A stretch of DNA of 64,000 bases from Notolepis coatsorum. Its lineage: Eukaryota > Chordata > Actinopteri > Aulopiformes > Paralepididae. Each line of letters begins with the position of its first letter. The stretch's first letter is position 1. The notes beneath the pieces were generated by a model, which saw only the letters and a list, made by a program, of their open reading frames with translations, was not told the origin of the DNA and searched no databases. Shown here piece by piece: positions 1-64,000 of the stretch. The stretch covers positions 155,235,083-155,299,082 of the forward strand of contig OZ020585.1 in assembly GCA_963971535.1 (NCBI GenBank), read 5' to 3'. The position numbers and the translations under genes were made by a program.

Positions 1-81
1 ATGACAGCAAGTATTTGTGAATAGTCGGCCTAATCAATGTATATAGGCCCACACCGCCAAGTCACTCACCCGACATAGATA

Positions 82-987
82 TCAAGCAACAGTCTGGGGT
101 ATCCCCGCGAGATATTCCTTCGCTTTAGCCAACGACCAAAATGAACGCAGACCATCGACCTTCTCCAACACAGATAATTTCGCGGGAGCGAATAGCGTGG
201 GCCTCAGGCCTAGTTTCCATAGCCTAGACAGGACCACCTTGTATTCGCCTCTCTGTGCTTGAACCTCCGGCGTAAAGTCTTCGAAAATGGCCACTTTGTG
301 ATCGCCAAGCCTCAGATTACCCCTTCTGGTACGAGCCGACCGCATGATGAGTTCTCTCTGCTGAAGCCTGTTCAGCTTGACTATGATGGGCCTCGGCTCT
401 TTGTTCACGCCGGGAGAAAACCTGCCCGCCCTGTAGGCCGACTCACAGACAGGAGGCGAAGGGAGGACGTCCGTTCCTAGTATTTTCTGCAGCAGTTCGG
501 GCATGGTCTCAGAGAGACGGCCTTCACCGCTGGCCTCCGGTACTCCAACAATCCTGACGTTGTGGCGTCTATCCCGGGACTGCATCTCCTCCATTGCAGA
601 CTGTAGTTTGTTGACTTCAGCCTGCCTAGCCAGCAGGGCGGACTCGAGACCCACCATCTTCTCGCACTGTAATGATACCTCCGTCGTTAGCATGGCTAGT
701 TCGTTAGCATTAGCCGAGGAGACAGCGTGCATCGACTCCATCTTGTCTATCAGCGGGACTACCGCCAGCCGTATTTCTTCTGATATCTCACGATGGAGGT
801 TGACACAAAAATCCGCCAACACTTTCTTCTGTGCTTCAGCGAAGCGTGTCTCAGAGTCTGCGTGTAGCTTGGTCATGACCAAGAGCACAGCTTCGCTTAT
901 CTCCCCGACACCTGGCGACGATGCGGCCAGGCCCGGTGGTGGTGGTTTGCTGGTTGGGGCGCTCATGGCTCTGGTTTCCACCCCCAA
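82..987 (-). CDS. L1/Tx1-type LINE ORF1 protein
   Basis: This 301-residue frame reads as the ORF1 RNA-binding protein of a Tx1/L1-type LINE, which coats element RNA in the cytoplasmic RNP. The first ~60 residues are Ser/Pro/Ala-rich. Residues ~60-140 are rich in Leu/Glu/Gln and look like the coiled coil of L1 ORF1p. An RRM-like stretch follows, starting with the hallmark NVRIVGVPE near residue 142 and continuing into the C-terminal domain (PRPIIVKL, then FEDFTPEVQ). The start Met fits the usual ORF1 length in fish. Only 81 bases remain downstream on the coding strand, so ORF2 lies outside the window or is missing. The frame is open, so this copy may be fairly young. Confidence 0.8.
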   Translation of the reverse strand: MGVETRAMSAPTSKPPPPGLAASSPGVGEISEAVLLVMTKLHADSETRFAEAQKKVLADFCVNLHREISEEIRLAVVPLIDKMESMHAVSSANANELAMLTTEVSLQCEKMVGLESALLARQAEVNKLQSAMEEMQSRDRRHNVRIVGVPEASGEGRLSETMPELLQKILGTDVLPSPPVCESAYRAGRFSPGVNKEPRPIIVKLNRLQQRELIMRSARTRRGNLRLGDHKVAIFEDFTPEVQAQRGEYKVVLSRLWKLGLRPTLFAPAKLSVLEKVDGLRSFWSLAKAKEYLAGIPQTVA

Positions 988-2319
988 TCATCGCAGAAAG
1001 TCGAAAAAAGGTCGATGACAGTATACTAAACACGACGGTCGCTATTACCCCTGCTCGCGAGACGGCGAGCGAACGGCGCACGCGACCAGAGGGGAGCTCA
1101 CGGCGGCGCGCAAGTAGCCGAAGCTACCTCGCGCTGGCCTTGTCCGATAGCAGCAAGCTAATGTTTCCTGGTGATCACAACAGCTAGCGCCGCAGCTAAC
1201 AGCTGACTGGCTAACAGTAGGCCCAACCTCTGTAGGCCACGCAGTGATCCCAGCAGGCTAACGCCGCAGCTAACAGCTGACTGGCTAACCGTAAGCTAAG
1301 CAGCTATCACCTGAACTTGTACACAATGATATAACACTCACCCAGACAGGCCGTCGTTCTGAAACCCTCCTCACTTTTTAAGAGAAAAGAGAAACAAGAT
1401 GTCAACACAGCTTTACAACGGTGATTTTACCAACACCCGACGGAATCAGCACAATACCAAACTGGCCTGTGTAGCTGACTTGAACATGGATCTTCCGCTA
1501 TCGAACATCCATGCACATATCTCCTCGTGAAGGAATACTCTCATTTGGATATGAAAGAAGGGGCTACACGGTGACAGGGAGATACCCACTCGTCCAGAAA
1601 ACACAGGGATCACCAGTGTTAATGGTCGCGGCCCACTAGTTAAAACTACAATGGTCTTCAGACCAAGGTCATCTGTCGCCTAGGTGGCTGAACAAAGGAC
1701 CCTAGCCTGGGGCCGGTTTTCATAAACATTGTCAAGTAGCCCCCATAGCACTAACAGACAAGTGAAGCCTGCCAGCAACAGTACTCACCCAACCTGAAAC
1801 CCACCGCTTCTCACAACAGCGGCGCGTCCGACAGTTCAGCTGTGGCCTGAAAGGTTTCACCCCAACCAAACACAGCAAGGAACTGCAGTTTAGAAGCATG
1901 CAGCGGCGTGCTCCCAATACGAAAACCGGTGGAGGGTTTTAGAATGATCACCATCTTCCAGACACTCGAGGGACGAAGACAACATCGCCGTATTTTCTCG
2001 AAAATAGTGAGAGAGAAAATAAAGATATGACGTCAACGTATCTCCTTGTTCTTCCTCCCCTCGTAAACATTGCTTTCCCAGCAATATCTTTCTCCACGGC
2101 AAGTGGGCATATAGCAACACGTTGCTTGTGATGAAATTTGAGAAGGAGATGAGTGTGTGGCACCATCCCTGCTTATATAGGTAAGCGGATGGGGGTGTGG
2201 CCAGATGAATGCTGGCATTTAAAGGTACATTGTGAAATTATTCAGTGTATATATGCTGAAGTGAGATATATGCAATGAACGCTGAGCGTGAGCTAAGTGT
2301 GATACAGAACCCTTTCACA
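988..2319. other. Probable L1 5' region and unassigned sequence
   Basis: On the minus strand this is upstream of the ORF1, so the part nearest 988 is probably the element's 5' UTR. A direct repeat of about 30 bases (around 1187-1218 and 1260-1290, core GCAGCTAACAGCTGACTGG) lies here, as often seen in LINE 5' UTRs. The short frames at 1732-2218 show no recognisable motif. I cannot place the 5' end of the LINE. Confidence 0.35.
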
Positions 2320-2442
2320 ACCACACTACAGAAGGTTAACCCTTTCAGACAGTTAACAGTCTGTAGTGGTGTGGTAGTGAAAGGTTAACCTTCTGTAGTG
2401 TGGTAGTGAAAGGTTAACCTTCTGTAGTGTGGTAGTGAAACG
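2320..2442. repeat. 29-bp minisatellite, left part of a split array
   Basis: Tandem copies of a 29-base unit (GGTTAACCTTCTGTAGTGTG then GTAGTGAAA). At the far left (about 2310-2350) a unit is inverted, so the array edge can form a hairpin. The same unit resumes at 9959, immediately beyond the Gypsy element. The two blocks are therefore one array split by the insertion. Confidence 0.9.
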
Positions 2443-2809
2443 TGTGGCAATTCCAGGTGTAGGGGTGGCAGAATAAACAACACACAGACAGGTTGCAGTT
2501 CCCAAAATCATTTATTTTCCACTAAATAATAACTGCTTTCTGGCATGGATCTGTCGGCCGGGCGGCGTCTCCGCTCTGTGACCTCTCGCCTTGCGCTGCT
2601 ACGGGAGACTGAGAGGGGGCTCCTCGGCTCCATTAAGTCCCCCCTCCTCAACAGGCGCACCGCGCCGTGATTGGATAATCACTCCTGATGATCCTCTAGC
2701 GACAGGTGCGTCCGGAAGCGGACGCCCAAATATGCGCAGCGCCCAGCCATTGGGTTGCTACGTAACGTCCTTCAATCACCAAGCCCAGGGGTGGCTTGGG
2801 GTTGCCACA
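2443..2809 (-). repeat. Gypsy 3' LTR
   Basis: This 367-base repeat begins TGTGGCAA and ends TTGCCACA on the plus strand, a perfect 8-base terminal inversion. It matches 9586-9958 almost base for base. The main difference is a 6-base gap near position 2507 (TCATTTATT here against TCATACTTCTTTATT). The minus strand carries AATAAA near its 3' end. Confidence 0.93.
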
Positions 2810-2824
2810 GTACCCCCCCTCCAG
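2810..2824 (-). other. Gypsy polypurine tract
   Basis: On the minus strand a run of GGAGGGGGGG lies directly before the 3' LTR. This is the expected place and composition for the plus-strand primer of reverse transcription. Confidence 0.75.
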
Positions 2825-2902
2825 CTCCGACCGTCGGGGAAGAGCGTCCAACGCCCAACAGGCATCCTTCCTGGAGAGGGCGTCTGCGTTGCCATGCGCC
2901 AC

Positions 2903-3932
2903 CAGGGCTGTACACTGCGATGATCTCGTCGCGAATTGCCCCTTTAATTGGCCGTTGCGATTGGTAAATATTATCTGGGGGCGGGCTTGCGAGTAGTGCT
3001 TTCAAGCCTTGCATTCGCATTTCACTCCTAAATTATCCAAGGCGTGTGATGACGCGATGCCGTCACTCACGCGAGCTGAGGAGTGAGCACTCAGCAGGTA
3101 TGATCAGTGGGAACAATCGACTGAGCACTCACTCTGATAGACTGGCTGACTGTCTGATTTAGCTATGAAGAAAAGTAACGTTAGTATTGCTTCATATTTT
3201 CGACGCGTTCGACCTCCTATAGTGAGCCGAACTGAACTGAACTCAGACACACGGAGAGAGCTGCGGCGTCTGCTGCTCCTCCTCCCTCCCGCACCCGTGG
3301 CTGTTGTAAACACTAGTCTCTAGTGGGACACTGGGACCTCGGTGAGCCTGCCAGCTGGCTAGCTACTGATAGCTATCAACAAATGCTCCAGTAAGTCTAG
3401 TAGTGCATGATAGCTCGCGTTAGCTTACTGTTCAAAACGAAACGTCCCATTAAACTAAATAGTTCAGATAGCTCCTGATATCAATGTCTAGTTATAACAC
3501 TGAGTCGATGCATATTCGAGCTGAGGGCACGCTGAATATAGTCAATAGGGTCCAGCTGCAGCGCCGGAGAATCCTGGCCATAGCTGGAGGCTACAGTATA
3601 GGGTCCAGCTGCAGCTCCGGGGAATCCTGGCACTCGAGTACACACAGACAGTGGAGCTGGTTGCATATAGCGAGCATTTAGACTTGTTGCGTGGTGGCGA
3701 TGTCTTGCAGATAATACAACTACAAGTATGATTATATAATATATATATTTTATTAAAAAAAAATTATATAAAAAAATTTTTTTTCCTTTTTTTTTTTAAA
3801 TCAAAAACAATCGATATAAATAATGGTAAAATTGTTATTTAAAAATGTGCCCCTAAAAAATATTTTTTGACCCTAAATTTCTCATTTAGGGGCAAGTGTG
3901 CCCCTAGTGAAAAAGCTTAGCGTACAGCCCTG
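2903..3932. mobile_element. Non-autonomous hAT-like DNA transposon inserted in RNase H
   Basis: The termini are inverted copies of CAGGGCTGTAC, with no transposase frame inside. The 5-base flank GCCAC occurs on both sides (2898-2902 and 3933-3937), so a 5-bp target duplication is likely. The host RNase H reading frame resumes exactly at the left side: an HGNADALSR motif is readable on the minus strand below 2897. The inside holds a near-palindrome built on TGCCCCTAAA (about 3846-3906), an A/T-rich stretch, and a pair of repeats around GTCCAGCTGCAG (3550-3630). The superfamily is uncertain, because most hAT elements give 8 bp. Confidence 0.75.
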
Positions 3933-5350
3933 GCCACCCCGGACCTGTGGATGACAGAGAAGTTAAATGACTGCAATTCCAGAAACCATCGAGTCACCCT
4001 GGCATTGGTCCCCTTAGCTTTGGCCATCCAGACGAGGGGCGTGTGATCCGTCACCAGCGTGAAGCGCCTCCCCAGCAGATAATAACGGAGCGTCTCCAGT
4101 GCCCACTTAATTGCCAGACCTTCGCGCTCCACCGCAGAATAGTTGCGCTTGTGTGGCAGCATCTTCCTGCTCACATATAAGATTGGATGTTCCTCACCCT
4201 CCAGTTGCTGGGAGAGGACCGCCCCCAGTCCCACCTCTGATGCATCTGTCTGTACCGTCATTTCCTTATCGAAGTTCGGGGAGACCAGCACCGGTCCCGA
4301 ACAGAGTGCCGTCTTGAGGTCCTCGAACGCCGCCTCCGCCTCCGGTGTCCACTTCACCGTGAATGGCCGCCGCGCCTGGGTCAGATCTGTGAGGGGAGCA
4401 GCGCGAGCAGCAAAGTTAGGGATAAACCTCCTATAATAGCTCGCTAGCCCATTAAATGTCCTGACTTGCTTTTTAGTTAAAGGGCGAGGCCACTCCCTTA
4501 TTGCATAAATGTTCCTCTTCTGCGGTTTCACGTTGCCGCGGCCTATCGTGAACCCCAGGTACTCTGCCTCTTCCAGTCCCAGCCTGCATTTCTTTGGGTT
4601 GGCGGTGAGACCTGCCTCCCGGAGTGCACCCAACACCGCTCTCACCTTTTGGAGGTGGGAGTCCCAATCTGATGAATGAATGATTATGTCGTCGAGATAT
4701 GCGGCTGCATAGTCTCGATGGGGTCGTAGCACTCTGTCCATCAGCCTCTGAAAGGTAGATGGCGCCCCATGCAGGCCAAACGGGAGAACTTTATAATGAA
4801 ACAGCCCGTCTGGGGTGGAGAAAGCAGTCTTCTCCCTCGAGGCTGGGGACAGAGGGACTTGCCAATAACCCTTTGTTAAATCTAGTGTTGTGACGAACCT
4901 GGCCTGGCCCAGTCTATCAATGAGCTCATCCACTCTAGGCATGGGATATGCGTCAAACTTCGAAATGTCATTAAGCTTCCTGAAATTGTTACAGAACCTG
5001 GTTGTTGAGTCGGGTTTCGGCACTAAAACAATAGGACTAGACCACCCGCTATGAGACTCTTCAATCACTCCCATCTCCAGCATGACCCGCACTTCTCTTC
5101 TTACTGCCTCTCTTTTTGCCTCTGGGATACGATAGGGCTTCAGCTTTACCTTGTCTCCCGGGCTGGTGATAATGTGGTGCTGGGCCAATGTAGTGCGGCC
5201 CGGCGTGGCCGAAAACACGTCCCGGTTCTGTTGGACCAGCTCCCGAAGCTCCTGCCGTTGGGTCGGGGACAATTGTTCCCCGATGGGAACATCGGCCGCC
5301 TCTGTCACCTGCTGCGCCAAAGGGGGAAGAGGGGGGGGCGAGAGCAACAC
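3917..5350 (-). pseudogene. Gypsy reverse transcriptase and RNase H, interrupted
   Basis: This is the RT and RNase H part of the Gypsy polyprotein, which copies element RNA to DNA. Residues ~45-230 carry the RT fingers and palm. The catalytic Asp of LDLTKGYWQVPL is near 157, FGLHGAPSTF lies at 191-200, and YLDD is at 218-221. The usual RFCVD/RFCND motif reads RFCNN here. RNase H follows with QTDAS near 368 and VTDHTPL further on. The last residues come from the hAT element at 2903-3932, which cuts the domain; the remainder is readable below 2897. Upstream of the Met, coding sequence continues through a frameshift near 5410 into the C-terminal end of integrase (YHVNLL). RT therefore directly follows integrase, in the Gmr1 order. 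Confidence 0.88.
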
Positions 5351-5586
5351 ATCTCGGGCATGCCATTTCTTTAACAGGTTAACATGATATAGCTGTCGAT
5401 GCTTCCTAGTTCCTACGGTCTGGCTGGTGGACCTTGTAGTTAGGGGTGGGCGATATATCGAGTATACTCGATGTATCGCGGATTGTTCTACCCGAGATGT
5501 AGTACTGTACTATATCGCGAACATCGAGTATTTAGTTTATATGGCGCCGCCCGCGGCCGAGAGACACTCGCAGTGCTTTCCTCGAC

Positions 5587-5725
5587 AAGGGACGGCGGAG
5601 CTATAGGCTAACGTTAGTGTATTGGTCCCGAGTGTAGCAGGGACGGCGGAGCTATAGGCTAACGTTAGTGTATTGGTCCCGAGTGTAGCATGGACGGCGG
5701 AGCTATAGGCTAACGTTAGTGTAGT
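5587..5725. repeat. ~51-bp tandem repeat inside the hAT element
   Basis: Almost three copies of a unit beginning GGACGGCGGAGCTATAGGC and containing AACGTTAGTG. The third copy runs directly into CAGGGCTGTACAGTGCGATA at 5726, which matches the terminus of the element at 2903. Confidence 0.85.
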
Positions 5726-6378
5726 CAGGGCTGTACAGTGCGATATAATGTTGCGGTTGTAATTTCATTAGACAGACCAGCGCGGACCTTTAATAACATG
5801 TAATTTAATTGACACGAGCAATGAGCTAACGGTAGCTGCTAACCAAGGTATCCATTAGGATTATGCTAAGCTAACTAGCGATAGCTGCTAACCCTGGTAA
5901 ACGGTCAAAGCGGACTCCACAAGACTAGTTCCATTCGTGAGGAAAGGGGGTGGGTTATATTGACAACGCTTGACAACAGCAGTTTAAACATAACTTCATA
6001 TTTATTAGTTATTCGTTTCTGTATATCATTCAATTTCCATCTCCGTGTGTCTCCATCTCCATCTCTTCCTGTTTACATTCGAGTGTGACGTCATCACCTA
6101 CGGCAGCTTAGACGATCAAAACGCGAACCTAGAACAAACCCCGAGTGGGGGGGGCTGGCTCTCTTGTTCATTCTCGCCCCCCCTCTCTCTCTCTCTCTCT
6201 CGCTCTCTCTCTACATTCAATGATTTAAAGTAGCCAAACGTTACAGACAGTATAAATACTAACTGGATAGTTGATGATAAAACATTTAATTTCATTATCT
6301 GAAATATTCTAAAATCATTAAGTCTGTTATAAGCCATTATACCTTTGTGTGTGATTATTATTTTCTCACAGTAGGGTG

Positions 6379-6485
<107 letters not shown>

Positions 6486-6908
6486 TTGGCTAAAGTGGAT
6501 AGAAAACACAGTACTGTGTAAAAGTCTTAGGCACCCAAGAGTTTTTATATAAATGGTCTTAGATGTAAATACTTTTTTTTATTAGTGTGTCAGTAGACTA
6601 CTCTTAGTACATTTTCATTAAATTATTTTTAAAGCATCTTCATGGTTTAATAATGCAAACATATGTTGCAGGGACTTATTATAATCATCATATTGGTGTG
6701 ACTGTATGCATCAAAGGGTTAAATCAAGCATTTTTAAGTGATTTAGAGGAAATGTCAAAATATTGCGTTATATATCGTGTATCGCGATATGGCCAAAAAA
6801 TATTGCGATATCATTTAGAGGCCATATTGCCCAGCCCTACTTGTAGTTGACGGGACCCACTTTTTCGATTATGTCGTATGGTCCCTGCCATTTTGCTAGG
6901 AATTTACA

Positions 6909-9041
6909 CTACGCTGTCGGGACTAGTACGAGGACCCGGTCCCCCACATTGAACTCCCGTGGCTGTGCGCCCCGGTCATAATTGCGCTTCTGTGCGTCTT
7001 GGGCCTGTTGCATGTGTTCTCTTACCACCGGCCAGAGTGCCTTCATCCTGTCTCTCATCACCTGCACATGCTCTATGAGAGACCGGTGGGGCGACGGCTG
7101 TTCCTCCCAAATCTCCTTTGCGATGTCCAGGAGACCCCGCGGCTTATGGGTGTAGAGCAGCTCGAACGGCGAGAAGCCAGTGGAAGCCTGTGGGACCTCA
7201 CACACAGAGAACATCAGAAAGGGCAACAACTGATCCCAATTCTTCCCATCCTTCTCCATCACCTTCCTTAGCATGCTTTTCAGTGTTTTGTTAAAACGTT
7301 CGCACAGCCCATCCGTCTGCGGATGGTATATGGAGGTTCGCAGCTGTTCCACTTTCATTAGTTTGCACATTTCCTTCATGACCCGCGACATAAAGCACAA
7401 GCTCTGATCAGTGAGAATGGAGTCGGCAATTCCCACCCGACTAAACAAATGAAATAGCTCCTGTGCCACGATTTTGGCTGTCACCGTACATAACGGGATG
7501 GCTTCGGGGTAACGCGTTGCATAATCGATGATTACCAGTATATACTGGTGGCCCCGGGATGATTTGACATGGGGGCCCACCACGTCGAGGGCAATTCTTG
7601 AGATAGGGGTCTTAATGATGGGCAGTGGGATCAGAGGATTTTTGTAGTGTACCTTTGGTGCTGCGTGTTGACACTCGGGGCAGCTCCTGCAGTAGTCCTC
7701 TACCGCTCTCTTCATGCCCGGCCAATGGAAACGCTCCTTTATGCGCTCCATGGTTTTGTCCACGCCCAGGTGCGCTCCGAGGATATGCGAATGCGCTAGC
7801 TGGAGTACAGTGGAAATGAAGAATTTCGGCACCAGCAATAATTCTTTAACCTCATCATTTTTCTTTACGACTTGGTACAGTAATTGTCTTTTTATTGCAA
7901 AGTGAGGATATGACAGGTTACTCACCCCCTCCACTGGATTTCCATCCACTGTTTTGACGTTCGCACGGGCCTGCGTTAGGTTTGGGTCCTCCAGCTGGGC
8001 TGTTCCGAACTGACCCGCCAGGTCCCTCCCCACCTCGTCCGCCTGGGGGAACTCCGCAAATGGGTCCTCGTCGCCGCTATCCGTCTCGGGGCCCGCTTGG
8101 GGCTCCGGCGCGTCTTCACCCACATCCGATGCAGTCTCAGTCTCACTCCCTGTTACATTCAGGGCACACACCTTCGGCTGACGTAATCCTCTCCTCTTCC
8201 TCGGTTTACCCGTGGAGGGTGGGGTGCGTGGGGAGATGACGGCTGAGCACAGCTGACGGTACAGGGGGCAGTCTCGTCCAATCAGCAGCGCTACCGGCAG
8301 GTTAGGTATGACGCCGGCCGTCATCGAGCAGACCCCCTTGGTGGTTGTCAGGGTGATCTGCGCTGTGGGATATAATCTTGTGTCTCCGTGAACACAGGAC
8401 ACGGACACTTGCGGAGCCCCTGTGTCGCAGTGTGCCAAATGGGGCTGAACCAGTGTTATGACACTACCCGAGTCCAGGAGTGCTACCGCGTCCTTGTCGT
8501 TGACGCGCACGGGTAAAAGTGTCGCTGATGTTTCCTTATGGGCCCAACAGGCTGCGCCATAATTGCAGGTTTTACCGCGGGGGTCTGAAGCCGCCGCCGA
8601 TGGCATGGACACATCCCGGCCTGGGCAGTTCCACGAGAGATGCCCTGGCTCGCCACAGTCATAGCAGCGTCTTTGGGCCTGGTCAAAGAGCGGCCTTCTT
8701 CGGGGTAGTTCGGGATCACCTGCGTTCCCTACCCGGCCCCTTGGGCTGGGCTCGTCGGGACCCCTCCTCATTCTTAGTCGCTCTGGCTTTTCCCCTCGCC
8801 CCCCTTTGAGCAACTCCCGCGTTACTTGGTGGGACTCCACAACGTTCACTAGTTGCTCCATGGAGCGGGGGTCCGCCTGACTCGCCTGTTTCTTCGTGTC
8901 ATACGGGAGGGCTCTAACAAAGCGGTCCATAACAATACGTTCCAAGACAGTGGGCCCTGCAGGCTCGGTCATTAGCCAGGCTCGGCTTATGCGGATTAAG
9001 TTGTGCATCTGGGAGCGCGGGGAGGCCTGTGCGTCATACAC
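6909..9041 (-). pseudogene. Gypsy gag C-terminus, protease and integrase
   Basis: This 710-residue frame carries the C-terminal half of Gag, a CCHC knuckle at residues 126-139 (CYDCGEPGHLSWNC) and an aspartic protease with DSG at 190-192. Integrase follows with an HHCC zinc finger (H...H...CRSCPEC) from about residue 420. Its catalytic Asp lie in DVVGP and LTDQS, and its Glu in ERFNKTLK after YHPQTDG. The triad is intact, but the usual DQGTPF motif reads DQSLCF. The frame ends at a TAG that stands where Gypsy elements usually have a Glu codon; the domain continues in phase beyond it (CKFLAKWQGPY), so the stop is a nonsense mutation. Gag and pol share one frame here. Confidence 0.88.
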
Positions 9042-9045
9042 CCAG

Positions 9046-9453
9046 TCATGAAAACGCTGCGCACGGGACTGCAGACAAGAAAATCTCTTGCTTTAGCCGG
9101 GTGTAGTTCCCGGCTTGCTCCGGTGGTAGGTCCTGGTAGGCCTTTTGCGCATTACCCGACAGGAAGGGGGCCAGCAGTCCCCCCCAGTCCTCCTCCGGCC
9201 AGCCCTCCCGGTTGGCGGTGCGCTCAAACGCTAGGAGATAGGCTTCTATATCCTCCTGCTCCGTCAGCTTGGGGATGAAGCGCCCGGGGTTAGGCCGCGT
9301 CCCTGTGAGCCCTTTGTCCTGCCTGTGAGAGGCCATCCGCTGGAGCTCCGCTTGGATCATCCCCGTCTGTTTCCTCTGTTCATGTAGGGCCTCCTCATGC
9401 CGGGCCTGTTGTTCCAGGTTCGCCTGTACGAGCTGCTGCACCAGTGCGTCCAT
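9046..9453 (-). pseudogene. Gypsy gag N-terminus, separated by a frameshift
   Basis: The first 135 residues of the Gypsy Gag start at Met 9453, a short distance inside the 5' LTR. An N-terminal Gln-rich helix is followed by a capsid-like stretch (YLLAFERTA, then GNAQKAYQDLPP) typical of Gmr1-type Gag. The frame ends at a stop near 9046. Coding sequence resumes one base out of phase around 9070 (RFHDW) and runs into the 6909-9041 frame. It is therefore one gag gene broken by a single-base indel. Confidence 0.82.
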
Positions 9454-9566
9454 GCTTCTTTTCTATTTATTTATTTATTTTTCTTTTTATTAATTTTTTT
9501 TTCTTTTCTTTTCTTTCTATAAAGTATATCGTTGTTTATTCTGCACCCCTGATTGCCAGTAGACTT

Positions 9567-9584
9567 TGCCCGCATTCTCCACCA
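9567..9584 (-). other. Gypsy primer-binding site (tRNA-Ala)
   Basis: The plus-strand bases TGCCCGCATTCTCCACCA match, over 18 nt, the 3' end that I recall for vertebrate tRNA-Ala(AGC) including CCA. One base separates the site from the 5' LTR at 9586. The position and length are those of an LTR-element primer site. Confidence 0.8.
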
Positions 9585-9585
9585 C

Positions 9586-9958
9586 TGTGGCAATTCCAGG
9601 TGTAGGGGTGGCAGAATAAACAACACACAGACAGGTTGCAGTTCCCAAAATCATACTTCTTTATTTTCCACTAAATAATAACTGCTTTCTGGCATGGATC
9701 TGTCGGCCGGGCGGCGTCTCCGCTCTGTGACCTCTCGCCTTGCGCTGCTACGGGAGACTGAAAGGGGGCTCCTCGGCTCCATTAAGTCCCCCCTCCTCAA
9801 CAGGCGCATCGCACCGTGATTGGATAATCACTCCTGATGATCCTCTAGCGACAGGTGCGTCCGGAAGCGGACGCCCAAATATGCGCAGCGCCTAGCCATT
9901 GGGTCGCTACGTAACGTCCTTCAATCACCAAGCCCAGGGGTGGCTTGGGGTTGCCACA
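9586..9958 (-). repeat. Gypsy 5' LTR
   Basis: This 373-base partner of 2443-2809 has the same TGTGGCAA/TTGCCACA ends and only a handful of substitutions plus one 6-base indel. The high similarity points to a fairly recent Gypsy insertion. Confidence 0.93.
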
Positions 9959-10183
9959 AAGGTTAACCTTCTGTAGTGTGGTAGTGAAAGGTTAACCGTC
10001 TGTAGTGTGGTAGTGAAAGGGTTAACCTTCTGTAGTGTGGTAGTGAAAGGTTAACCTTCTGTAGTGTGGTAGTGAAAGGTTAACCGTCTGTAGTGTGGTA
10101 GTGAAAGGTTAACCGTGTGTAGTGTGGTAGTGAAAGGTTAACCGTCTGTAGTGTGGTAGTGAAAGTTTAACCTTCTGTAGTGT
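9959..10183. repeat. 29-bp minisatellite, right part of the split array
   Basis: About eight tandem copies of the unit also seen at 2320-2442, differing at one or two bases (CCTTCTG against CCGTCTG). The array begins directly at the Gypsy LTR end. Confidence 0.93.
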
Positions 10184-10363
10184 CGCCACCTATTGCTGCA
10201 AACAACCCCCCCCCCCCTGCATTTACATGTAACTGTAGGGAGGGGGTTGTATGCGAATGCGAAGCAACACGGCCGTATGGTGAAGGCTGAGAAGTGGCTA
10301 GATCGCTCTTCTGCTTCCAGAGAAGAGCTCTCCTTCTGCAGTGAACAACTATAATCATTAAAG

Positions 10364-11103
10364 TCAAGTCAAGTCAAGTCAGTTTTATTTGTATAGCACA
10401 TTTCCAGGCAGCGGCAGCTGACACCAAAGTGCTTCACAAGCAGGTTGATAAAAACAAATTAGTGTGAGGCAAGGTATAAGATTAAAAGAAAGAAATAAAA
10501 AAACATAGCAAAGCAATGAAAGCAACAAAACAAACAATATGGTGCAAGATATAAGATTAAAAACATAATAAAGCAATGAAAGTAATAAAAACTGGTAGGA
10601 CACAGTAAAACAAAGAGGATAGAAGGGTCAGGGGTCTAGTGGTAGTTAAGTAGGGGGGAAGGCCAAGGAGAACAGGTAGGTTTTCAAGAGTGATTTAAAA
10701 GCCTGTACGGTCTGGGCAGTCCGTACGCTGAGGGGGAGGCTGTTCCACAGTCTAGGCGCTGCGGTGGAGAAAGCTCTGTCTCCCCTAGTTTTGAGCCTGG
10801 TTCTGGGTACCACCAATAGCATCTGGTCAGCTGATCTGAGGGATCGGTGGGGGGTGTGGCGGTGCAGGAGCTCGGACAGATAGGAGGGAGCCGTGCCATT
10901 TAATGATTTAAAAACATTTAGTGCTAATTTAAAATCGATCCTGAAGCTAATAGGCAGCCAGTGGAGCGAGGCCAAAACTGGGCTGATGTGTTCGTATTTT
11001 CTTGTTTTGGTGAGGAGGCGCGCGGCTGCGTTCTGCACCAGTTGTAGGCGGCGGAGGAGGGACTTGTCAATGCCAGTGTACAGAGCATTGCAGTAGTCGA
11101 GTT
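10364..11103 (-). mobile_element. 5'-truncated LINE (L2/CR1/Rex1 group)
   Basis: The minus strand carries the end of an RT-encoding ORF2 followed by a 3' UTR that ends in AAATAAAACTGAC and a short (ACTTG)n tail, a common LINE 3' end in fish. ATTAAAG flanks both sides (10357-10363 and 11104-11110), a likely target-site duplication. The 5' end is truncated inside ORF2, as expected of target-primed insertion. Confidence 0.85.
10646..11038 (-). pseudogene. LINE ORF2 C-terminal end
   Basis: These 130 residues contain QNAAARLL, then LHWLPI, then RLWNSLPLSVR, the characteristic C-terminal region after the RT domain in L2/Rex1-type fish LINEs. Coding similarity extends a little upstream of the Met (DYCNAL near 11,095). 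The RT catalytic motifs are missing, so this is a dead fragment. Confidence 0.85.
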
Positions 11104-11110
11104 ATTAAAG

Positions 11111-11948
11111 AGTTATCTTACCAAGACACTAGCTACATTTTAAATGCATTTTAGATACTCACATTTTAGTGTGAATTTGGAGGCATACAGTATATGGGCC
11201 ATGAATGAATAAATGAATGAAACATTTATTAACAGATTGCAGAATGGGTACAATACAGTACGGCTCAATACACACAATTGTTAAGGGGATGCAGACCAGA
11301 TAAAGACGTTTGTCTTGTTTACATCAGGGTCCCCCATTTTACATTTAACCAATCAGTATCATAACATTTTAGTTTATAACTCAATATACTTAATTTTTTT
11401 ACAAAACACCCAGTGTTTCGGTAGTGACTGCATAATACATAAAACATAATATTTAGCATAAAACCCCCAAAAGTGTACCTTATTGAAGAGAATATGTGTT
11501 CCATTCTTAAAGTTACACACTGATTTTCTGACTTTGGAACACATTTATTTCAAAATGATGGGATTTAACTACTTATCATTCCATTTTTAAATAGATCATA
11601 ACATATTCTTAGTAAATATCTATGTCTGAATACTTAATAGTTTTGTTAAATAGTTTTTCTTGTTGTGGGACAGCACTTTGAACTAATTCGGTAGAATGCC
11701 CCATATACCTTCTTATAGGTTCAATTTGTGGGATTTATCATACCCGTCAGGGTACAGTATGTACTGTACTGAGTACCGAAAGTGACCGAAAGTGAGGAAG
11801 TGGCAATTTTTTTCAAATAAAAAGCAAACAGCAATTTCACGGAGAGAATATCTGGAAAAAATAATAACTATCTATCTAATAACACTTTAACCTATTGCTA
11901 AACTAACGTATTGATGATAATATACATTATAACTGCTGTTGTGACATG
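11111..11948. other. Mostly unassigned sequence with one repeat fragment
   Basis: At about 11,205-11,300 a stretch (GGGTACAATACAGTACGGCT, then CAATTGTTAAGGGGATGCAGAC) matches parts of the DNA elements at 35,068-36,068 and 38,828-39,369. It is a fragment of that family. The rest is AT-rich and shows no gene or element I recognise. Confidence 0.5.
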
Positions 11949-11956
11949 GTTATGAT

Positions 11957-13340
11957 CAGTGATGGGCAATAGCTAGCTACAAGTAGCGACGCTACATAGC
12001 TTAACTACAATTCTCAGTAGCGTGATGGTAGCGTCGCTACTTTTGAACCAAGTAGAGTTCTCTGTAGTGCAGCTATTTTTAGAACGAAGTAGTGACATAG
12101 CGTGATGAAACGCTACACGCTACTGTCCGGAGAAACAGACTAAATAAAGATTTGTGAAAGAAAAAAAAATCCACAGAGAAAACCCACTATGATTGGTTGG
12201 TTGGTTTAGATATGAGTATGACGACTCACGATTGGGTAAGGTTAGGCTAAAACATTACGGGTAGGCCAATCAGAGGCAGGATAGGGCGGGACTCCAGCTC
12301 CGCAAATCAGGAAGTGCAAATCAAAACAGACCACTGAATGAATGAATGCAATTTAACAGATTACATGAACTAGTCCGCGCGAAATGGCAGAGGGATTCGA
12401 TGTTTCCAGGGCTGATGGCATTGATGAAGATGATGATGTCAATAACAACAATGCCTCTCCATGGCCCTATCTGGAAACATTTATGAGTTTGACTGAAAAA
12501 ACGCCTAAAACATAATGTTTAGGTGTTTATTGTCAGCCAAAAACGAAGCTGCTCTCTCTCAACTTCCCACACGTCCAGCACTAACTTGAGAACACATATT
12601 CAGGTGAGCTGATGAAAACCTTTACATAAACATTGTCAACTGTTCCCAAACAGCACAGAAGTCAGTGCACTTTTTGTCAACAGCAGCTGCTATCATGTTT
12701 CACTGTAGGCAGAAAATTAACAATATTATGGGGGTGGAGGAAAAGAAAAAGAAAAAAACTAACATTAAATATACACTAAGAGGGAAAAGATCACCTAGAG
12801 CAGTGGTTCTCAACCTGTGGGTCAGGACCCCCAGGGGGGTCCCCACATGATTTTGGGGCCATGGAATGTTTTGTGAGTTACATATTTAAATACATTTGGT
12901 CATTTAGCTGACGCTTTCATTCAAAGCAACTTACAAATTGTGTACAACAAGTCAGCAGGAGTGGTACATATCTAGCAGGTAAGCAGCCAAGGATACGTAG
13001 TATTGTTTGTCTAGCAGTGTCAAGCTTGAGTGTTATACTCTGAGTACATAGTAGTATACAGTAGACATATTAGCATAGTTGGAGGGCTTGTTTCAGTTTT
13101 ATAATAAACAATCAAACTGAACCTTTTTTTTGCCTGCCTATTTGTTTGGTGGAAACCTGATCATGAAGTAAAAAAAAAAATAAAAGTAGTGCTGATGTAG
13201 TTAGCTATTTTTGCCATGTTCTTGTAGTGTAGCTTGCTACATTTATCTGGGGATAGCTTCCATTGTAGTTGAGCTATATTTAATCGAGAGTAACTTGTAG
13301 TGTAGCTTACTACATTTTCCAAGTAGCTTGCCCATCACTG
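11957..13340. mobile_element. Non-autonomous hAT element (CAGTGATGGGCAA termini)
   Basis: Inverted termini CAGTGATGGGCAA are flanked by perfect 8-bp duplications GTTATGAT (11949-11956 and 13341-13348). The first 200 bases are rich in GTAGCG/CGCTAC motifs. The inside is composite: a CAGTGGTTCTCAACC terminus of another hAT family at 12,800 and an L2-type 3' tail at about 12,890-13,090. No transposase frame is present. Confidence 0.92.
12890..13090 (-). repeat. L2/SINE-type 3' tail fragment
   Basis: ATTTGGTCATTTAGCTGACG then AAAGCAACTTACAAATTG is the inverse of the 3' tail seen at 60,300-60,360 in the L2 copy. It is therefore a 3'-end fragment of an L2-type LINE or a SINE sharing its tail, on the minus strand. 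Confidence 0.65.
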
Positions 13341-13348
13341 GTTATGAT

Positions 13349-14374
<1,026 letters not shown>

Positions 14375-14829
14375 TATTTCTTCAACCAAGGAGAGAGCAC
14401 GGCCACAGACAGTGTGTGAGAATGTGAGTGCTTGTGTGTATTGCATTTAAGGCAGTGCCATGCCTTGTTCCAGGTCTGTTTTCTCTGTGGCTCTGGGTCG
14501 TAGAAAGCCAGTACTGGTTCAAAATGTAGGGGAGACCCATCTGGTCACAGAGCACAGCGGGTGGCTTCGCAACGCAAGCGATATCGAGAGAGAAAAAAAT
14601 CACCCGTCAAACAGTGACAGAGTTACGTGCTACTGTTGAATTATGCCCACATTCAGTGCGTGTTAATGTCAAGCCCTGTCTACAACTACTGAATCTGATG
14701 AAAATACTGTAAGTCACAATCACAAATACAATGAGAGCACTGTGTGACTGTTGATAGTAGTTTGTTTGCTAAAATAATCACAGTTCATTTGCTAAGATGA
14801 TCGCCACTGATTTAGAAAAAATACATTTT

Positions 14830-15190
14830 TAATTCAACATATAATACAAACAAGAACAACCATAACAACAACATGCAATGTAAAACAACAAACAATTTGG
14901 GGGGGGTCAAGGAACCTGCGGACAACATCCCAGTGACCATCCAGGCCCTCATCAAGTTATTTTAAAAGGCTGCCTGTATGTTCAACAAGTCCAGGTCTCT
15001 CTCCAGCCACAGATCCACAGAGAAACACTCTGTACACTCCTTCCAGTTTAGAATAATTAGACGTTTGGTTGCTAAGCAACCCCGAGCTGTCCAGAGCTAG
15101 TTAACAGAGACTCCCACATTGTCTGTTTTTTGACCTGACAGACATGATATGGGACATACAGGGAAATTTACACCAAAATACTTTAGGTAG
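14830..15190 (-). pseudogene. Possible L1/Tx1 ORF2 C-terminal fragment
   Basis: Read on the minus strand, this stretch encodes something like ILNWKE and then WLERDLDLLNIQ. That resembles the extreme C-terminus of Tx1/L1 ORF2, and it is followed by a low-complexity tail. Stops and frameshifts interrupt it. The call rests on a short match only. Confidence 0.4.
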
Positions 15191-15230
15191 ACATTAGGAA
15201 TGTTACCAGTGATGCAAATAGGTTTTTAAT

Positions 15231-15705
15231 GCGGCACGGTGGTGTAGTGGTTAACACTGTCGCCTCACAGCAAGAAGGTCCAGGGTTCGATTCCCGCTTG
15301 GGGACCAGGTTTCCATGATGCCAGGTACCCAGGTGGGGTATCTCCCAGGCCTTTCTGTGTGGAGTTTGCATGTTCTCCCCGTGCTCGCAAGGGTTTCCCC
15401 CCCGATAAGATAAACCCAATGGAAAAACATGCACAACAACAGATGGCTAACGCTGTGGTGTCCTTGACGAAGATGGACAGGAGCACTTGGATTGACTCAC
15501 GTTGACGCCCTATCTGCTCCCGGCTGCCCATGGGGGGAAGGACGACGGGATGGGTCAAGCGCAGAGACTCAATCGCATCGGCGACTGAGGAAAGACAAGT
15601 GTGTGTGTGTATCCCGGTGTGTGTGTGCAGCTCCAATTGCATGTCCAGTTCGTTGCATGCCGAATAAAGACTGAGCGAACCTACCCTGGGTAAATAAGGG
15701 TACAT
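15231..15705 (+). repeat. tRNA-headed SINE-like repeat
   Basis: The head has a box A (TGGTGTAGTGG at 15,240-15,250) and a perfect box B (GGTTCGATTCC at 15,284-15,294), spaced as in a tRNA gene. A conserved body (GGAGTTTGCATGTTCTCCCC) common to fish genome repeats follows. It is not a functional tRNA: no acceptor-stem pairing or anticodon arm is clear. The 3' boundary near 15,705 is approximate. Confidence 0.65.
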
Positions 15706-16480
15706 TCTTTTTTTTTAAAGATGTCACAGTTTAACAATTCGATTGCAAATAAAAATAGTCTGATTGCTTAAATTGCAAGAGCACAAATCATCACAACATC
15801 TATCTGAAATATACCAAGGTTTTGAGTCATGGATCAGATACATTTTTGGATCCGAAAGAAATTATAAAAAGATTTCAATGTATTAGCTGAAAGCATCAGG
15901 AGCACATGTCTATTATCAATTAGGCATATTTGTTAATGCTATGTGGCTCTCATAAGGGGGCGTGTCTGAAGAAAGTTTTTCCTCATTCCGGTGTAATGAA
16001 AGAGTTGTGGAAAAAGCTGCATATATTTAGCTATAAATAATAACAGTAAGGCTTTGATTGTGATTTTGCCCTGTCAATATCTAAATGCAGAGGTTGTTTT
16101 GTGTAAATACTTTTGGGAGAATGCCTTGCTTTCCCGGATCTCTCGTGCTGGTAACAGACCGTTAGACATACAGACATAATGTTAAATGTGGTGATGCTTG
16201 CATATGCCTTGTGGTGTTCAATTCTCACACACAGTGGCTTTTTAATCCATCTCTATTAGAAACTAAACTAAATCTGTAATGCGCCCAAACTGTAGACTTA
16301 GACGATGCTGGAGAATATCAAATAGTACACTATGAAGGTTACGTTTTGCAATTAATCCATGGTTCACATGCGCGCCGAACCGTGGGGGTCGACCCGTATC
16401 ACAGATCAACTACAATCCTTTACACCCCTACAATCTACTATATCTAAACTTGTAAATATTGAAATACACAACTATCAGTA
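15706..16480. other. Unassigned sequence
   Basis: I recognise no gene, element terminus or tandem repeat. Short frames here have no family features. Confidence 0.4.
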
Positions 16481-16483
16481 GCC

Positions 16484-16533
<50 letters not shown>

Positions 16534-16534
16534 T

Positions 16535-16626
<92 letters not shown>
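16481..16626. repeat. (GTA)n microsatellite
   Basis: About 145 bases of GTA units with a single TTG interruption, which encode a meaningless poly-Ser frame. Confidence 0.97.
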
Positions 16627-16649
16627 TTTATTCAGTCATCACACACAAT

Positions 16650-17349
16650 TAGGGATGGCCGATGATATCGGGCGATATTGGCATAAAAATGTGATATCGG
16701 AAAATATCGGTATCGGTTTTCAATGCGCCTCTGTTACCACTTTTTCTCTAGCATAAATCCTGGTGTTTATTGTCTATCTTGGATAATCTAATAGGTGTAA
16801 TATACACTATTCTCAGAATCCTATATTTTATATAATCCTAAATCTCACATATTTAGGTGAGGTCAAAGCCAAATTGTACTTCACAGAGAAGCAGTCAAAG
16901 ATAGGTTAAGCCCATTCTCCCAAGCAAGCTAGACAGAAGAACATGCATTTAGGGGCAGCCCTGAACAAATATTTTAGACCAAACCTCTTGACATGGTTGC
17001 CTTCTTAAAGAGCTGACTAACTTTAGGTTAGTTTTAACGTTAGCTACTAACGTTAGATGCAGCTACTACAGGCAATCAACGATGAGGAGGAAGCGCCAAA
17101 GCCGTATATAATAGAATAGTAGCCCTGTGGTGCGTAGGCATGACTCGAAACTACCTGTTATAATAAATTTATTCATGTTTAACTTGTCCCCGTGTCCAGT
17201 CCTTTGACTAGCCCCACCCGTTCATTGTAAACAATGATGCATGTAATTGTATTAACGTTATTCTGTGTTGTAGCTAGCTATGCTATATGTTGTATTTAGT
17301 TTGTTAGCTATTTAGCTAATGTTGATAGCATCAACACTAGATCTTTAAT
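16650..17349. mobile_element. hAT-like fragment, one end only
   Basis: The stretch starts with TAGGGATGGCCGATGATATC, a hAT-type terminus with TATCGG subterminal repeats. I found no matching right end, so this is a truncated or rearranged copy. The interior contains GTTAGCTACTAACGTTAG motifs but no coding sequence. Confidence 0.45.
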
Positions 17350-17488
17350 CTTTATTTAGCAGTCCAGTTTCTCCGGGCAGTAGCGAGTAACTACTTGGGT
17401 CTAAAAATAGCTACACTACAAAGAACACTACTTGGTTAAAAGGAGCAACACTATTGAGAAATGTAGTTAAGCTATGTGGCGTTGCTAG
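17350..17488 (-). mobile_element. Inverted relic of the 11,957-13,340 hAT family
   Basis: CTCCGGGCAGTAGCG, then AAAAATAGCTACACTAC, then ATGTAGTTAAGCTATGT is the diverged reverse complement of the first ~190 bases of the element at 11,957. It is broken by the younger element at 17,489. Confidence 0.75.
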
Positions 17489-18332
17489 TAGGGGTGGGAC
17501 AATACATCGATCCAGATCGATATATCGATCTATTATCAATAATCAAATAGGATCGATGCCACGTAAAAAGATCGATTCATATTGCGATACTCTTATTTTG
17601 AAAATCCGGCGACGGCGACGTCATCGCCCCGCGCCCAGTGTTGTGAAACTCAAACTCTGTTAACATCAACAGCAGTAGCGTCTAGAGCGTCACTAGTGTG
17701 CCTATTCTGTGACCCAAAACATGTCCCTGCTGTTTTATTCCACAACGGGTCCAATGCATCTAACCTGCTTTGCAATCCTCGTCACTCCATTATGCCCACG
17801 TCGCGTTAAAGATCGAAGATAACGTTACTTTAGCGTGAGCTAACAAGCTAACCCAGCGCCATAGGCAGAGAGAAGTGGGGACTGGGAGGGTGCATTCTCG
17901 GGGATAGCCCCACTAACATGATCTGGCCGGTACTGCACCTTGGGACTCCCAATATGCTTTTCCAGCCAAAATACAGCTCTGTGACAGTGAATAGGATATT
18001 AATATCGAGAGAGAAAAAAGAAAAATTAACCAAAAACAGTGAACAGGAGGTCTATTTGTATTAAAAACAATAGATTGTTTTTCATTTAAATGTCTGGAAG
18101 AGCTCAAAAAAAAATGTCATGATATTTCCATTGCCTTTTTTTTTGTTGATTTAAATGTTACTGATTGTATTAAATGGGCACATAATATCGTCTCATATCG
18201 ATCGCAGGCACCTGAATCGAATCGTATCATATCGTATCGTGGCAGACTGTGTGATATCGGATAATATCGTATCGTTGTCCAAAGAATCGATATCGTATCG
18301 TATCGTGATTAAACTGGTGATTCCCACCCCTA
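17489..18332. mobile_element. 844-bp hAT MITE with TATCGAT subterminal repeats
   Basis: Termini TAGGGGTGGGA and TCCCACCCCTA are perfect inverses. The 8-bp duplication GTTGCTAG lies at 17,481-17,488 and 18,333-18,340. Both ends are packed with ATCGATA motifs, and the middle shows no coding sequence. It sits inside the older hAT relic. Confidence 0.93.
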
Positions 18333-18340
18333 GTTGCTAG

Positions 18341-18645
18341 TGCCCCACGGAGCTCCCGTGCTGTACTCTGTAGTAAGGCCAGCGGCCCCCCACACGGAGA
18401 GTGACTGACAAGGGGTACTGGTTCCGCCTCATTAAAACAAACAGATAGCAATTAATCGCGCCCGTCAAAATCATTGCATTCATTTTAATTATTGCGCCGA
18501 TTAATCGATTTATTGCTTATTGCGGCAGGCCTACTCGTGCCACTCTCCAACCCATACATCAGACCAAAACCAAAGATGTAAACAAAGTGCAATACCAAGG
18601 GGGGGTTCTTTTGTCTAGTGGTCACTGTTTGACGCCGGCATTACA
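18341..18645. other. Flank of the retrovirus, unassigned
   Basis: A stretch with ATTAATCGCGCCCGTCAAAA and AATCGATTTATTGC (18,450-18,520) resembles the subterminal part of yet another hAT family, but termini are not clear. Nothing else is recognised. Confidence 0.35.
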
Positions 18646-18649
18646 TATT

Positions 18650-19666
18650 TGTAGTAACTTCCTAGCTTTAACTCCTACTCTGCGTTGTGATTTAAACCTT
18701 ACAAAGCTTCTTAGAAGAACTACTCTTTCCAAATGCAGATAACCAATGTTTAATCTGGTTTCTGCTTACCCTGAGAGAGCACACGGCGCGGCCGTTGAAA
18801 TGAAGCGAAGTCGGAGCAGTTTTTTTTTTTTTTTCAGTTTTTTAATGAAAAAAGGATTTCAATCAGATTACAAATCAAATATTTGAAAGAATGGTGCAAT
18901 GAATTCTACCGGGAGCAGTCGCTATGCCGAAGGTCAGTAGAATTCAGTCTAACCGTTCAATATCTAAAAAGCTTGTAGCTGCTCGTTGTTCGTTCTTCAA
19001 AGATGTTTTTGCTGCGTCCGTCTCTCTGCTGCAGGGTCCTCAATATCTAGTGGAGAAAAAGGGTGTGTTTGTTGCTTCCTGGGTCTGTGGGTTGTTTTTG
19101 TGTCTCTCCTGGCGAGGAGTTTTGGCTATATCCAATTTAGGCTCCGCCTCTAATTTTACGGCAAGCGGGCGTTTCCAAAACTCGCCTCGAGCGTTTCTAT
19201 TGGAGAACACTTATTCTCAGCTCTCATTGGCTAACTCACTACCGTGACGTTTTGAACTAATTTAGGTCACGGAGTGGCTTCAAATGGTCTTTTCTTTGAT
19301 CAACTGCTGCTTTGTTTTAGCAGAGACAATCTGGCGTCTCTCAAGGCAGTTTCTTTGTATTCAATTTGTTTGGACCATTTGCCTAGGGCCCTGGGTTGTA
19401 AAATCACCCATGTTTATTGACTTTCCCAGGAAGTTCAAACGAGACACTATCTCTCACTCAATCAGCATCTGCCTGCTTCAACACCCCTTTTAGGAAGTCT
19501 TGAGCCAAGCAGCTGCGTTATCAAATCAGCGATGTGTCTCGTTTCTTTTGTTTATAGAGGTAGAGGAGCAAGGGAAAATAGTGAATGTATTTTACCTGTT
19601 GGTGTTTTTGCCATTCTGCTTTGTTGTACATATACACAGTTTGCTTTCTGACGGAAATCTACCACA
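18650..19666 (-). repeat. Retrovirus 3' LTR
   Basis: The 1017-base repeat starts TGTAGTAAC and ends TACCACA. It differs from the 5' LTR by a poly-T/GAAAAAGGATCC tract near 18,821 and a single C/T at 19,159. A short purine-rich stretch (AAACCGGGGAAC on the minus strand) lies just inside it as a possible plus-strand primer. Confidence 0.93.
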
Positions 19667-20218
19667 GTTCCCCGGTTTGGGGATTAATGATCCCCAATAT
19701 ACTTGTTAGTATTTTCTCAAACAAACTGTTTACAATTACCTTAACCTTACTGTTTAGCCTAATTTCCTCAGAGCCAAACCTTTCCAGAATCCTTCTGACT
19801 CATTTTCCATATTTGTTAGTATCAATTGCTTTCAACACCCACATTAGCTCCCTCCTCCACTGACCGACTATGAATCCATTTTTGTTTACACAGTTCTCTA
19901 TTCACTCACACCGTTTAACAATTTCCACTCATTTGCCGGTTATACACAATGTATCAGTTATATCAATTTCACTTCAGTCTAGGTCCGTCCCTTTATACAA
20001 AAAGATGATCGTACCAATTACCAGGTTTAGACTATACTTATGTGTTTTTTAACCAAATGTGTCTGTTTTGTGCAATTCACTCTGAAAGAAAAGACCTTAC
20101 ATTGCATTTACTATCTAAACATTTCTAAAAAAGGAGAGAGCTCAGCTAATGAAAAATGAAAAATTAATATGTACACGCCCTCTCCAAGGCCTATCAGTTA
20201 CACTATCCCTTCTTTCGC
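19667..20218 (-). other. Region between pol and 3' LTR, without env
   Basis: In ordinary retroviruses env follows pol. This 550-base stretch is too short for env and holds no envelope-like frame, transmembrane segment or cysteine motif on the coding strand. It is AT-rich untranslated sequence. Confidence 0.8.
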
Positions 20219-23200
20219 CTATGTATACCGTTTAGGCTTCTGGATGACTCGTTTTGGTCGAGTATCTTGTTCCGGGCTTGTGCTAAGCACTGGTTCCTCC
20301 GGTTCTTCTGGTATCTTCTCCAAGTCCACAGAGGAGAAATTATTATGTTCCAATTCATAATCTTCTCCTCTGTCTGGTTCCTGTAAAAAACCTTCATCTT
20401 CTACTGGTGGCCAATCGTGGCCCCCTCGGTCTGGCTCGCCATAATCATCCGGGTCTTCCCCATCGTTTGGGGTTAGCGCCGCCTTCACTTCGCCTTCGTG
20501 TAACGGTTGCGACGCCCCGGTTTTACCGTCAAGGTCTTGTGGTTCAGGTTCCCATTCTTGGTCCGTATTGATTGCTTTTACACAATGAGTAACGTGAAAC
20601 CACATAGGTGATCCTTGAATTTGTAAAGCCCTCTCGGTGGCTCGAACGACTTTGTATGGCCCTTCTCGTCTCGCGCCAAACCACTTGCGTCTAAATACTT
20701 TTACATAAACGTAGTCGCCTGGTATGATTTGAGGTGTAGTCTGCCTATTCACCTCCTCCCCGGTTTCATGCTCCTGTCTACTGGAGACATGAACCAGAAT
20801 ACTTTTGTGTATCTTTGACATGTATTTTACGTACTCACGCATGTCGTTGTCCAGGATGTCCAAACTCGGACCTTTGCCTGTCGCGCGCAAACCTGGTACT
20901 ACCATGCAGCGACCTAACATCATTTCGTGCGGTGTCAGACGCAGACCGCGAATTTCGCTCGAACGACAAGCCATCAAAGCTAAAGGGAGAGCGTTTAGCC
21001 AATTCAAGCCTGTGTGTTGACAGATCTTTACCAATTTGTTTTTTAGTGTCCCGTTCATGCGTTCCACCAACCCCTGGCTCTGCGGATGATAAACGGCCCC
21101 CAATCGCTGTTTTATGCCTAAATGTTGGAGTATTAAACGTACAGTTTTGTCGACGAATTCTTTCCCATTGTCGCTCGAAATTCTGTCCATTAGCCCAAAT
21201 CTCGGACATACCTCTTGGCACAAGAACTTGGCCACTGATGCTGCATCCTTGTGCCGGGTGGCGCACGCCTCCACCCACCTTGAAAAACGACAGACAACGA
21301 CAAGAATATATCTCTTCTGATTAATGGGCTTAATCATGTCAATGTAATCAATTACAAGGTCTCGCATTGGGCCATTGGGCGTGGGGATATGTCCTGGTGA
21401 CACACTAATCCCCTTACGTATATTGTTTTTCAAACATATTACACACCTCTGTAACACATGATCAATTTGACTGATCAAATCTGGCGCCCAAAAGCCATAT
21501 TCTCTGATTTTTCTCCTTACCTCTCCTTTATGCGCATGGCAAAAGTCGTGCGCCGCGTGGATCAGCAGTCCGACCAGGCCAGCAGGAGCCACCACAAATC
21601 CACCGGCGTCGCGCCACAAACCTGAATCATCCTGACAAGCTCCCCTGGTTATCCAGAGGTTCCGTTCTACCTGACTAGCCTCCTCCTGGAAAGTCAAAAC
21701 ATCTTTGTAGGTTATCTTGTCCTCTAACTCAACTCCGTGTGTGATAACCAATACCTTGCCTGCTCTGTCAGCACCTGTCACTTCCTTGGCAGCTTCGTCT
21801 GCTCTTCTGTTTCCTCGAGATATCTTTGACTCGTCAGACTGGTGGGCAGCACACTTGATTATCGCAATCCGCTTTGGTTTCATAATTGCTTCTAACAATC
21901 GTTTAATCTGACTACAATGTTTTATGGCGCTTCCGTCAGCTTTCTTAAAACCTCGCCCTTTCCACACTGTTCCATGTAAAAATGCGGTACCGTGAGCATA
22001 ACTGCTATCGGTATGAATATTCACAGTTCTGCCCTCTGCCATGTTACATGCTTCCGTCAGTGCGACCAACTCTGCTAATTGGGCCGAACAAGGTTGTGAT
22101 AATGCTTCGGCTTTTTCTACCACAAATCCTTCGCCCTGCGACCTTACCACGGAGTAACCTGCTTTTAGTCCCTCGCCAACACGATAACAAGAGCCGTCAG
22201 TCCATAACTCCAGATCTGGACTGTCAAATGGAAATGCCTGCAAGTCTGCTCTGAGTTTAGAGTACCTCTCGACTTCGACTAAACAGTCGTGGGGTTCTCC
22301 ATCCTCAGGCGTAGGGATGTCAGCTGCCGGGTTCGTTATGGAACACCTGACCAGCGTCACGTCTTCCTGTTCCAAAAGTCTGTAGTAGTGTTTAATGCGA
22401 GGCATCGTTAGTGCATATTTACCGGACTCCAACAGACTCTTTAAGTCATGCCTCACCATGATATCCACTGGATATCCCATCATAATACTTGCAGCTTTTT
22501 CGTACATCGTATACACTCCAGCCATTTCTCGGTAGCATGGAGCCATCCCCATCTCTACTTCCGAGTAGGCAATTGAGTAGTACGCCATCGGCTGCGGTCG
22601 CGCCCCCACCCCTGTGTTCTGGGCCAACACCGCACACGCCTGCTTCTGATCTGGTGAAGAAGAGACGTATAGTATGAACTTCTTGGTATAGTTAGGCAAC
22701 GCCAAGGCCGGCGCCTCTAACAGTCGGGACTTGATTGTTTCGAATGCCCGTGAGCCCTCTTCGGTCCATACCACTTTACTGCTCAGTTTATCAACGCCCG
22801 TTTCTTTCAGCATCTCTCTCAATGGTTTCACTATTTCCGTATAGTTCTCGACCCACGGAGAGCTGTACCCCATTATACCCAGAAATCCCATTAGCTGTCG
22901 TACCGTCACAGGCTTGGGTGCCGTCCTTATGGCCACCAAATGTTCTTCTGAAATAGCCCGATGGCCCTGTGAAATTGTTTGTCCTAAATAGATCACTTTA
23001 GGTTTACAATATTGCAACTTTTTCAACGACACTTTATGGCCGTTTTCCGCCAACAGTTGCAACAGTTTCACGGAATCGCGATGACATGTTTCCTGATCGT
23101 CCGCGCACAGTATCAGATCATCCATGTACTGAATGACCCTAGAGGTCATGACTTTATCCAACCCCTCTAAATCCTCCCTTAGGATTTTGTTGAATATGTG

Positions 23201-24643
23201 TGGCGAATGCTTTAGTCCCTGCGGGATCCTAGTATACTCATAATATTCATCCTTATAAGTAAACCCAAAAAAATGCTGGCACTCCTCGCTCAAGGGCACA
23301 CTAAAATATGCACTACACAAATCTATAACTGTATAGTACTCAGCTTTCGACGGGATAAATGTCAATAGCACATGGGGGTCGGGGACATCGGACGGATAGT
23401 CAAGTAACACCTCGTTGATAGCTCTTAGATCATGCACCAGCCGGTAAGAGGTATCCGGCTTCTCCACGGGTAGCAACGGCGTGTTGCTCCGGGGATCAGT
23501 TGTTTTCCGTAAGACTCCTGCAGCTAAAAGTCCTTTAATTTGTGGCTCGATTCCAGCCACTGCTTTCTCCTTCAATGGATACTGTTTCTTCCAAGGCAGG
23601 CTGGCCCCAGGTCTAAGCTCCACCTTCACAGGTTGAGTGGACTTGATTAGTCCAATGTCAGTGCTGTTTTTTGCCCACAGCGTCTCAGGCACCGCCTCCA
23701 TCATGTCCTCTTGGAGGCTTGATGCATTAGGGAGTTCTCCCAGTGTCTCTTGGGATAATTGCACAGTTTGGGGACGACCCATCCCTGTGCCTTGAACCAT
23801 GATCTTAATAAACCTTTTATCAGGGCTCATCCAGATCCGTTTGTTTTCTTTCATCTGTTCAAATTCTATCCCTTCAGCTTTTTTCATCATTTCGCCTATG
23901 TGTTGTTGATCACATGAGCTGATTACCTTCAAAGTCACATGGGGAACACTATCCATAATGCCGTGCTCTTTACGCAGATAGTCGCTCCGTGCAATACGTA
24001 ACGCTGCTCCCTGTGGCCCCAATATGATATTGGTAGCATTCAGCTGTACTTTGTCAGGTTGCACCCTCAGCCACTCCTTAGTCTGTGACGAGTTTGCATC
24101 TCTATGATACTGCAGAGTGCAGTGATAGGGGGTCTTTGGATCCCTTGCTTCAGGCATATTGGCAGTGATACATTTCTCCCATTGTAAGGCGGGGCCAAGT
24201 AGCTCTTGGTCCAATCCCCCTAGACAATAGATCTCTGGTGGTTGACTGTCAATTCGTTGTACCATCTGATAGTACTGGTCTTCTCGTTCGGCTATCACGC
24301 AACCCTCCGCAGTACATTTAATGTCCATCCCCAGTAACCCCAGCCCATCTCGGCCGAGTAAGTTAATAGGTGTGCTCTCCGAGACCAGCACAGGGAGAGT
24401 CGCTTCCCTGCCTTGATATCTCAGAGTCACAGGTTCGGTAACAGCCGTCAGCTGGTTTACTCCCTCAAATCCAATTGTCCGTACATATCGACCGGACAAG
24501 GTTAGGTGCGTCGCGTCTTGGGGTTGTACTACCGTGTAGGCCGCGCCGGTGTCTGCCATCATCTCGACAGATTTGTCATTCACCGTTACGCACACAATAG
24601 GCTCCTCCCTTAAAGACGACACTGACAGCTGACACCTCCCCAT
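20219..24643 (-). CDS. pol: Retroviral Pol: protease, RT, RNase H, integrase
   Basis: This open 1474-residue frame supplies the enzymes for reverse transcription and integration. Protease has DTGA at about residues 31-34. RT carries IPQGLKHSP and the YMDD active site at 506-509. RNase H has LWTDGS near 813, then AELVALTEA, HTDSSYA and a final ADEAAK. Integrase has a His-His-Cys-Cys finger (CVICLKN), Asp in VIDYID and SSDNGKEF, Glu in ERMNGTLK, and a GPY-type C-terminal domain (GPYKVV). A charged acidic tail follows. All catalytic residues I can check are present. The frame is in phase with gag, separated only by a UGA, so expression by stop-codon readthrough, as in gamma-like viruses, is likely. 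The ATG at 24,643 may not be a true start. Confidence 0.93.
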   Translation of the reverse strand: MGRCQLSVSSLREEPIVCVTVNDKSVEMMADTGAAYTVVQPQDATHLTLSGRYVRTIGFEGVNQLTAVTEPVTLRYQGREATLPVLVSESTPINLLGRDGLGLLGMDIKCTAEGCVIAEREDQYYQMVQRIDSQPPEIYCLGGLDQELLGPALQWEKCITANMPEARDPKTPYHCTLQYHRDANSSQTKEWLRVQPDKVQLNATNIILGPQGAALRIARSDYLRKEHGIMDSVPHVTLKVISSCDQQHIGEMMKKAEGIEFEQMKENKRIWMSPDKRFIKIMVQGTGMGRPQTVQLSQETLGELPNASSLQEDMMEAVPETLWAKNSTDIGLIKSTQPVKVELRPGASLPWKKQYPLKEKAVAGIEPQIKGLLAAGVLRKTTDPRSNTPLLPVEKPDTSYRLVHDLRAINEVLLDYPSDVPDPHVLLTFIPSKAEYYTVIDLCSAYFSVPLSEECQHFFGFTYKDEYYEYTRIPQGLKHSPHIFNKILREDLEGLDKVMTSRVIQYMDDLILCADDQETCHRDSVKLLQLLAENGHKVSLKKLQYCKPKVIYLGQTISQGHRAISEEHLVAIRTAPKPVTVRQLMGFLGIMGYSSPWVENYTEIVKPLREMLKETGVDKLSSKVVWTEEGSRAFETIKSRLLEAPALALPNYTKKFILYVSSSPDQKQACAVLAQNTGVGARPQPMAYYSIAYSEVEMGMAPCYREMAGVYTMYEKAASIMMGYPVDIMVRHDLKSLLESGKYALTMPRIKHYYRLLEQEDVTLVRCSITNPAADIPTPEDGEPHDCLVEVERYSKLRADLQAFPFDSPDLELWTDGSCYRVGEGLKAGYSVVRSQGEGFVVEKAEALSQPCSAQLAELVALTEACNMAEGRTVNIHTDSSYAHGTAFLHGTVWKGRGFKKADGSAIKHCSQIKRLLEAIMKPKRIAIIKCAAHQSDESKISRGNRRADEAAKEVTGADRAGKVLVITHGVELEDKITYKDVLTFQEEASQVERNLWITRGACQDDSGLWRDAGGFVVAPAGLVGLLIHAAHDFCHAHKGEVRRKIREYGFWAPDLISQIDHVLQRCVICLKNNIRKGISVSPGHIPTPNGPMRDLVIDYIDMIKPINQKRYILVVVCRFSRWVEACATRHKDAASVAKFLCQEVCPRFGLMDRISSDNGKEFVDKTVRLILQHLGIKQRLGAVYHPQSQGLVERMNGTLKNKLVKICQHTGLNWLNALPLALMACRSSEIRGLRLTPHEMMLGRCMVVPGLRATGKGPSLDILDNDMREYVKYMSKIHKSILVHVSSRQEHETGEEVNRQTTPQIIPGDYVYVKVFRRKWFGARREGPYKVVRATERALQIQGSPMWFHVTHCVKAINTDQEWEPEPQDLDGKTGASQPLHEGEVKAALTPNDGEDPDDYGEPDRGGHDWPPVEDEGFLQEPDRGEDYELEHNNFSSVDLEKIPEEPEEPVLSTSPEQDTRPKRVIQKPKRYT

Positions 24644-24661
24644 TGGACTCTCTGGGCCTCT

Positions 24662-24664
24662 TCA
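24662..24664 (-). promoter_or_regulatory. In-frame UGA between gag and pol, readthrough candidate
   Basis: Gag codons run into TGA, and the same phase stays open through all of pol (27,211 to 24,643 is 856 codons). Gamma- and epsilon-type retroviruses express Pol by suppressing a single in-frame stop at this place. The following bases are AGAGGC. No pseudoknot was modelled. Confidence 0.75.
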
Positions 24665-27211
24665 TAGTGGTTCATCTGGCCCTCTTGCTGGATTTACCGG
24701 GCCATTGTTCTCATTCCGGTCTTGGACTCGGGGTTGACCTTGGCCTTGCCAAGTTCTTTCCTGGTCTCCCTCTCTGGGTTGACAAGCCTGTCCACACTCC
24801 CGTGAGATATGACCAGTCTCCCCACACGTCCAACACACCATCTTCCGCACCGGGAATCCATTCGGATTCCGGCCTCTGCCTCCACCTTTCGGTCGTGGTT
24901 GCCACCCTCTCGACCTCTGTTGTTGGTCTGGCGCATAACCCCCTGGTGTTCCCACTTGAGCCCGTCTCTGTCCCTGTGGTTCCCCTTCATAGCCTGTCCC
25001 ATCTCTTGGTTGTGGGGCCTGGACTAAGGCTTGAAGGTATTCCACTACCTTTACTACCTCGGTTGGCTGTTGGTACATGATCTTACGTTGTTGCTCCGTA
25101 TCCTTCTCCTTTGCTCTTTGCTCTTTCTTCCGATACAGTTCAACGTAATGCTCTATTTGATCTATATATAATTCCAGCGCCATCTTTGACAATGACACCA
25201 CCTCGGCCAATTTCTGTCTTACCTCTAGGGGGAGGCCGTTTTCAATCTTGGTTCTTAACTGGGCTTCATGCATAGGGTCAAGTCCCGCCTCCTGACCAGT
25301 TGTGTTCTTCCACGCGGAATAGGCTTGTCGTACGTATTGCCTGGGGTGCCCTGTTGTCTCCAAAGTACCAATCGGAATTTGGTCTGCGTGCAGTCTCATT
25401 GGATAGGCTTCTCGTAGGGCCGCCCACGTTACTCCCCTGTACACTGTGAACAGGTCCGCATCATGCGCTCCAGTCCCCACATGGCCATGCAGGCGAGCCG
25501 TCTCCAGTATCCTTTCCATGCCGTCTTTTCCCATCATGGTTGTCAATATCTTCTTGACATCCCCCATTGCCATTTCTGTGCCAACCATCACCTCCTCCAG
25601 TTTGGCAATCCAAGGATTGGCCCCATTCTGGAGGGGCGGCAATTTCTCAGTCACCTGTGTCATGTCCGACACCTTCAGGGGGTGATATTCCAGGTCCTGT
25701 CCTCTTATTATTATAGGAGCCATGCGGATAGGGGCTTGCTTGTTTTTCGTCTGTGATCTTGTCTGTCTTCTCTCCCTTACACGCTCTTGTACCTGCAAGA
25801 GGGCCTCTTGCTTCTCTCCTCTTTTGTCTTGCAGGGCCATTTGCTTTCCCTCAATGCCAGCCCGCGTCCTCATGAACGTATGATATTCCTCCCCCTCCGC
25901 TTCCATGGCCGCATGGTCGGGTTTTTGTCCAGCTAGGACCACTTGATCTTTGTCCAAAGCCATGAGCCCCTGCTCTATCTCCGTCAGATTGTCTTTTATC
26001 CGTGTCATCTGCCCCCCAAGTATGATGTCGATAGTCTCCAGCTCCTCACCTACTGCATCTATAGTCACAAGCTGTGGTATTGTGAGACCAATCTTGTGAC
26101 TGCCAGGTGCTACCCCCTTGTGGGCCTGGGGTTGGGGGGAGGTAAAATGCTGGGGGGGAATGAGCTCTCGATATATAGTACGGGGCGTAGGAGCTGGGGG
26201 GCTTTGGGGGTACTCCAGCTGGTGGACAGGCTCTCTCTGGTAGTCTCTCTGGTGGTCATACTCTCTCTGAGGCTGACCGTGGGCCTTCTTCACCCTTTCC
26301 CACTCTTTCTCTTTTAACATTGCCTCATAGCCTTCCTTATTCTTTCTTTCAGCTGCTTGTATCACTCTTGTTCGCTCTGTCAGCTCTTCTATCCTTTCCC
26401 TTGGTCGTGGGGTGGTTGCATACTCTCTGACTGACCCAGTCTGGGCTGACCTGTCTGGTCGCCGTGAGGCGGCCACACCCTCTCTGTCTGACCAATTCCA
26501 GTCTGACCTATCTGGTTGCCTAGCTGTCAGCTGAATAGATGTCTTTGCTTGTCCCTTCTCTTGGTTCCCCAGATCATCTGTCAACTGGTAAGGGCTTATC
26601 ATCTCTAATAAAGGTAGGATGGGGTATATTGTCTCCCCCTTCCTACTGACATATGGCGGGGGTGCTAAAGCTCCCTCAATTCTTTCCTGTTGGGCCATAA
26701 GATAGGAGGCTGAGGTGGGTGAGGCTAACTGCACTGCACTTTGGGCGGTGACAGGTGTTGTCTCAGGGGCCAGGGGAGTTATGGTGACCTGGACTACCCC
26801 CTCTACAGGTTTGTCTGCATCATTGCCATTTGCAATGGCCTTCTTTTCACTTTCTCTTCTCTCAGCTTCCCGTGCAAAAGCTTTTAAAATGCTATTTTCT
26901 TGCAACCTTTTCTTTGCTCTTTCCTCATCTTTCCCCTGATATGTGTATGCCTTAATTAGTGTTCCTATAAGAGCTATTAACTCCAAATCAAAAGAACCAT
27001 CGACTGGCCAAAGCTTCCATCTTTCATTCCATCTTCTTGATATATAAATTGCTTTGTTCAAATAATATTCGTTACCTTTTGTCGTGTCGTGTTCATTGGC
27101 AATCATTTGTACTGGACTTTCTTCCATCCACCCAATTAAGGTCGACTTACCTGCGTCGGTCGTGTCTTTTATCTTTTTATATGCGCTTAGATTGTCTCGT
27201 TTTCGCCCCAT
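24662..27211 (-). CDS. gag: Retroviral Gag
   Basis: This open 849-residue frame encodes the structural polyprotein. The N-terminus is basic (MGRKRDN) and the ATG context AAAATGG is strong. The middle is long, Gln/Arg/Glu-rich and partly Pro-rich (PPAPTPR), matching a matrix-linker region. Residues ~600-720 look like a gamma-type capsid, including a homology-like stretch (HPRQYVRQAYSAW) and a long charged helix near YVELYRKK. A single CCHC knuckle (CWTCGETGHISREC) lies at 793-806, close to the C-terminus. Gag is longer than in most class I viruses (about 500-600 residues). The frame ends at UGA and continues as pol. Confidence 0.9.
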   Translation of the reverse strand: MGRKRDNLSAYKKIKDTTDAGKSTLIGWMEESPVQMIANEHDTTKGNEYYLNKAIYISRRWNERWKLWPVDGSFDLELIALIGTLIKAYTYQGKDEERAKKRLQENSILKAFAREAERRESEKKAIANGNDADKPVEGVVQVTITPLAPETTPVTAQSAVQLASPTSASYLMAQQERIEGALAPPPYVSRKGETIYPILPLLEMISPYQLTDDLGNQEKGQAKTSIQLTARQPDRSDWNWSDREGVAASRRPDRSAQTGSVREYATTPRPRERIEELTERTRVIQAAERKNKEGYEAMLKEKEWERVKKAHGQPQREYDHQRDYQREPVHQLEYPQSPPAPTPRTIYRELIPPQHFTSPQPQAHKGVAPGSHKIGLTIPQLVTIDAVGEELETIDIILGGQMTRIKDNLTEIEQGLMALDKDQVVLAGQKPDHAAMEAEGEEYHTFMRTRAGIEGKQMALQDKRGEKQEALLQVQERVRERRQTRSQTKNKQAPIRMAPIIIRGQDLEYHPLKVSDMTQVTEKLPPLQNGANPWIAKLEEVMVGTEMAMGDVKKILTTMMGKDGMERILETARLHGHVGTGAHDADLFTVYRGVTWAALREAYPMRLHADQIPIGTLETTGHPRQYVRQAYSAWKNTTGQEAGLDPMHEAQLRTKIENGLPLEVRQKLAEVVSLSKMALELYIDQIEHYVELYRKKEQRAKEKDTEQQRKIMYQQPTEVVKVVEYLQALVQAPQPRDGTGYEGEPQGQRRAQVGTPGGYAPDQQQRSRGWQPRPKGGGRGRNPNGFPVRKMVCWTCGETGHISRECGQACQPREGDQERTWQGQGQPRVQDRNENNGPVNPARGPDEPL
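27145..27154 (-). promoter_or_regulatory. Consensus 5' splice site within gag codon ~21
   Basis: The minus strand reads GCAG|GTAAGT, a perfect vertebrate donor, with the junction between 27,151 and 27,150. Some retroviruses place the major donor in early gag codons to reach env downstream. Here no env lies downstream, so the site could be a remnant of a conventional layout or chance. Confidence 0.45.
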
Positions 27212-28264
27212 TTTTTCTCTTGTCTTTTTTATCTTGTAACAATGGCAACAGGCAGAACAATAGCTTGTGTAATCCCTATCTAAGTGTAGGTGTCTATGCT
27301 TTTGTGACTATCTCCTACTCGGACAGCCAATAGTGGCACTGTGGGCCCTTCCTATTCTCTTCTGTCCCTTGTTCAGTTGAAATTCCTATTCTTACCTGAT
27401 TTGTGGTGTTCCGCGTGTCCAATCGAACTGCTGGAGATCAGAGCACACAATGACAACAGTTCTTGTTAATTTATCAACCGGACTTGTACTTTACTCTGTC
27501 TTTTTAATCAAATTCCTGAGAGGTTCCTTTCATTCACTGTACGAGTATCTTTTTTACTTTCCTCATACACTCTTAAACATGAGACAATTGTAATTGATAC
27601 ATGTGTGTGATACCACCCGTTTCTACTCCCCGTTTTTCTTCTCGTTCGATCTCTGTCAACACACTGGGTTCCTATGTTTCGAATTTCCGCTCTCCTTTAC
27701 TTCTGCTTGATTCTGCTCCAATTCTGATACCCCTCGGAAAACAAAAACATCGTGATTAATATAGTTGCATTCATTTTTTCACATTCTTTTCATTATTCAG
27801 TACCACACCCCCCAGGGGACACCTGTCACCCAGACACGTGTCCCCCAGAGGTAATCTAAAGAATGCCACAGATGCCGCGCCACGCACGCCGTGAGGTGTC
27901 GACCCTGTTTACTGAAGAGACCTTGACAGCCCCTCCACAGTGGCCTAAACCCACCTCACCACAGGTACACAGCAGTCAGCATCCCGGCAACCTCTCCCGT
28001 CCTTCAGGCCAGTATCCCCAGAGTCCAGTGCCCTGCCGGACGGCCATGCATAGCCGACCAGACCCAACACCGAACCCCGGGCACACCGCCCCACATCATA
28101 CAGTCACTCCAAACGTACCTACTATGGGGAAAAAAAACACAATTGTACACACAACCCTATCCCGTCAACCGCAACGCACGGCCGCCCAGGAACGTCCCCC
28201 GCCTCACACCCACACGCACGCCCCGGCCCTCCCACTCCCCAACCCTGAATGTCCACCACCCAGA
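27212..28264 (-). other. Spacer between env-like frames and gag
   Basis: About 1 kb without a convincing minus-strand frame. No LTR-like terminus or element junction is seen, so env and gag belong to one continuous element as far as I can tell. The long plus-strand frame starting at 27,863 is Pro/His/Arg-rich and is antisense shadow. Confidence 0.5.
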
Positions 28265-29158
28265 TCAGAGAATAGTCGCCAGCGCGGACGCCGGGCACCA
28301 CGGCTTTATCGGAACGCCCACACCTACCCTGCCACCCTCCGCGCCATCCTTTATCACCATCATCGCATACGCAGGTGCAACCGAGCGGTGTGGGTCCCCA
28401 GACGCAGAACCAGCCGCGCCGAGAGTCCTGAACACGTATGTCACACACACCCTGATAACATTCACACAAACTACTATAACCGCAAACATCACTACAGCAC
28501 ACAGCAAATACTTAGCAATCGTCCATCCTATATAACCCAACCAACTTTGGCCCCAGCCCTCCCACGAGTCCTCCCGCGTGGGCTGCATCTCCCTAGTAAT
28601 ATTCTTCAAATGCTCTATAACCTCCTGTATGCCGCCTATGTCATTTTCGGGGATAAATGTGCAGCATTCCTGACCAATCAATGCACACGTGCCTCCTGAA
28701 CTCGCCAACAGGAAGTCCAAACCCGTCCTTGACTGCAGCTCCATCAGTCTTAAGGACCGTAACTCTTGAGCCTCCAGGGCCATACCTCTCGCGGTCGTAG
28801 CCGTCATATCCTCAAACACGCGAGCTAGATGGTCCAGTTCACCCATGTTTGCATACGTCCCCCACCAGGGAAACGCCACCCTGAAAAAATGGTCCGCATC
28901 CATCATCCTCCTCCTCCTTGACTTGGGAATCGTCGGCAAAACATCTGACACCCTCATAGCTGGCACCAAATACCCCAACGCACACCTACCCCTCCACTTA
29001 ATAGGCAACGCCGCGTACGCATACTCACCACAAATCCAAAACGCCCCCCCTAGGGGCCGGCGCCTCCGAATCCTTACCCCATACTCCACTCTCACCCATG
29101 CAGCCGTCCAAATATCCCACGTCCTTACCACCAGACTTCCCCTCCACGCACATCTCAA
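28265..29158 (-). pseudogene. env: Env-like transmembrane subunit (end of SU plus TM)
   Basis: This 297-residue frame carries the class I Env fusion subunit. A furin-like KSRRRR lies at 79-84. A heptad-rich segment leads to an immunosuppressive-like region (LQSRTGLDFLL, 141-151) and a CX6CC motif (C158, C165, C166). A hydrophobic membrane anchor spans about 213-236, followed by a short tail. The part before residue ~35 overlaps the SU frame in another phase, so the true env coding sequence enters here by a frame change near a C7 run at 29,043-29,049. CX6CC predicts disulphide linkage to SU. Its position 5' of gag is abnormal. Confidence 0.82.
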
Positions 29159-29741
29159 ACCCAGCCGCCCTAAACGCCACCGGAATGGGGCTAGTGTCCT
29201 TCAGACCCCCAAAACCTATCGCCTTATTCGACCCCAACCCCCGGCCCAAATACCTCAACATCTTATCATGACCCACCCCGTCGCATGGGCCGGAGAGAGG
29301 CACGTCCCTCAACACGTTGGCATGACACTTCGTTAAGGGGTGCGCAATCAAAGGAAGACCTGCGTCGGCCGCCAGCGGGGCCAAGCCACACACATAACAA
29401 TCCGACCTATTCGCTGCCTTAGCCACAGTCCTCGCCATCCCCAAAAACAGATTACCGCGACGGTCTGGCTGCGACCTCCTACCCACTATCACCACCTCTG
29501 GCTGTTCAGGTCGCAGATATGGATCATACATTATAGTACCGATCAACACACACAACCAAATCATTGCCACGGCACCCCCCCGAAGCACCCGCCTACTACT
29601 GTCACTCAAACCAGGAACCATGTTTGTCTGTTCCTTCCTCTTCTTCTTCCCTCTGTCCCCGGCGCGTATCCTAATATGTCCTGCAATCCCCACAAACAAC
29701 AACACAACTTTATAACCAGACATACCACAGTCCACTGACAT
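29025..29741 (-). pseudogene. env: Env-like surface subunit N-terminal part
   Basis: This 238-residue frame starts 12 bases after a good splice acceptor. Residues 9-21 (YKVVLLFVGIAG) could be a signal peptide core, and a second hydrophobic block lies at 56-71, so a long leader is also possible. A CYVC motif at 115-118 next to an NRS glycosylation site fits the CxxC motif of gamma-type SU, the partner of CX6CC in TM. Further cysteines follow. The frame runs out of phase with the TM frame at about 29,045. A one-base indel in the C7 run (mutation or assembly error) is the simplest explanation. Confidence 0.72.
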
Positions 29742-29752
29742 GAGGACCCCAA

Positions 29753-29785
29753 CCTAAACACAATACCAGGACAAGAAAAAAGGCC
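29753..29785 (-). promoter_or_regulatory. Splice acceptor directly before the env-like ATG
   Basis: The minus strand reads a pyrimidine-rich CCTTTTTTCTTGTCC, then TGTTTAG|G, with the AG at 29,755-29,754 and the env ATG at 29,741-29,739. This is a credible 3' splice site for a subgenomic env RNA made from a donor in the leader. Confidence 0.5.
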
Positions 29786-29957
29786 GCAACGTAACCGTCA
29801 ACCGGCCAAGAGAGGACCAGGCCAGAGGGAAAACGTGTATCCCCATGCCGGTCTTCAGAAGGAAGAGGAGGGAGAGAGAGAAGGGCACAGCGAGTGGGGC
29901 AAAGGATGGAGTGGGGGGGGCAGAAGGGAAACGGGAGCGAGGGGGGAGAAAGAGAAA

Positions 29958-30120
29958 AGGGGGGGGGGGGGGGGGGGTTTAAAGGAAAATCAGAAAAAAG
30001 GGGGGGGGGGGGTCTCAAAGGAAAATCAGGAGAGGGGGGGTTTAAAGGAAAACCAGGAGAGGGGGGGGGGGGGGAAATCAGGAGAGGGGGGGGGGGGAAT
30101 CAGGAGAGGGGGGGGGGGGT
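29958..30120. repeat. G-run repeats in the retroviral leader
   Basis: Five or more G-runs of 7-17 bases are spaced by variants of TTTAAAGGAAAATCAGGAGA. The G-rich strand is the antisense of the virus. The spacing would allow G-quadruplexes. Long homopolymers also make assembly errors likely. Confidence 0.9.
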
Positions 30121-30200
30121 CTTTGGAACAAACCTGTTCCAACCCATAAAACACATTACACCATAAGCCATACTCTGCACTGCCCAAACGCCTCCTATTT

Positions 30201-31044
30201 GAGAAGGAGGAAGAGAGAGAGAACAGCAAGAAAGCTAGAAAAAGAGAAAAGGGGGAGAGAGAGGAAGAGGAGGGGAGATGGAGAGGAAGAGGAGGGGAGA
30301 GAGAGAGAAAGAGGAGGGAAGAGAGAGAGGAAGAGGAGGGGGGTGAGAGAGGAAGAGGAAGGGAGAGAGAGAGAGGAAGGGGAGGGAAGAGAGAGAGAGG
30401 AAGGGGAGGGAAGAGAGAGAGAGGAAGAGGAGGGGAGAGGAAGGGGAGGGGAGAGAGAGAGAGGAAGAGGAGGGGAGAGGAAGGGGAGGGGAGAGAGAGA
30501 GAGGAAGAGGAGGGGAGAGGAAGGGGAGGGGAGAGAGAGAGAGGAAGAGGAGGGGAGAGGAAGGGGAGGGGAGAGAGAGAGAGGAAGAGGAGGGGAGAGG
30601 AAGGGGAGGGGAGAGAGAGAGGAAGAGGAGGGGAGAGGAAGGGGAGGGGAGAGAGAGAGAGGAAGAGGAGGGGAGAGGAAGGGGAGGGGAGAGAGAGAGA
30701 GGAAGAGGAGGGGAGAGGAAGGGGAGGGGAGAGAGAGAGAGGAAGAGGAGGGGAGAGGAAGGGGAGGGGAGAGAGAGAGAGGAAGAGGAGGGGAGAGGAA
30801 GGGGAGGGGAGAGAGAGAGAGGAAGAGGAGGGGAGAGGAAGGGGAGGGGAGAGAGAGAGAGGAAGAGGAGGGGAGAGGAAGGGGAGGGGAGAGAGAGAGA
30901 GGAAGAGGAGGGGAGAGGAAGGGGAGGGGAGAGAGAGAGAGGAAGAGGAGGGGAGAGGAAGGGGAGGGGAGAGAGAGAGAGGAAGAGGAGGGGAGAGGAA
31001 AGGGAGGGGAGAGAGAGAGAGAAAGAGGAAGGGGAGGGGAGGGG
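30201..31044. repeat. ~0.84-kb purine (plus) / pyrimidine (viral sense) tandem repeat
   Basis: Almost every base on the plus strand is A or G. From about 30,420 the unit is 40 bases (GAGGAAGAGGAGGGGAGAGG then AAGGGGAGGGGAGAGAGAGA), about 15 copies. Because 40 is not a multiple of three and the units lack stop triplets, long Arg/Glu and Ser/Leu/Pro frames are open on both strands; I regard them as artefacts. The tract lies in the 5' leader of the retrovirus, between the 5' LTR and env. Confidence 0.95.
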
Positions 31045-32137
31045 ACCTTGAGGGAGCACATCATGGCGAGAGGATTTGAAAGCACCCCGCACATTTACAC
31101 CAGAGGGACTGTGGAAACAAATAGGCTATAACTATTCCTAAGACAACATCGCCCCCTGCTGCCCTTTTCCGCACTCACGCCTATTGCACCACAGTACCCC
31201 CCAACATCCTGCAGGAGGCGCCCCCAACCTTTTAACAATACGTGCGTCATTACGCAACTACACCCCCACAACGCCAGCCCACGTGCCCACTCAATTTTAA
31301 CCCCAATCCCCAGAATCCCCTGCACCGAATTGTAGTTCGTCTCGCAGGCCGGCTTCCTGCTAGACCCCGCCACCGAAATTACGTCACGTCCGCAATTCTG
31401 AGATCTCGTTGGTCTCCAGAATAGCACAACGCGAGGCTTTGTCACGGGACTTTTCATTTGTTTACAAATACATCCGTTTCTCTCATTCATTCCTAACCTC
31501 TCTAAAGCGGCCCACTCATTCATCGTACATCCTTAAACATGTCTAAACAACCAGCCAATACTTTGTAAACATTAGCCCATTCCTTATTAAAGATAATACA
31601 GTTATACTGCAATAAAGCGAGCCACTACGAGCTATTGTAGCATGTAGCTTTAACCTAGCCGCGCGCTATGATACGCACGAGTTCTGACGAGAACGCGCTT
31701 CCCCTCCACGCATAGTTGAGTGGCGCAGTGGATATTGCGTGCACCAGGTTCAACACTAAAAACCGTTCTCAGTCATATTTTAAGTGCCAATTTACAGATT
31801 TAATCCATATACATCACACACGTTCAACATAACCATAAGTCCTTTCACTCATACACAAACATCATACACCAACAAATGTTTAACCATAGCTTGCAACATT
31901 ATTATTATGGTCTCTGCCGCACGCGGTATAACTCCACATCCCGTTAACAACCACTGGGCATATTTTACCCTCCGTACTTTAGACAGTGTTTAAGTTTACC
32001 ATATCGTTTCCTATAGCTTTTTAATCGACTACTCATTAAGTACTATTTTTTGTTACAGCCTAACGCAGTCTAATTAACACGCCCGCTGTGCACAAGGTTA
32101 AACTAGACCCTTCGGTCTGCCGCGCACGTACCATGGT
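31045..32137 (-). other. Retroviral leader, one unidentified frame
   Basis: A 142-residue frame at 31,095-31,523 (minus) is Gly/Cys-rich (CICKQMK, WGCSCVMTH). It shows no family I recognise and no clear membrane or signal segment, so I give it low weight. The rest is non-coding as far as I can see. Confidence 0.35.
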
Positions 32138-32341
32138 TTAACCCTGAGCACGAATCCAGACCCCGCTTTTATCAAATAGCCACGTATAGACTTGTAACTC
32201 CGACTCGCCACCCCCTGGTCCCGAAGGTCCCACTATACTCACCCGCTCAAATTGTATGTCCTGAATGGTAACAGCGCTCCGTTTTCTCTTCCCATATTCC
32301 CCGTGCTTAAATTCTACTTTAGAACATACAACGCACCCCAT
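32138..32341 (-). CDS. Small leader frame starting MGCVVCSK, possible accessory protein
   Basis: From the ATG at 32,341-32,339 (context AAAATGG, strong) a 67-residue frame begins MGCVVCSK. Gly2 followed by Cys3 and Cys6 is the pattern of N-myristoylation plus palmitoylation seen in Src-family SH4 regions, so membrane anchoring is conceivable. A basic patch (GKRKR) and a Gly/Pro segment follow. No family is recognised. It is the first well-placed ATG after the 5' LTR. An in-frame upstream ATG at 32,380 would add 13 hydrophobic residues. It could equally be a chance frame. Confidence 0.35.
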   Translation of the reverse strand: MGCVVCSKVEFKHGEYGKRKRSAVTIQDIQFERVSIVGPSGPGGGESELQVYTWLFDKSGVWIRAQG

Positions 32342-32353
32342 TTTCAGAGCTGC

Positions 32354-32362
32354 GCTTACCAG
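32354..32362 (-). promoter_or_regulatory. Candidate leader 5' splice site
   Basis: The minus strand reads CTG|GTAAGC with the junction between 32,360 and 32,359, about 440 bases after the 5' LTR. It is the best donor-like sequence I noticed near the leader start and could pair with the acceptor at 29,754. Confidence 0.4.
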
Positions 32363-32782
32363 CCAGAACATACAAATCATTCCTTAATAACCGCGCCCCC
32401 TAACCCAAGCATCACCCACTAGGGATCCGGTAATCTCTTGGGCAGCGCACCTATCGCCCGCACACAGGGCTATTGTGGTCCCCTGGCCTGGAGAACCTTA
32501 GCCTGTCGCGATACGACGCCCATAACCTATCTCGCGAACCAGTCCGGCGGTGTCGACCTCCTTTTCTACTTCATGCTTACATGAGGTTAAATTCTTAGCA
32601 ACCCCCTCCATGGTTCGAATAGAGCACCCAAATACATCATCACACTCACCTCTTAGTAACTTCTCCAGTCACTTGAAGACGATCGATCGATCAGTTGTTC
32701 TCCTCGTCGACCGGCGTGAAGAAAGAGAAGAGAAAAAAAAAAAAAAAATTCTTTTGTTGTGGTGACAAAACGAGCGCTCTGA

Positions 32783-32800
32783 TTCTAAAGTCCGGCACCA
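32783..32800 (-). other. Retrovirus primer-binding site, tRNA not identified
   Basis: Two bases inside the 5' LTR the minus strand reads TGGTGCCGGACTTTAGAA. TGG is the expected start of a primer site. The first 8 bases fit tRNA-His or tRNA-Phe 3' ends (TGGTGCCG), but the rest matches neither as I recall them. Confidence 0.5.
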
Positions 32801-32802
32801 AA

Positions 32803-33817
32803 TGTAGTAACTTCCTAGCTTTAACTCCTACTCTGCGTTGTGATTTAAACCTTACAAAGCTTCTTAGAAGAACTACTCTTTCCAAATGCAGATAACCAAT
32901 GTTTAATCTGGTTTCTGCTTACCCTGAGAGAGCACACGGCGCGGCCGTTGAAATGAAGCGAAGTCGGAGCAGTTTGAAAAAGGATCCGTTTTTTAATGAA
33001 AAAAGGATTTCAATCAGATTACAAATCAAATATTTGAAAGAATGGTGCAATGAATTCTACCGGGAGCAGTCGCTATGCCGAAGGTCAGTAGAATTCAGTC
33101 TAACCGTTCAATATCTAAAAAGCTTGTAGCTGCTCGTTGTTCGTTCTTCAAAGATGTTTTTGCTGCGTCCGTCTCTCTGCTGCAGGGTCCTCAATATCTA
33201 GTGGAGAAAAAGGGTGTGTTTGTTGCTTCCTGGGTCTGTGGGTTGTTTTTGTGTCTCTCCTGGCGAGGAGTTTTGGCTATATCCAATTTAGGCTCCGCCT
33301 CTAATTTTATGGCAAGCGGGCGTTTCCAAAACTCGCCTCGAGCGTTTCTATTGGAGAACACTTATTCTCAGCTCTCATTGGCTAACTCACTACCGTGACG
33401 TTTTGAACTAATTTAGGTCACGGAGTGGCTTCAAATGGTCTTTTCTTTGATCAACTGCTGCTTTGTTTTAGCAGAGACAATCTGGCGTCTCTCAAGGCAG
33501 TTTCTTTGTATTCAATTTGTTTGGACCATTTGCCTAGGGCCCTGGGTTGTAAAATCACCCATGTTTATTGACTTTCCCAGGAAGTTCAAACGAGACACTA
33601 TCTCTCACTCAATCAGCATCTGCCTGCTTCAACACCCCTTTTAGGAAGTCTTGAGCCAAGCAGCTGCGTTATCAAATCAGCGATGTGTCTCGTTTCTTTT
33701 GTTTATAGAGGTAGAGGAGCAAGGGAAAATAGTGAATGTATTTTACCTGTTGGTGTTTTTGCCATTCTGCTTTGTTGTACATATACACAGTTTGCTTTCT
33801 GACGGAAATCTACCACA
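32803..33817 (-). repeat. Retrovirus 5' LTR
   Basis: This 1015-base LTR, read on the minus strand, begins TGTGGTAGA and ends GTTACTACA. A TATAAA lies at 33,707-33,702 and AATAAA at 33,569-33,564. The likely transcription start is therefore near 33,680, giving a short U3 and a long U5. It differs from the 3' LTR at about one base plus one tract. Confidence 0.93.
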
Positions 33818-33821
33818 TATT

Positions 33822-34151
33822 CTACCTTTAAACAAGGTAGAATTGTGTTGTATAGGAAACATGATCTTTGGGGGTGATTATTAATACTCTGCTCCTTTTA
33901 GATGGCACACATACTGTATCATAAATGTAGACGAGATGCATTTGTGTTTGGACTTGTATTTGCATGTGCTAGAATGGGCATATTTAAATCATAATTGTCT
34001 TAGCCCAGATGTATGGTTGTGTTGAACCTGTTTTTTTTTTTATTTATAATATATATCCCATGTATCATAACTATCATGTATAAAATAATACAACAGGGTT
34101 TGGTATGAGTAATGGATATGCGTTGTAGTTGTTATGTTATCTAGGCTCTTC
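33822..34151. other. Right flank of the retrovirus, unassigned
   Basis: AT-rich sequence without a frame or element terminus that I recognise. Confidence 0.4.
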
Positions 34152-34784
34152 CTGGCTAGTGGTGGTACTCTAGGACTGAGTTAGGATCTGGTTTAGATCC
34201 CTGGCTAGTGGTGGGAATCTAGGACTGTGTTAGGATCTGGTTTAGATCCCTGGCTAGTGGTGGGACTCTAGGACTGAGTTAGGATCTGGTTTAGATCCCT
34301 GGCTAGTGGTGGGACTCTAGGACTGAGTTAGGATCTGGTTTAGATCCCTGGCTAGTGGTGGGACTCTAGGACTGTGTTAGGATCTGGTTTAGATCCCTGG
34401 CTAGTGGTGGGACTCTAGGACTGTGTTATGATCTGGTTTAGATCCCTGGCTAGTGGTGGGACTCTAGGACTGTGTTAGGATCTGGTTTAGATCCCTGGCT
34501 AGTGGTGGGACTCTAGGACTGTGTTAGGATCTGGTTTAGATCCCTGGCTAGTGGTGGGACTCTAGGACTGTGTTAGGATCTGGTTTAGATCCCTGGCTAG
34601 TGGTAGGACACTAGGACTGTGTTAGGATCTGGTTTAGATCCCTGGCTAGTGGTAGGACACTAGGACTGTGTTAGGATCTGGTTTAGATCCCTGGCTAGTG
34701 GTAGGACACTAGGACTGTGTTAGGATCTGTTTTAGATCCCTGGCTAGTGGTAGGACACCAGGACTGTGTTAGGATGTGGTTTGG
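34152..34784. repeat. 49-bp minisatellite, about 13 copies
   Basis: Unit CTGGCTAGTGGTGGGACTCT then AGGACTGTGTTAGGATCTGG then TTTAGATCC, with period 49. Later copies share a variant (GGTAGGACACTA), so the array expanded in blocks. It abuts a LINE fragment. Confidence 0.97.
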
Positions 34785-35066
34785 TTAACCCCCTGCACCC
34801 TATCTTGACTTCCCTGTCCTACCCTCCTAGCCGCCTCTGCATACGATAACTTACCCTCCCTTCTCACTCTCTGAACCACGACCTCCCTCTTCATCACCTC
34901 ACACCCCCTAAATGCTACACTATGCTCCCCACCACAACTACAACATTTCAGCTTCACTCCCTCTCCACACTTCCCATAGTCATGTTCCCCGCCACACCTA
35001 GCACAGCTCTGTCCCTTCCTACACGTAATAGCTATATGGCCAAACTCCTGGCACCTATAACACCTA
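34785..35066 (-). pseudogene. LINE (I/Nimb-like) ORF1 zinc-knuckle fragment
   Basis: Minus-strand residues contain three CCHC-type knuckles in a row (CYRCQEFGHIAITC, CARCGGEHDYGKC, CCSCGGEHSVAFRGC) followed by KLSYAEAARRV. This is the nucleic-acid-binding end of ORF1 in I/Nimb-type fish LINEs. The frame is cut on the 5' side by the DNA element at 35,068 and on the 3' side by the minisatellite. I/Nimb is my best guess for the clade. Confidence 0.7.
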
Positions 35067-35067
35067 A

Positions 35068-36068
35068 GGCTGCGGTTACACCTTAGTTTCGTTTTCTGAT
35101 GAGTTTCGCTTTTCCAGGTCGCAACGTATCGGTAGCCGAGTGAGACATACGTTTTGCAACCTGAGTACAGTGATGTAGTACACTGCCAAAGCAGTAGGTG
35201 GCAGTAGGTGGCGAACATGAAGGCAATTTTCAACCAATCAGAACTTGAATGTGCCAATACACTTCCTGCAAAGAAAATGTCAACAAGGCGGGCGCCGCCA
35301 TCTTTAAATGCCTATTTACCCAATGCAGCACTTATTTTTCAGCAAAGTCTAATAAAAGTGCAATAAACAAAACGGATACATTCACTGTGTGTTCTGCCTC
35401 TCATTTGTTGATGAAACAAAACTAACATCAACACAAATGACCACCAAGAGCGGATAGTTTAGTCTCAAAAAGGATCGGCAATGTTGTTAGCTACATTGTT
35501 AGCTACATGCTAACGTGACTGGAATATGCCAGTATAACAGTATAGCATTGTGGCTAGAAGCTAACGCTAGCTCACGTTAACCAGCCAGCACCAAACTGAT
35601 GATATCGGGGGTATCAGTAGCTAGATAACATTAGAGACAACGCCGTGTGTATTAAACAAAGGTGAATAGATGACTGGGCCATTTTGTTTAATGCTTGTTA
35701 AGATTGAAAGAGGAGCTTGAGCTAACAGGGTCTGATAGCTAACGCTAGCTCACGTTAGCCAGCTGCTTATGCAATCGGTAATGCTAGCAGAATGAATGGA
35801 TGTAAACTTTATTTAACATATTGCATAATGGGTACAATACAATACGGCTCAATACAAACAATTGTTAAGGGAATGCAGACTTAGTGTTGTGGCTTGGACT
35901 GGGGTCCTTATAACAATAACTTGACAACACATGGTAGCTGCAGCTATTTGGGACAGCTGTTGTCACCGGAAGGGCACGCAGATGGTCTCTACTGCGCATG
36001 GGCGTTGAGCAACAACGGCTCCGCGCAGATTACACGACATGTTGTCGGCGAGTTTTGGCGCTACTCAA
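35068..36068 (-). mobile_element. Non-autonomous DNA transposon, inverted copy of 38,828-39,369 family
   Basis: Both ends of this stretch match, in reverse orientation, the element at 38,828. One end has CACTGCCAAAGCAGTAGGTG and the other has GTGTTGTCAAGTTATTGTTA and GTTGTCGGCGAGTTTTGGCG, seen as complements. The left terminus is AAGGCTGCGGTTACACC, close to the GGCCCTTGTTACACA end of the other copy. A 500-base internal block (35,280-35,790) with AGCTAACGCTAGCTCACGTT motifs is present here only; part of it resembles 50,298-50,420. It interrupts LINE ORF1 sequence. Confidence 0.75.
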
Positions 36069-36069
36069 G

Positions 36070-36240
36070 TTATACTCCTCAACGCTCAACAATTCCCACC
36101 ACTTGATGTCACTCCCCTTCATGTCACCATCGCCGATCAATCCCTTCACTGACTCTGACTCTTTCTCCACTGAAGACTTCTTATTCTTAGGCCGATGCAC
36201 CGTAGCTGCCTCCGCATACGACATCTTAAGCCACATGCTG
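36070..36240 (-). pseudogene. Possible LINE ORF1 remnant
   Basis: A minus-strand frame with SYAEAATVHRPKNKKSS resembles the SYAEA motif of the ORF1 fragment at 34,785. It may be another part of the same LINE displaced by the DNA element. The evidence is thin. Confidence 0.35.
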
Positions 36241-36405
36241 AGAGAATTGTTGAATTATTTATGACTCGATTATGACATCATACTGTGCCATCACAAATGT
36301 TCTAGAATGTTTGATTATGACATCATACTGTGACATCACAAATATTCTAGAATATTCTATTATGACATGTAACCCAGGTTTCAGATTCATAACTATTTAG
36401 TCTCA

Positions 36406-37391
36406 GGGTGCTTTCTCACTCACCATTCGGGGTCAAATCAGAGCCGGATCGCATCAGAAAAGGGTGTGTCTGTCCTAGTGAGAACGCTCCCCCCGTCCCC
36501 GGGGACGCTGATTCGTCCCCGGGGGCGCTGAACCTGGACCGCTGAAATAGGTGGTTCCGGGTGCGCGCCAGTGGGAGCGGGGGAGGCTTTTGTATCAACT
36601 TGCTGACACACACAACACTGGCTCGCATTAGGCCTGGCAATTTTGTTTGCCATTGCTATGTCTATACATTGGTTTCTTGTTCGAATGCATTTATTTCTAT
36701 TAGACCAGTGGTGCCCAACCAGTCGGCCGTGGTCGACCAGTAGATCAATGACATGCAATATAATTGCCACGAGCGATGGGCTAATGTTAGCTGCTGAACA
36801 GCTGCTGAACAGGCTAAGCTAACTAGCGTTAGCGTAAGCTAATTAGCGTTAACCCTGGGAAACGCTCAAAGCGGAATCCACGACACCAGTTCCATCAACT
36901 GACATGCAATATAATTGCTGCGAGTGATGGGCTAATGTTAGCTGCTAACTAGTAGATAGGTCTAGTAGACTAGATAGACTAGTAATAGGCTAAGCTAACT
37001 AGCGCTAGCGTAAGCTTAGCGTTAACCCTGGAGCGGACTGCACGACACCAGTTCCATTTGTGAGAAAAGGGGGGTGGGTTATATTGACAAGGCTTGACAA
37101 CAGAGGTTTAAATATAACTTCATATTTATTGGTTATTTGTTTCTTTTATATCAGCATCCAGTCTCCACCGCCGTGTTAACACTCTTCCTGTGTTTACATT
37201 TTCGAGCGTGACATCGCCTACGGCAAGCTTACACGCTCAAAATGCAAACCGTAAACAAAACCCAGAGCGCACCAAGACTGAGTGTGTATGCAAACTAGAG
37301 GGGGGAGAGGGAGGGGGGAAGTTTGCACCCAAGGACGAAACGAGGACGGAACGGACCGGAACGGACTCGAATGGTGAGTGAGAAAGCACCC
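36406..37391. mobile_element. hAT-like element with 24-bp perfect terminal inverted repeats
   Basis: GGGTGCTTTCTCACTCACCA at 36,406 is exactly inverted at 37,391, with inversion continuing a few bases (TTCG) inward. Inside lies another hAT-type terminus (CAGTGGTGCCCAACCAGT at 36,705) and a block (36,770-37,260) shared with the element at 5441-6839. No transposase is seen. Confidence 0.75.
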
Positions 37392-37503
37392 ATAGAGACA
37401 TAAATAGTTAATGCCATTGAATACGAACATAAATAGTTAATGCTATTATGTATAATGCTATTATGTAAGAACATTTGTGATGTCACAGTATGATGTCATA
37501 ATA

Positions 37504-37688
37504 GAACATTCTAGAACATATAACCTTCTAGAACGTTTGTGGTGATGTCGTGAATAGACCTTTCTGGAACATAGAACATTCTGGGATGTTTGTGGTGATG
37601 TCATAATAGAACTTTCTAGAACGTAAAACATTCTAGAACCACCGTTGGTCATGATAGTGATGACACTGTATGAGGTAACATTCTAGAA
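37504..37688. promoter_or_regulatory. Cluster of six heat-shock-element motifs
   Basis: Two sites match the three-unit HSE exactly: GAACATTCTAGAA (37,504-37,516) and GAACTTTCTAGAA (37,609-37,621). Four more carry the two-unit TTCnnGAA core (37,526, 37,562, 37,631, 37,681). CRE-like TGATGTCA motifs (37,479-37,503, 37,597-37,604) alternate with them. The cluster ends 13 bases before a TATA box. These motifs form a degenerate tandem repeat, so they may be repeat-derived. Confidence 0.7.
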
Positions 37689-37700
37689 CATTTGGGTCTC

Positions 37701-37707
37701 TATATAA
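37701..37707 (+). promoter_or_regulatory. TATA box before the dcun1d5-like retrogene
   Basis: TATATAAGCGGG lies 267 bases upstream of the ATG and directly after the HSE cluster. A start site near 37,732 would give a ~240-base 5' UTR with several short upstream features but no long frame. Confidence 0.6.
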
Positions 37708-37973
37708 GCGGGTGGTTCCTCAGCTTCTCTCTCTTCCTCGGGATCTTTGACTGAATGGACTAAACTACATAGACTGAAACCTGCAATTCTCAACCAGCAC
37801 CCCGTTCCACCCTGGAAGCAGTATCCCGGCGACAGCAAGAGCAGCTGAAAGTGATCGGTTGACGAGGTTGTAACAAAAAAGCGACAGTGCGGACTGGCTG
37901 ACATAAACATCGTATCACAAACGCTGGACAAACTACTCCAGTCCAGAACCAGCAGCCCAGTCCAGCCTCAGAG

Positions 37974-38696
37974 ATGCCTGCTAAGAGAAAGTCCTCGGGG
38001 TCAGACGACCATGGGCTCCACAAGAATAAAATCACCAGTTTCTGTAGGCCTCAGATCTATGGGGGCAGGTTACTGAGTGGAGAGGAAAAGTTCTCCAGTA
38101 AGAAGTGCCTGGCCTGGTTCTACGAGTATGCTGGGCCAGATGAGGTGGTCGGGCCCAACGGCATGAAGAAGTTCTGTGAGGACATCGGAGTGGAACCGGA
38201 GAACATTATTATGTTGGTTTTAGCCTGGAAATTAGAAGCACCAAATATGGGATTTTTTACTAAGGAGGAGTGGCTAAGGGGAATGACTCTACTACAGTGT
38301 GACTGTACAGAAAGATTACAGAGCAAGCTGGACTACCTCCGCTGTCAGCTCAACGACTCTGCAATCTTCCAGAATATCTACCGATACGCCTTTGACTTCT
38401 CCAGGAATAAGGACCAGAGGAGTCTGGACATGGACACAGCTAAGTCCATGTTGGCACTGCTGCTTGGGAGGACGTGGTCTCTTTTCCCTGTGTTTCATCA
38501 GTTCCTAGAGCAGTCTAAGTACAGCGTAATGAATAAAGATCAGTGGTACAACGTGTTAGAGTTCAGCAGGACAGTCAGCACAGACCTGAGTAACTATGAT
38601 GAAAACGGAGCCTGGCCAATCTTGCTAGATGAGTTTGTTGAGTGGCAGAAAGCGCTCAACCGTAGCCTGCAACCGACCTTGATCAGCAACTTCTAA
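37974..38696 (+). CDS. dcun1d5: DCUN1D5-like protein, intronless retrogene
   Basis: This uninterrupted 240-residue frame reads as DCN1-like protein 5, a co-E3 that stimulates NEDD8 transfer from UBE2M/UBE2F to cullins. After a basic N-terminus (MPAKRKSS) comes the family's conserved core: [11 protein letters not shown] near 53, [30 protein letters not shown], then the PONY cullin-binding domain. It ends with [14 protein letters not shown] and [10 protein letters not shown]. The length is close to the ~237 residues of vertebrate DCUN1D5. The parent gene is known to be split into several exons. The lack of introns marks this as a retrocopy, although no poly(A) tail or flanking duplication is visible. 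No stop or frameshift interrupts it. The C-terminal ~12 residues look divergent from the family. Confidence 0.88.
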
Positions 38697-38827
38697 GACA
38701 ATTCATCAGAGGCTGCTGGGACAACACCATGATAACCGAGCTGCAGCTAGAACAGAGAAAGAGAAACCCACCTACCTTTCTTAGAGAAGTTGTGTATACA
38801 ATTTGCCATGGTTCCCTTGCTTCAGGC

Positions 38828-39369
38828 CCTTGTTACACACAGTGTTTTTGTGCTCGTTTTTATACGTTTTTGAATACGTTTGCTGTCCCTATTACATAGA
38901 AATGCCGTTTTTGCCGGATACGTTGTGGCCCTACTGAAAACGCTAAATTGTGTTTTCCGTTTTGGAGTAGCGCCAAAACTCGCCGACAACATGTCGTGTA
39001 ATCTGCGCGGAGCCGTTGTTGCTCAACGCCCATGCGCAGTAGATACCATCTGCGTGCCCTTCCGGTGACAACAGAGCTGTCCCAAATAGCTGCAGCTACC
39101 ATGTGTTGTCAAGTTATTGTTATAAGGACCCCAGTCCAAGCTACAACAGTCTGCATTCCCTTAACAATTGTTTGTATTGAGCCGTATTGTATTGTACCCA
39201 TTATGCAATATGTTAAATAAAGTTTACATCCATTCATTCTGCTAGCGCCCGCCTTGTTGTCATTTTCTTTGCAGGAAGTGTATTGGCATTTGGCACATTC
39301 AAGTTCTGATTGGTTGAAAATTGCCTTCATGTTCGCCACCTACTGCCACCTACTGCTTTGGCAGTGTAC
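38828..39369 (+). mobile_element. Partial non-autonomous DNA transposon
   Basis: It begins near GGCCCTTGTTACACACAGTG and matches 35,068-36,068 in the opposite direction across GCGCCAAAACTCGCCGACAA, AACAATTGTTTGTATTGAGC and CACCTACTGCTTTGGCAGTG. The right end is lost where the next element begins at 39,370. Confidence 0.75.
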
Positions 39370-39461
39370 TAGTGTTGTCACGATACTGGAATTTCGACTT
39401 CGATACGATACCTTGAAAAGTATCGATACTTCGATACCATTTCGATACCCAAAAAATAAAA

Positions 39462-39494
<33 letters not shown>

Positions 39495-39810
39495 AATGTA
39501 GCTTTTGTTGCTGGTTGATTCTCCTCAGCTTCGAGTCTGGTACTATAAGAGAAGATAAATATAACACTTTTAAAACCCTTTGTTTATCTTTAGATCACAC
39601 ATTCATCATTTCAAAATGATCATTTTTATTGCAAATGCAGAACATGGTATTTTCTCAAGCAGACAGATGTAAACACTGTAATCTGTGTTGCATGTACCTC
39701 ACAAACTGAACAGTTAGTAACAGTTTTTATTTAAAGATAACGAGAGCAAGCGAGAGAGAGAGAGGTATCGGTAGATAGAGAGAGAGAGAGAGAGAGAGGT
39801 AGCGGTAGAT

Positions 39811-39847
<37 letters not shown>

Positions 39848-40630
39848 GAGGTAGCGGTAGATGGAGAGAGACAGAGAGAGAGAGGCTATGCTCGGAGCAT
39901 TTTAGTAATGTTACATTTTCAACAAGATTGCTGCTATTTAAACACTTGGTGGAAACGGGGTAACGTTAACCTTATGTCGACTGTAGTATTGTATGACCTC
40001 GACATAACGTTTACACGTTAACGTTACTCCGTTTCCATGCAGTATTTATAACGGTGGCCAGCTAAGCTAAGGGAGCTAACTGCTAGCAGTAGCTAACGTT
40101 AGCTGGTAGCTGTAACGTTACAACGAATCAGCTGTTGATATTATGCGCCATCAGTAGACAACGTATCATGTATTAAACTAGAGTTAATGGTTTAATGCTT
40201 CAGTCACAGTGACGTTGAAAGAGCAGCTGTCACGAACCTCTTTAATTTCTTTATGGAGATCCGCGCTGGCACTGCTCTGTAACACCGCTTGCAAATAGCA
40301 TTGGGGAAGCTTTAGCTTGTCCTTCGTTGTTTACTTCAAACCCGAAGTACCTCCAAACAGCACTTCTGCTGTTTTCTTTATCCACAAGCACAAGTTGCGG
40401 AGGCTCTGCATTTGCCATCATTTTCAGCTAAAAGCTCTTGTTTACAAATACAAACTGAAGACTGCTCTGTGAGGGGGAGGGCTGGACTCGGAGCAGGCGG
40501 AACAGCACATCAACAACTTGCTGTAGAACACTCGCCAGCTGGTACCGATACTGCAGAAAGTATCGGTATTTCTGGAAATGAGTATCGAAGCAGTTTTAAA
40601 TATTCAGTATCGATATTGTCAGTAACACTA
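39370..40630. mobile_element. hAT-like element with GTATCGATAC-rich ends
   Basis: Termini TAGTGTTGTCACGATACT and the inverse of TAGTGTTACTGACAATATCG bound 1261 bases. TATCGATAC motifs are dense at both ends. No matching 8-bp flank is seen, so the boundaries may be rearranged. The interior has a GA microsatellite and AGCTAACGTTAGCTGG motifs, with no transposase. Confidence 0.65.
39750..39884. repeat. (GA)n-rich repeat with GGTAGCGGTAGAT interruptions
   Basis: Blocks of GAGAGA alternate with GGTA(T/G)CGGTAGAT three times, a compound microsatellite. Confidence 0.9.
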
Positions 40631-40852
40631 TTTTGGACAATACCATAATGAAACCAAGTATATGTTCTTATATCGAGATATGATGGACTACTCCGGCCAC
40701 TCCCAGCTGCCTACCAGAGAGTCATGTTTATAGGCCCAGGTCAATGGATACTTCACATTGTATAACATAATACTGAAAACATCTGGGATAATACATCTGG
40801 GACTCGCTCTGTTTCTTGGTATAATACCTTTCTTGCGACTCTAGGCTTTTTG

Positions 40853-41119
40853 TTATTCAAAAGCAAGCGGATAAAAAGGGATTTGATATCTTAGTCTAAA
40901 CCACTTTTGGGGGCATTCGAGAGGGATAGAGGCAATGATATAAGTGAGCGTTGGTAGAACATTGGATTTCAATATTTCTGCTCTACCCCACAGAGACAAT
41001 GGTGCGGCCATCCATCTGTTAGTGTCATCCTTAATAGACTGGAGGATACCAGGGGCATTAAGGCTACTAAAGATATTAGTAATAGGAGATATGATTGTGA
41101 TTCCTGAATTGTTTTCCAA
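40853..41119 (-). pseudogene. L1/Tx1 ORF2 fragment, late RT region
   Basis: Minus-strand residues DDTNRWMAAPLSLWGRAEIL and then SNVLPTLTYIIASIP are the post-catalytic RT region of Tx1/L1 ORF2. It belongs with the fragments at 43,118, 44,434 and 45,904, all on the minus strand and in the correct 5'-to-3' order. They are one broken element. Confidence 0.8.
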
Positions 41120-41824
41120 ATAGAAGGGGTGCCCATGAGATCAGATTTAAATATGTGGATTTAAGTGAAATTGACTCACTCTTTTTATTAAGAACAGCTG
41201 GTATATAGAGGATGCTGGTTTGCTTAACTCTTTCTCTGCCATGCTGGCCGTGCATCCTGTGGTCAGTAGGCCAGCTTTTCGTGACTGTTTTCGCGATAAT
41301 TCATGATCTTTGCAGAGCTATTTGTATATTCTATATTATAGCTATGGGGAAAATGGTATGGCTCATTTGACAGACACTATTTGCAGTACAACATGTAAAA
41401 AGGCGTTCGTTTCTACACACTGGAGTTTGTAGTTTATTACACGCTGAACATCGCCCATTTCTGAAATAATCCAGTCTTTTTCCATAGATCGCGAGATAGG
41501 ACGCTTTATGTGCAATAAGCTTGAATCGTTCTGGTTGATTCCCTGAACCCCCAAATACTCTCAAATCAAAGGTATATAACATGTACTAAATCCGATAGTT
41601 AGAAAAACACATGTTACATACCTTAGCCAGAAGGTAATCCAAAAAGAATAATTCCAATGATCCCATCGGCGATCGTGATTACAAGTTTATGTAATTATTA
41701 CGGCTGTCAAAGTTAACGCGTCATTAACGCGTTAACGCAAATCTTTTTTTTACTTCACTCAGGTGTATTATTGATACTCTCATTTATACTATGTTTGTTT
41801 CTGACTCAAAGTGTGTGTGTGTGC

Positions 41825-41910
<86 letters not shown>

Positions 41911-42410
41911 TAGAGAGAGATGGGAGGTGTGAGTCCACAGCCCTTGTGTGGGTGAATGTAACAAGTTCCTAACGTTTTCTTTCCCCTATTATTTCATGCA
42001 CACTTATCCATTGTTTTAAATTATAATTTCTTTTAAGTTATTTTGTGCATCACTCTGTTTTGAATTTGATGCAAATTTGCAATGCATGAGGGTCATCCTT
42101 TTGTGTTAAATGGCTGCATAAAGCAAGCATTTGTTGACTCTCATGTTGATAAGAGTATTACAACTTGAAAAAGATCAGTTTAAGGTAGATTGGCGGGGAT
42201 TGAATTAAGGTGAGCAAGATATCGTCAGCATACAGTATGTCACTGTAGCAGGTATATATATAATATACTGTTATGTATTTCACGAATAATCCCTCCCTCA
42301 CGTTTTATTTTAATTTGTTTATTGTTATTTTTATTCTCAAAGTCTTTTATTTTGAAATTGTCACTTCCTGCCGAAGTGACGTATTTCCCCTTGCACGTCC
42401 CTCTTCACGC
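41120..42410. other. Repeat-rich block inserted in the L1 relic
   Basis: A hAT-type terminus (GGCTGTCAAAGTTAACGCG) occurs at 41,703. A TG microsatellite spans 41,811-41,909. The remainder is AT-rich without genes. Its L1 neighbours on either side suggest that much of 41,130-43,110 is inserted. Confidence 0.5.
41811..41909. repeat. (TG)n microsatellite
   Basis: About 95 bases of TG with two early GCG variants. Confidence 0.97.
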
Positions 42411-42753
42411 CAGTCTATACTGGGTGTTTGAAGAGGTAAGATGGTCGCTCATCATCTCTAAACATATCTTTGGTCTAAAAGAACGTTATGATGGTTTAAA
42501 TGTGTAAATAAGTTGCCGGGCAATGAACCAGTTGTATATAATAAGTATCTATGTTAAAGATGAGCAGTTGTGCACTTTTTGTAAAGCTATTTAGCAGTGG
42601 TGACGATCTTTTGTGTATGACACATGTGGTGTAGTCCTCGACCTGACGTTGTGGCATATTTCCTCTCTGCAGCCTGTGAGCTGAGGGCTCCATCTTGTGG
42701 CCAAGATAAAACAAGACAAGACATAACACTGTCTTGTGATATCTGTTTAACAG
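42411..42753 (+). other. Intron-containing copy of a two-exon segment
   Basis: Exon-like bases 42,411-42,435 (CAGTCTATACTGGGTGTTTG then AAGAG) are followed by a GTAAG donor. A 237-base intron-like stretch ends in TTTCCTCTCTGCAG at 42,672. The second exon-like block (42,673-42,753) ends in CAG before GTAAATGAG, another donor-like site. The identity of the transcript is unknown and no long frame is present. Confidence 0.65.
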
Positions 42754-42840
42754 GTAAATGAGTGAATCTTATTAGTGGTTTTGTATTATTTTAATGTATT
42801 GTTTTATTCCATGTGTTATTTCAATGTTGATTCAAAATGG

Positions 42841-42946
42841 CAGTCTATACTGGGTGTTTGAAGAGCCTGTGAGCTGAGGGCGTCATCTTGTGGCCAAGAT
42901 AAAACAAGACAAGACATAACACTGTCTTGTGATATCTGTTTAACAG
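42841..42946 (+). other. Intron-less copy of the same two exons
   Basis: The 25-base exon 1 end (42,841-42,865) is joined directly to the 81-base exon 2 (42,866-42,946), exactly as splicing at the GTAAG/CTGCAG sites of 42,411-42,753 would give. Only one or two bases differ (GGGCTCCATC against GGGCGTCATC). Afterwards the sequence departs into GGCAAATAAATATG, perhaps a third exon with a poly(A) signal. Confidence 0.7.
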
Positions 42947-43117
42947 GGCAAATAAATATGCTGAAATGGATCACGGCCTGTCTTCACTTCCTATGCACGA
43001 CCGACATTGAAGAGTAGGCCTTAAACCAGCTACATCACTACTAGAACAGATTGCACATGCTAATGGTTTGAGGGTGATGATGAAGAGTAGGGGCCTGACG
43101 GGACAATAAAGTGCTAA

Positions 43118-43342
43118 CTATAAAAAGCTTTTACTCATCTGGTCAATAGCTTTTTCAGCATCTAATGAGACTGGAGACTCACTGGAACCGGCCTCTAACA
43201 TAATCAGTGCACTACCCTCTCCAAACCAAGTGCAGAATATCTTAGTCAGGATCTTATAATCACAATTTAACAGGCTTAAGGGACAATGATTAGCCATTAT
43301 AATTGGATCTCTACCTGGTTTTGGTAACAAATGGCCCTGCAC
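43118..43342 (-). pseudogene. L1/Tx1 ORF2 fragment, RT fingers/palm
   Basis: LLPKPGRDP, then PLSLLNCDYKILTKIF, then VSLDAEKAID are the conserved opening motifs of L1-type RT, with substitutions (Gly/Cys changes and MSKSFL at the end). It is a degenerate fragment. Confidence 0.82.
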
Positions 43343-44433
43343 CTAGAGGGGAGCATGGATTCAGATTCTAACATTTCATTGAATAACAACAATAAGTATG
43401 GAGAAAGCTGCTCTTTAAGACACTTATATTTCTATTCTATTCCCAGGCCGTTGTTCCCTGGAGTTCTTCCTCAAGGCCGTCTTCATGATTGCAATCTCAA
43501 TCTCAGCCAGTGTATTATTCAAGTATATCCCTATCAACCTAACTAACTCCAATGTCCAATAACAATTCAGCTTAATTTGCATTGTTTACTCTACCATATC
43601 GTTTGGAGTAATACTTTTTAAAGGATTGATTAATTATAGCTGCATCACATTGTAAGATACCATTCTTGATGAGCTAACATCCTCCCTGCCTTAATTGTCT
43701 CCTGTTTCAAAATATAATCTACACAGATGAAAAAGAGCAAATGGCGTCTCCTAATGTATAAGCTTCTGCAAGTCTGCCCTATGGTGAGGAGTGAGTTCCT
43801 CAAATACAAGGTGCTCCTCTAATCTGTTGAGTTTTAAATTGTATTGAGATTTTACCTCACCACACTTTCTTTCCTCAGCTGATGAAAGGCGAATAAACTA
43901 GCCCCCCACAGGTGGCCTTGAAGTGGCTACATTTAAATTTGACACCAAAAGATATGAGGGAGATACATTTTTCATGTTTAAGAAGCGATTTGTATTGAGT
44001 CGCCACGGTCTGGATTGACATTCTGAACCAATTTTGAATACATCATAATGTAATCTATCCTTGAGTACGAGTTATGCGCCCCAGAATAAAAAAGTGTACT
44101 CTCGCACATCTGGCTTGACTAGGCGCCATACATCTATTACCACAAGCTGAGGCAGAAACTACTTCACAGCAGCATATTTCTGTGAGGGGAGGGGTGGCCT
44201 GGATCGATTCAACGCAGGGTCAGAAACCAAATTGAAATCACCGGCTATAATGAGAGGACCTTCCATGGACTGAGATATCATTGGCCATAAAGAAGCAAAT
44301 AACTTTGATTGTTTGCGTATTTGGGGCATAATAGGTTCATCAGTATTAGCTTTTCAGTTTATAACCAGCCTGAAACAATTATATATCTTCCCTCCTGGAC
44401 ATAATGTATACTGGTGGATTTAAAAGGCTTCCT

Positions 44434-44745
44434 TTACCACCAGGAGAGCAGAATACCTGTCCTACCCATCTCTATAGTCTTTATGTATTCTGATGGATTC
44501 AGATGAGTCTCCTGCAGCATGGTAATATCACTTTTCAATATTTTTAATTGCAATTTGAAATATACCAGTATTTTATGTGTTTTAGTTGTATTTTGGATGC
44601 CATTTACATTTAGGCTAACCAAGGTAACTTTGTTCAATCGTGTATATCCATTCAATAAAAAGTGCATTGTGTAAACCAATATGCTGATAGTATAGTGTGC
44701 CCCTGGGGGGCGCCCCATCACAGGCCACACGCTAGCTCTGTCCAT
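44434..44745 (-). pseudogene. L1/Tx1 ORF2 fragment, AP endonuclease start
   Basis: LVSLNVNGIQN and then DITMLQETHL are the first two motifs of the apurinic-type endonuclease of L1 ORF2, including the Asn and Glu metal-site residues. The frame is lost afterwards. Confidence 0.82.
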
Positions 44746-45903
44746 GAGCTTTGTATGTACAGTATATAGAAAGCTCTATAACAAACTGCCACGGATTCTG
44801 AGGGGTAAGTCAATAACTCGTCCTAACTAAATATTGCAAGTTCACATTGTGTTTTCGAAGGGATCAGGAGAAACCTCAAAGAGTCTCGACAAAGGCCGGG
44901 GGGGGGGGGGGGTGAAAACACAAGCTGCTGCTGAAATACAATATAAGTCTCCTTTCAAATCTTCCAGCCGAGATGTTCTTCTGTGGTTTTCTGTTAAAGC
45001 TCGACGAACGCTCTGTGTTGCTAATGTAACACATTACTATCACTGTTAACCTGTCAGGTCAACCTGCTGATCTTACTGGCGACCAGTGGTGGCAGCACGA
45101 GCGTCCGCTGACTGGAGGATTTGAAAGGTAATCACTGAGGCCGATCATTATCATATCATGGGGTGCTCACATAACATACATATCAAATTGTATTGATGTT
45201 ATTAACCATTCAACTTATTTCACAATCCTCATTACATTCATATCACCTAACATTATAGCTTCTAAAGGTAGAGTTTTCTGTACTTTTCACAGTGTACTGA
45301 CCTGAAACACATAGTAGGCCTAATGGTCACATGCAATGAAGACACGACCTGTTCACGTTCCGGTCCAAATCTCCTCTGGGGAGAGGGCAGAAACCGTCAC
45401 ATAAGGGGGACATGGCGCATCACCTGAACTAATTGGTTCCGCCCTCCACTTCCTGCATAATCTATGGCTTCTCCTCACAGTAAATGTGAAATTAGTTAAT
45501 TATATTAGCATGCAGCTGGCAACATGAAGTCTACCACAATCCTTCTAATAATAATAATTAGATATAAACAATTGCAAAGATTACATATTCTTGAGAGTAC
45601 CACATGCACGTCTCCTCGATTCCTCTGCAGAAACACCTTGAGGAGCGCTGGCCATCCCACATTGGCTGTTTATTGGTGGCTGCTCCACTAATCGCTGGTC
45701 TCTCCACCATAGTAAACATATGATGATGGTGACGGGGAGGCTGGTCAGGATCTGGCATTGATCTTAACGTGCAATGTGCACAATCTCCTGGGGGCCGGCT
45801 GGTTGCTAGGTCGGTCTAGTACAGTATGTAGCATAGGATCTTGTCCAGCGTGATATACTGTAACTATCCTCCACCTCAGCACCTTCTTTCAGCCCCACAA
45901 GTC
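44746..45903. other. Unassigned sequence within the L1 relic
   Basis: In L1 order this should be the rest of ORF1, but I recognise no coding sequence. A G-run lies at 44,899-44,913. Much of it is probably inserted or decayed. Confidence 0.35.
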
Positions 45904-46272
45904 TCATATTGTTTTGATGGCTTCTGTTCTCCATGTCATCCACTTTGTGCTGTAAAGTCTTGATCTGCTTGGTAGCTTGGGACAGCTCAGCGGTGGATCT
46001 CTCCCCCTAATCCTGCCTAATCTTTTAAGTATAGCTCTAGTATCTTTGTTAAGGCTGGAAATTAACTTGGAAATGCTGCCCATTTGAGTTCCAGAATCTT
46101 TGAGCTGTGCAGCTATATTTATGACCCATTTTGTGTCTTCTGACTCGTCCTCACTTTCCACCTGTCGCTCAGTGGTGTAGTAGGCCAACTTGGCCCTGGG
46201 GGACGCCATGTTATCAACCAGACCAGACCAGCTTGGCCCATTTTTCTTCTTATTGCTTTTGGTATTTTTCAT
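45904..46272 (-). pseudogene. L1/Tx1 ORF1 N-terminal fragment
   Basis: A Lys/Ser-rich start and an acidic segment (VESEDESEDTKW) lead to a helix-forming region (GSISKLISSLNKDTRAILKR). Together these resemble the N-terminal part of Tx1-type ORF1. Its location upstream of the endonuclease fragment supports this. It ends at a stop after ~120 residues. Confidence 0.5.
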
Positions 46273-46813
46273 TTAATTTCAAACCTTTATTTATACAGGT
46301 AAAAATGTCATTGGCATATTTACAAGAGCGACCTGATCCACCAAACAAACATAACAAATACATAAAACAAGTTCCAGACAAATACAAGACAAGTAACACA
46401 ACTAAAAGTCTAAGAGAGGCTAAAATCTAGATCAATTAAATTAAGCGCAAGCACAAGAACAGGCCCCCATGGATGCCATTTCAATATTGCGTATAAGAAG
46501 TTTAAAATCCCCAATGTCCAATTTGATTTCAGCTGGTTCTAGGCATACCCGGTTATTTGATCATTATGTTACCCACATCCAATATTGCAGATCAAATATG
46601 ACTCAAGATCCAGCAATATCATATCAAATGTACCACCAAAATTTTTGTAAGAAACATATTTTAGGTTCAACTTTAAGTAGAACATTTTAAAGTTGACAAG
46701 CGAATAAGCTGCCATTTTCTTTTTGTAAACACGTAATTAGTTTAACCATGTTATTGTAATAAAACTGAATAAAAGGCAATGGTAATACAGTTAGTCTTGG
46801 CGGTATGGTTGTC
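46273..46813. other. Unassigned AT-rich sequence
   Basis: No gene or element ends recognised. A stretch near 46,290-46,440 looks like dispersed fish repeat sequence, but I cannot name it. Confidence 0.35.
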
Positions 46814-46817
46814 TTAA

Positions 46818-47706
46818 CACTTTGAGTGCCACTCCGGGTTTTCCTTTTTACCCCCTGAATGCCACGGTCCGCTCCAATGTTAACGTTAATATCGCCTAAT
46901 CTATGTTTTAAATTATGGCTATGTGTCTAATCTGCCCGTCGCTTATCAAAGACTGCTTTTCCAGTCAGTGCTGTCAAGGCAGATTGGTTTTTTATCACTT
47001 CATTTCCGTTTCAGAGCATTTAGAAAAGCACTCGTTTTGAGATACAAAAAAAAAACAGTTCATTCTGGACCATTCTGTGAAAATCGTCTTTTACTGTAAT
47101 TCCAGAACGTTGTTATTTGTCGGCCTATTTATGAATCGCTTTCAAATAAACGCTAGATGATCAGTATTATACGTGCACGCAAGCACATTCGGGCCGCGCA
47201 CGGATAATCGCCGTTTTCATTTCCTCTTCGACTTTTACATTGAAACCGAAAGAGCCCATTTCACAAAACAGCCTATATCTTCATCAAAATTAGTCTGATT
47301 ATCCTAACACTGATAACATAGATTCCTTACCTGACATCAGATGGTATCCAACTGGTATATTCCAATTCCTGATCACCATTCGAAAAAATCGATAAGTGTA
47401 TTGATCCAACGTGTGTACAGTGCAGTATATGATTCCGCGGGGCTCAGAGCCCCCTGAATGAACGCTGGTACTCCGGCTGCATCAGTGGACTGGAAAATGT
47501 GGAGTACCGTTTTTTTTTCCTATCCATTTTCATTGAGTCCATTCCAAAATCCCTTATGTCATCTGGGAGACGATAGAGGGCGCTTTTTTCCACATATGAT
47601 CGCCGGCGCCGCTCGGGTATACTCGGGTAGGCTCGCGTGATGCAATATGATTTCAGATCGCAAAAAAAAAAAAAAAAAAAAATCTCGTGTGTGGCAGTGA
47701 AAGTGT
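46818..47706. mobile_element. Non-autonomous piggyBac-like element
   Basis: The ends CACTTTGAGTGCCAC and GTGGCAGTGAAAGTG are inverse with one or two mismatches. The flanks are TTAA (46,814-46,817) and TTAT (47,707-47,710), fitting a TTAA target with one later change. No transposase frame is visible. Confidence 0.65.
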
Positions 47707-47710
47707 TATG

Positions 47711-49394
47711 GGGGTGCTCTCTGCTGCAAGATAGTTAAAGCACAACTTCGTACAGAGATGATAAAGCATAACAGCACACTGAAGCTAAACAGCAGGGAGC
47801 CCTGCAAATGAATCCCCCATACGGGGTGTAACTTACACAGTACAACATTAGGGTAATTGCATACGGTACCAAGCAGAACCACAGCAGATGGAGGCTGGGG
47901 TTATGGCGGGGTCGCCGGTACAGTAGCAGCAAAATACTTGGCACAACATCAGTGTGTGTGAATAGACTGCCGTGTGGGTGGGATGATGAGGCTGTCGCAG
48001 CTCCACACAGACACCCTGCCAGCACATAATGCCTTCTATACAGTGAAATGTATTCATACTGCTCATCGTTTAACATTCAGCAGAAAATACAGGCAGAAAA
48101 GTGTTCTTGTGCTGCCGTTTAGCATTTGATATTTGCACCCGGCTGTACTGTTCTGGCCCCACCCCAATCTGGGACACTCTTTGGAGGTGGGTGGGGGCTC
48201 ACCCCAATCTGTGACACTCTTCGGAGGTGGGTCGGGGCTAACCCCAATCTGGGACACTCTTCGGAGGTGGGTGGGGGCTCGTTGGGGTGGGGAAGAGCAA
48301 TCTGATCCCAGGAGAAAAGTGTTGCTGCTCAGCTACCTGCCGCCATGTTTAACTAATTTTAAACTTGTACTTAAGTTAGTCAGTGTAACATAGCCTGCAT
48401 GTATTTCTTTGTTATTCCACTGTTTTTCAAATATTAGTTATTTCTTGTTAGTAAGTTTATTTTTACTTGCTTTACTTAAGTTGCTTTACTAATTGTGCAA
48501 ATAAAAATATAAGTGCAAATGTATTTTTTTGTTCATCTCCCTCTGACTGGCGATATGGTTCCGTTAGCCTTTTGCTAAAGCTATAATTAAATTGTAAACA
48601 GAGTTGTAAGTTGGTAGTGCCCTGCTATCACATAGACACCCCTCCATCCCAGTCTCCCCACCCTCCCTCTCACTCTCAAGCCTACATTGTGCATTTTTCA
48701 AGATCATGTAGTAGGCAGAGACAGACTGAAACTGTTTTCCTTTACATCTTTAAAACGTCGCTGAGAGATAATGAGTGATAAGAGTTTGTCCTTCAGTGAT
48801 GTCATCAGAGGACACTGAATCCTTGTGTTATTTACAGCTCAATGACATGATGTCGATGGAATAACGCAGCATAGCCTAAAGGTTTATGGAGGGATGCTGT
48901 TGGTAAAATTAGAGTATAGATGGTATTACGTTACCATTGACTAATGAAAAGTTCTTGTTGTCTTGTCAATGTAACATAATAGGAAACGGTAGCCAAAGTA
49001 ACAAAAAGATGTTTAATTATATTTACCATGGTTTAAAGTGAAGGGATAACATAAAGATGACGACAAACAAACCACAGGACTGTACAGACAGGATCAGCCA
49101 CCACACACAGGGGAGAACAGAACACATATGCACAAGGGGATGACGAGAACAAGAAACACCTGGGCTGATTACAAATGGATACACATGGGAGGGAAAACGA
49201 CAAAGAACTACAAGACCAAGACAGGGGACTACAACCAGACATCACACATCACACTGGGGAACACCTGATCAGGATACAAACACATGAAGACAGGATACAA
49301 ACACACCCACACGTAACAGATGGGTTTCTTGTCCACGTCAGACTTCCCCCGCATTAAGGAGGCAAAAAGGAACGTAATCCTGGTCAGAACAATG
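47711..49394. other. Largely unassigned sequence
   Basis: No convincing gene. It holds a three-copy tandem repeat at 48,161-48,280 and a stretch (49,050-49,370) of ACACAGGGGAGAACAGAACA type that resembles LTR-retrotransposon sequence in fish but is too diverged to classify. Confidence 0.4.
48161..48280. repeat. 40-bp tandem repeat, three copies
   Basis: Unit ACCCCAATCTGGGACACTCT then TCGGAGGTGGGTGGGGGCTC, period exactly 40, with few substitutions. Confidence 0.95.
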
Positions 49395-49402
49395 GGGCAG
49401 AC

Positions 49403-51429
49403 TAGGGGTGCACCGATGTATCGGTCGAGTATCGGTATCGGCCGATAAGTGCCTTGTTGACTGCAATCGGCCTATCGGCCGATAAGCTTGAATGTGCCGA
49501 TGGCAGTAGCCGATAAATATCCATTAATTTGTGTAGCGTCAAAAGACAAAAAAAAGTTCACTCGCGACCTGCACAACGCCGTCCCCAGTCCCCCACACAC
49601 ACACACACACACAAGCTACTGCATCAAAGTTACTACTTATGATTAACAAGGCATTCGTTTTGTGGCATTAACGTTATATAGTTAGTGTTACACGTTCAAT
49701 AACATCAGCATATTATTTACCCGAACGTAGCAAGCATTATGCGTTCATACTAGCTCAGTTCCTTCCGTTGCTCATAGAGCCCTGAGTTTTACCCATTCTG
49801 CAATCTGTTAATAAAGTTTTCAATCAGACACATGTATAGAAAGGCTTTGTTTTATTATAACATTCGTTGCAGTAAAATCATTATGCCTCGTTTAAGTCAT
49901 CCTGCGGAGCTAAAAGCTAAACGTCGGCCGCGCCGCCGTTGTTGTTGTTGCTAGAGCTGCCGCGATAACCGCATTACCGCAGTATCGCTGTTGCATCACG
50001 CCCACCGCAGAGTTGGGCTGAATACCGCATCACCGCTGTTTTTTTTTATAATAACAAAGTAGCGCCCAGACGTTGGACTTGCGGCTCTGCAGATATACCC
50101 TACTCGGTTCCAAGCGACCCTATTGGGTAGAAGTGGTACCAGAAAAGTCATGTGAAACATTGCAGACCACTGATTGGTCAGAAGAGAGACGCGTCACACG
50201 TTGGAGTCTCTGAACAAAAACAGAAAGCCGCCATCTTTACTGCCTCGCTAAGGATGTATTTCATTCAGGATTTGTTTGCGACAGCACCAAGTGTAATAAA
50301 CAGAAAAGGATGGATTCACTGTGTATTCTGCCTCATTTATTGATGAAACAAAACCGACATCAACCCAATTTACCACCGAGCGGAGAGTTTAGTGTCACAA
50401 CAAGATCGCTGATGTGTTAAGTTTGTTGTTGTTATTAGCCTAATACTAACGTCAGCAGATATACACGAGAGGTAACGTTAAACCCGGGTTGCTTGGTAGA
50501 ATAGACACAATGAGGTAACGTTAGCTTTAGCACAATAGACACAACGAGAGTCTGGTTAATGTTGTTATTGATTGATTGATTGAAACTGTGTTAAACTCTG
50601 GCTTGCTGCAAGCCCTCGGACATGGCTATGCCCACGGAGCTTTCAGTGTACACAAGCGGCCCCGCCTGCATCCCCACACGGACACAAACGGAGTAGTACC
50701 TGGCTGCAGTGGAAAAGGAACGAAGTACCAGGTACCTAAAGCGGGTCGAGTCGAGTAGGTACTATGCAGTGGAAAAGCGCCATTAGACTAGAGGCAGGCT
50801 ATATGCTATAAAGAGTAGACTACTAAAAAAAAAAAATGCATTCAAATTTTATTTTTTTTTTGTGCGCACTGTGCGGTAATAACCGCGGCGATAGGAAATA
50901 TTTTGCAAATTTGTGCGGTAAGGAAAATATCAATACCGCGGCAGCTCTAGTTGTTGTAGAATACCTCTCGTCAAAATCAATGGCGGACAAAAGCGGAAGT
51001 AAAAAATGTATACGCGCTTGCCGATTGGTGGTAACAGCAGAGGCGGGTGCAAGCGGTGTGTGACGTAATTGGCAGAATCGACTGTCAATCAAAATTTCAT
51101 TGGTTGAGACAATAGTATCCAGCTGCAGCCCAGCCGGTAGACCATACTGGGAGAACTAGTATCCAGCTGCAGCCCTGCAGAACATACTGGGAGAGAGATA
51201 GTGCTATTTCTTGATGTTTCCTTTTTTTAAGTAAGTAAAGAGGCCTATGTTCATATCGGTGAGCACAATTTGTAACACAAATATAGTAGTTTCATAAAAA
51301 AATATATATATTACAAAAAATATATATATTAAAAGAAAATTTAAATGTTGCCACAAATATCGGTATCAGCCGATTGTGTTAGTTGAACAATCGGTATCGG
51401 TGGCAAATTTTCATATCGGTGCATCCCTA
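49403..51429. mobile_element. 2.0-kb hAT element with TATCGG-rich ends
   Basis: Inverted termini TAGGGGTGCACCGAT and ATCGGTGCATCCCTA have one mismatch. A perfect 8-bp duplication GGGCAGAC lies at 49,395-49,402 and 51,430-51,437. GGCCGATA motifs are dense at both ends. Another hAT element is nested inside. No transposase remains. Confidence 0.92.
49952..50949. mobile_element. Nested hAT MITE (TAGAGCTGCCGCG ends)
   Basis: TAGAGCTGCCGCG at the left is perfectly inverted at the right. The flanks GTTGTTGC and GTTGTTGT fit an 8-bp duplication with one change. CCGCAGTATCGC/ACCGCGG motifs occur subterminally. Its centre (50,298-50,420) resembles 35,370-35,480. Confidence 0.88.
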
Positions 51430-51549
51430 GGGCAGACAACAACATATTTGCATTTGTTAGCCATGCTAGCGAACCAATCAATCCATGCCAATGCAAGATA
51501 TATAAAAGGTGAAGGACTCACAGCCATGCTGATCTGGCAAAATGATATC

Positions 51550-52570
51550 TGTAACTGAGGGGTACAATTCCCTGACTGTATTGATAAGTATGGTATCATT
51601 AAACCACTACCGCTTTATGTACTTTAATTACTGGCCATACAGTACATGATATATAAATATGATGAACACTTCCCACAATGAATCGGTTCCACACAAAGGT
51701 GTAATCAAGTATTTATTGCAGCAAAAGGTACATAATATACTTCTCTGTATCTTACTTTGGATGCGCTTATAAGGCAAAGGAATGTGCGTAGGCAAATCAA
51801 TAATGAATGTCCATTCTCTGGTTACGCAGGAGGTAATTATACAACCTGAATCTTAGGGAATTATATCTATGGTACACTAGTAATATATAGCGGGAGATAC
51901 TGGAAGGGTCCCCCCGGTTGTAAGCCAGCAGGGGTAGAGGATCTGTCGGTAGTAGAGAGTCTGGTCAACGATGACTAAGGAGACTCCAAGTACAGGAGAC
52001 GGTGCAATAGCCTCTTGATCCACAGACGAATACAGCTATTCTCCGTAGACTGTAGCTCCACAGTGAAGAAAGCTAGCCGGCCTCAGGCTCTCTGAGGCGC
52101 AGACTCGACTGGTCTCCTCACAGTTATTAATTCGCACGCGGTCTCAATGCTCTATTTGGGGCCAAACAGGCCATACTTCACCGCACGGAGTATCGTGGGT
52201 GAGGCTTCAACTTATTGGGTAACTCTACGACTTCTGACTAAGTGCTTCTGTATTCACCTGCGCCATATTTATATGCACGGCGAACAAACTAGTGCCAACC
52301 TCATTTCTGTCTCGTATCCCTGGGCAAGGCCGGGCATGCACAGACATGTCTTGACGGTGGCCTTGAACCTGACTCTGGAGGCATGGCTCTGGCGCCTGTG
52401 GACCGCTGTCCAATAGGAGAACGAAATATTATGGTCTGTACTAGGCTAAAGGGACATTCCGTGTATATGTACAAGGAATATACAAGGGATATCAAACGAT
52501 ATACAAATACTATGCAATATATATCAATAAATAAATATATATATTCGGTTTAATCTGATCCTTTGTAACA
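51550..52570 (-). repeat. BEL LTR, left copy
   Basis: It begins TGTAACTGAGG and ends TTTGTAACA on the plus strand. A purine stretch (AGGAGGCGGC, minus strand) adjoins its inner end as the polypurine tract. Compared with the middle LTR, 332 bases are missing after CTCCTCACAG at 52,123. Confidence 0.88.
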
Positions 52571-52664
52571 GCCGCCTCCTAATTAGTCCCACCTAATTAG
52601 CTAAGCAGAGACAGATTAACCGCACTGTCCACTACTCAATGTCTGTTGTGAGGGGTCGGGCAGT

Positions 52665-55600
52665 TCACAAAGTCATGGGGTCATGGTCGTCATCGATAGT
52701 ATCGGGGAGCCTTGGCAGTTCTATTAGCCTCGCCACGGGTCGGGTGTAGATCCGTCCTTGGACGAGCACTTCGGCTGCTCGGACCTTTCCGTCGGCACCG
52801 GTGATCACTTTGCTTACGCGGCCAGCCGGCCACATAGCTCGGGGTAGTGACTGGTCGATAATCATGACGACTGTTCCTTCTGTCAAATTGTCTCTCTCTT
52901 TCACCCATTTCTGGCGGGTCTGTAGAGACGGTAGATAGTGGAGTAGGAAGCTGTTCCAAAACTTGTCAGCCAATACTTGACTGTACCTCCACATTCTTCG
53001 GCCGTTCGCTTCTTCAGGCCTGTACATTGTCTGTGGTAGCGCGGGGTCCAGCCGCCCCATCAAGAGTGTGTTGGGGGTGACTGGGTCGACATCTGCTACA
53101 TCACTTGAGACGTAACCGAGGGGCTTTGAGTTCAATACTCCCTCGATCTCCGTGAGGACTGTCATTAGGACTTCTTCCGCCACGGTCTGGGCCCCAAGCA
53201 CGGCGTACAGGGCTGTCTTTATTGCACATACTTCTCGTTCCCAAGTTCCACCGAAGTGAGGTGCGTTCGGGCGATTAAACTGGAAGTCAATCTGGGATGG
53301 AGCGAGGTGGGTCTTAAGTTCTGGGCCCATAGCTTGGAAGCTCTCTCTCAGCTCTCTTTCTCCGCCTTTGAAGTTTGTCCCGTGATCAGACAATAATATA
53401 GACGGTTTGCCTTTCCGCGATGTGAATCTTCGGAAGGCCATAAGGAATGAGTCTGTGCTCATGGTTGGAAGGAGTTCTATATGCATCGCTCGGGTGGTCA
53501 TGCATTTGAATACAATACCCCACCGCTTCTCGGTTCCTCTTCCTTTCTTTATATACAGCGGGCCGAAACAGTCCATACCGGTGGAGTGAAAAGGCTTGTC
53601 GCCGAGTCGGAGGCGACAGGGAGGTAGGTCAGCCATCCGGGGTATACTGGGCTGCGCTCGCCACTTACGACAGTCTAGACAGGTTCGCTGGAAGCGCCGC
53701 ACTGCTTCTCTCCCTTGCAGTATCCAATAACGACGTCTGATCTCCGCGAAGACTCTCTCTGCCCCGGCGTGATGCACATCCTCGTCGTATTTCTTTATGA
53801 TCAGCTCTGTGACCTTGTGTCGGCTGTTTAAGACTATCGGGTACTTGACGTCATCCGGTAAGTCTGGAGCTCTCCGCAGACGACCACCCACTCTGATGAG
53901 ACCATGGGCGTCGCTCTCGGGGGCTAGGTGGAGCAGTCTGCTGTCTGATGGGACGGGCTTTGCTCCCTGTAGACAGTCTAGCTCATCGGGGAACGAGTCT
54001 CTCTGGGCTCGTTGTAGTAGAAGAAGTTCTGCTTCTTCGTAGTCAGCTGCTGTAATGTCAGTAGTGAGCTGAACCTCTGGGTGGTGCCACAGGAATGTCT
54101 TTAGCTGCGCACTCTCTAGGGTGAGGCAATCGTCTATGTCGGGGTCTGTGGAGACGAGTGTGTTCAATCCACAGAACATAGATTTCTTGTTTTCGGCCTC
54201 CTCTTTACTCGCTTCCCGTGGGGTGGGTGTAGGCCACTCTTCTTCCGGGAGCTTGAGGAACTCTGGCCCGTCACTGTATAGGTTGTGACGGGTGAGGTCA
54301 TCCAGGGACATTCCCCGGGTGATGACGTCAGCTGGGTTGTGTTTTGTGTCCACATACCTCCAGCTTGCTACTTCTGTTAAATCTTGAATCTCTGTGACTC
54401 TGACTCCCACGAAGACCTTGTATCTGCACGAATCAGACCGGATCCATGTGAGTACTGTCGTGGAGTCTGACCACAAGATTGTTCTTTGCACCGGAATGGT
54501 GAGTTCACGTTGGATTAACGTGGCGAGTTGCGCTCCTGCTAGGGCTGCGCAGAGCTCTAGACGCGGGATAGATTGTTGCTTTCGTGGGGCTATTCTTGAG
54601 CGAGCCAGGATGAAAGCAGTATGTATTTCTCCTCCCTCCTCTCGGGCACGCAAGTAGGCCACCGAACCGTAGGCTACTTCGGAGGCGTCGCTGAAGACGT
54701 GCAGGTCCATCTGGCACGTCTCCGGCCTCACTGTGGGTGGGAAGTAGCTGCGGCGTATGTTGACACCTGGGAGTGAGCTGAGTTCCGTCTCCCACTCTCT
54801 CCATGTGGATGCAAGGTGTTCGGGTATGGGGTCGTCCCAGCCCTGGTCCTTGTCCCATAACGCTCTTACAATCATCTTTGCCCTGGTGGTGTAAGGTAGA
54901 ATACATCCCAACGGGTCGTATTGTCTGGCGAGTGTTCTGTATACACTCCGTCTGGTGGTCGGTAGTGCAGTCGACCTTCCCTGCTCCTTGGTCAGGGGTG
55001 TGTGTTTATAATGGAGCGAGTCTGTTTTGAAGCGCCAGACTAGTCCTAATGTCATTTCTTGGGCTTCTCCTGGGATGGTCGCCATCCAGGTCTCGCTGCT
55101 TGCTGCCTTGTCCTCTGGGGAGAGGCTGCGCAATACTTGCGGGTCGCTGCTGGCCCACTGCCTGAGATCAAAGCCGCCCTTGATCAGGGAGGCGCGGAGC
55201 TTGAGTAGAAGGGCCTCGGCTTCTTCTGGCGTCGAGACGCTTTGCAGACAGTTGTCCACGTAGAAACTATTTCCTACACTTTGTCGGACCTCTTCATCAG
55301 CTGCTGGGTCCTCTGCGACGTGCTTTTGCAGTGCAAACGTAGCACAGCATGGGCTGCATGTGGTTCCGAAAGGGAGGACTTCCCATTGATAGATGGCTGG
55401 TTGCTCATCCCAGATCCTCTCTCTCCATAGGAACCGCAGCAGGGGCTTGTCCTCCTCCACTAGTCTCACCTGCAGGAACATCCCTTTGATGTCGCCGCTG
55501 ATGGCCACCTTGTCTTGGCGGAAACGTAGTAACACGCCTAGTAGAGAGGGGCCGAGTGTTGGGCCGGGCAAGAGCTCTTTATTCAGATTTTGTGATCCGA

Positions 55601-57020
55601 TCTGGTAGCTGCAGTTGAACACAATACGATCCTTGCCGTTGTGGTGGACTTTGTGGTGCGGCACGTACCATGATTCGGTCGTCTGATCGGCCTCTTTAAT
55701 GTCAATTTTCTTTATGTGTCCCGCTATGATTAGCTTGTTAATCTCAGCGCGGTACACCGTCTCTTGAGCGGGGTCTCTGGCTAGGCGCCGCTCTGTGTTC
55801 AATAGATACCGCTCCGTCGCTTCTTTTGGGGCGTGGAAGGTAGGCATACCCTCTCGCCTCAGGGGTGGAGTTGCGTATCTCATCACTCCGTTGACTTTGA
55901 CTCTCTTTGTCCCCTGCTCGAGGAGGGCTATAGCGTAAATGTCTTCCTTGGAACGAATGTCTTTCTTTTCGTTCTTAAAGGGCATTGTCTCTAGTGTCCA
56001 TAGCCTCTCGACATGCTGTAGGAGGGTGGTGTCTTCTTCTGTCACTCTGGAGTGGAGGCAGTTAGTGGCTGCTGTTCGGTTAAGAGACTTAGCGAGGGGG
56101 CCTTGTAATGTCCATCCTAGGCGGGTCTCGACTGCTGCAGGACAGCCTCTGGGCCCTGTGTGGACCCGGTCTATCGGGACGATGAGGTCTGCATGGTCGG
56201 AGCCTATCAGCAGGGTCGGGGTGGCACCGTCTATGAGCGGTATAGGTAGTTGACGCAGGTGCACATATTTATCGATCAGCTTGGCGATGGGGTAGGTGTA
56301 CTGCGACAGGCCTATTTCTTGGCTGGTGAAAGCATTAGTAATCCTATACCGTCTCTCTGGCTGCCCGCTTGCTGCGATAGTGAAGGAGACATTCTCGCCC
56401 TTTATCGTCTTTAGATCTCTTCTTATTGTCCGAATCGTCATCTGGTTTTCGCTCCCCCGCAGCCCCAGCTGGGCCGCAGCGGACGCGAGGAGAAGGGTCT
56501 TCTCTGACCCGTCGTCAAGGACGGCGTAAGTGTCCATGACCTTATCTTGGTAACTCAGTGTTACGCGGACCACCTTTAAGAGCACCCGGGCGCCCCCGCT
56601 GCTGGCGGGGTCAATGTACATAACACTTGCCTTTGTGCTGCTTGAGGGTGCAGGCTTTCTTCTGTTACTGTCGTGTAGGACATCTAGGTGGGCTCCGTCA
56701 CACCGACTACACCTCTTCTTTAAGCGGCAATCGGCTGCCATGTGACTGCGCGCACATCGGTAACAGCGTCGGTTGGACTTTATCCATTGACTCACCTCGT
56801 CGGCGGTCATCTTCTTGAACGTGTCACATTGTGACAACCAGTGTTCCTTTTCGCAGTACGGGCACACCATCTTCCACTTCTCTTTCATCGAGGGGGTACT
56901 GTGGTTCTTGCTGCTCGGTACTGATTCTGATTGGTGCATGATGGTCACCAATCTTCGGCCATCGTTTGCTCTCCTAGGTCCCTCTCTGGAGCTTGGGGTG
57001 CTCCGCATGAACGTATCCAA
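52665..57020 (-). CDS. BEL/Pao Pol of internal region A
   Basis: The frame has 1451 residues. It starts with a run of Cys/His motifs (CPYCEKEHWLSQC, CYRCARSHMAADC, CSRCDGAH). An A17-type aspartic protease follows with LDDGSEKT near residue 167. RT has a YVDN active site in place of YxDD near residue 600. RNase H has FSDASEVAYGS. Integrase has an H2C2 finger (CLDCRKW), Asp in GMDCFGP and LSDHGTNF, Glu in GGTWERE, and a C-terminal DUF5641-like domain (MWPAGRVSKV). The domain order and motifs are BEL/Pao. Upstream it continues in another phase as gag, so the true polyprotein is broken by one indel. Near the integrase Glu, copy A has NRPN and EVCAIK where B has NPPN and EVRSIK. Confidence 0.92.
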   Translation of the reverse strand: MDTFMRSTPSSREGPRRANDGRRLVTIMHQSESVPSSKNHSTPSMKEKWKMVCPYCEKEHWLSQCDTFKKMTADEVSQWIKSNRRCYRCARSHMAADCRLKKRCSRCDGAHLDVLHDSNRRKPAPSSSTKASVMYIDPASSGGARVLLKVVRVTLSYQDKVMDTYAVLDDGSEKTLLLASAAAQLGLRGSENQMTIRTIRRDLKTIKGENVSFTIAASGQPERRYRITNAFTSQEIGLSQYTYPIAKLIDKYVHLRQLPIPLIDGATPTLLIGSDHADLIVPIDRVHTGPRGCPAAVETRLGWTLQGPLAKSLNRTAATNCLHSRVTEEDTTLLQHVERLWTLETMPFKNEKKDIRSKEDIYAIALLEQGTKRVKVNGVMRYATPPLRREGMPTFHAPKEATERYLLNTERRLARDPAQETVYRAEINKLIIAGHIKKIDIKEADQTTESWYVPHHKVHHNGKDRIVFNCSYQIGSQNLNKELLPGPTLGPSLLGVLLRFRQDKVAISGDIKGMFLQVRLVEEDKPLLRFLWRERIWDEQPAIYQWEVLPFGTTCSPCCATFALQKHVAEDPAADEEVRQSVGNSFYVDNCLQSVSTPEEAEALLLKLRASLIKGGFDLRQWASSDPQVLRSLSPEDKAASSETWMATIPGEAQEMTLGLVWRFKTDSLHYKHTPLTKEQGRSTALPTTRRSVYRTLARQYDPLGCILPYTTRAKMIVRALWDKDQGWDDPIPEHLASTWREWETELSSLPGVNIRRSYFPPTVRPETCQMDLHVFSDASEVAYGSVAYLRAREEGGEIHTAFILARSRIAPRKQQSIPRLELCAALAGAQLATLIQRELTIPVQRTILWSDSTTVLTWIRSDSCRYKVFVGVRVTEIQDLTEVASWRYVDTKHNPADVITRGMSLDDLTRHNLYSDGPEFLKLPEEEWPTPTPREASKEEAENKKSMFCGLNTLVSTDPDIDDCLTLESAQLKTFLWHHPEVQLTTDITAADYEEAELLLLQRAQRDSFPDELDCLQGAKPVPSDSRLLHLAPESDAHGLIRVGGRLRRAPDLPDDVKYPIVLNSRHKVTELIIKKYDEDVHHAGAERVFAEIRRRYWILQGREAVRRFQRTCLDCRKWRAQPSIPRMADLPPCRLRLGDKPFHSTGMDCFGPLYIKKGRGTEKRWGIVFKCMTTRAMHIELLPTMSTDSFLMAFRRFTSRKGKPSILLSDHGTNFKGGERELRESFQAMGPELKTHLAPSQIDFQFNRPNAPHFGGTWEREVCAIKTALYAVLGAQTVAEEVLMTVLTEIEGVLNSKPLGYVSSDVADVDPVTPNTLLMGRLDPALPQTMYRPEEANGRRMWRYSQVLADKFWNSFLLHYLPSLQTRQKWVKERDNLTEGTVVMIIDQSLPRAMWPAGRVSKVITGADGKVRAAEVLVQGRIYTRPVARLIELPRLPDTIDDDHDPMTL

Positions 57021-57061
57021 CCGTAGGCTGTTGACTTCTCTCGCCAGGAAGTCGGCTAGGT

Positions 57062-58894
57062 CTAGGAGGGATGGCTCGGGACCGTTAGGATCACGGTGGT
57101 CTCTTTGCCGCCTGAAGCGCTCTTGTCGGCGGGCGGAAGCTTCTCTAAAATCCTCTCGACATTAGAGTTCGCGTACAGTTCGTGCATACCCTTTTCTCTT
57201 TGCGCCCCCAGCATCCCTACCAGGGATTGTACCTTGATAGACAGGTCATCTAGTGAGCGATTGTCTGTGGCTGGGGGTAGGCGGTCAATATGCCTTATCT
57301 CTTGTATTACGTAGTCCCATATGCGTCCATATCTTTGGTCGAGTGCTGCTAGAGCCGCTGTGTATGGGGTAGTAGAGGTGGCATAGGCCAGCGCTATATT
57401 GTGCGCTCGGGGCACCTTGAGGTGCTTCAGTAGGATAGCATACTTGTACGGTTCATCAGCTACATCGGACATCATTGTCTCTAAGCACATTCGTAGCTCC
57501 GTGTACTGTGCTCTGTTCTCGTGGGTGAAGTCCGGAAATGTCGGTGTGCCAATGTATGATGCCATGGATGGCTGGCACATCGGTGAGCGTTGGAAGAGAG
57601 GCCTCCTAGGCGAGTCTCCTCTTACGCCTCTTGGTGGGCTGGTACCTGCTGGGTACCATGGCCTGCGTATCCAGGTGCTGTTCCTCGGGGCTGGTCGTGC
57701 GTCAAGCTCACCCGTGAATTGAGTCGGGGGTCTGTAGCGCAGAGCCGCGGGGGTAGAGCCTGGGCTGTACTGGACCTCCTGGTCCTGTGGAGTACTGTGC
57801 TGCTGTCGGGCTTGACTCTCCTCCTCTCCCTCTTCTTCTTCCTCTGGCAGGTCCTCTAGATCCTGTAGTCGTCTATTTAGCCTCTCTGCGGTGTAGACCG
57901 TTTCTTCCTTGTAGCTGGGTCTCACTTGGACCGGTCGGGGAAGGGGTGCGGAGGGGGGTATAGGCTCTCTCTGGTGGTCGGGCTCAGGGTCGCTTGATCG
58001 GGTAGGGGAGGGTGCCCTTGACCCTTGTTTTGACGAGGCCCTGGAACCCCGTGCGGAGGGAGGGGGTGTTGCCCTGGTGATCAGCTGCTCCATTATCTGC
58101 GCTTGTAATCGGTCGCGCTCGGCTTCGCGCTTGGTGAGAGCGAGGTCGCGCTCTGCTTCTCTTTGGGCACCGGCAGCGGCGCGCTGGGCTTCGGCGGCGG
58201 CGCGCTGGGCTTCGGCCCGGTCCCTTACCATATTCTCTTCCGTCTGAAGGCGTCTAATCTCTAGACGTATACGATCTTCGTCACTCCGTTGCTGCGCCTG
58301 AAGGCGTTCTCTTTCCATGGAAGAATGTTCGCGCTCACTAAGCGTCTGTGCTTGGAGTCGATCGCGCTCTGTTGAGGCTGCTAGGCTGGCGAGGAATGCC
58401 TGTGCCAGCATCTTGTCCGCCTCGCTGGGGGAAGACGCTGGTTGAGGTGATCCGCTCCTGGCAGTACTCGTTGGAGATCTGTTCTCCTGTGGCGAGTCCT
58501 GGAGATCCATCTCCGGGGTGCTCTCCTCTTCTTGTAGCGGGTAGAGTTCCATCCCTGGAGAGCTGTCTTTATCCTGGAGCTCTCCGGGGACTACTTCTTC
58601 GGTCTTGGCGGGGGGTAAAGTCATGTCGGGTCCCTCCTGGTCCCTACCGTGAGCTTGGTCAGTTACGTTAGAACCCACTAGGGCCTCTATTGGCGGGGTA
58701 GCCTGGTCGATAGGGTCGGACATAATTTTACTATCTACTTTTTCCGCGTTTACCGTCTGTAGAAAGCTAGGTAGTATATTGGCAACGTAATCCTCTAAGT
58801 ACTGAGGTGTCTGCCGTCTACGCTGCGGGCGATCTACTTTAGGAGAACCGTTTTGTGGAGTGTTCATCATAGGCCATGTCAATATTAATACCAC
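57062..58894 (-). pseudogene. BEL/Pao Gag of internal region A
   Basis: This 610-residue frame starts near the primer-binding site. The middle is a long charged coiled coil of Arg/Glu/Gln/Ala heptads (RDRLQAQ, AQRAAAEAQRAAA), followed by Pro/Ser-rich linkers. A DUF1759-like capsid region (FPDFTHENRAQYTELRMCLE, then YAILLKHLKV) lies near residue 470. It ends at a stop at 57,062. The reading continues without stop in the next phase (LLDLADFLARE) into pol, so a one-base indel around 57,080 splits what should be one gag-pol frame. Confidence 0.85.
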
Positions 58895-58919
58895 TATATT
58901 AATATTACGCTAGTTACCC

Positions 58920-58936
58920 TCCGGCTCGAAGGACCA
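58920..58936 (-). other. BEL primer-binding site (tRNA-Tyr)
   Basis: Plus-strand TCCGGCTCGAAGGACCA matches 17 bases of the vertebrate tRNA-Tyr 3' end with CCA, as I recall it. It lies two bases from the LTR at 58,939. Confidence 0.82.
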
Positions 58937-59222
58937 ATTGTAACTGAGGGGTACAATTCCCTGACTGTATTGATAAGTATGGTATCATTAAACCACTACC
59001 GCTTTATGTACTTTAATTACTGGCTGTAACTGAGGGGTACAATTCCCTGACTGTATTGATAAGTATGGTATCATTAAACCACTACCGCTTTATGTACTTT
59101 AATTACTGGCCATACAGTACATGATATATAAATATGATGAACACTTCCCACAATGAAATCGGTTCCACACAAAGTAATAATTAAGTATTTATTGCAGCAA
59201 AAGGTACATAATATACTTCTCT

Positions 59223-60360
59223 AATTATACTTTTCTCCCTCTACACTAAATCACTGGGTAACATTATCACGTCTCATGGCTTCTCCTACCATTGTTATGC
59301 CGACGATACTCAACTCTTCCTCTCCTTCCCTCCCTCAGATATCCACGTCTCTGAGCGGATCTCGGCCTGTCTGTCCGACATCTCAGCCTGGATGACGTCC
59401 AACCACCTCAAACTGAACCTAAGCAAAACAGAATTGCTCCATCTGCCGGCCAAATCCTCCCCCCTAACCGACCTTTCAATCACAGTCGAGAATACAGCTG
59501 TGACTGCGTCCCCGACCGCCAAGAACCTTGGTGTTGTCCTCGACGACCAGTTGAACTTCTCTGCTCACATCGCAGCGACGACCAGAACCTGCCGATTCCT
59601 CCTGAGCAACGTCAGAAGGATACGCCCCTTCCTGACAAAAGAAGCCACCCAACTCCTCGTCCAATCAACAGTCATCTCCCGCCTCGACTACTGCAATGCA
59701 CTGCTCGCTGGCCTCCCGGCCACTGCCACTAAGCCTCTTCAACTCATTCAGAACGCAGCGGCCCGCCTGATCTCAAACCTACCGAAGTCGGCCCATGTCA
59801 CCCCACTTCTTAGGGACCTGCACTGGCTCCCCATTGCTGCACGAATCCGCTTCAAGGCCCTCGACCTAGCATACCGTGCGGCAAAGGGAACCGCTCCCGC
59901 CTACCTCCGGTCAATGGTCTCTAACTACACACCCTCAAGACCCCTACGCTCTGCATCTTCTGGCCGCCTCAGACCTACTCCTATCCAAGCTCCGGGAGGG
60001 TCATCAAAGAGAAGTCGCCTATTCTCAGTCCTTGCCCCACAATGGTGAAATGAACTACCCACCCCAGTTAGGACAGCCGAATCACGTCCAATGTTTCGCC
60101 GTCGACTAAAGACGCACTTCTTCAACCATTATCTGAATAAAAAAAAAAAAAAAAAAACAATAAAAAAATCTAACCCTAACTAACCGTACTGTCATGCACT
60201 TGTCCTAATAAACTAACCTACACTGTAGCACTCAACACTTTGATGAACATTGTTGCTCAGCTGATAGAGTTGTGCCCTTCCTGATGGCTTGTCGTACAGA
60301 ACTTGTAAGTCGCTTTGGATAAAAGCGTCAGCTAAATGACTAAATGTAAATGTAAATGTA
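59223..60360 (+). mobile_element. 5'-truncated L2-type LINE
   Basis: It encodes the end of RT and the C-terminal region, then has a poly(A)-like tract and the typical tail (AAGTCGCTTTGGATAAAAGC, then (TGTAAA)n). It lies within the BEL LTR. Eight bases (GTATCTTA) present in the left LTR at this point are missing, so a small target deletion rather than a duplication accompanied insertion. Confidence 0.88.
59272..60048 (+). pseudogene. L2 ORF2 fragment with RT catalytic motif
   Basis: An RT catalytic YADDTQLF lies at about 59,296, upstream of the first Met at 59,392. KLNLSKTE, LGVVLDDQL, LDYCNALLAGLP, LIQNAAARLI and LHWLPIAARI follow in the L2 order. The frame ends at TGA where this family usually has a second Trp codon (LAPQW then stop), so it is prematurely terminated. 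The N-terminal endonuclease and most of RT are lost by truncation. Confidence 0.85.
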
Positions 60361-61609
60361 CTTTGGATGCGCTTATAAGGCAAAGGAATGTGCGTAGGCA
60401 AATCAACAATGAATGTCCATTCTCTGGTTACGCAGGAGGTAATTATACAACCTGAATCTTAGGGAATTATATCTATGGTACACTAGTAATATATAGCGGG
60501 AGATACTGGAAGGGTCCCCCCGGTTGTAAGCCAGCAGGGGTAGAGGATCTGTCGGTAGTAGAGAGTCTGGTCAACGATGACTAAGGAGACTCCAAGTACA
60601 GGAGACGGTGCAATAGCCTCTTGATCCACAGACGAATACAGCTGTTCTCCGTAGACTGTAGCTCCACAGTGAAGAAAGCTAGCCGGCCTCAGGCTCTCTG
60701 AGGCGCCGACTCGACTTGGCTCCTCACAGGGTAAATCCAACACGTGTAGGCGTCGGCGATTCTCCGCTCCATAAATCACAGGACCAAAACAAATATAATC
60801 CAGCCGCAAAGGGCTATGTAGTCGTCGGGTAGATTAATCCAGTGTACATGTCCACACGGTTCTCGTCTAGGTCTCCTCGGGTGAAAGCGCCATGAAAGCA
60901 GCCCAGCCTGGATAAGCACTCTAGCTGGTACGAGGAAGTGTTGGTGATGCTGGTCACTGTAGAACTTTAGCCGCACGATACACTATACACAAATAGACTA
61001 TTACTGACTTAATAGAAATATGTCGCACTCGACGGTATAGCGCCAAACTCTGACAATTCAGTTATTAATTCGCACGCGGTCTCAATGCTCTATTTTGGGG
61101 CCAAACAGGCCATACTTCACCGCACGTTGTATCGTGGGTGAGGCTTCAACTTATTGGGTAACTCTTGACTTCTGACTAAGACTAAGACTAAGTGCTTCTG
61201 TATTCACCTGCGCCATATGTATATGCACGGCGAACAAACTAGTGCCAACCTCATTTCTGTCTCGTAGCCCTGGGCAAAGCCGGGCATGCACAGACATGTC
61301 TTGACGGTGACTTTGAACATGACTCCGGAGGCATGGCTCTGGCGCCTGTGGACCGCTGTCCAATAGGAGAATGAAATATTATGGTCTGGGCTAAAGGGAT
61401 ATTCCGTGTATATGTACAAGGAATATACAAGGGATATCAGACGATATACAAATACTATGCAATATATATCAATCAATAAATATATATATTCGGTTTAATC
61501 TGATCCTTTGTAACAGCCGCACCCTAATTAGTCCCACCTAATTAGCTAAGCAGAGACAGATTAACCGCACTGTCCACTACTCAATGTCTGTTGTGAGGGA
61601 TCGGGCAGT

Positions 61610-64000
61610 TCACAAAGTCATGGGGTCATGGTCGTCATCGATAGTATCGGGGAGCCTTGGCAGTTCTATTAGCCTCGCCACGGGTCGGGTGTAGATCCGT
61701 CCTTGGACGAGCACTTCGGCTGCTCGGACCTTTCCGTCGGCACCGGTGATCACTTTGCTTACGCGGCCAGCCGGCCACATAGCTCGGGGTAGTGACTGGT
61801 CGATAATCATGACAACTGTTCCTTCTGTCAAATTGTCTCTCTCTTTCACCCATTTCTGGCGGGTCTGTAGAGACGGTAGATAGTGGAGTAGGAAGCTGTT
61901 CCAAAACTTGTCAGCCAATACTTGACTGTACCTCCACATTCTTTGGCCGTTCGCTTCTTCAGGCCTGTACATTGTCTGTGGTAGCGCGGGGTCCAGCCGC
62001 CCCATCAAGAGTGTGTTGGGGGTGACTGGGTCGACATCTGCTACATCACTTGAGACGTAACCGAGGGGCTTTGAGTTCAATACTCCCTCGATCTCCGTGA
62101 GGACTGTCATTAGGACTTCTTCCGCCACGGTCTGGGCCCCAAGCACGGCGTACAGGGCTGTCTTTATTGAACGTACTTCTCGTTCCCAAGTTCCACCGAA
62201 GTGAGGTGCGTTCGGGGGATTAAACTGGAAGTCAATCTGGGATGGAGCGAGGTGGGTCTTAAGTTCTGGGCCCATAGCTTGGAAGCTCTCTCTCAGCTCT
62301 CTTTCTCCGCCTTTGAAGTTTGTCCCGTGATCAGACAATAATATAGACGGTTTGCCTTTCCGCGATGTGAATCTTCGGAAGGCCATAAGGAATGAGTCTG
62401 TGCTCATGGTTGGAAGGAGTTCTATATGCATCGCTCGGGTGGTCATGCATTTGAATACAATACCCCACCGCTTCTCGGTTCCTCTTCCTTTCTTTATATA
62501 CAGCGGGCCGAAACAGTCCATACCGGTGGAGTGAAAAGGCTTGTCGCCGAGTCGGAGGCGACAGGGAGGTAGGTCAGCCATCCGGGGTATACTGGGCTGC
62601 GCTCGCCACTTACGACAGTCTAGACAGGTTCGCTGGAAGCGCCGCACTGCTTCTCTCCCTTGCAGTATCCAATAACGACGTCTGATCTCCGCGAAGACTC
62701 TCTCTGCCCCGGCGTGATGCACATCCTCGTCGTATTTCTTTATGATCAGCTCTGTGACCTTGTGTCGGCTGTTTAAGACTATCGGGTACTTGACGTCATC
62801 CGGTAAGTCTGGAGCTCTCCGCAGACGACCACCCACTCTGATGAGACCATGGGCGTCGCTCTCGGGGGCTAGGTGGAGCAGTCTGCTGTCTGATGGGACG
62901 GGCTTTGCTCCCTGTAGACAGTCTAGCTCATCGGGGAACGAGTCTCTCTGGGCTCGTTGTAGTAGAAGAAGTTCTGCTTCTTCGTAGTCAGCTGCTGTAA
63001 TGTCAGTAGTGAGCTGAACCTCTGGGTGGTGCCACAGGAATGTCTTTAGCTGCGCACTCTCTAGGGTGAGGCAATCGTCTATGTCGGGGTCTGTGGAGAC
63101 GAGTGTGTTCAATCCACAGAACATAGATTTCTTGTTTTCGGCCTCCTCTTTACTCGCTTCCCGTGGGGTGGGTGTAGGCCACTCTTCTTCCGGGAGCTTG
63201 AGGAACTCTGGCCCGTCACTGTATAGGTTGTGACGGGTGAGGTCATCCAGGGACATTCCCCGGGTGATGACGTCAGCTGGGTTGTGTTTTGTGTCCACAT
63301 ACCTCCAGCTTGCTACTTCTGTTAAATCTTGAATCTCTGTGACTCTGACTCCCACGAAGACCTTGTATCTGCACGAATCAGACCGGATCCATGTGAGTAC
63401 TGTCGTGGAGTCTGACCACAAGATTGTTCTTTGCACCGGAATGGTGAGTTCACGTTGGATTAACGTGGCGAGTTGCGCTCCTGCTAGGGCTGCGCAGAGC
63501 TCTAGACGCGGGATAGATTGTTGCTTTCGTGGGGCTATTCTTGAGCGAGCCAGGATGAAAGCAGTATGTATTTCTCCTCCCTCCTCTCGGGCACGCAAGT
63601 AGGCCACCGAACCGTAGGCTACTTCGGAGGCGTCGCTGAAGACGTGCAGGTCCATCTGGCACGTCTCCGGCCTCACTGTGGGTGGGAAGTAGCTGCGGCG
63701 TATGTTGACACCTGGGAGTGAGCTGAGTTCCGTCTCCCACTCTCTCCATGTGGATGCAAGGTGTTCGGGTATGGGGTCGTCCCAGCCCTGGTCCTTGTCC
63801 CATAACGCTCTTACAATCATCTTTGCCCTGGTGGTGTAAGGTAGAATACATCCCAACGGGTCGTATTGTCTGGCGAGTGTTCTGTATACACTCCGTCTGG
63901 TGGTCGGTAGTGCAGTCGACCTTCCCTGCTCCTTGGTCAGGGGTGTGTGTTTATAATGGAGCGAGTCTGTTTTGAAGCGCCAGACTAGTCCTAATGTCAT
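61610..64000 (-). CDS. BEL/Pao Pol of internal region B, partial
   Basis: 796 residues are visible, continuing beyond the window. They cover the late RT/RNase H (FSDASEVAYGS), integrase with H2C2 finger and catalytic motifs, and the DUF5641-like end. The sequence is almost identical to copy A. At the integrase C-terminal motif it has FNPPNAPHFGG and EVRSIK, closer to the usual BEL/Pao pattern than copy A. No stop interrupts it. Confidence 0.9.
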   Translation of the reverse strand: MTLGLVWRFKTDSLHYKHTPLTKEQGRSTALPTTRRSVYRTLARQYDPLGCILPYTTRAKMIVRALWDKDQGWDDPIPEHLASTWREWETELSSLPGVNIRRSYFPPTVRPETCQMDLHVFSDASEVAYGSVAYLRAREEGGEIHTAFILARSRIAPRKQQSIPRLELCAALAGAQLATLIQRELTIPVQRTILWSDSTTVLTWIRSDSCRYKVFVGVRVTEIQDLTEVASWRYVDTKHNPADVITRGMSLDDLTRHNLYSDGPEFLKLPEEEWPTPTPREASKEEAENKKSMFCGLNTLVSTDPDIDDCLTLESAQLKTFLWHHPEVQLTTDITAADYEEAELLLLQRAQRDSFPDELDCLQGAKPVPSDSRLLHLAPESDAHGLIRVGGRLRRAPDLPDDVKYPIVLNSRHKVTELIIKKYDEDVHHAGAERVFAEIRRRYWILQGREAVRRFQRTCLDCRKWRAQPSIPRMADLPPCRLRLGDKPFHSTGMDCFGPLYIKKGRGTEKRWGIVFKCMTTRAMHIELLPTMSTDSFLMAFRRFTSRKGKPSILLSDHGTNFKGGERELRESFQAMGPELKTHLAPSQIDFQFNPPNAPHFGGTWEREVRSIKTALYAVLGAQTVAEEVLMTVLTEIEGVLNSKPLGYVSSDVADVDPVTPNTLLMGRLDPALPQTMYRPEEANGQRMWRYSQVLADKFWNSFLLHYLPSLQTRQKWVKERDNLTEGTVVMIIDQSLPRAMWPAGRVSKVITGADGKVRAAEVLVQGRIYTRPVARLIELPRLPDTIDDDHDPMTL

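What the first reader, a model, noticed from the sequence alone, without database searches (positions are those of the whole stretch)
18650..33817. Endogenous retrovirus with env upstream of gag
The sequence shows matched LTRs with a TATT duplication enclosing, in viral sense, env-like SU/TM frames (29,741 to 28,265), gag (27,211), UGA and pol (ending 20,219). Only 550 bases without env separate pol from the 3' LTR. Retroviruses place env after pol, so this order is exceptional. Near-identical LTRs say it integrated as one unit. It could be a new genome architecture, a replication-competent permutation, or a one-off product of template switching.
Basis: partly seen in the sequence, partly recalled or inferred. 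Interest (0 to 1): 0.9.

Follow-up and report, generated by a model that had tools for sequence, protein, structure and literature searches.

The report
Retrovirus family with env before gag
This is a young, many-copy endogenous retrovirus in which the envelope gene sits in front of gag and pol instead of after them, and the same order recurs in copies across the host genome, so it looks like a true alternative retroviral gene layout and not an accident of one copy.

Summary
Between matched LTRs (18650-19666, 32803-33817; 4-base duplication TATT) the order in viral sense is env, gag, UGA, pol, then 552 bases and the 3' LTR. The host's own 3.42-Gb genome could be searched, which settles the 'one-off' question: 28 of the 40 scored env matches have gag 0.5-3 kb downstream on the same strand; for 12 no gag match was listed; none shows the usual order. 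All 20 half-copies fetched have env sequence just upstream of the gag region, including 7 chosen without an env match and copies whose LTRs are 78-88% identical to the window's.

The upstream Env is gamma-type (TLV_coat; Syncytin-2, E 4.5e-17). Between two env groups its parts show purifying selection in their own frames (pN/pS 0.38 and 0.30; other frames 0.82-1.19). In the window copy env is split over two frames; gag and pol are open.

Mechanism, inferred: a donor about 150 bases after the 5' LTR joins to an acceptor before env or to one before gag, so Gag-Pol too would come from spliced RNA. Conserved sites and AUG-free stretches support this; two type-B gag copies do not fit; there is no RNA evidence. 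Ten paper searches found no description of this order. A new variant of a known kind.

The parts
32803..33817 (-). 5' LTR (viral sense is the minus strand), TGTGGTAG...TTACTACA
18650..19666 (-). 3' LTR
33818..33821 (.). target-site duplication, TATT on + (AATA in viral sense); second copy at 18646-18649
   Evidence: different 4-base duplications at two other loci (CATC, CAAG)
32783..32800 (-). primer-binding-site-like stretch starting TGGTGCCG two bases after the 5' LTR; primer tRNA not assigned
32644..32652 (-). putative main splice donor (GAG|GTGAGT; intron starts 32649), near the end of a 738-base ATG-free stretch
   Evidence: (10 of 10 matched copies)
30255..31045 (-). array of about 40-base units, pyrimidine only in viral sense, between the donor and env
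29753..29773 (-). putative env splice acceptor (TTTAG|G); the env ATG is the first ATG after it, 12 bases on. A higher-scoring acceptor-like site at 29852 would leave one other ATG before env
   Evidence: (14 of 14 matched copies)
29025..29753 (-). env, SU-like frame; ATG 29741; SDCYVC motif; no Pfam or PDB match
   Evidence: purifying selection
28265..29200 (-). env, TM-like frame: RRRR cleavage-site-like run, CX6CC, membrane-anchor-like stretch
   Evidence: purifying selection
28121..28141 (-). strongest-scoring acceptor-like site outside the array (TTTTTTTTCCCCATAG|TAG), just after env; role unclear
   Evidence: (20 of 20)
27430..27450 (-). putative gag splice acceptor (GATCTCCAG|CAG) inside the 322-base ATG-free stretch before gag
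27390..27398 (-). second donor-like site CAG|GTAAGA before gag, in the place of an ordinary retroviral leader donor
   Evidence: (11 of 11 matched copies)
24662..27211 (-). gag, open, CCHC zinc knuckle, ends in TGA
20219..24661 (-). pol: protease, RT, RNase H, integrase; open, in frame with gag behind the TGA
19667..20218 (-). post-pol stretch without env; acceptor-like sites at 20145, 20124 and 20081; then GGGGAAC and the 3' LTR

Best explanation
It is one copy of a large, recently active endogenous retrovirus family, probably of a fish, whose genome order is LTR - leader - env - gag - (UGA) - pol - LTR. Shown: this order is a property of the family; env evolved under purifying selection as a protein while the family diversified; units integrate with 4-base duplications. 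Inferred: transcription starts in the 5' LTR; a donor about 150 bases after the LTR is joined either to an acceptor before env, which gives an Env mRNA whose first AUG is env's, or past env to an acceptor before gag, which gives a Gag-Pol mRNA whose first AUG is gag's, with Pol made by read-through of the UGA. The unspliced RNA would then serve mainly as the genome. The order is probably derived: the two relatives returned with both RT and env in one protein (a rainbowfish protein and one without a name) have env after RT, and an env block of another base composition lies between the primer-binding site and what looks like an older leader.
For: Order: 28 of 40 scored env matches have gag 0.5-3 kb downstream on the same strand (23 type A, 5 type B); 12 of 40 have no gag in the two capped gag lists; in the only 2 with post-pol sequence within 12 kb upstream an LTR lies between (for one of them the LTR is seen in L028). 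20 of 20 fetched half-copies have TM (16 whole, 4 partial) followed by the post-env and pre-gag stretches; 17 of 20 have an LTR match upstream; 7 of 7 chosen without an env match carry env sequence. Integration: AATA, CATC and CAAG duplications at three loci, LTR pairs differing by 2-3 substitutions per about 1000 bases. Selection between two env groups: SU pN/pS 0.38 (bootstrap 0.21-0.63, 3 x 8 sequences), TM 0.30 (0.14-0.63, 3 x 16); other frames 0.82-1.19. Splicing: sites conserved; 738 ATG-free bases reach the donor, against 0 of 300 shuffles of a 670-base part being ATG-free; 322 before gag, against 1 of 300, and 319-322 bases in 14 of 14 other copies. Derived order: RT before TLV_coat in P0037 and P0045.
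Against: No RNA data. The acceptors proposed for gag (2.8) and env (2.0) are outscored by 15 and 20 other AG sites outside the array; the best one (28121) leaves 14 ATGs before gag's, and one at 29852 (6.5) leaves another ATG before env's. In 3 of 11 other copies with the donor an ATG lies within 23-181 bases before it. Type-B gag breaks the first-AUG rule: 39 ATG-free bases, 18-19 ATGs after the post-env acceptor, in the two copies read. The first 186 codons of gag show no purifying selection (pN/pS 1.08). The bootstrap ranges of the other env frames are wide (0.40-2.98) and overlap those of the true frames, and the env groups were set after seeing SU identity. Of 10 stretches chosen by post-pol sequence, 4 show env or post-env sequence before gag, 3 only leader, LTR or post-pol, 3 nothing. 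Splice-score frequencies were recalled. Order in close relatives of other species is unknown.
Confidence: 0.8

Rival explanations
1. Same architecture, but Gag-Pol is made from the unspliced RNA by internal initiation (or by a promoter inside the leader) in the A-rich, ATG-free stretch before gag; only Env uses splicing.
For: The gag acceptor is modest; the pre-gag stretch is 37% A and ATG-free over 319-322 bases in 14 of 14 other copies; type-B gag does not obey the first-AUG rule in the two copies read.
Against: A conserved donor closes an AUG-free 5' exon, and the acceptor AG at 27430 is kept in all 14 type-A copies read (10 exact; the other 4 have ACAG).
Confidence: 0.3
2. Env is a passenger: an LTR retrotransposon without env picked up an env cassette in its leader and amplified it without needing it.
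For: Base composition changes at about 27,700-27,900 (env 36-39% G, 19-20% A; gag 33% A). 4 of 20 fetched copies lack most of SU and part of TM, and only 4 of 15 copies with both landmarks keep SU and TM in one frame.
Against: Purifying selection on SU and TM in their own frames; env ATG first after a conserved acceptor; relatives by RT carry an env of their own after pol.
Confidence: 0.15
3. Assembly artefact or a one-off rearranged copy.
For: None beyond the rarity of the order.
Against: 28 of 40 env matches, on many different contigs, with the same order, and target duplications at three loci.
Confidence: 0.01
4. Origin by fusion of two proviruses: the env end of one was joined to the gag-pol start of another, so the stretch before gag is an old leader behind a lost LTR. 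This concerns origin and is compatible with the best explanation.
For: A donor CAG|GTAAGA sits 184 bases before the gag ATG, where an ordinary retroviral leader has one (recalled); acceptor-like sites cluster right after pol with no gene behind them; a G-run followed by TGTGGTA, the LTR's first bases, lies at 27807.
Against: No LTR, leader or post-pol similarity in the stretch between env and gag above shuffled controls; TGTGGTA also occurs at two other internal places.
Confidence: 0.3

Closest known systems
Fish endogenous retroviruses, the 22-row RT clade with Astyanax, Archocentrus, Syngnathus, Pampus and Scortum proteins (the label epsilon/class I is inferred)
   Same: RT 58-69% identical, same pol domains, one clade with support 100/100
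   Different: Gene order in that clade could not be read here; two more distant relatives, P0037 and P0045, have env after RT
Retroviruses with gamma-type Env (syncytins, zebrafish ERV, MLV)
   Same: RRRR run, ISD-like stretch with CX6CC, anchor-like stretch, SDCYVC-type motif (meaning of the motifs from passages of PMC9967133, and section 9 of PMC8672886)
   Different: In retroviruses env is the 3' gene (passages of PMC9927554, and PMC4977317); here it is the first gene
Retroviruses with an extra ORF upstream of gag: bat betaretroviral ORFs (PMC3621094, passages), MC132-like ORF of primate ERVs (PMC9927554, passages), orf C of walleye dermal sarcoma virus (recalled)
   Same: A protein-coding frame between the 5' LTR and gag, or in part of that space
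   Different: Those are additional ORFs; here env itself lies upstream and none follows pol
Lokiretroviruses
   Same: LTR elements of vertebrates, fish included, with gag, pol and env
   Different: Their Env resembles mononegaviral fusion proteins (PMC9040795, passages); this Env is retroviral
Foamy viruses
   Same: One of gag/pol expressed from a spliced RNA (Pol in foamy viruses; recalled)
   Different: Env follows pol in foamy viruses (recalled)

Membership tests
Retroviridae-type provirus (class I-like ERV) | matched LTRs, short target duplication, primer-binding site after the 5' LTR | tested here: met
   primer tRNA not assigned
Retroviridae-type provirus (class I-like ERV) | protease-RT-RNase H-integrase with MLV-type integrase tail, gag and pol in one frame across a stop | tested here: met
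Retroviridae-type provirus (class I-like ERV) | gene order gag-pol-env | tested here: not met
Gamma-type Env | TLV_coat profile, CX6CC, SU CXXC-type motif, basic cleavage site, anchor | tested here: met
   (motifs read by eye); SU itself has no profile or PDB match
Lokiretrovirus | Env related to mononegaviral fusion proteins (of the kind described in PMC9040795) | tested here: not met
   significant matches are retroviral Env and filoviral GP2, which PMC9967133 (abstract passage) names beside gamma-type Envs; no paramyxovirus-type fusion protein is among the 55 PDB sequences listed
Epsilonretrovirus | RT groups with walleye dermal sarcoma virus | not tested
   no protein so named was among the 53 returned
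Infectious retrovirus | all genes functional and the virus transmits | not testable with these tools
   env split over two frames in the window copy

The most novel reading that the evidence does not exclude
A lineage of vertebrate retroviruses with a stable env-gag-pol genome in which every protein, Gag-Pol included, is made from spliced RNA steered by a conserved donor, a giant pyrimidine array and competing acceptors, leaving the unspliced RNA as a pure genome; this reverses the usual rule that unspliced RNA makes Gag-Pol and splicing makes Env.
Probability: 0.35. Interest if true: 0.92.

Novelty: new variant of a known kind. Interest (0 to 1): 0.82.

Why it matters
The order gag-pol-env is treated as largely constant among retroviruses (PMC9927554, passages), and unspliced RNA is the usual mRNA for Gag and Pol (PMC10309623, start of abstract). 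A young, multi-copy family with env first, under selection as a protein, shows that the order can be changed and still spread. It makes testable how a retrovirus balances Env and Gag when the usual splicing logic is reversed. ERV finders that expect env after pol may score such elements as env-less, so more may be overlooked (inference).

Tried and rejected
Remnant LTR or leader between env and gag: local alignments against LTR, 5' leader and post-pol stretch did not exceed shuffles. Relatives among viral contigs: none for TM or RT. Protein relatives of TM: none at E <= 0.001 among 3134 candidates. Rfam families at gathering threshold in 18000-34500: none. SU against solved structures: none. 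Very long frames around env in some copies came from N runs that my script read as open and are not counted. Lokiretrovirus membership was rejected on Env type. The type-B gag script stopped with an error after two of four copies. A control search for other env genes of the host (Pfam PF00429) did not complete. Papers: ten searches listed no paper that I could recognise as describing env upstream of gag in a vertebrate retrovirus; most were seen as listings only, the library holds openly licensed papers only, and Basta et al. 2009 on teleost retroviruses is not held.
Full report
What is there. In viral sense (minus strand) the element runs 5' LTR 33817-32803, leader, SU-like frame (ATG 29741), TM-like frame ending 28265, gag 27211-24662, TGA, pol 24661-20219, 552 bases, 3' LTR 19666-18650. 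The LTRs differ by 2 substitutions in 1006 aligned bases plus 20 gap columns, and AATA flanks both ends. The TM frame carries the TLV_coat profile (E 2.7e-9) and aligns with Syncytin-2 over residues 51-230 (E 4.5e-17); its CX6CC and the RRRR run are visible. SU has no profile or PDB match but carries SDCYVC. SU and TM are in different frames in this copy, so env is broken here, while gag (one CCHC knuckle) and pol are open.

It is a family. The window lies in a genome of 3.42 Gb. There the LTR, env TM, post-pol, gag, leader and a second gag type each had 40 candidates scored out of 683, 821, 1675, 515, 685 and 1410. All of these lists are capped, so counts are lower bounds and favour the closest copies. 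Joined by position, 28 of 40 env matches have gag 0.5-3 kb downstream in viral sense, 23 of type A and 5 of type B. For 12 of 40 neither capped list holds a gag nearby; one of these was fetched and shows env, pre-gag, then integrase after a deletion (L027). Two of the 40 have post-pol sequence within 12 kb upstream of env, and in both an LTR lies between (C7; C6 near 17.6 Mb, L028), as in tandem copies. In 16 of 40 post-pol matches a listed LTR follows directly at about the window's distance, which leaves no room for env there.

Fetched copies. Of 20 half-copies, 13 were chosen by an env match and 7 by LTR matches without a listed env match. All 20 have TM sequence (16 whole, 4 partial) followed by the post-env and pre-gag stretches, and 17 of 20 have an LTR match upstream. 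LTR identities to the window in this set run from 78% (over part of the LTR) to 99%, so the order seems older than the split of the LTR subfamilies. Target duplications CATC and CAAG at two other loci show independent integrations.

Env evolved as a protein. Between the env group of L019, L021 and L027 and the rest, pN/pS is 0.38 for SU (bootstrap 0.21-0.63, 3 x 8 sequences) and 0.30 for TM (0.14-0.63, 3 x 16). The two other frames give 1.16 and 0.82 for SU, and 0.95 and 1.19 for TM. The ranges of those other frames are wide (0.40-2.98) and overlap the true frames' ranges. The groups were set after seeing that SU of these three is about 94% identical to the window's; the TM of L027 is 99% identical, so the grouping is not clean there. 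Over all pairs the values are 0.37 and 0.26 (where the TM piece started one base off, so its true frame is 'phase 1'). No TM frame (0 of 19) and 1 of 11 SU frames has an in-frame stop at substitution level, indels ignored. Of 15 fetched copies with both landmarks, 4 keep SU and TM in one frame; one of these has an N run upstream of the part compared. Against this, the first 186 codons of gag give 1.08, although free of stops in 14 of 14 copies.

How it may be expressed. Scored with recalled splice-site frequencies, the donors at 27150, 32649 and 27395 rank first to third among 878 GT sites. The best acceptor outside the pyrimidine array is at 28121. The sites at 27430 (before gag, 2.8) and 29753 (before env, 2.0) rank 16th and 21st outside the array, and a site at 29852 (6.5) would leave one other ATG before env's. 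The donor core at 32649 is kept in 10 of 10 matched copies, the acceptor at 29753 in 14 of 14, 28121 in 20 of 20 and the donor at 27395 in 11 of 11. The longest ATG-free stretch outside the array is 738 bases and ends 9 bases past the 32649 donor. The next longest, 322 bases, ends at the gag ATG. Simple base shuffles gave no ATG-free case in 300 for a 670-base part of the first and 1 in 300 for the second. The env ATG is the first ATG after 29753. In other copies the pre-gag stretch is ATG-free over 319-322 bases in 14 of 14, while 3 of 11 copies with the donor have an ATG within 23-181 bases before it. The acceptor AG at 27430 is kept in 14 of 14 type-A copies (10 exact; the other 4 read ACAG). 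Type-B gag, in the two copies read before the script stopped, has 39 ATG-free bases and 18-19 ATGs after the post-env acceptor, which does not fit. Splicing to gag is therefore inferred with moderate weight, and internal initiation remains a serious rival.

Origin. Base composition changes at about 27,700-27,900: env has 36-39% G and 19-20% A, gag 33% A. A donor in the usual leader position before gag and acceptor-like sites just after pol (20145, 20124, 20081) look like remains of an ordinary layout, but no LTR or leader remnant was found between env and gag. By RT the window falls in a clade of 22 rows with support 100/100, whose named members are fish, with P0019 as sister at 100/98. P0037 (a rainbowfish protein, RT 46% identical) and P0045 (no name given, 56% over 48% of the query) hold RT before TLV_coat in one protein, so the env-first order is probably derived. 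Gene order inside the 22-row clade could not be read.

Literature. [quoted passage not shown] passages of PMC4977317 give gag 5' and env 3'. Passages of PMC3621094 describe other ORFs upstream of gag. Section 9 of PMC8672886 describes a zebrafish env made by splicing out gag and pol, the usual logic. Passages of PMC9040795 set lokiretroviruses apart by their Env. Ten searches listed no env-first vertebrate retrovirus that I could recognise; most of those papers I saw as listings only, in an openly licensed library.

Verdict. The mechanism is a reasoned proposal that RNA data would settle. The host is called a fish from the company its pol keeps, which is inference.

Noticed in passing
30255-31045: Array of about 40-base units, C+T only in viral sense, between the splice donor and env. 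All 13 of 20 fetched half-copies that are free of N runs have a tract of 324-1568 bases at 94-100% C+T; the other 7 could not be judged. It may act on splicing; being pyrimidine in viral sense it cannot be a central polypurine tract.
   Followed up: partly
L015:218-1747 and one search matches: A second gag type (510 aa, two CCHC stretches) sharing only the zinc-knuckle end with the window's gag. In 12 of 14 listed pairs it lies 3.5-4.0 kb from the post-pol match, against 6.6-7.2 kb in 14 of 15 pairs for type A, so these copies seem to lack about 3 kb of gag-pol and may be non-autonomous.
   Followed up: partly
L010, L017, L028: Post-pol sequence, one LTR, then a copy's leader: tandem proviruses sharing an LTR.
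   Followed up: no
26653-27211: First 186 codons of gag are free of stops in 14 of 14 copies yet pN/pS is 1.08, so this part may be under relaxed or diversifying selection.
   Followed up: no
20081-20145: Three acceptor-like sites within 65 bases right after pol, with no gene behind them.
   Followed up: no
18812-18845 and 32965-33000: The two LTRs of this copy differ mainly in one A-tract region; one holds a run of A where the other has different sequence.
   Followed up: no
52668-57161 and 61613-64000: Two Pao/BEL-type retrotransposon pol regions (Peptidase_A17, DUF5641), one open over 1498 codons.
   Followed up: no
6912-9092: A frame with a SCAN domain, H2C2 zinc binding and integrase core together.
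   Followed up: no
3920-5509 and 59212-60045: Two more reverse transcriptase frames of other elements.
   Followed up: no
34151-34782: 49-base tandem array of about 13 copies just outside the 5' LTR.
   Followed up: no
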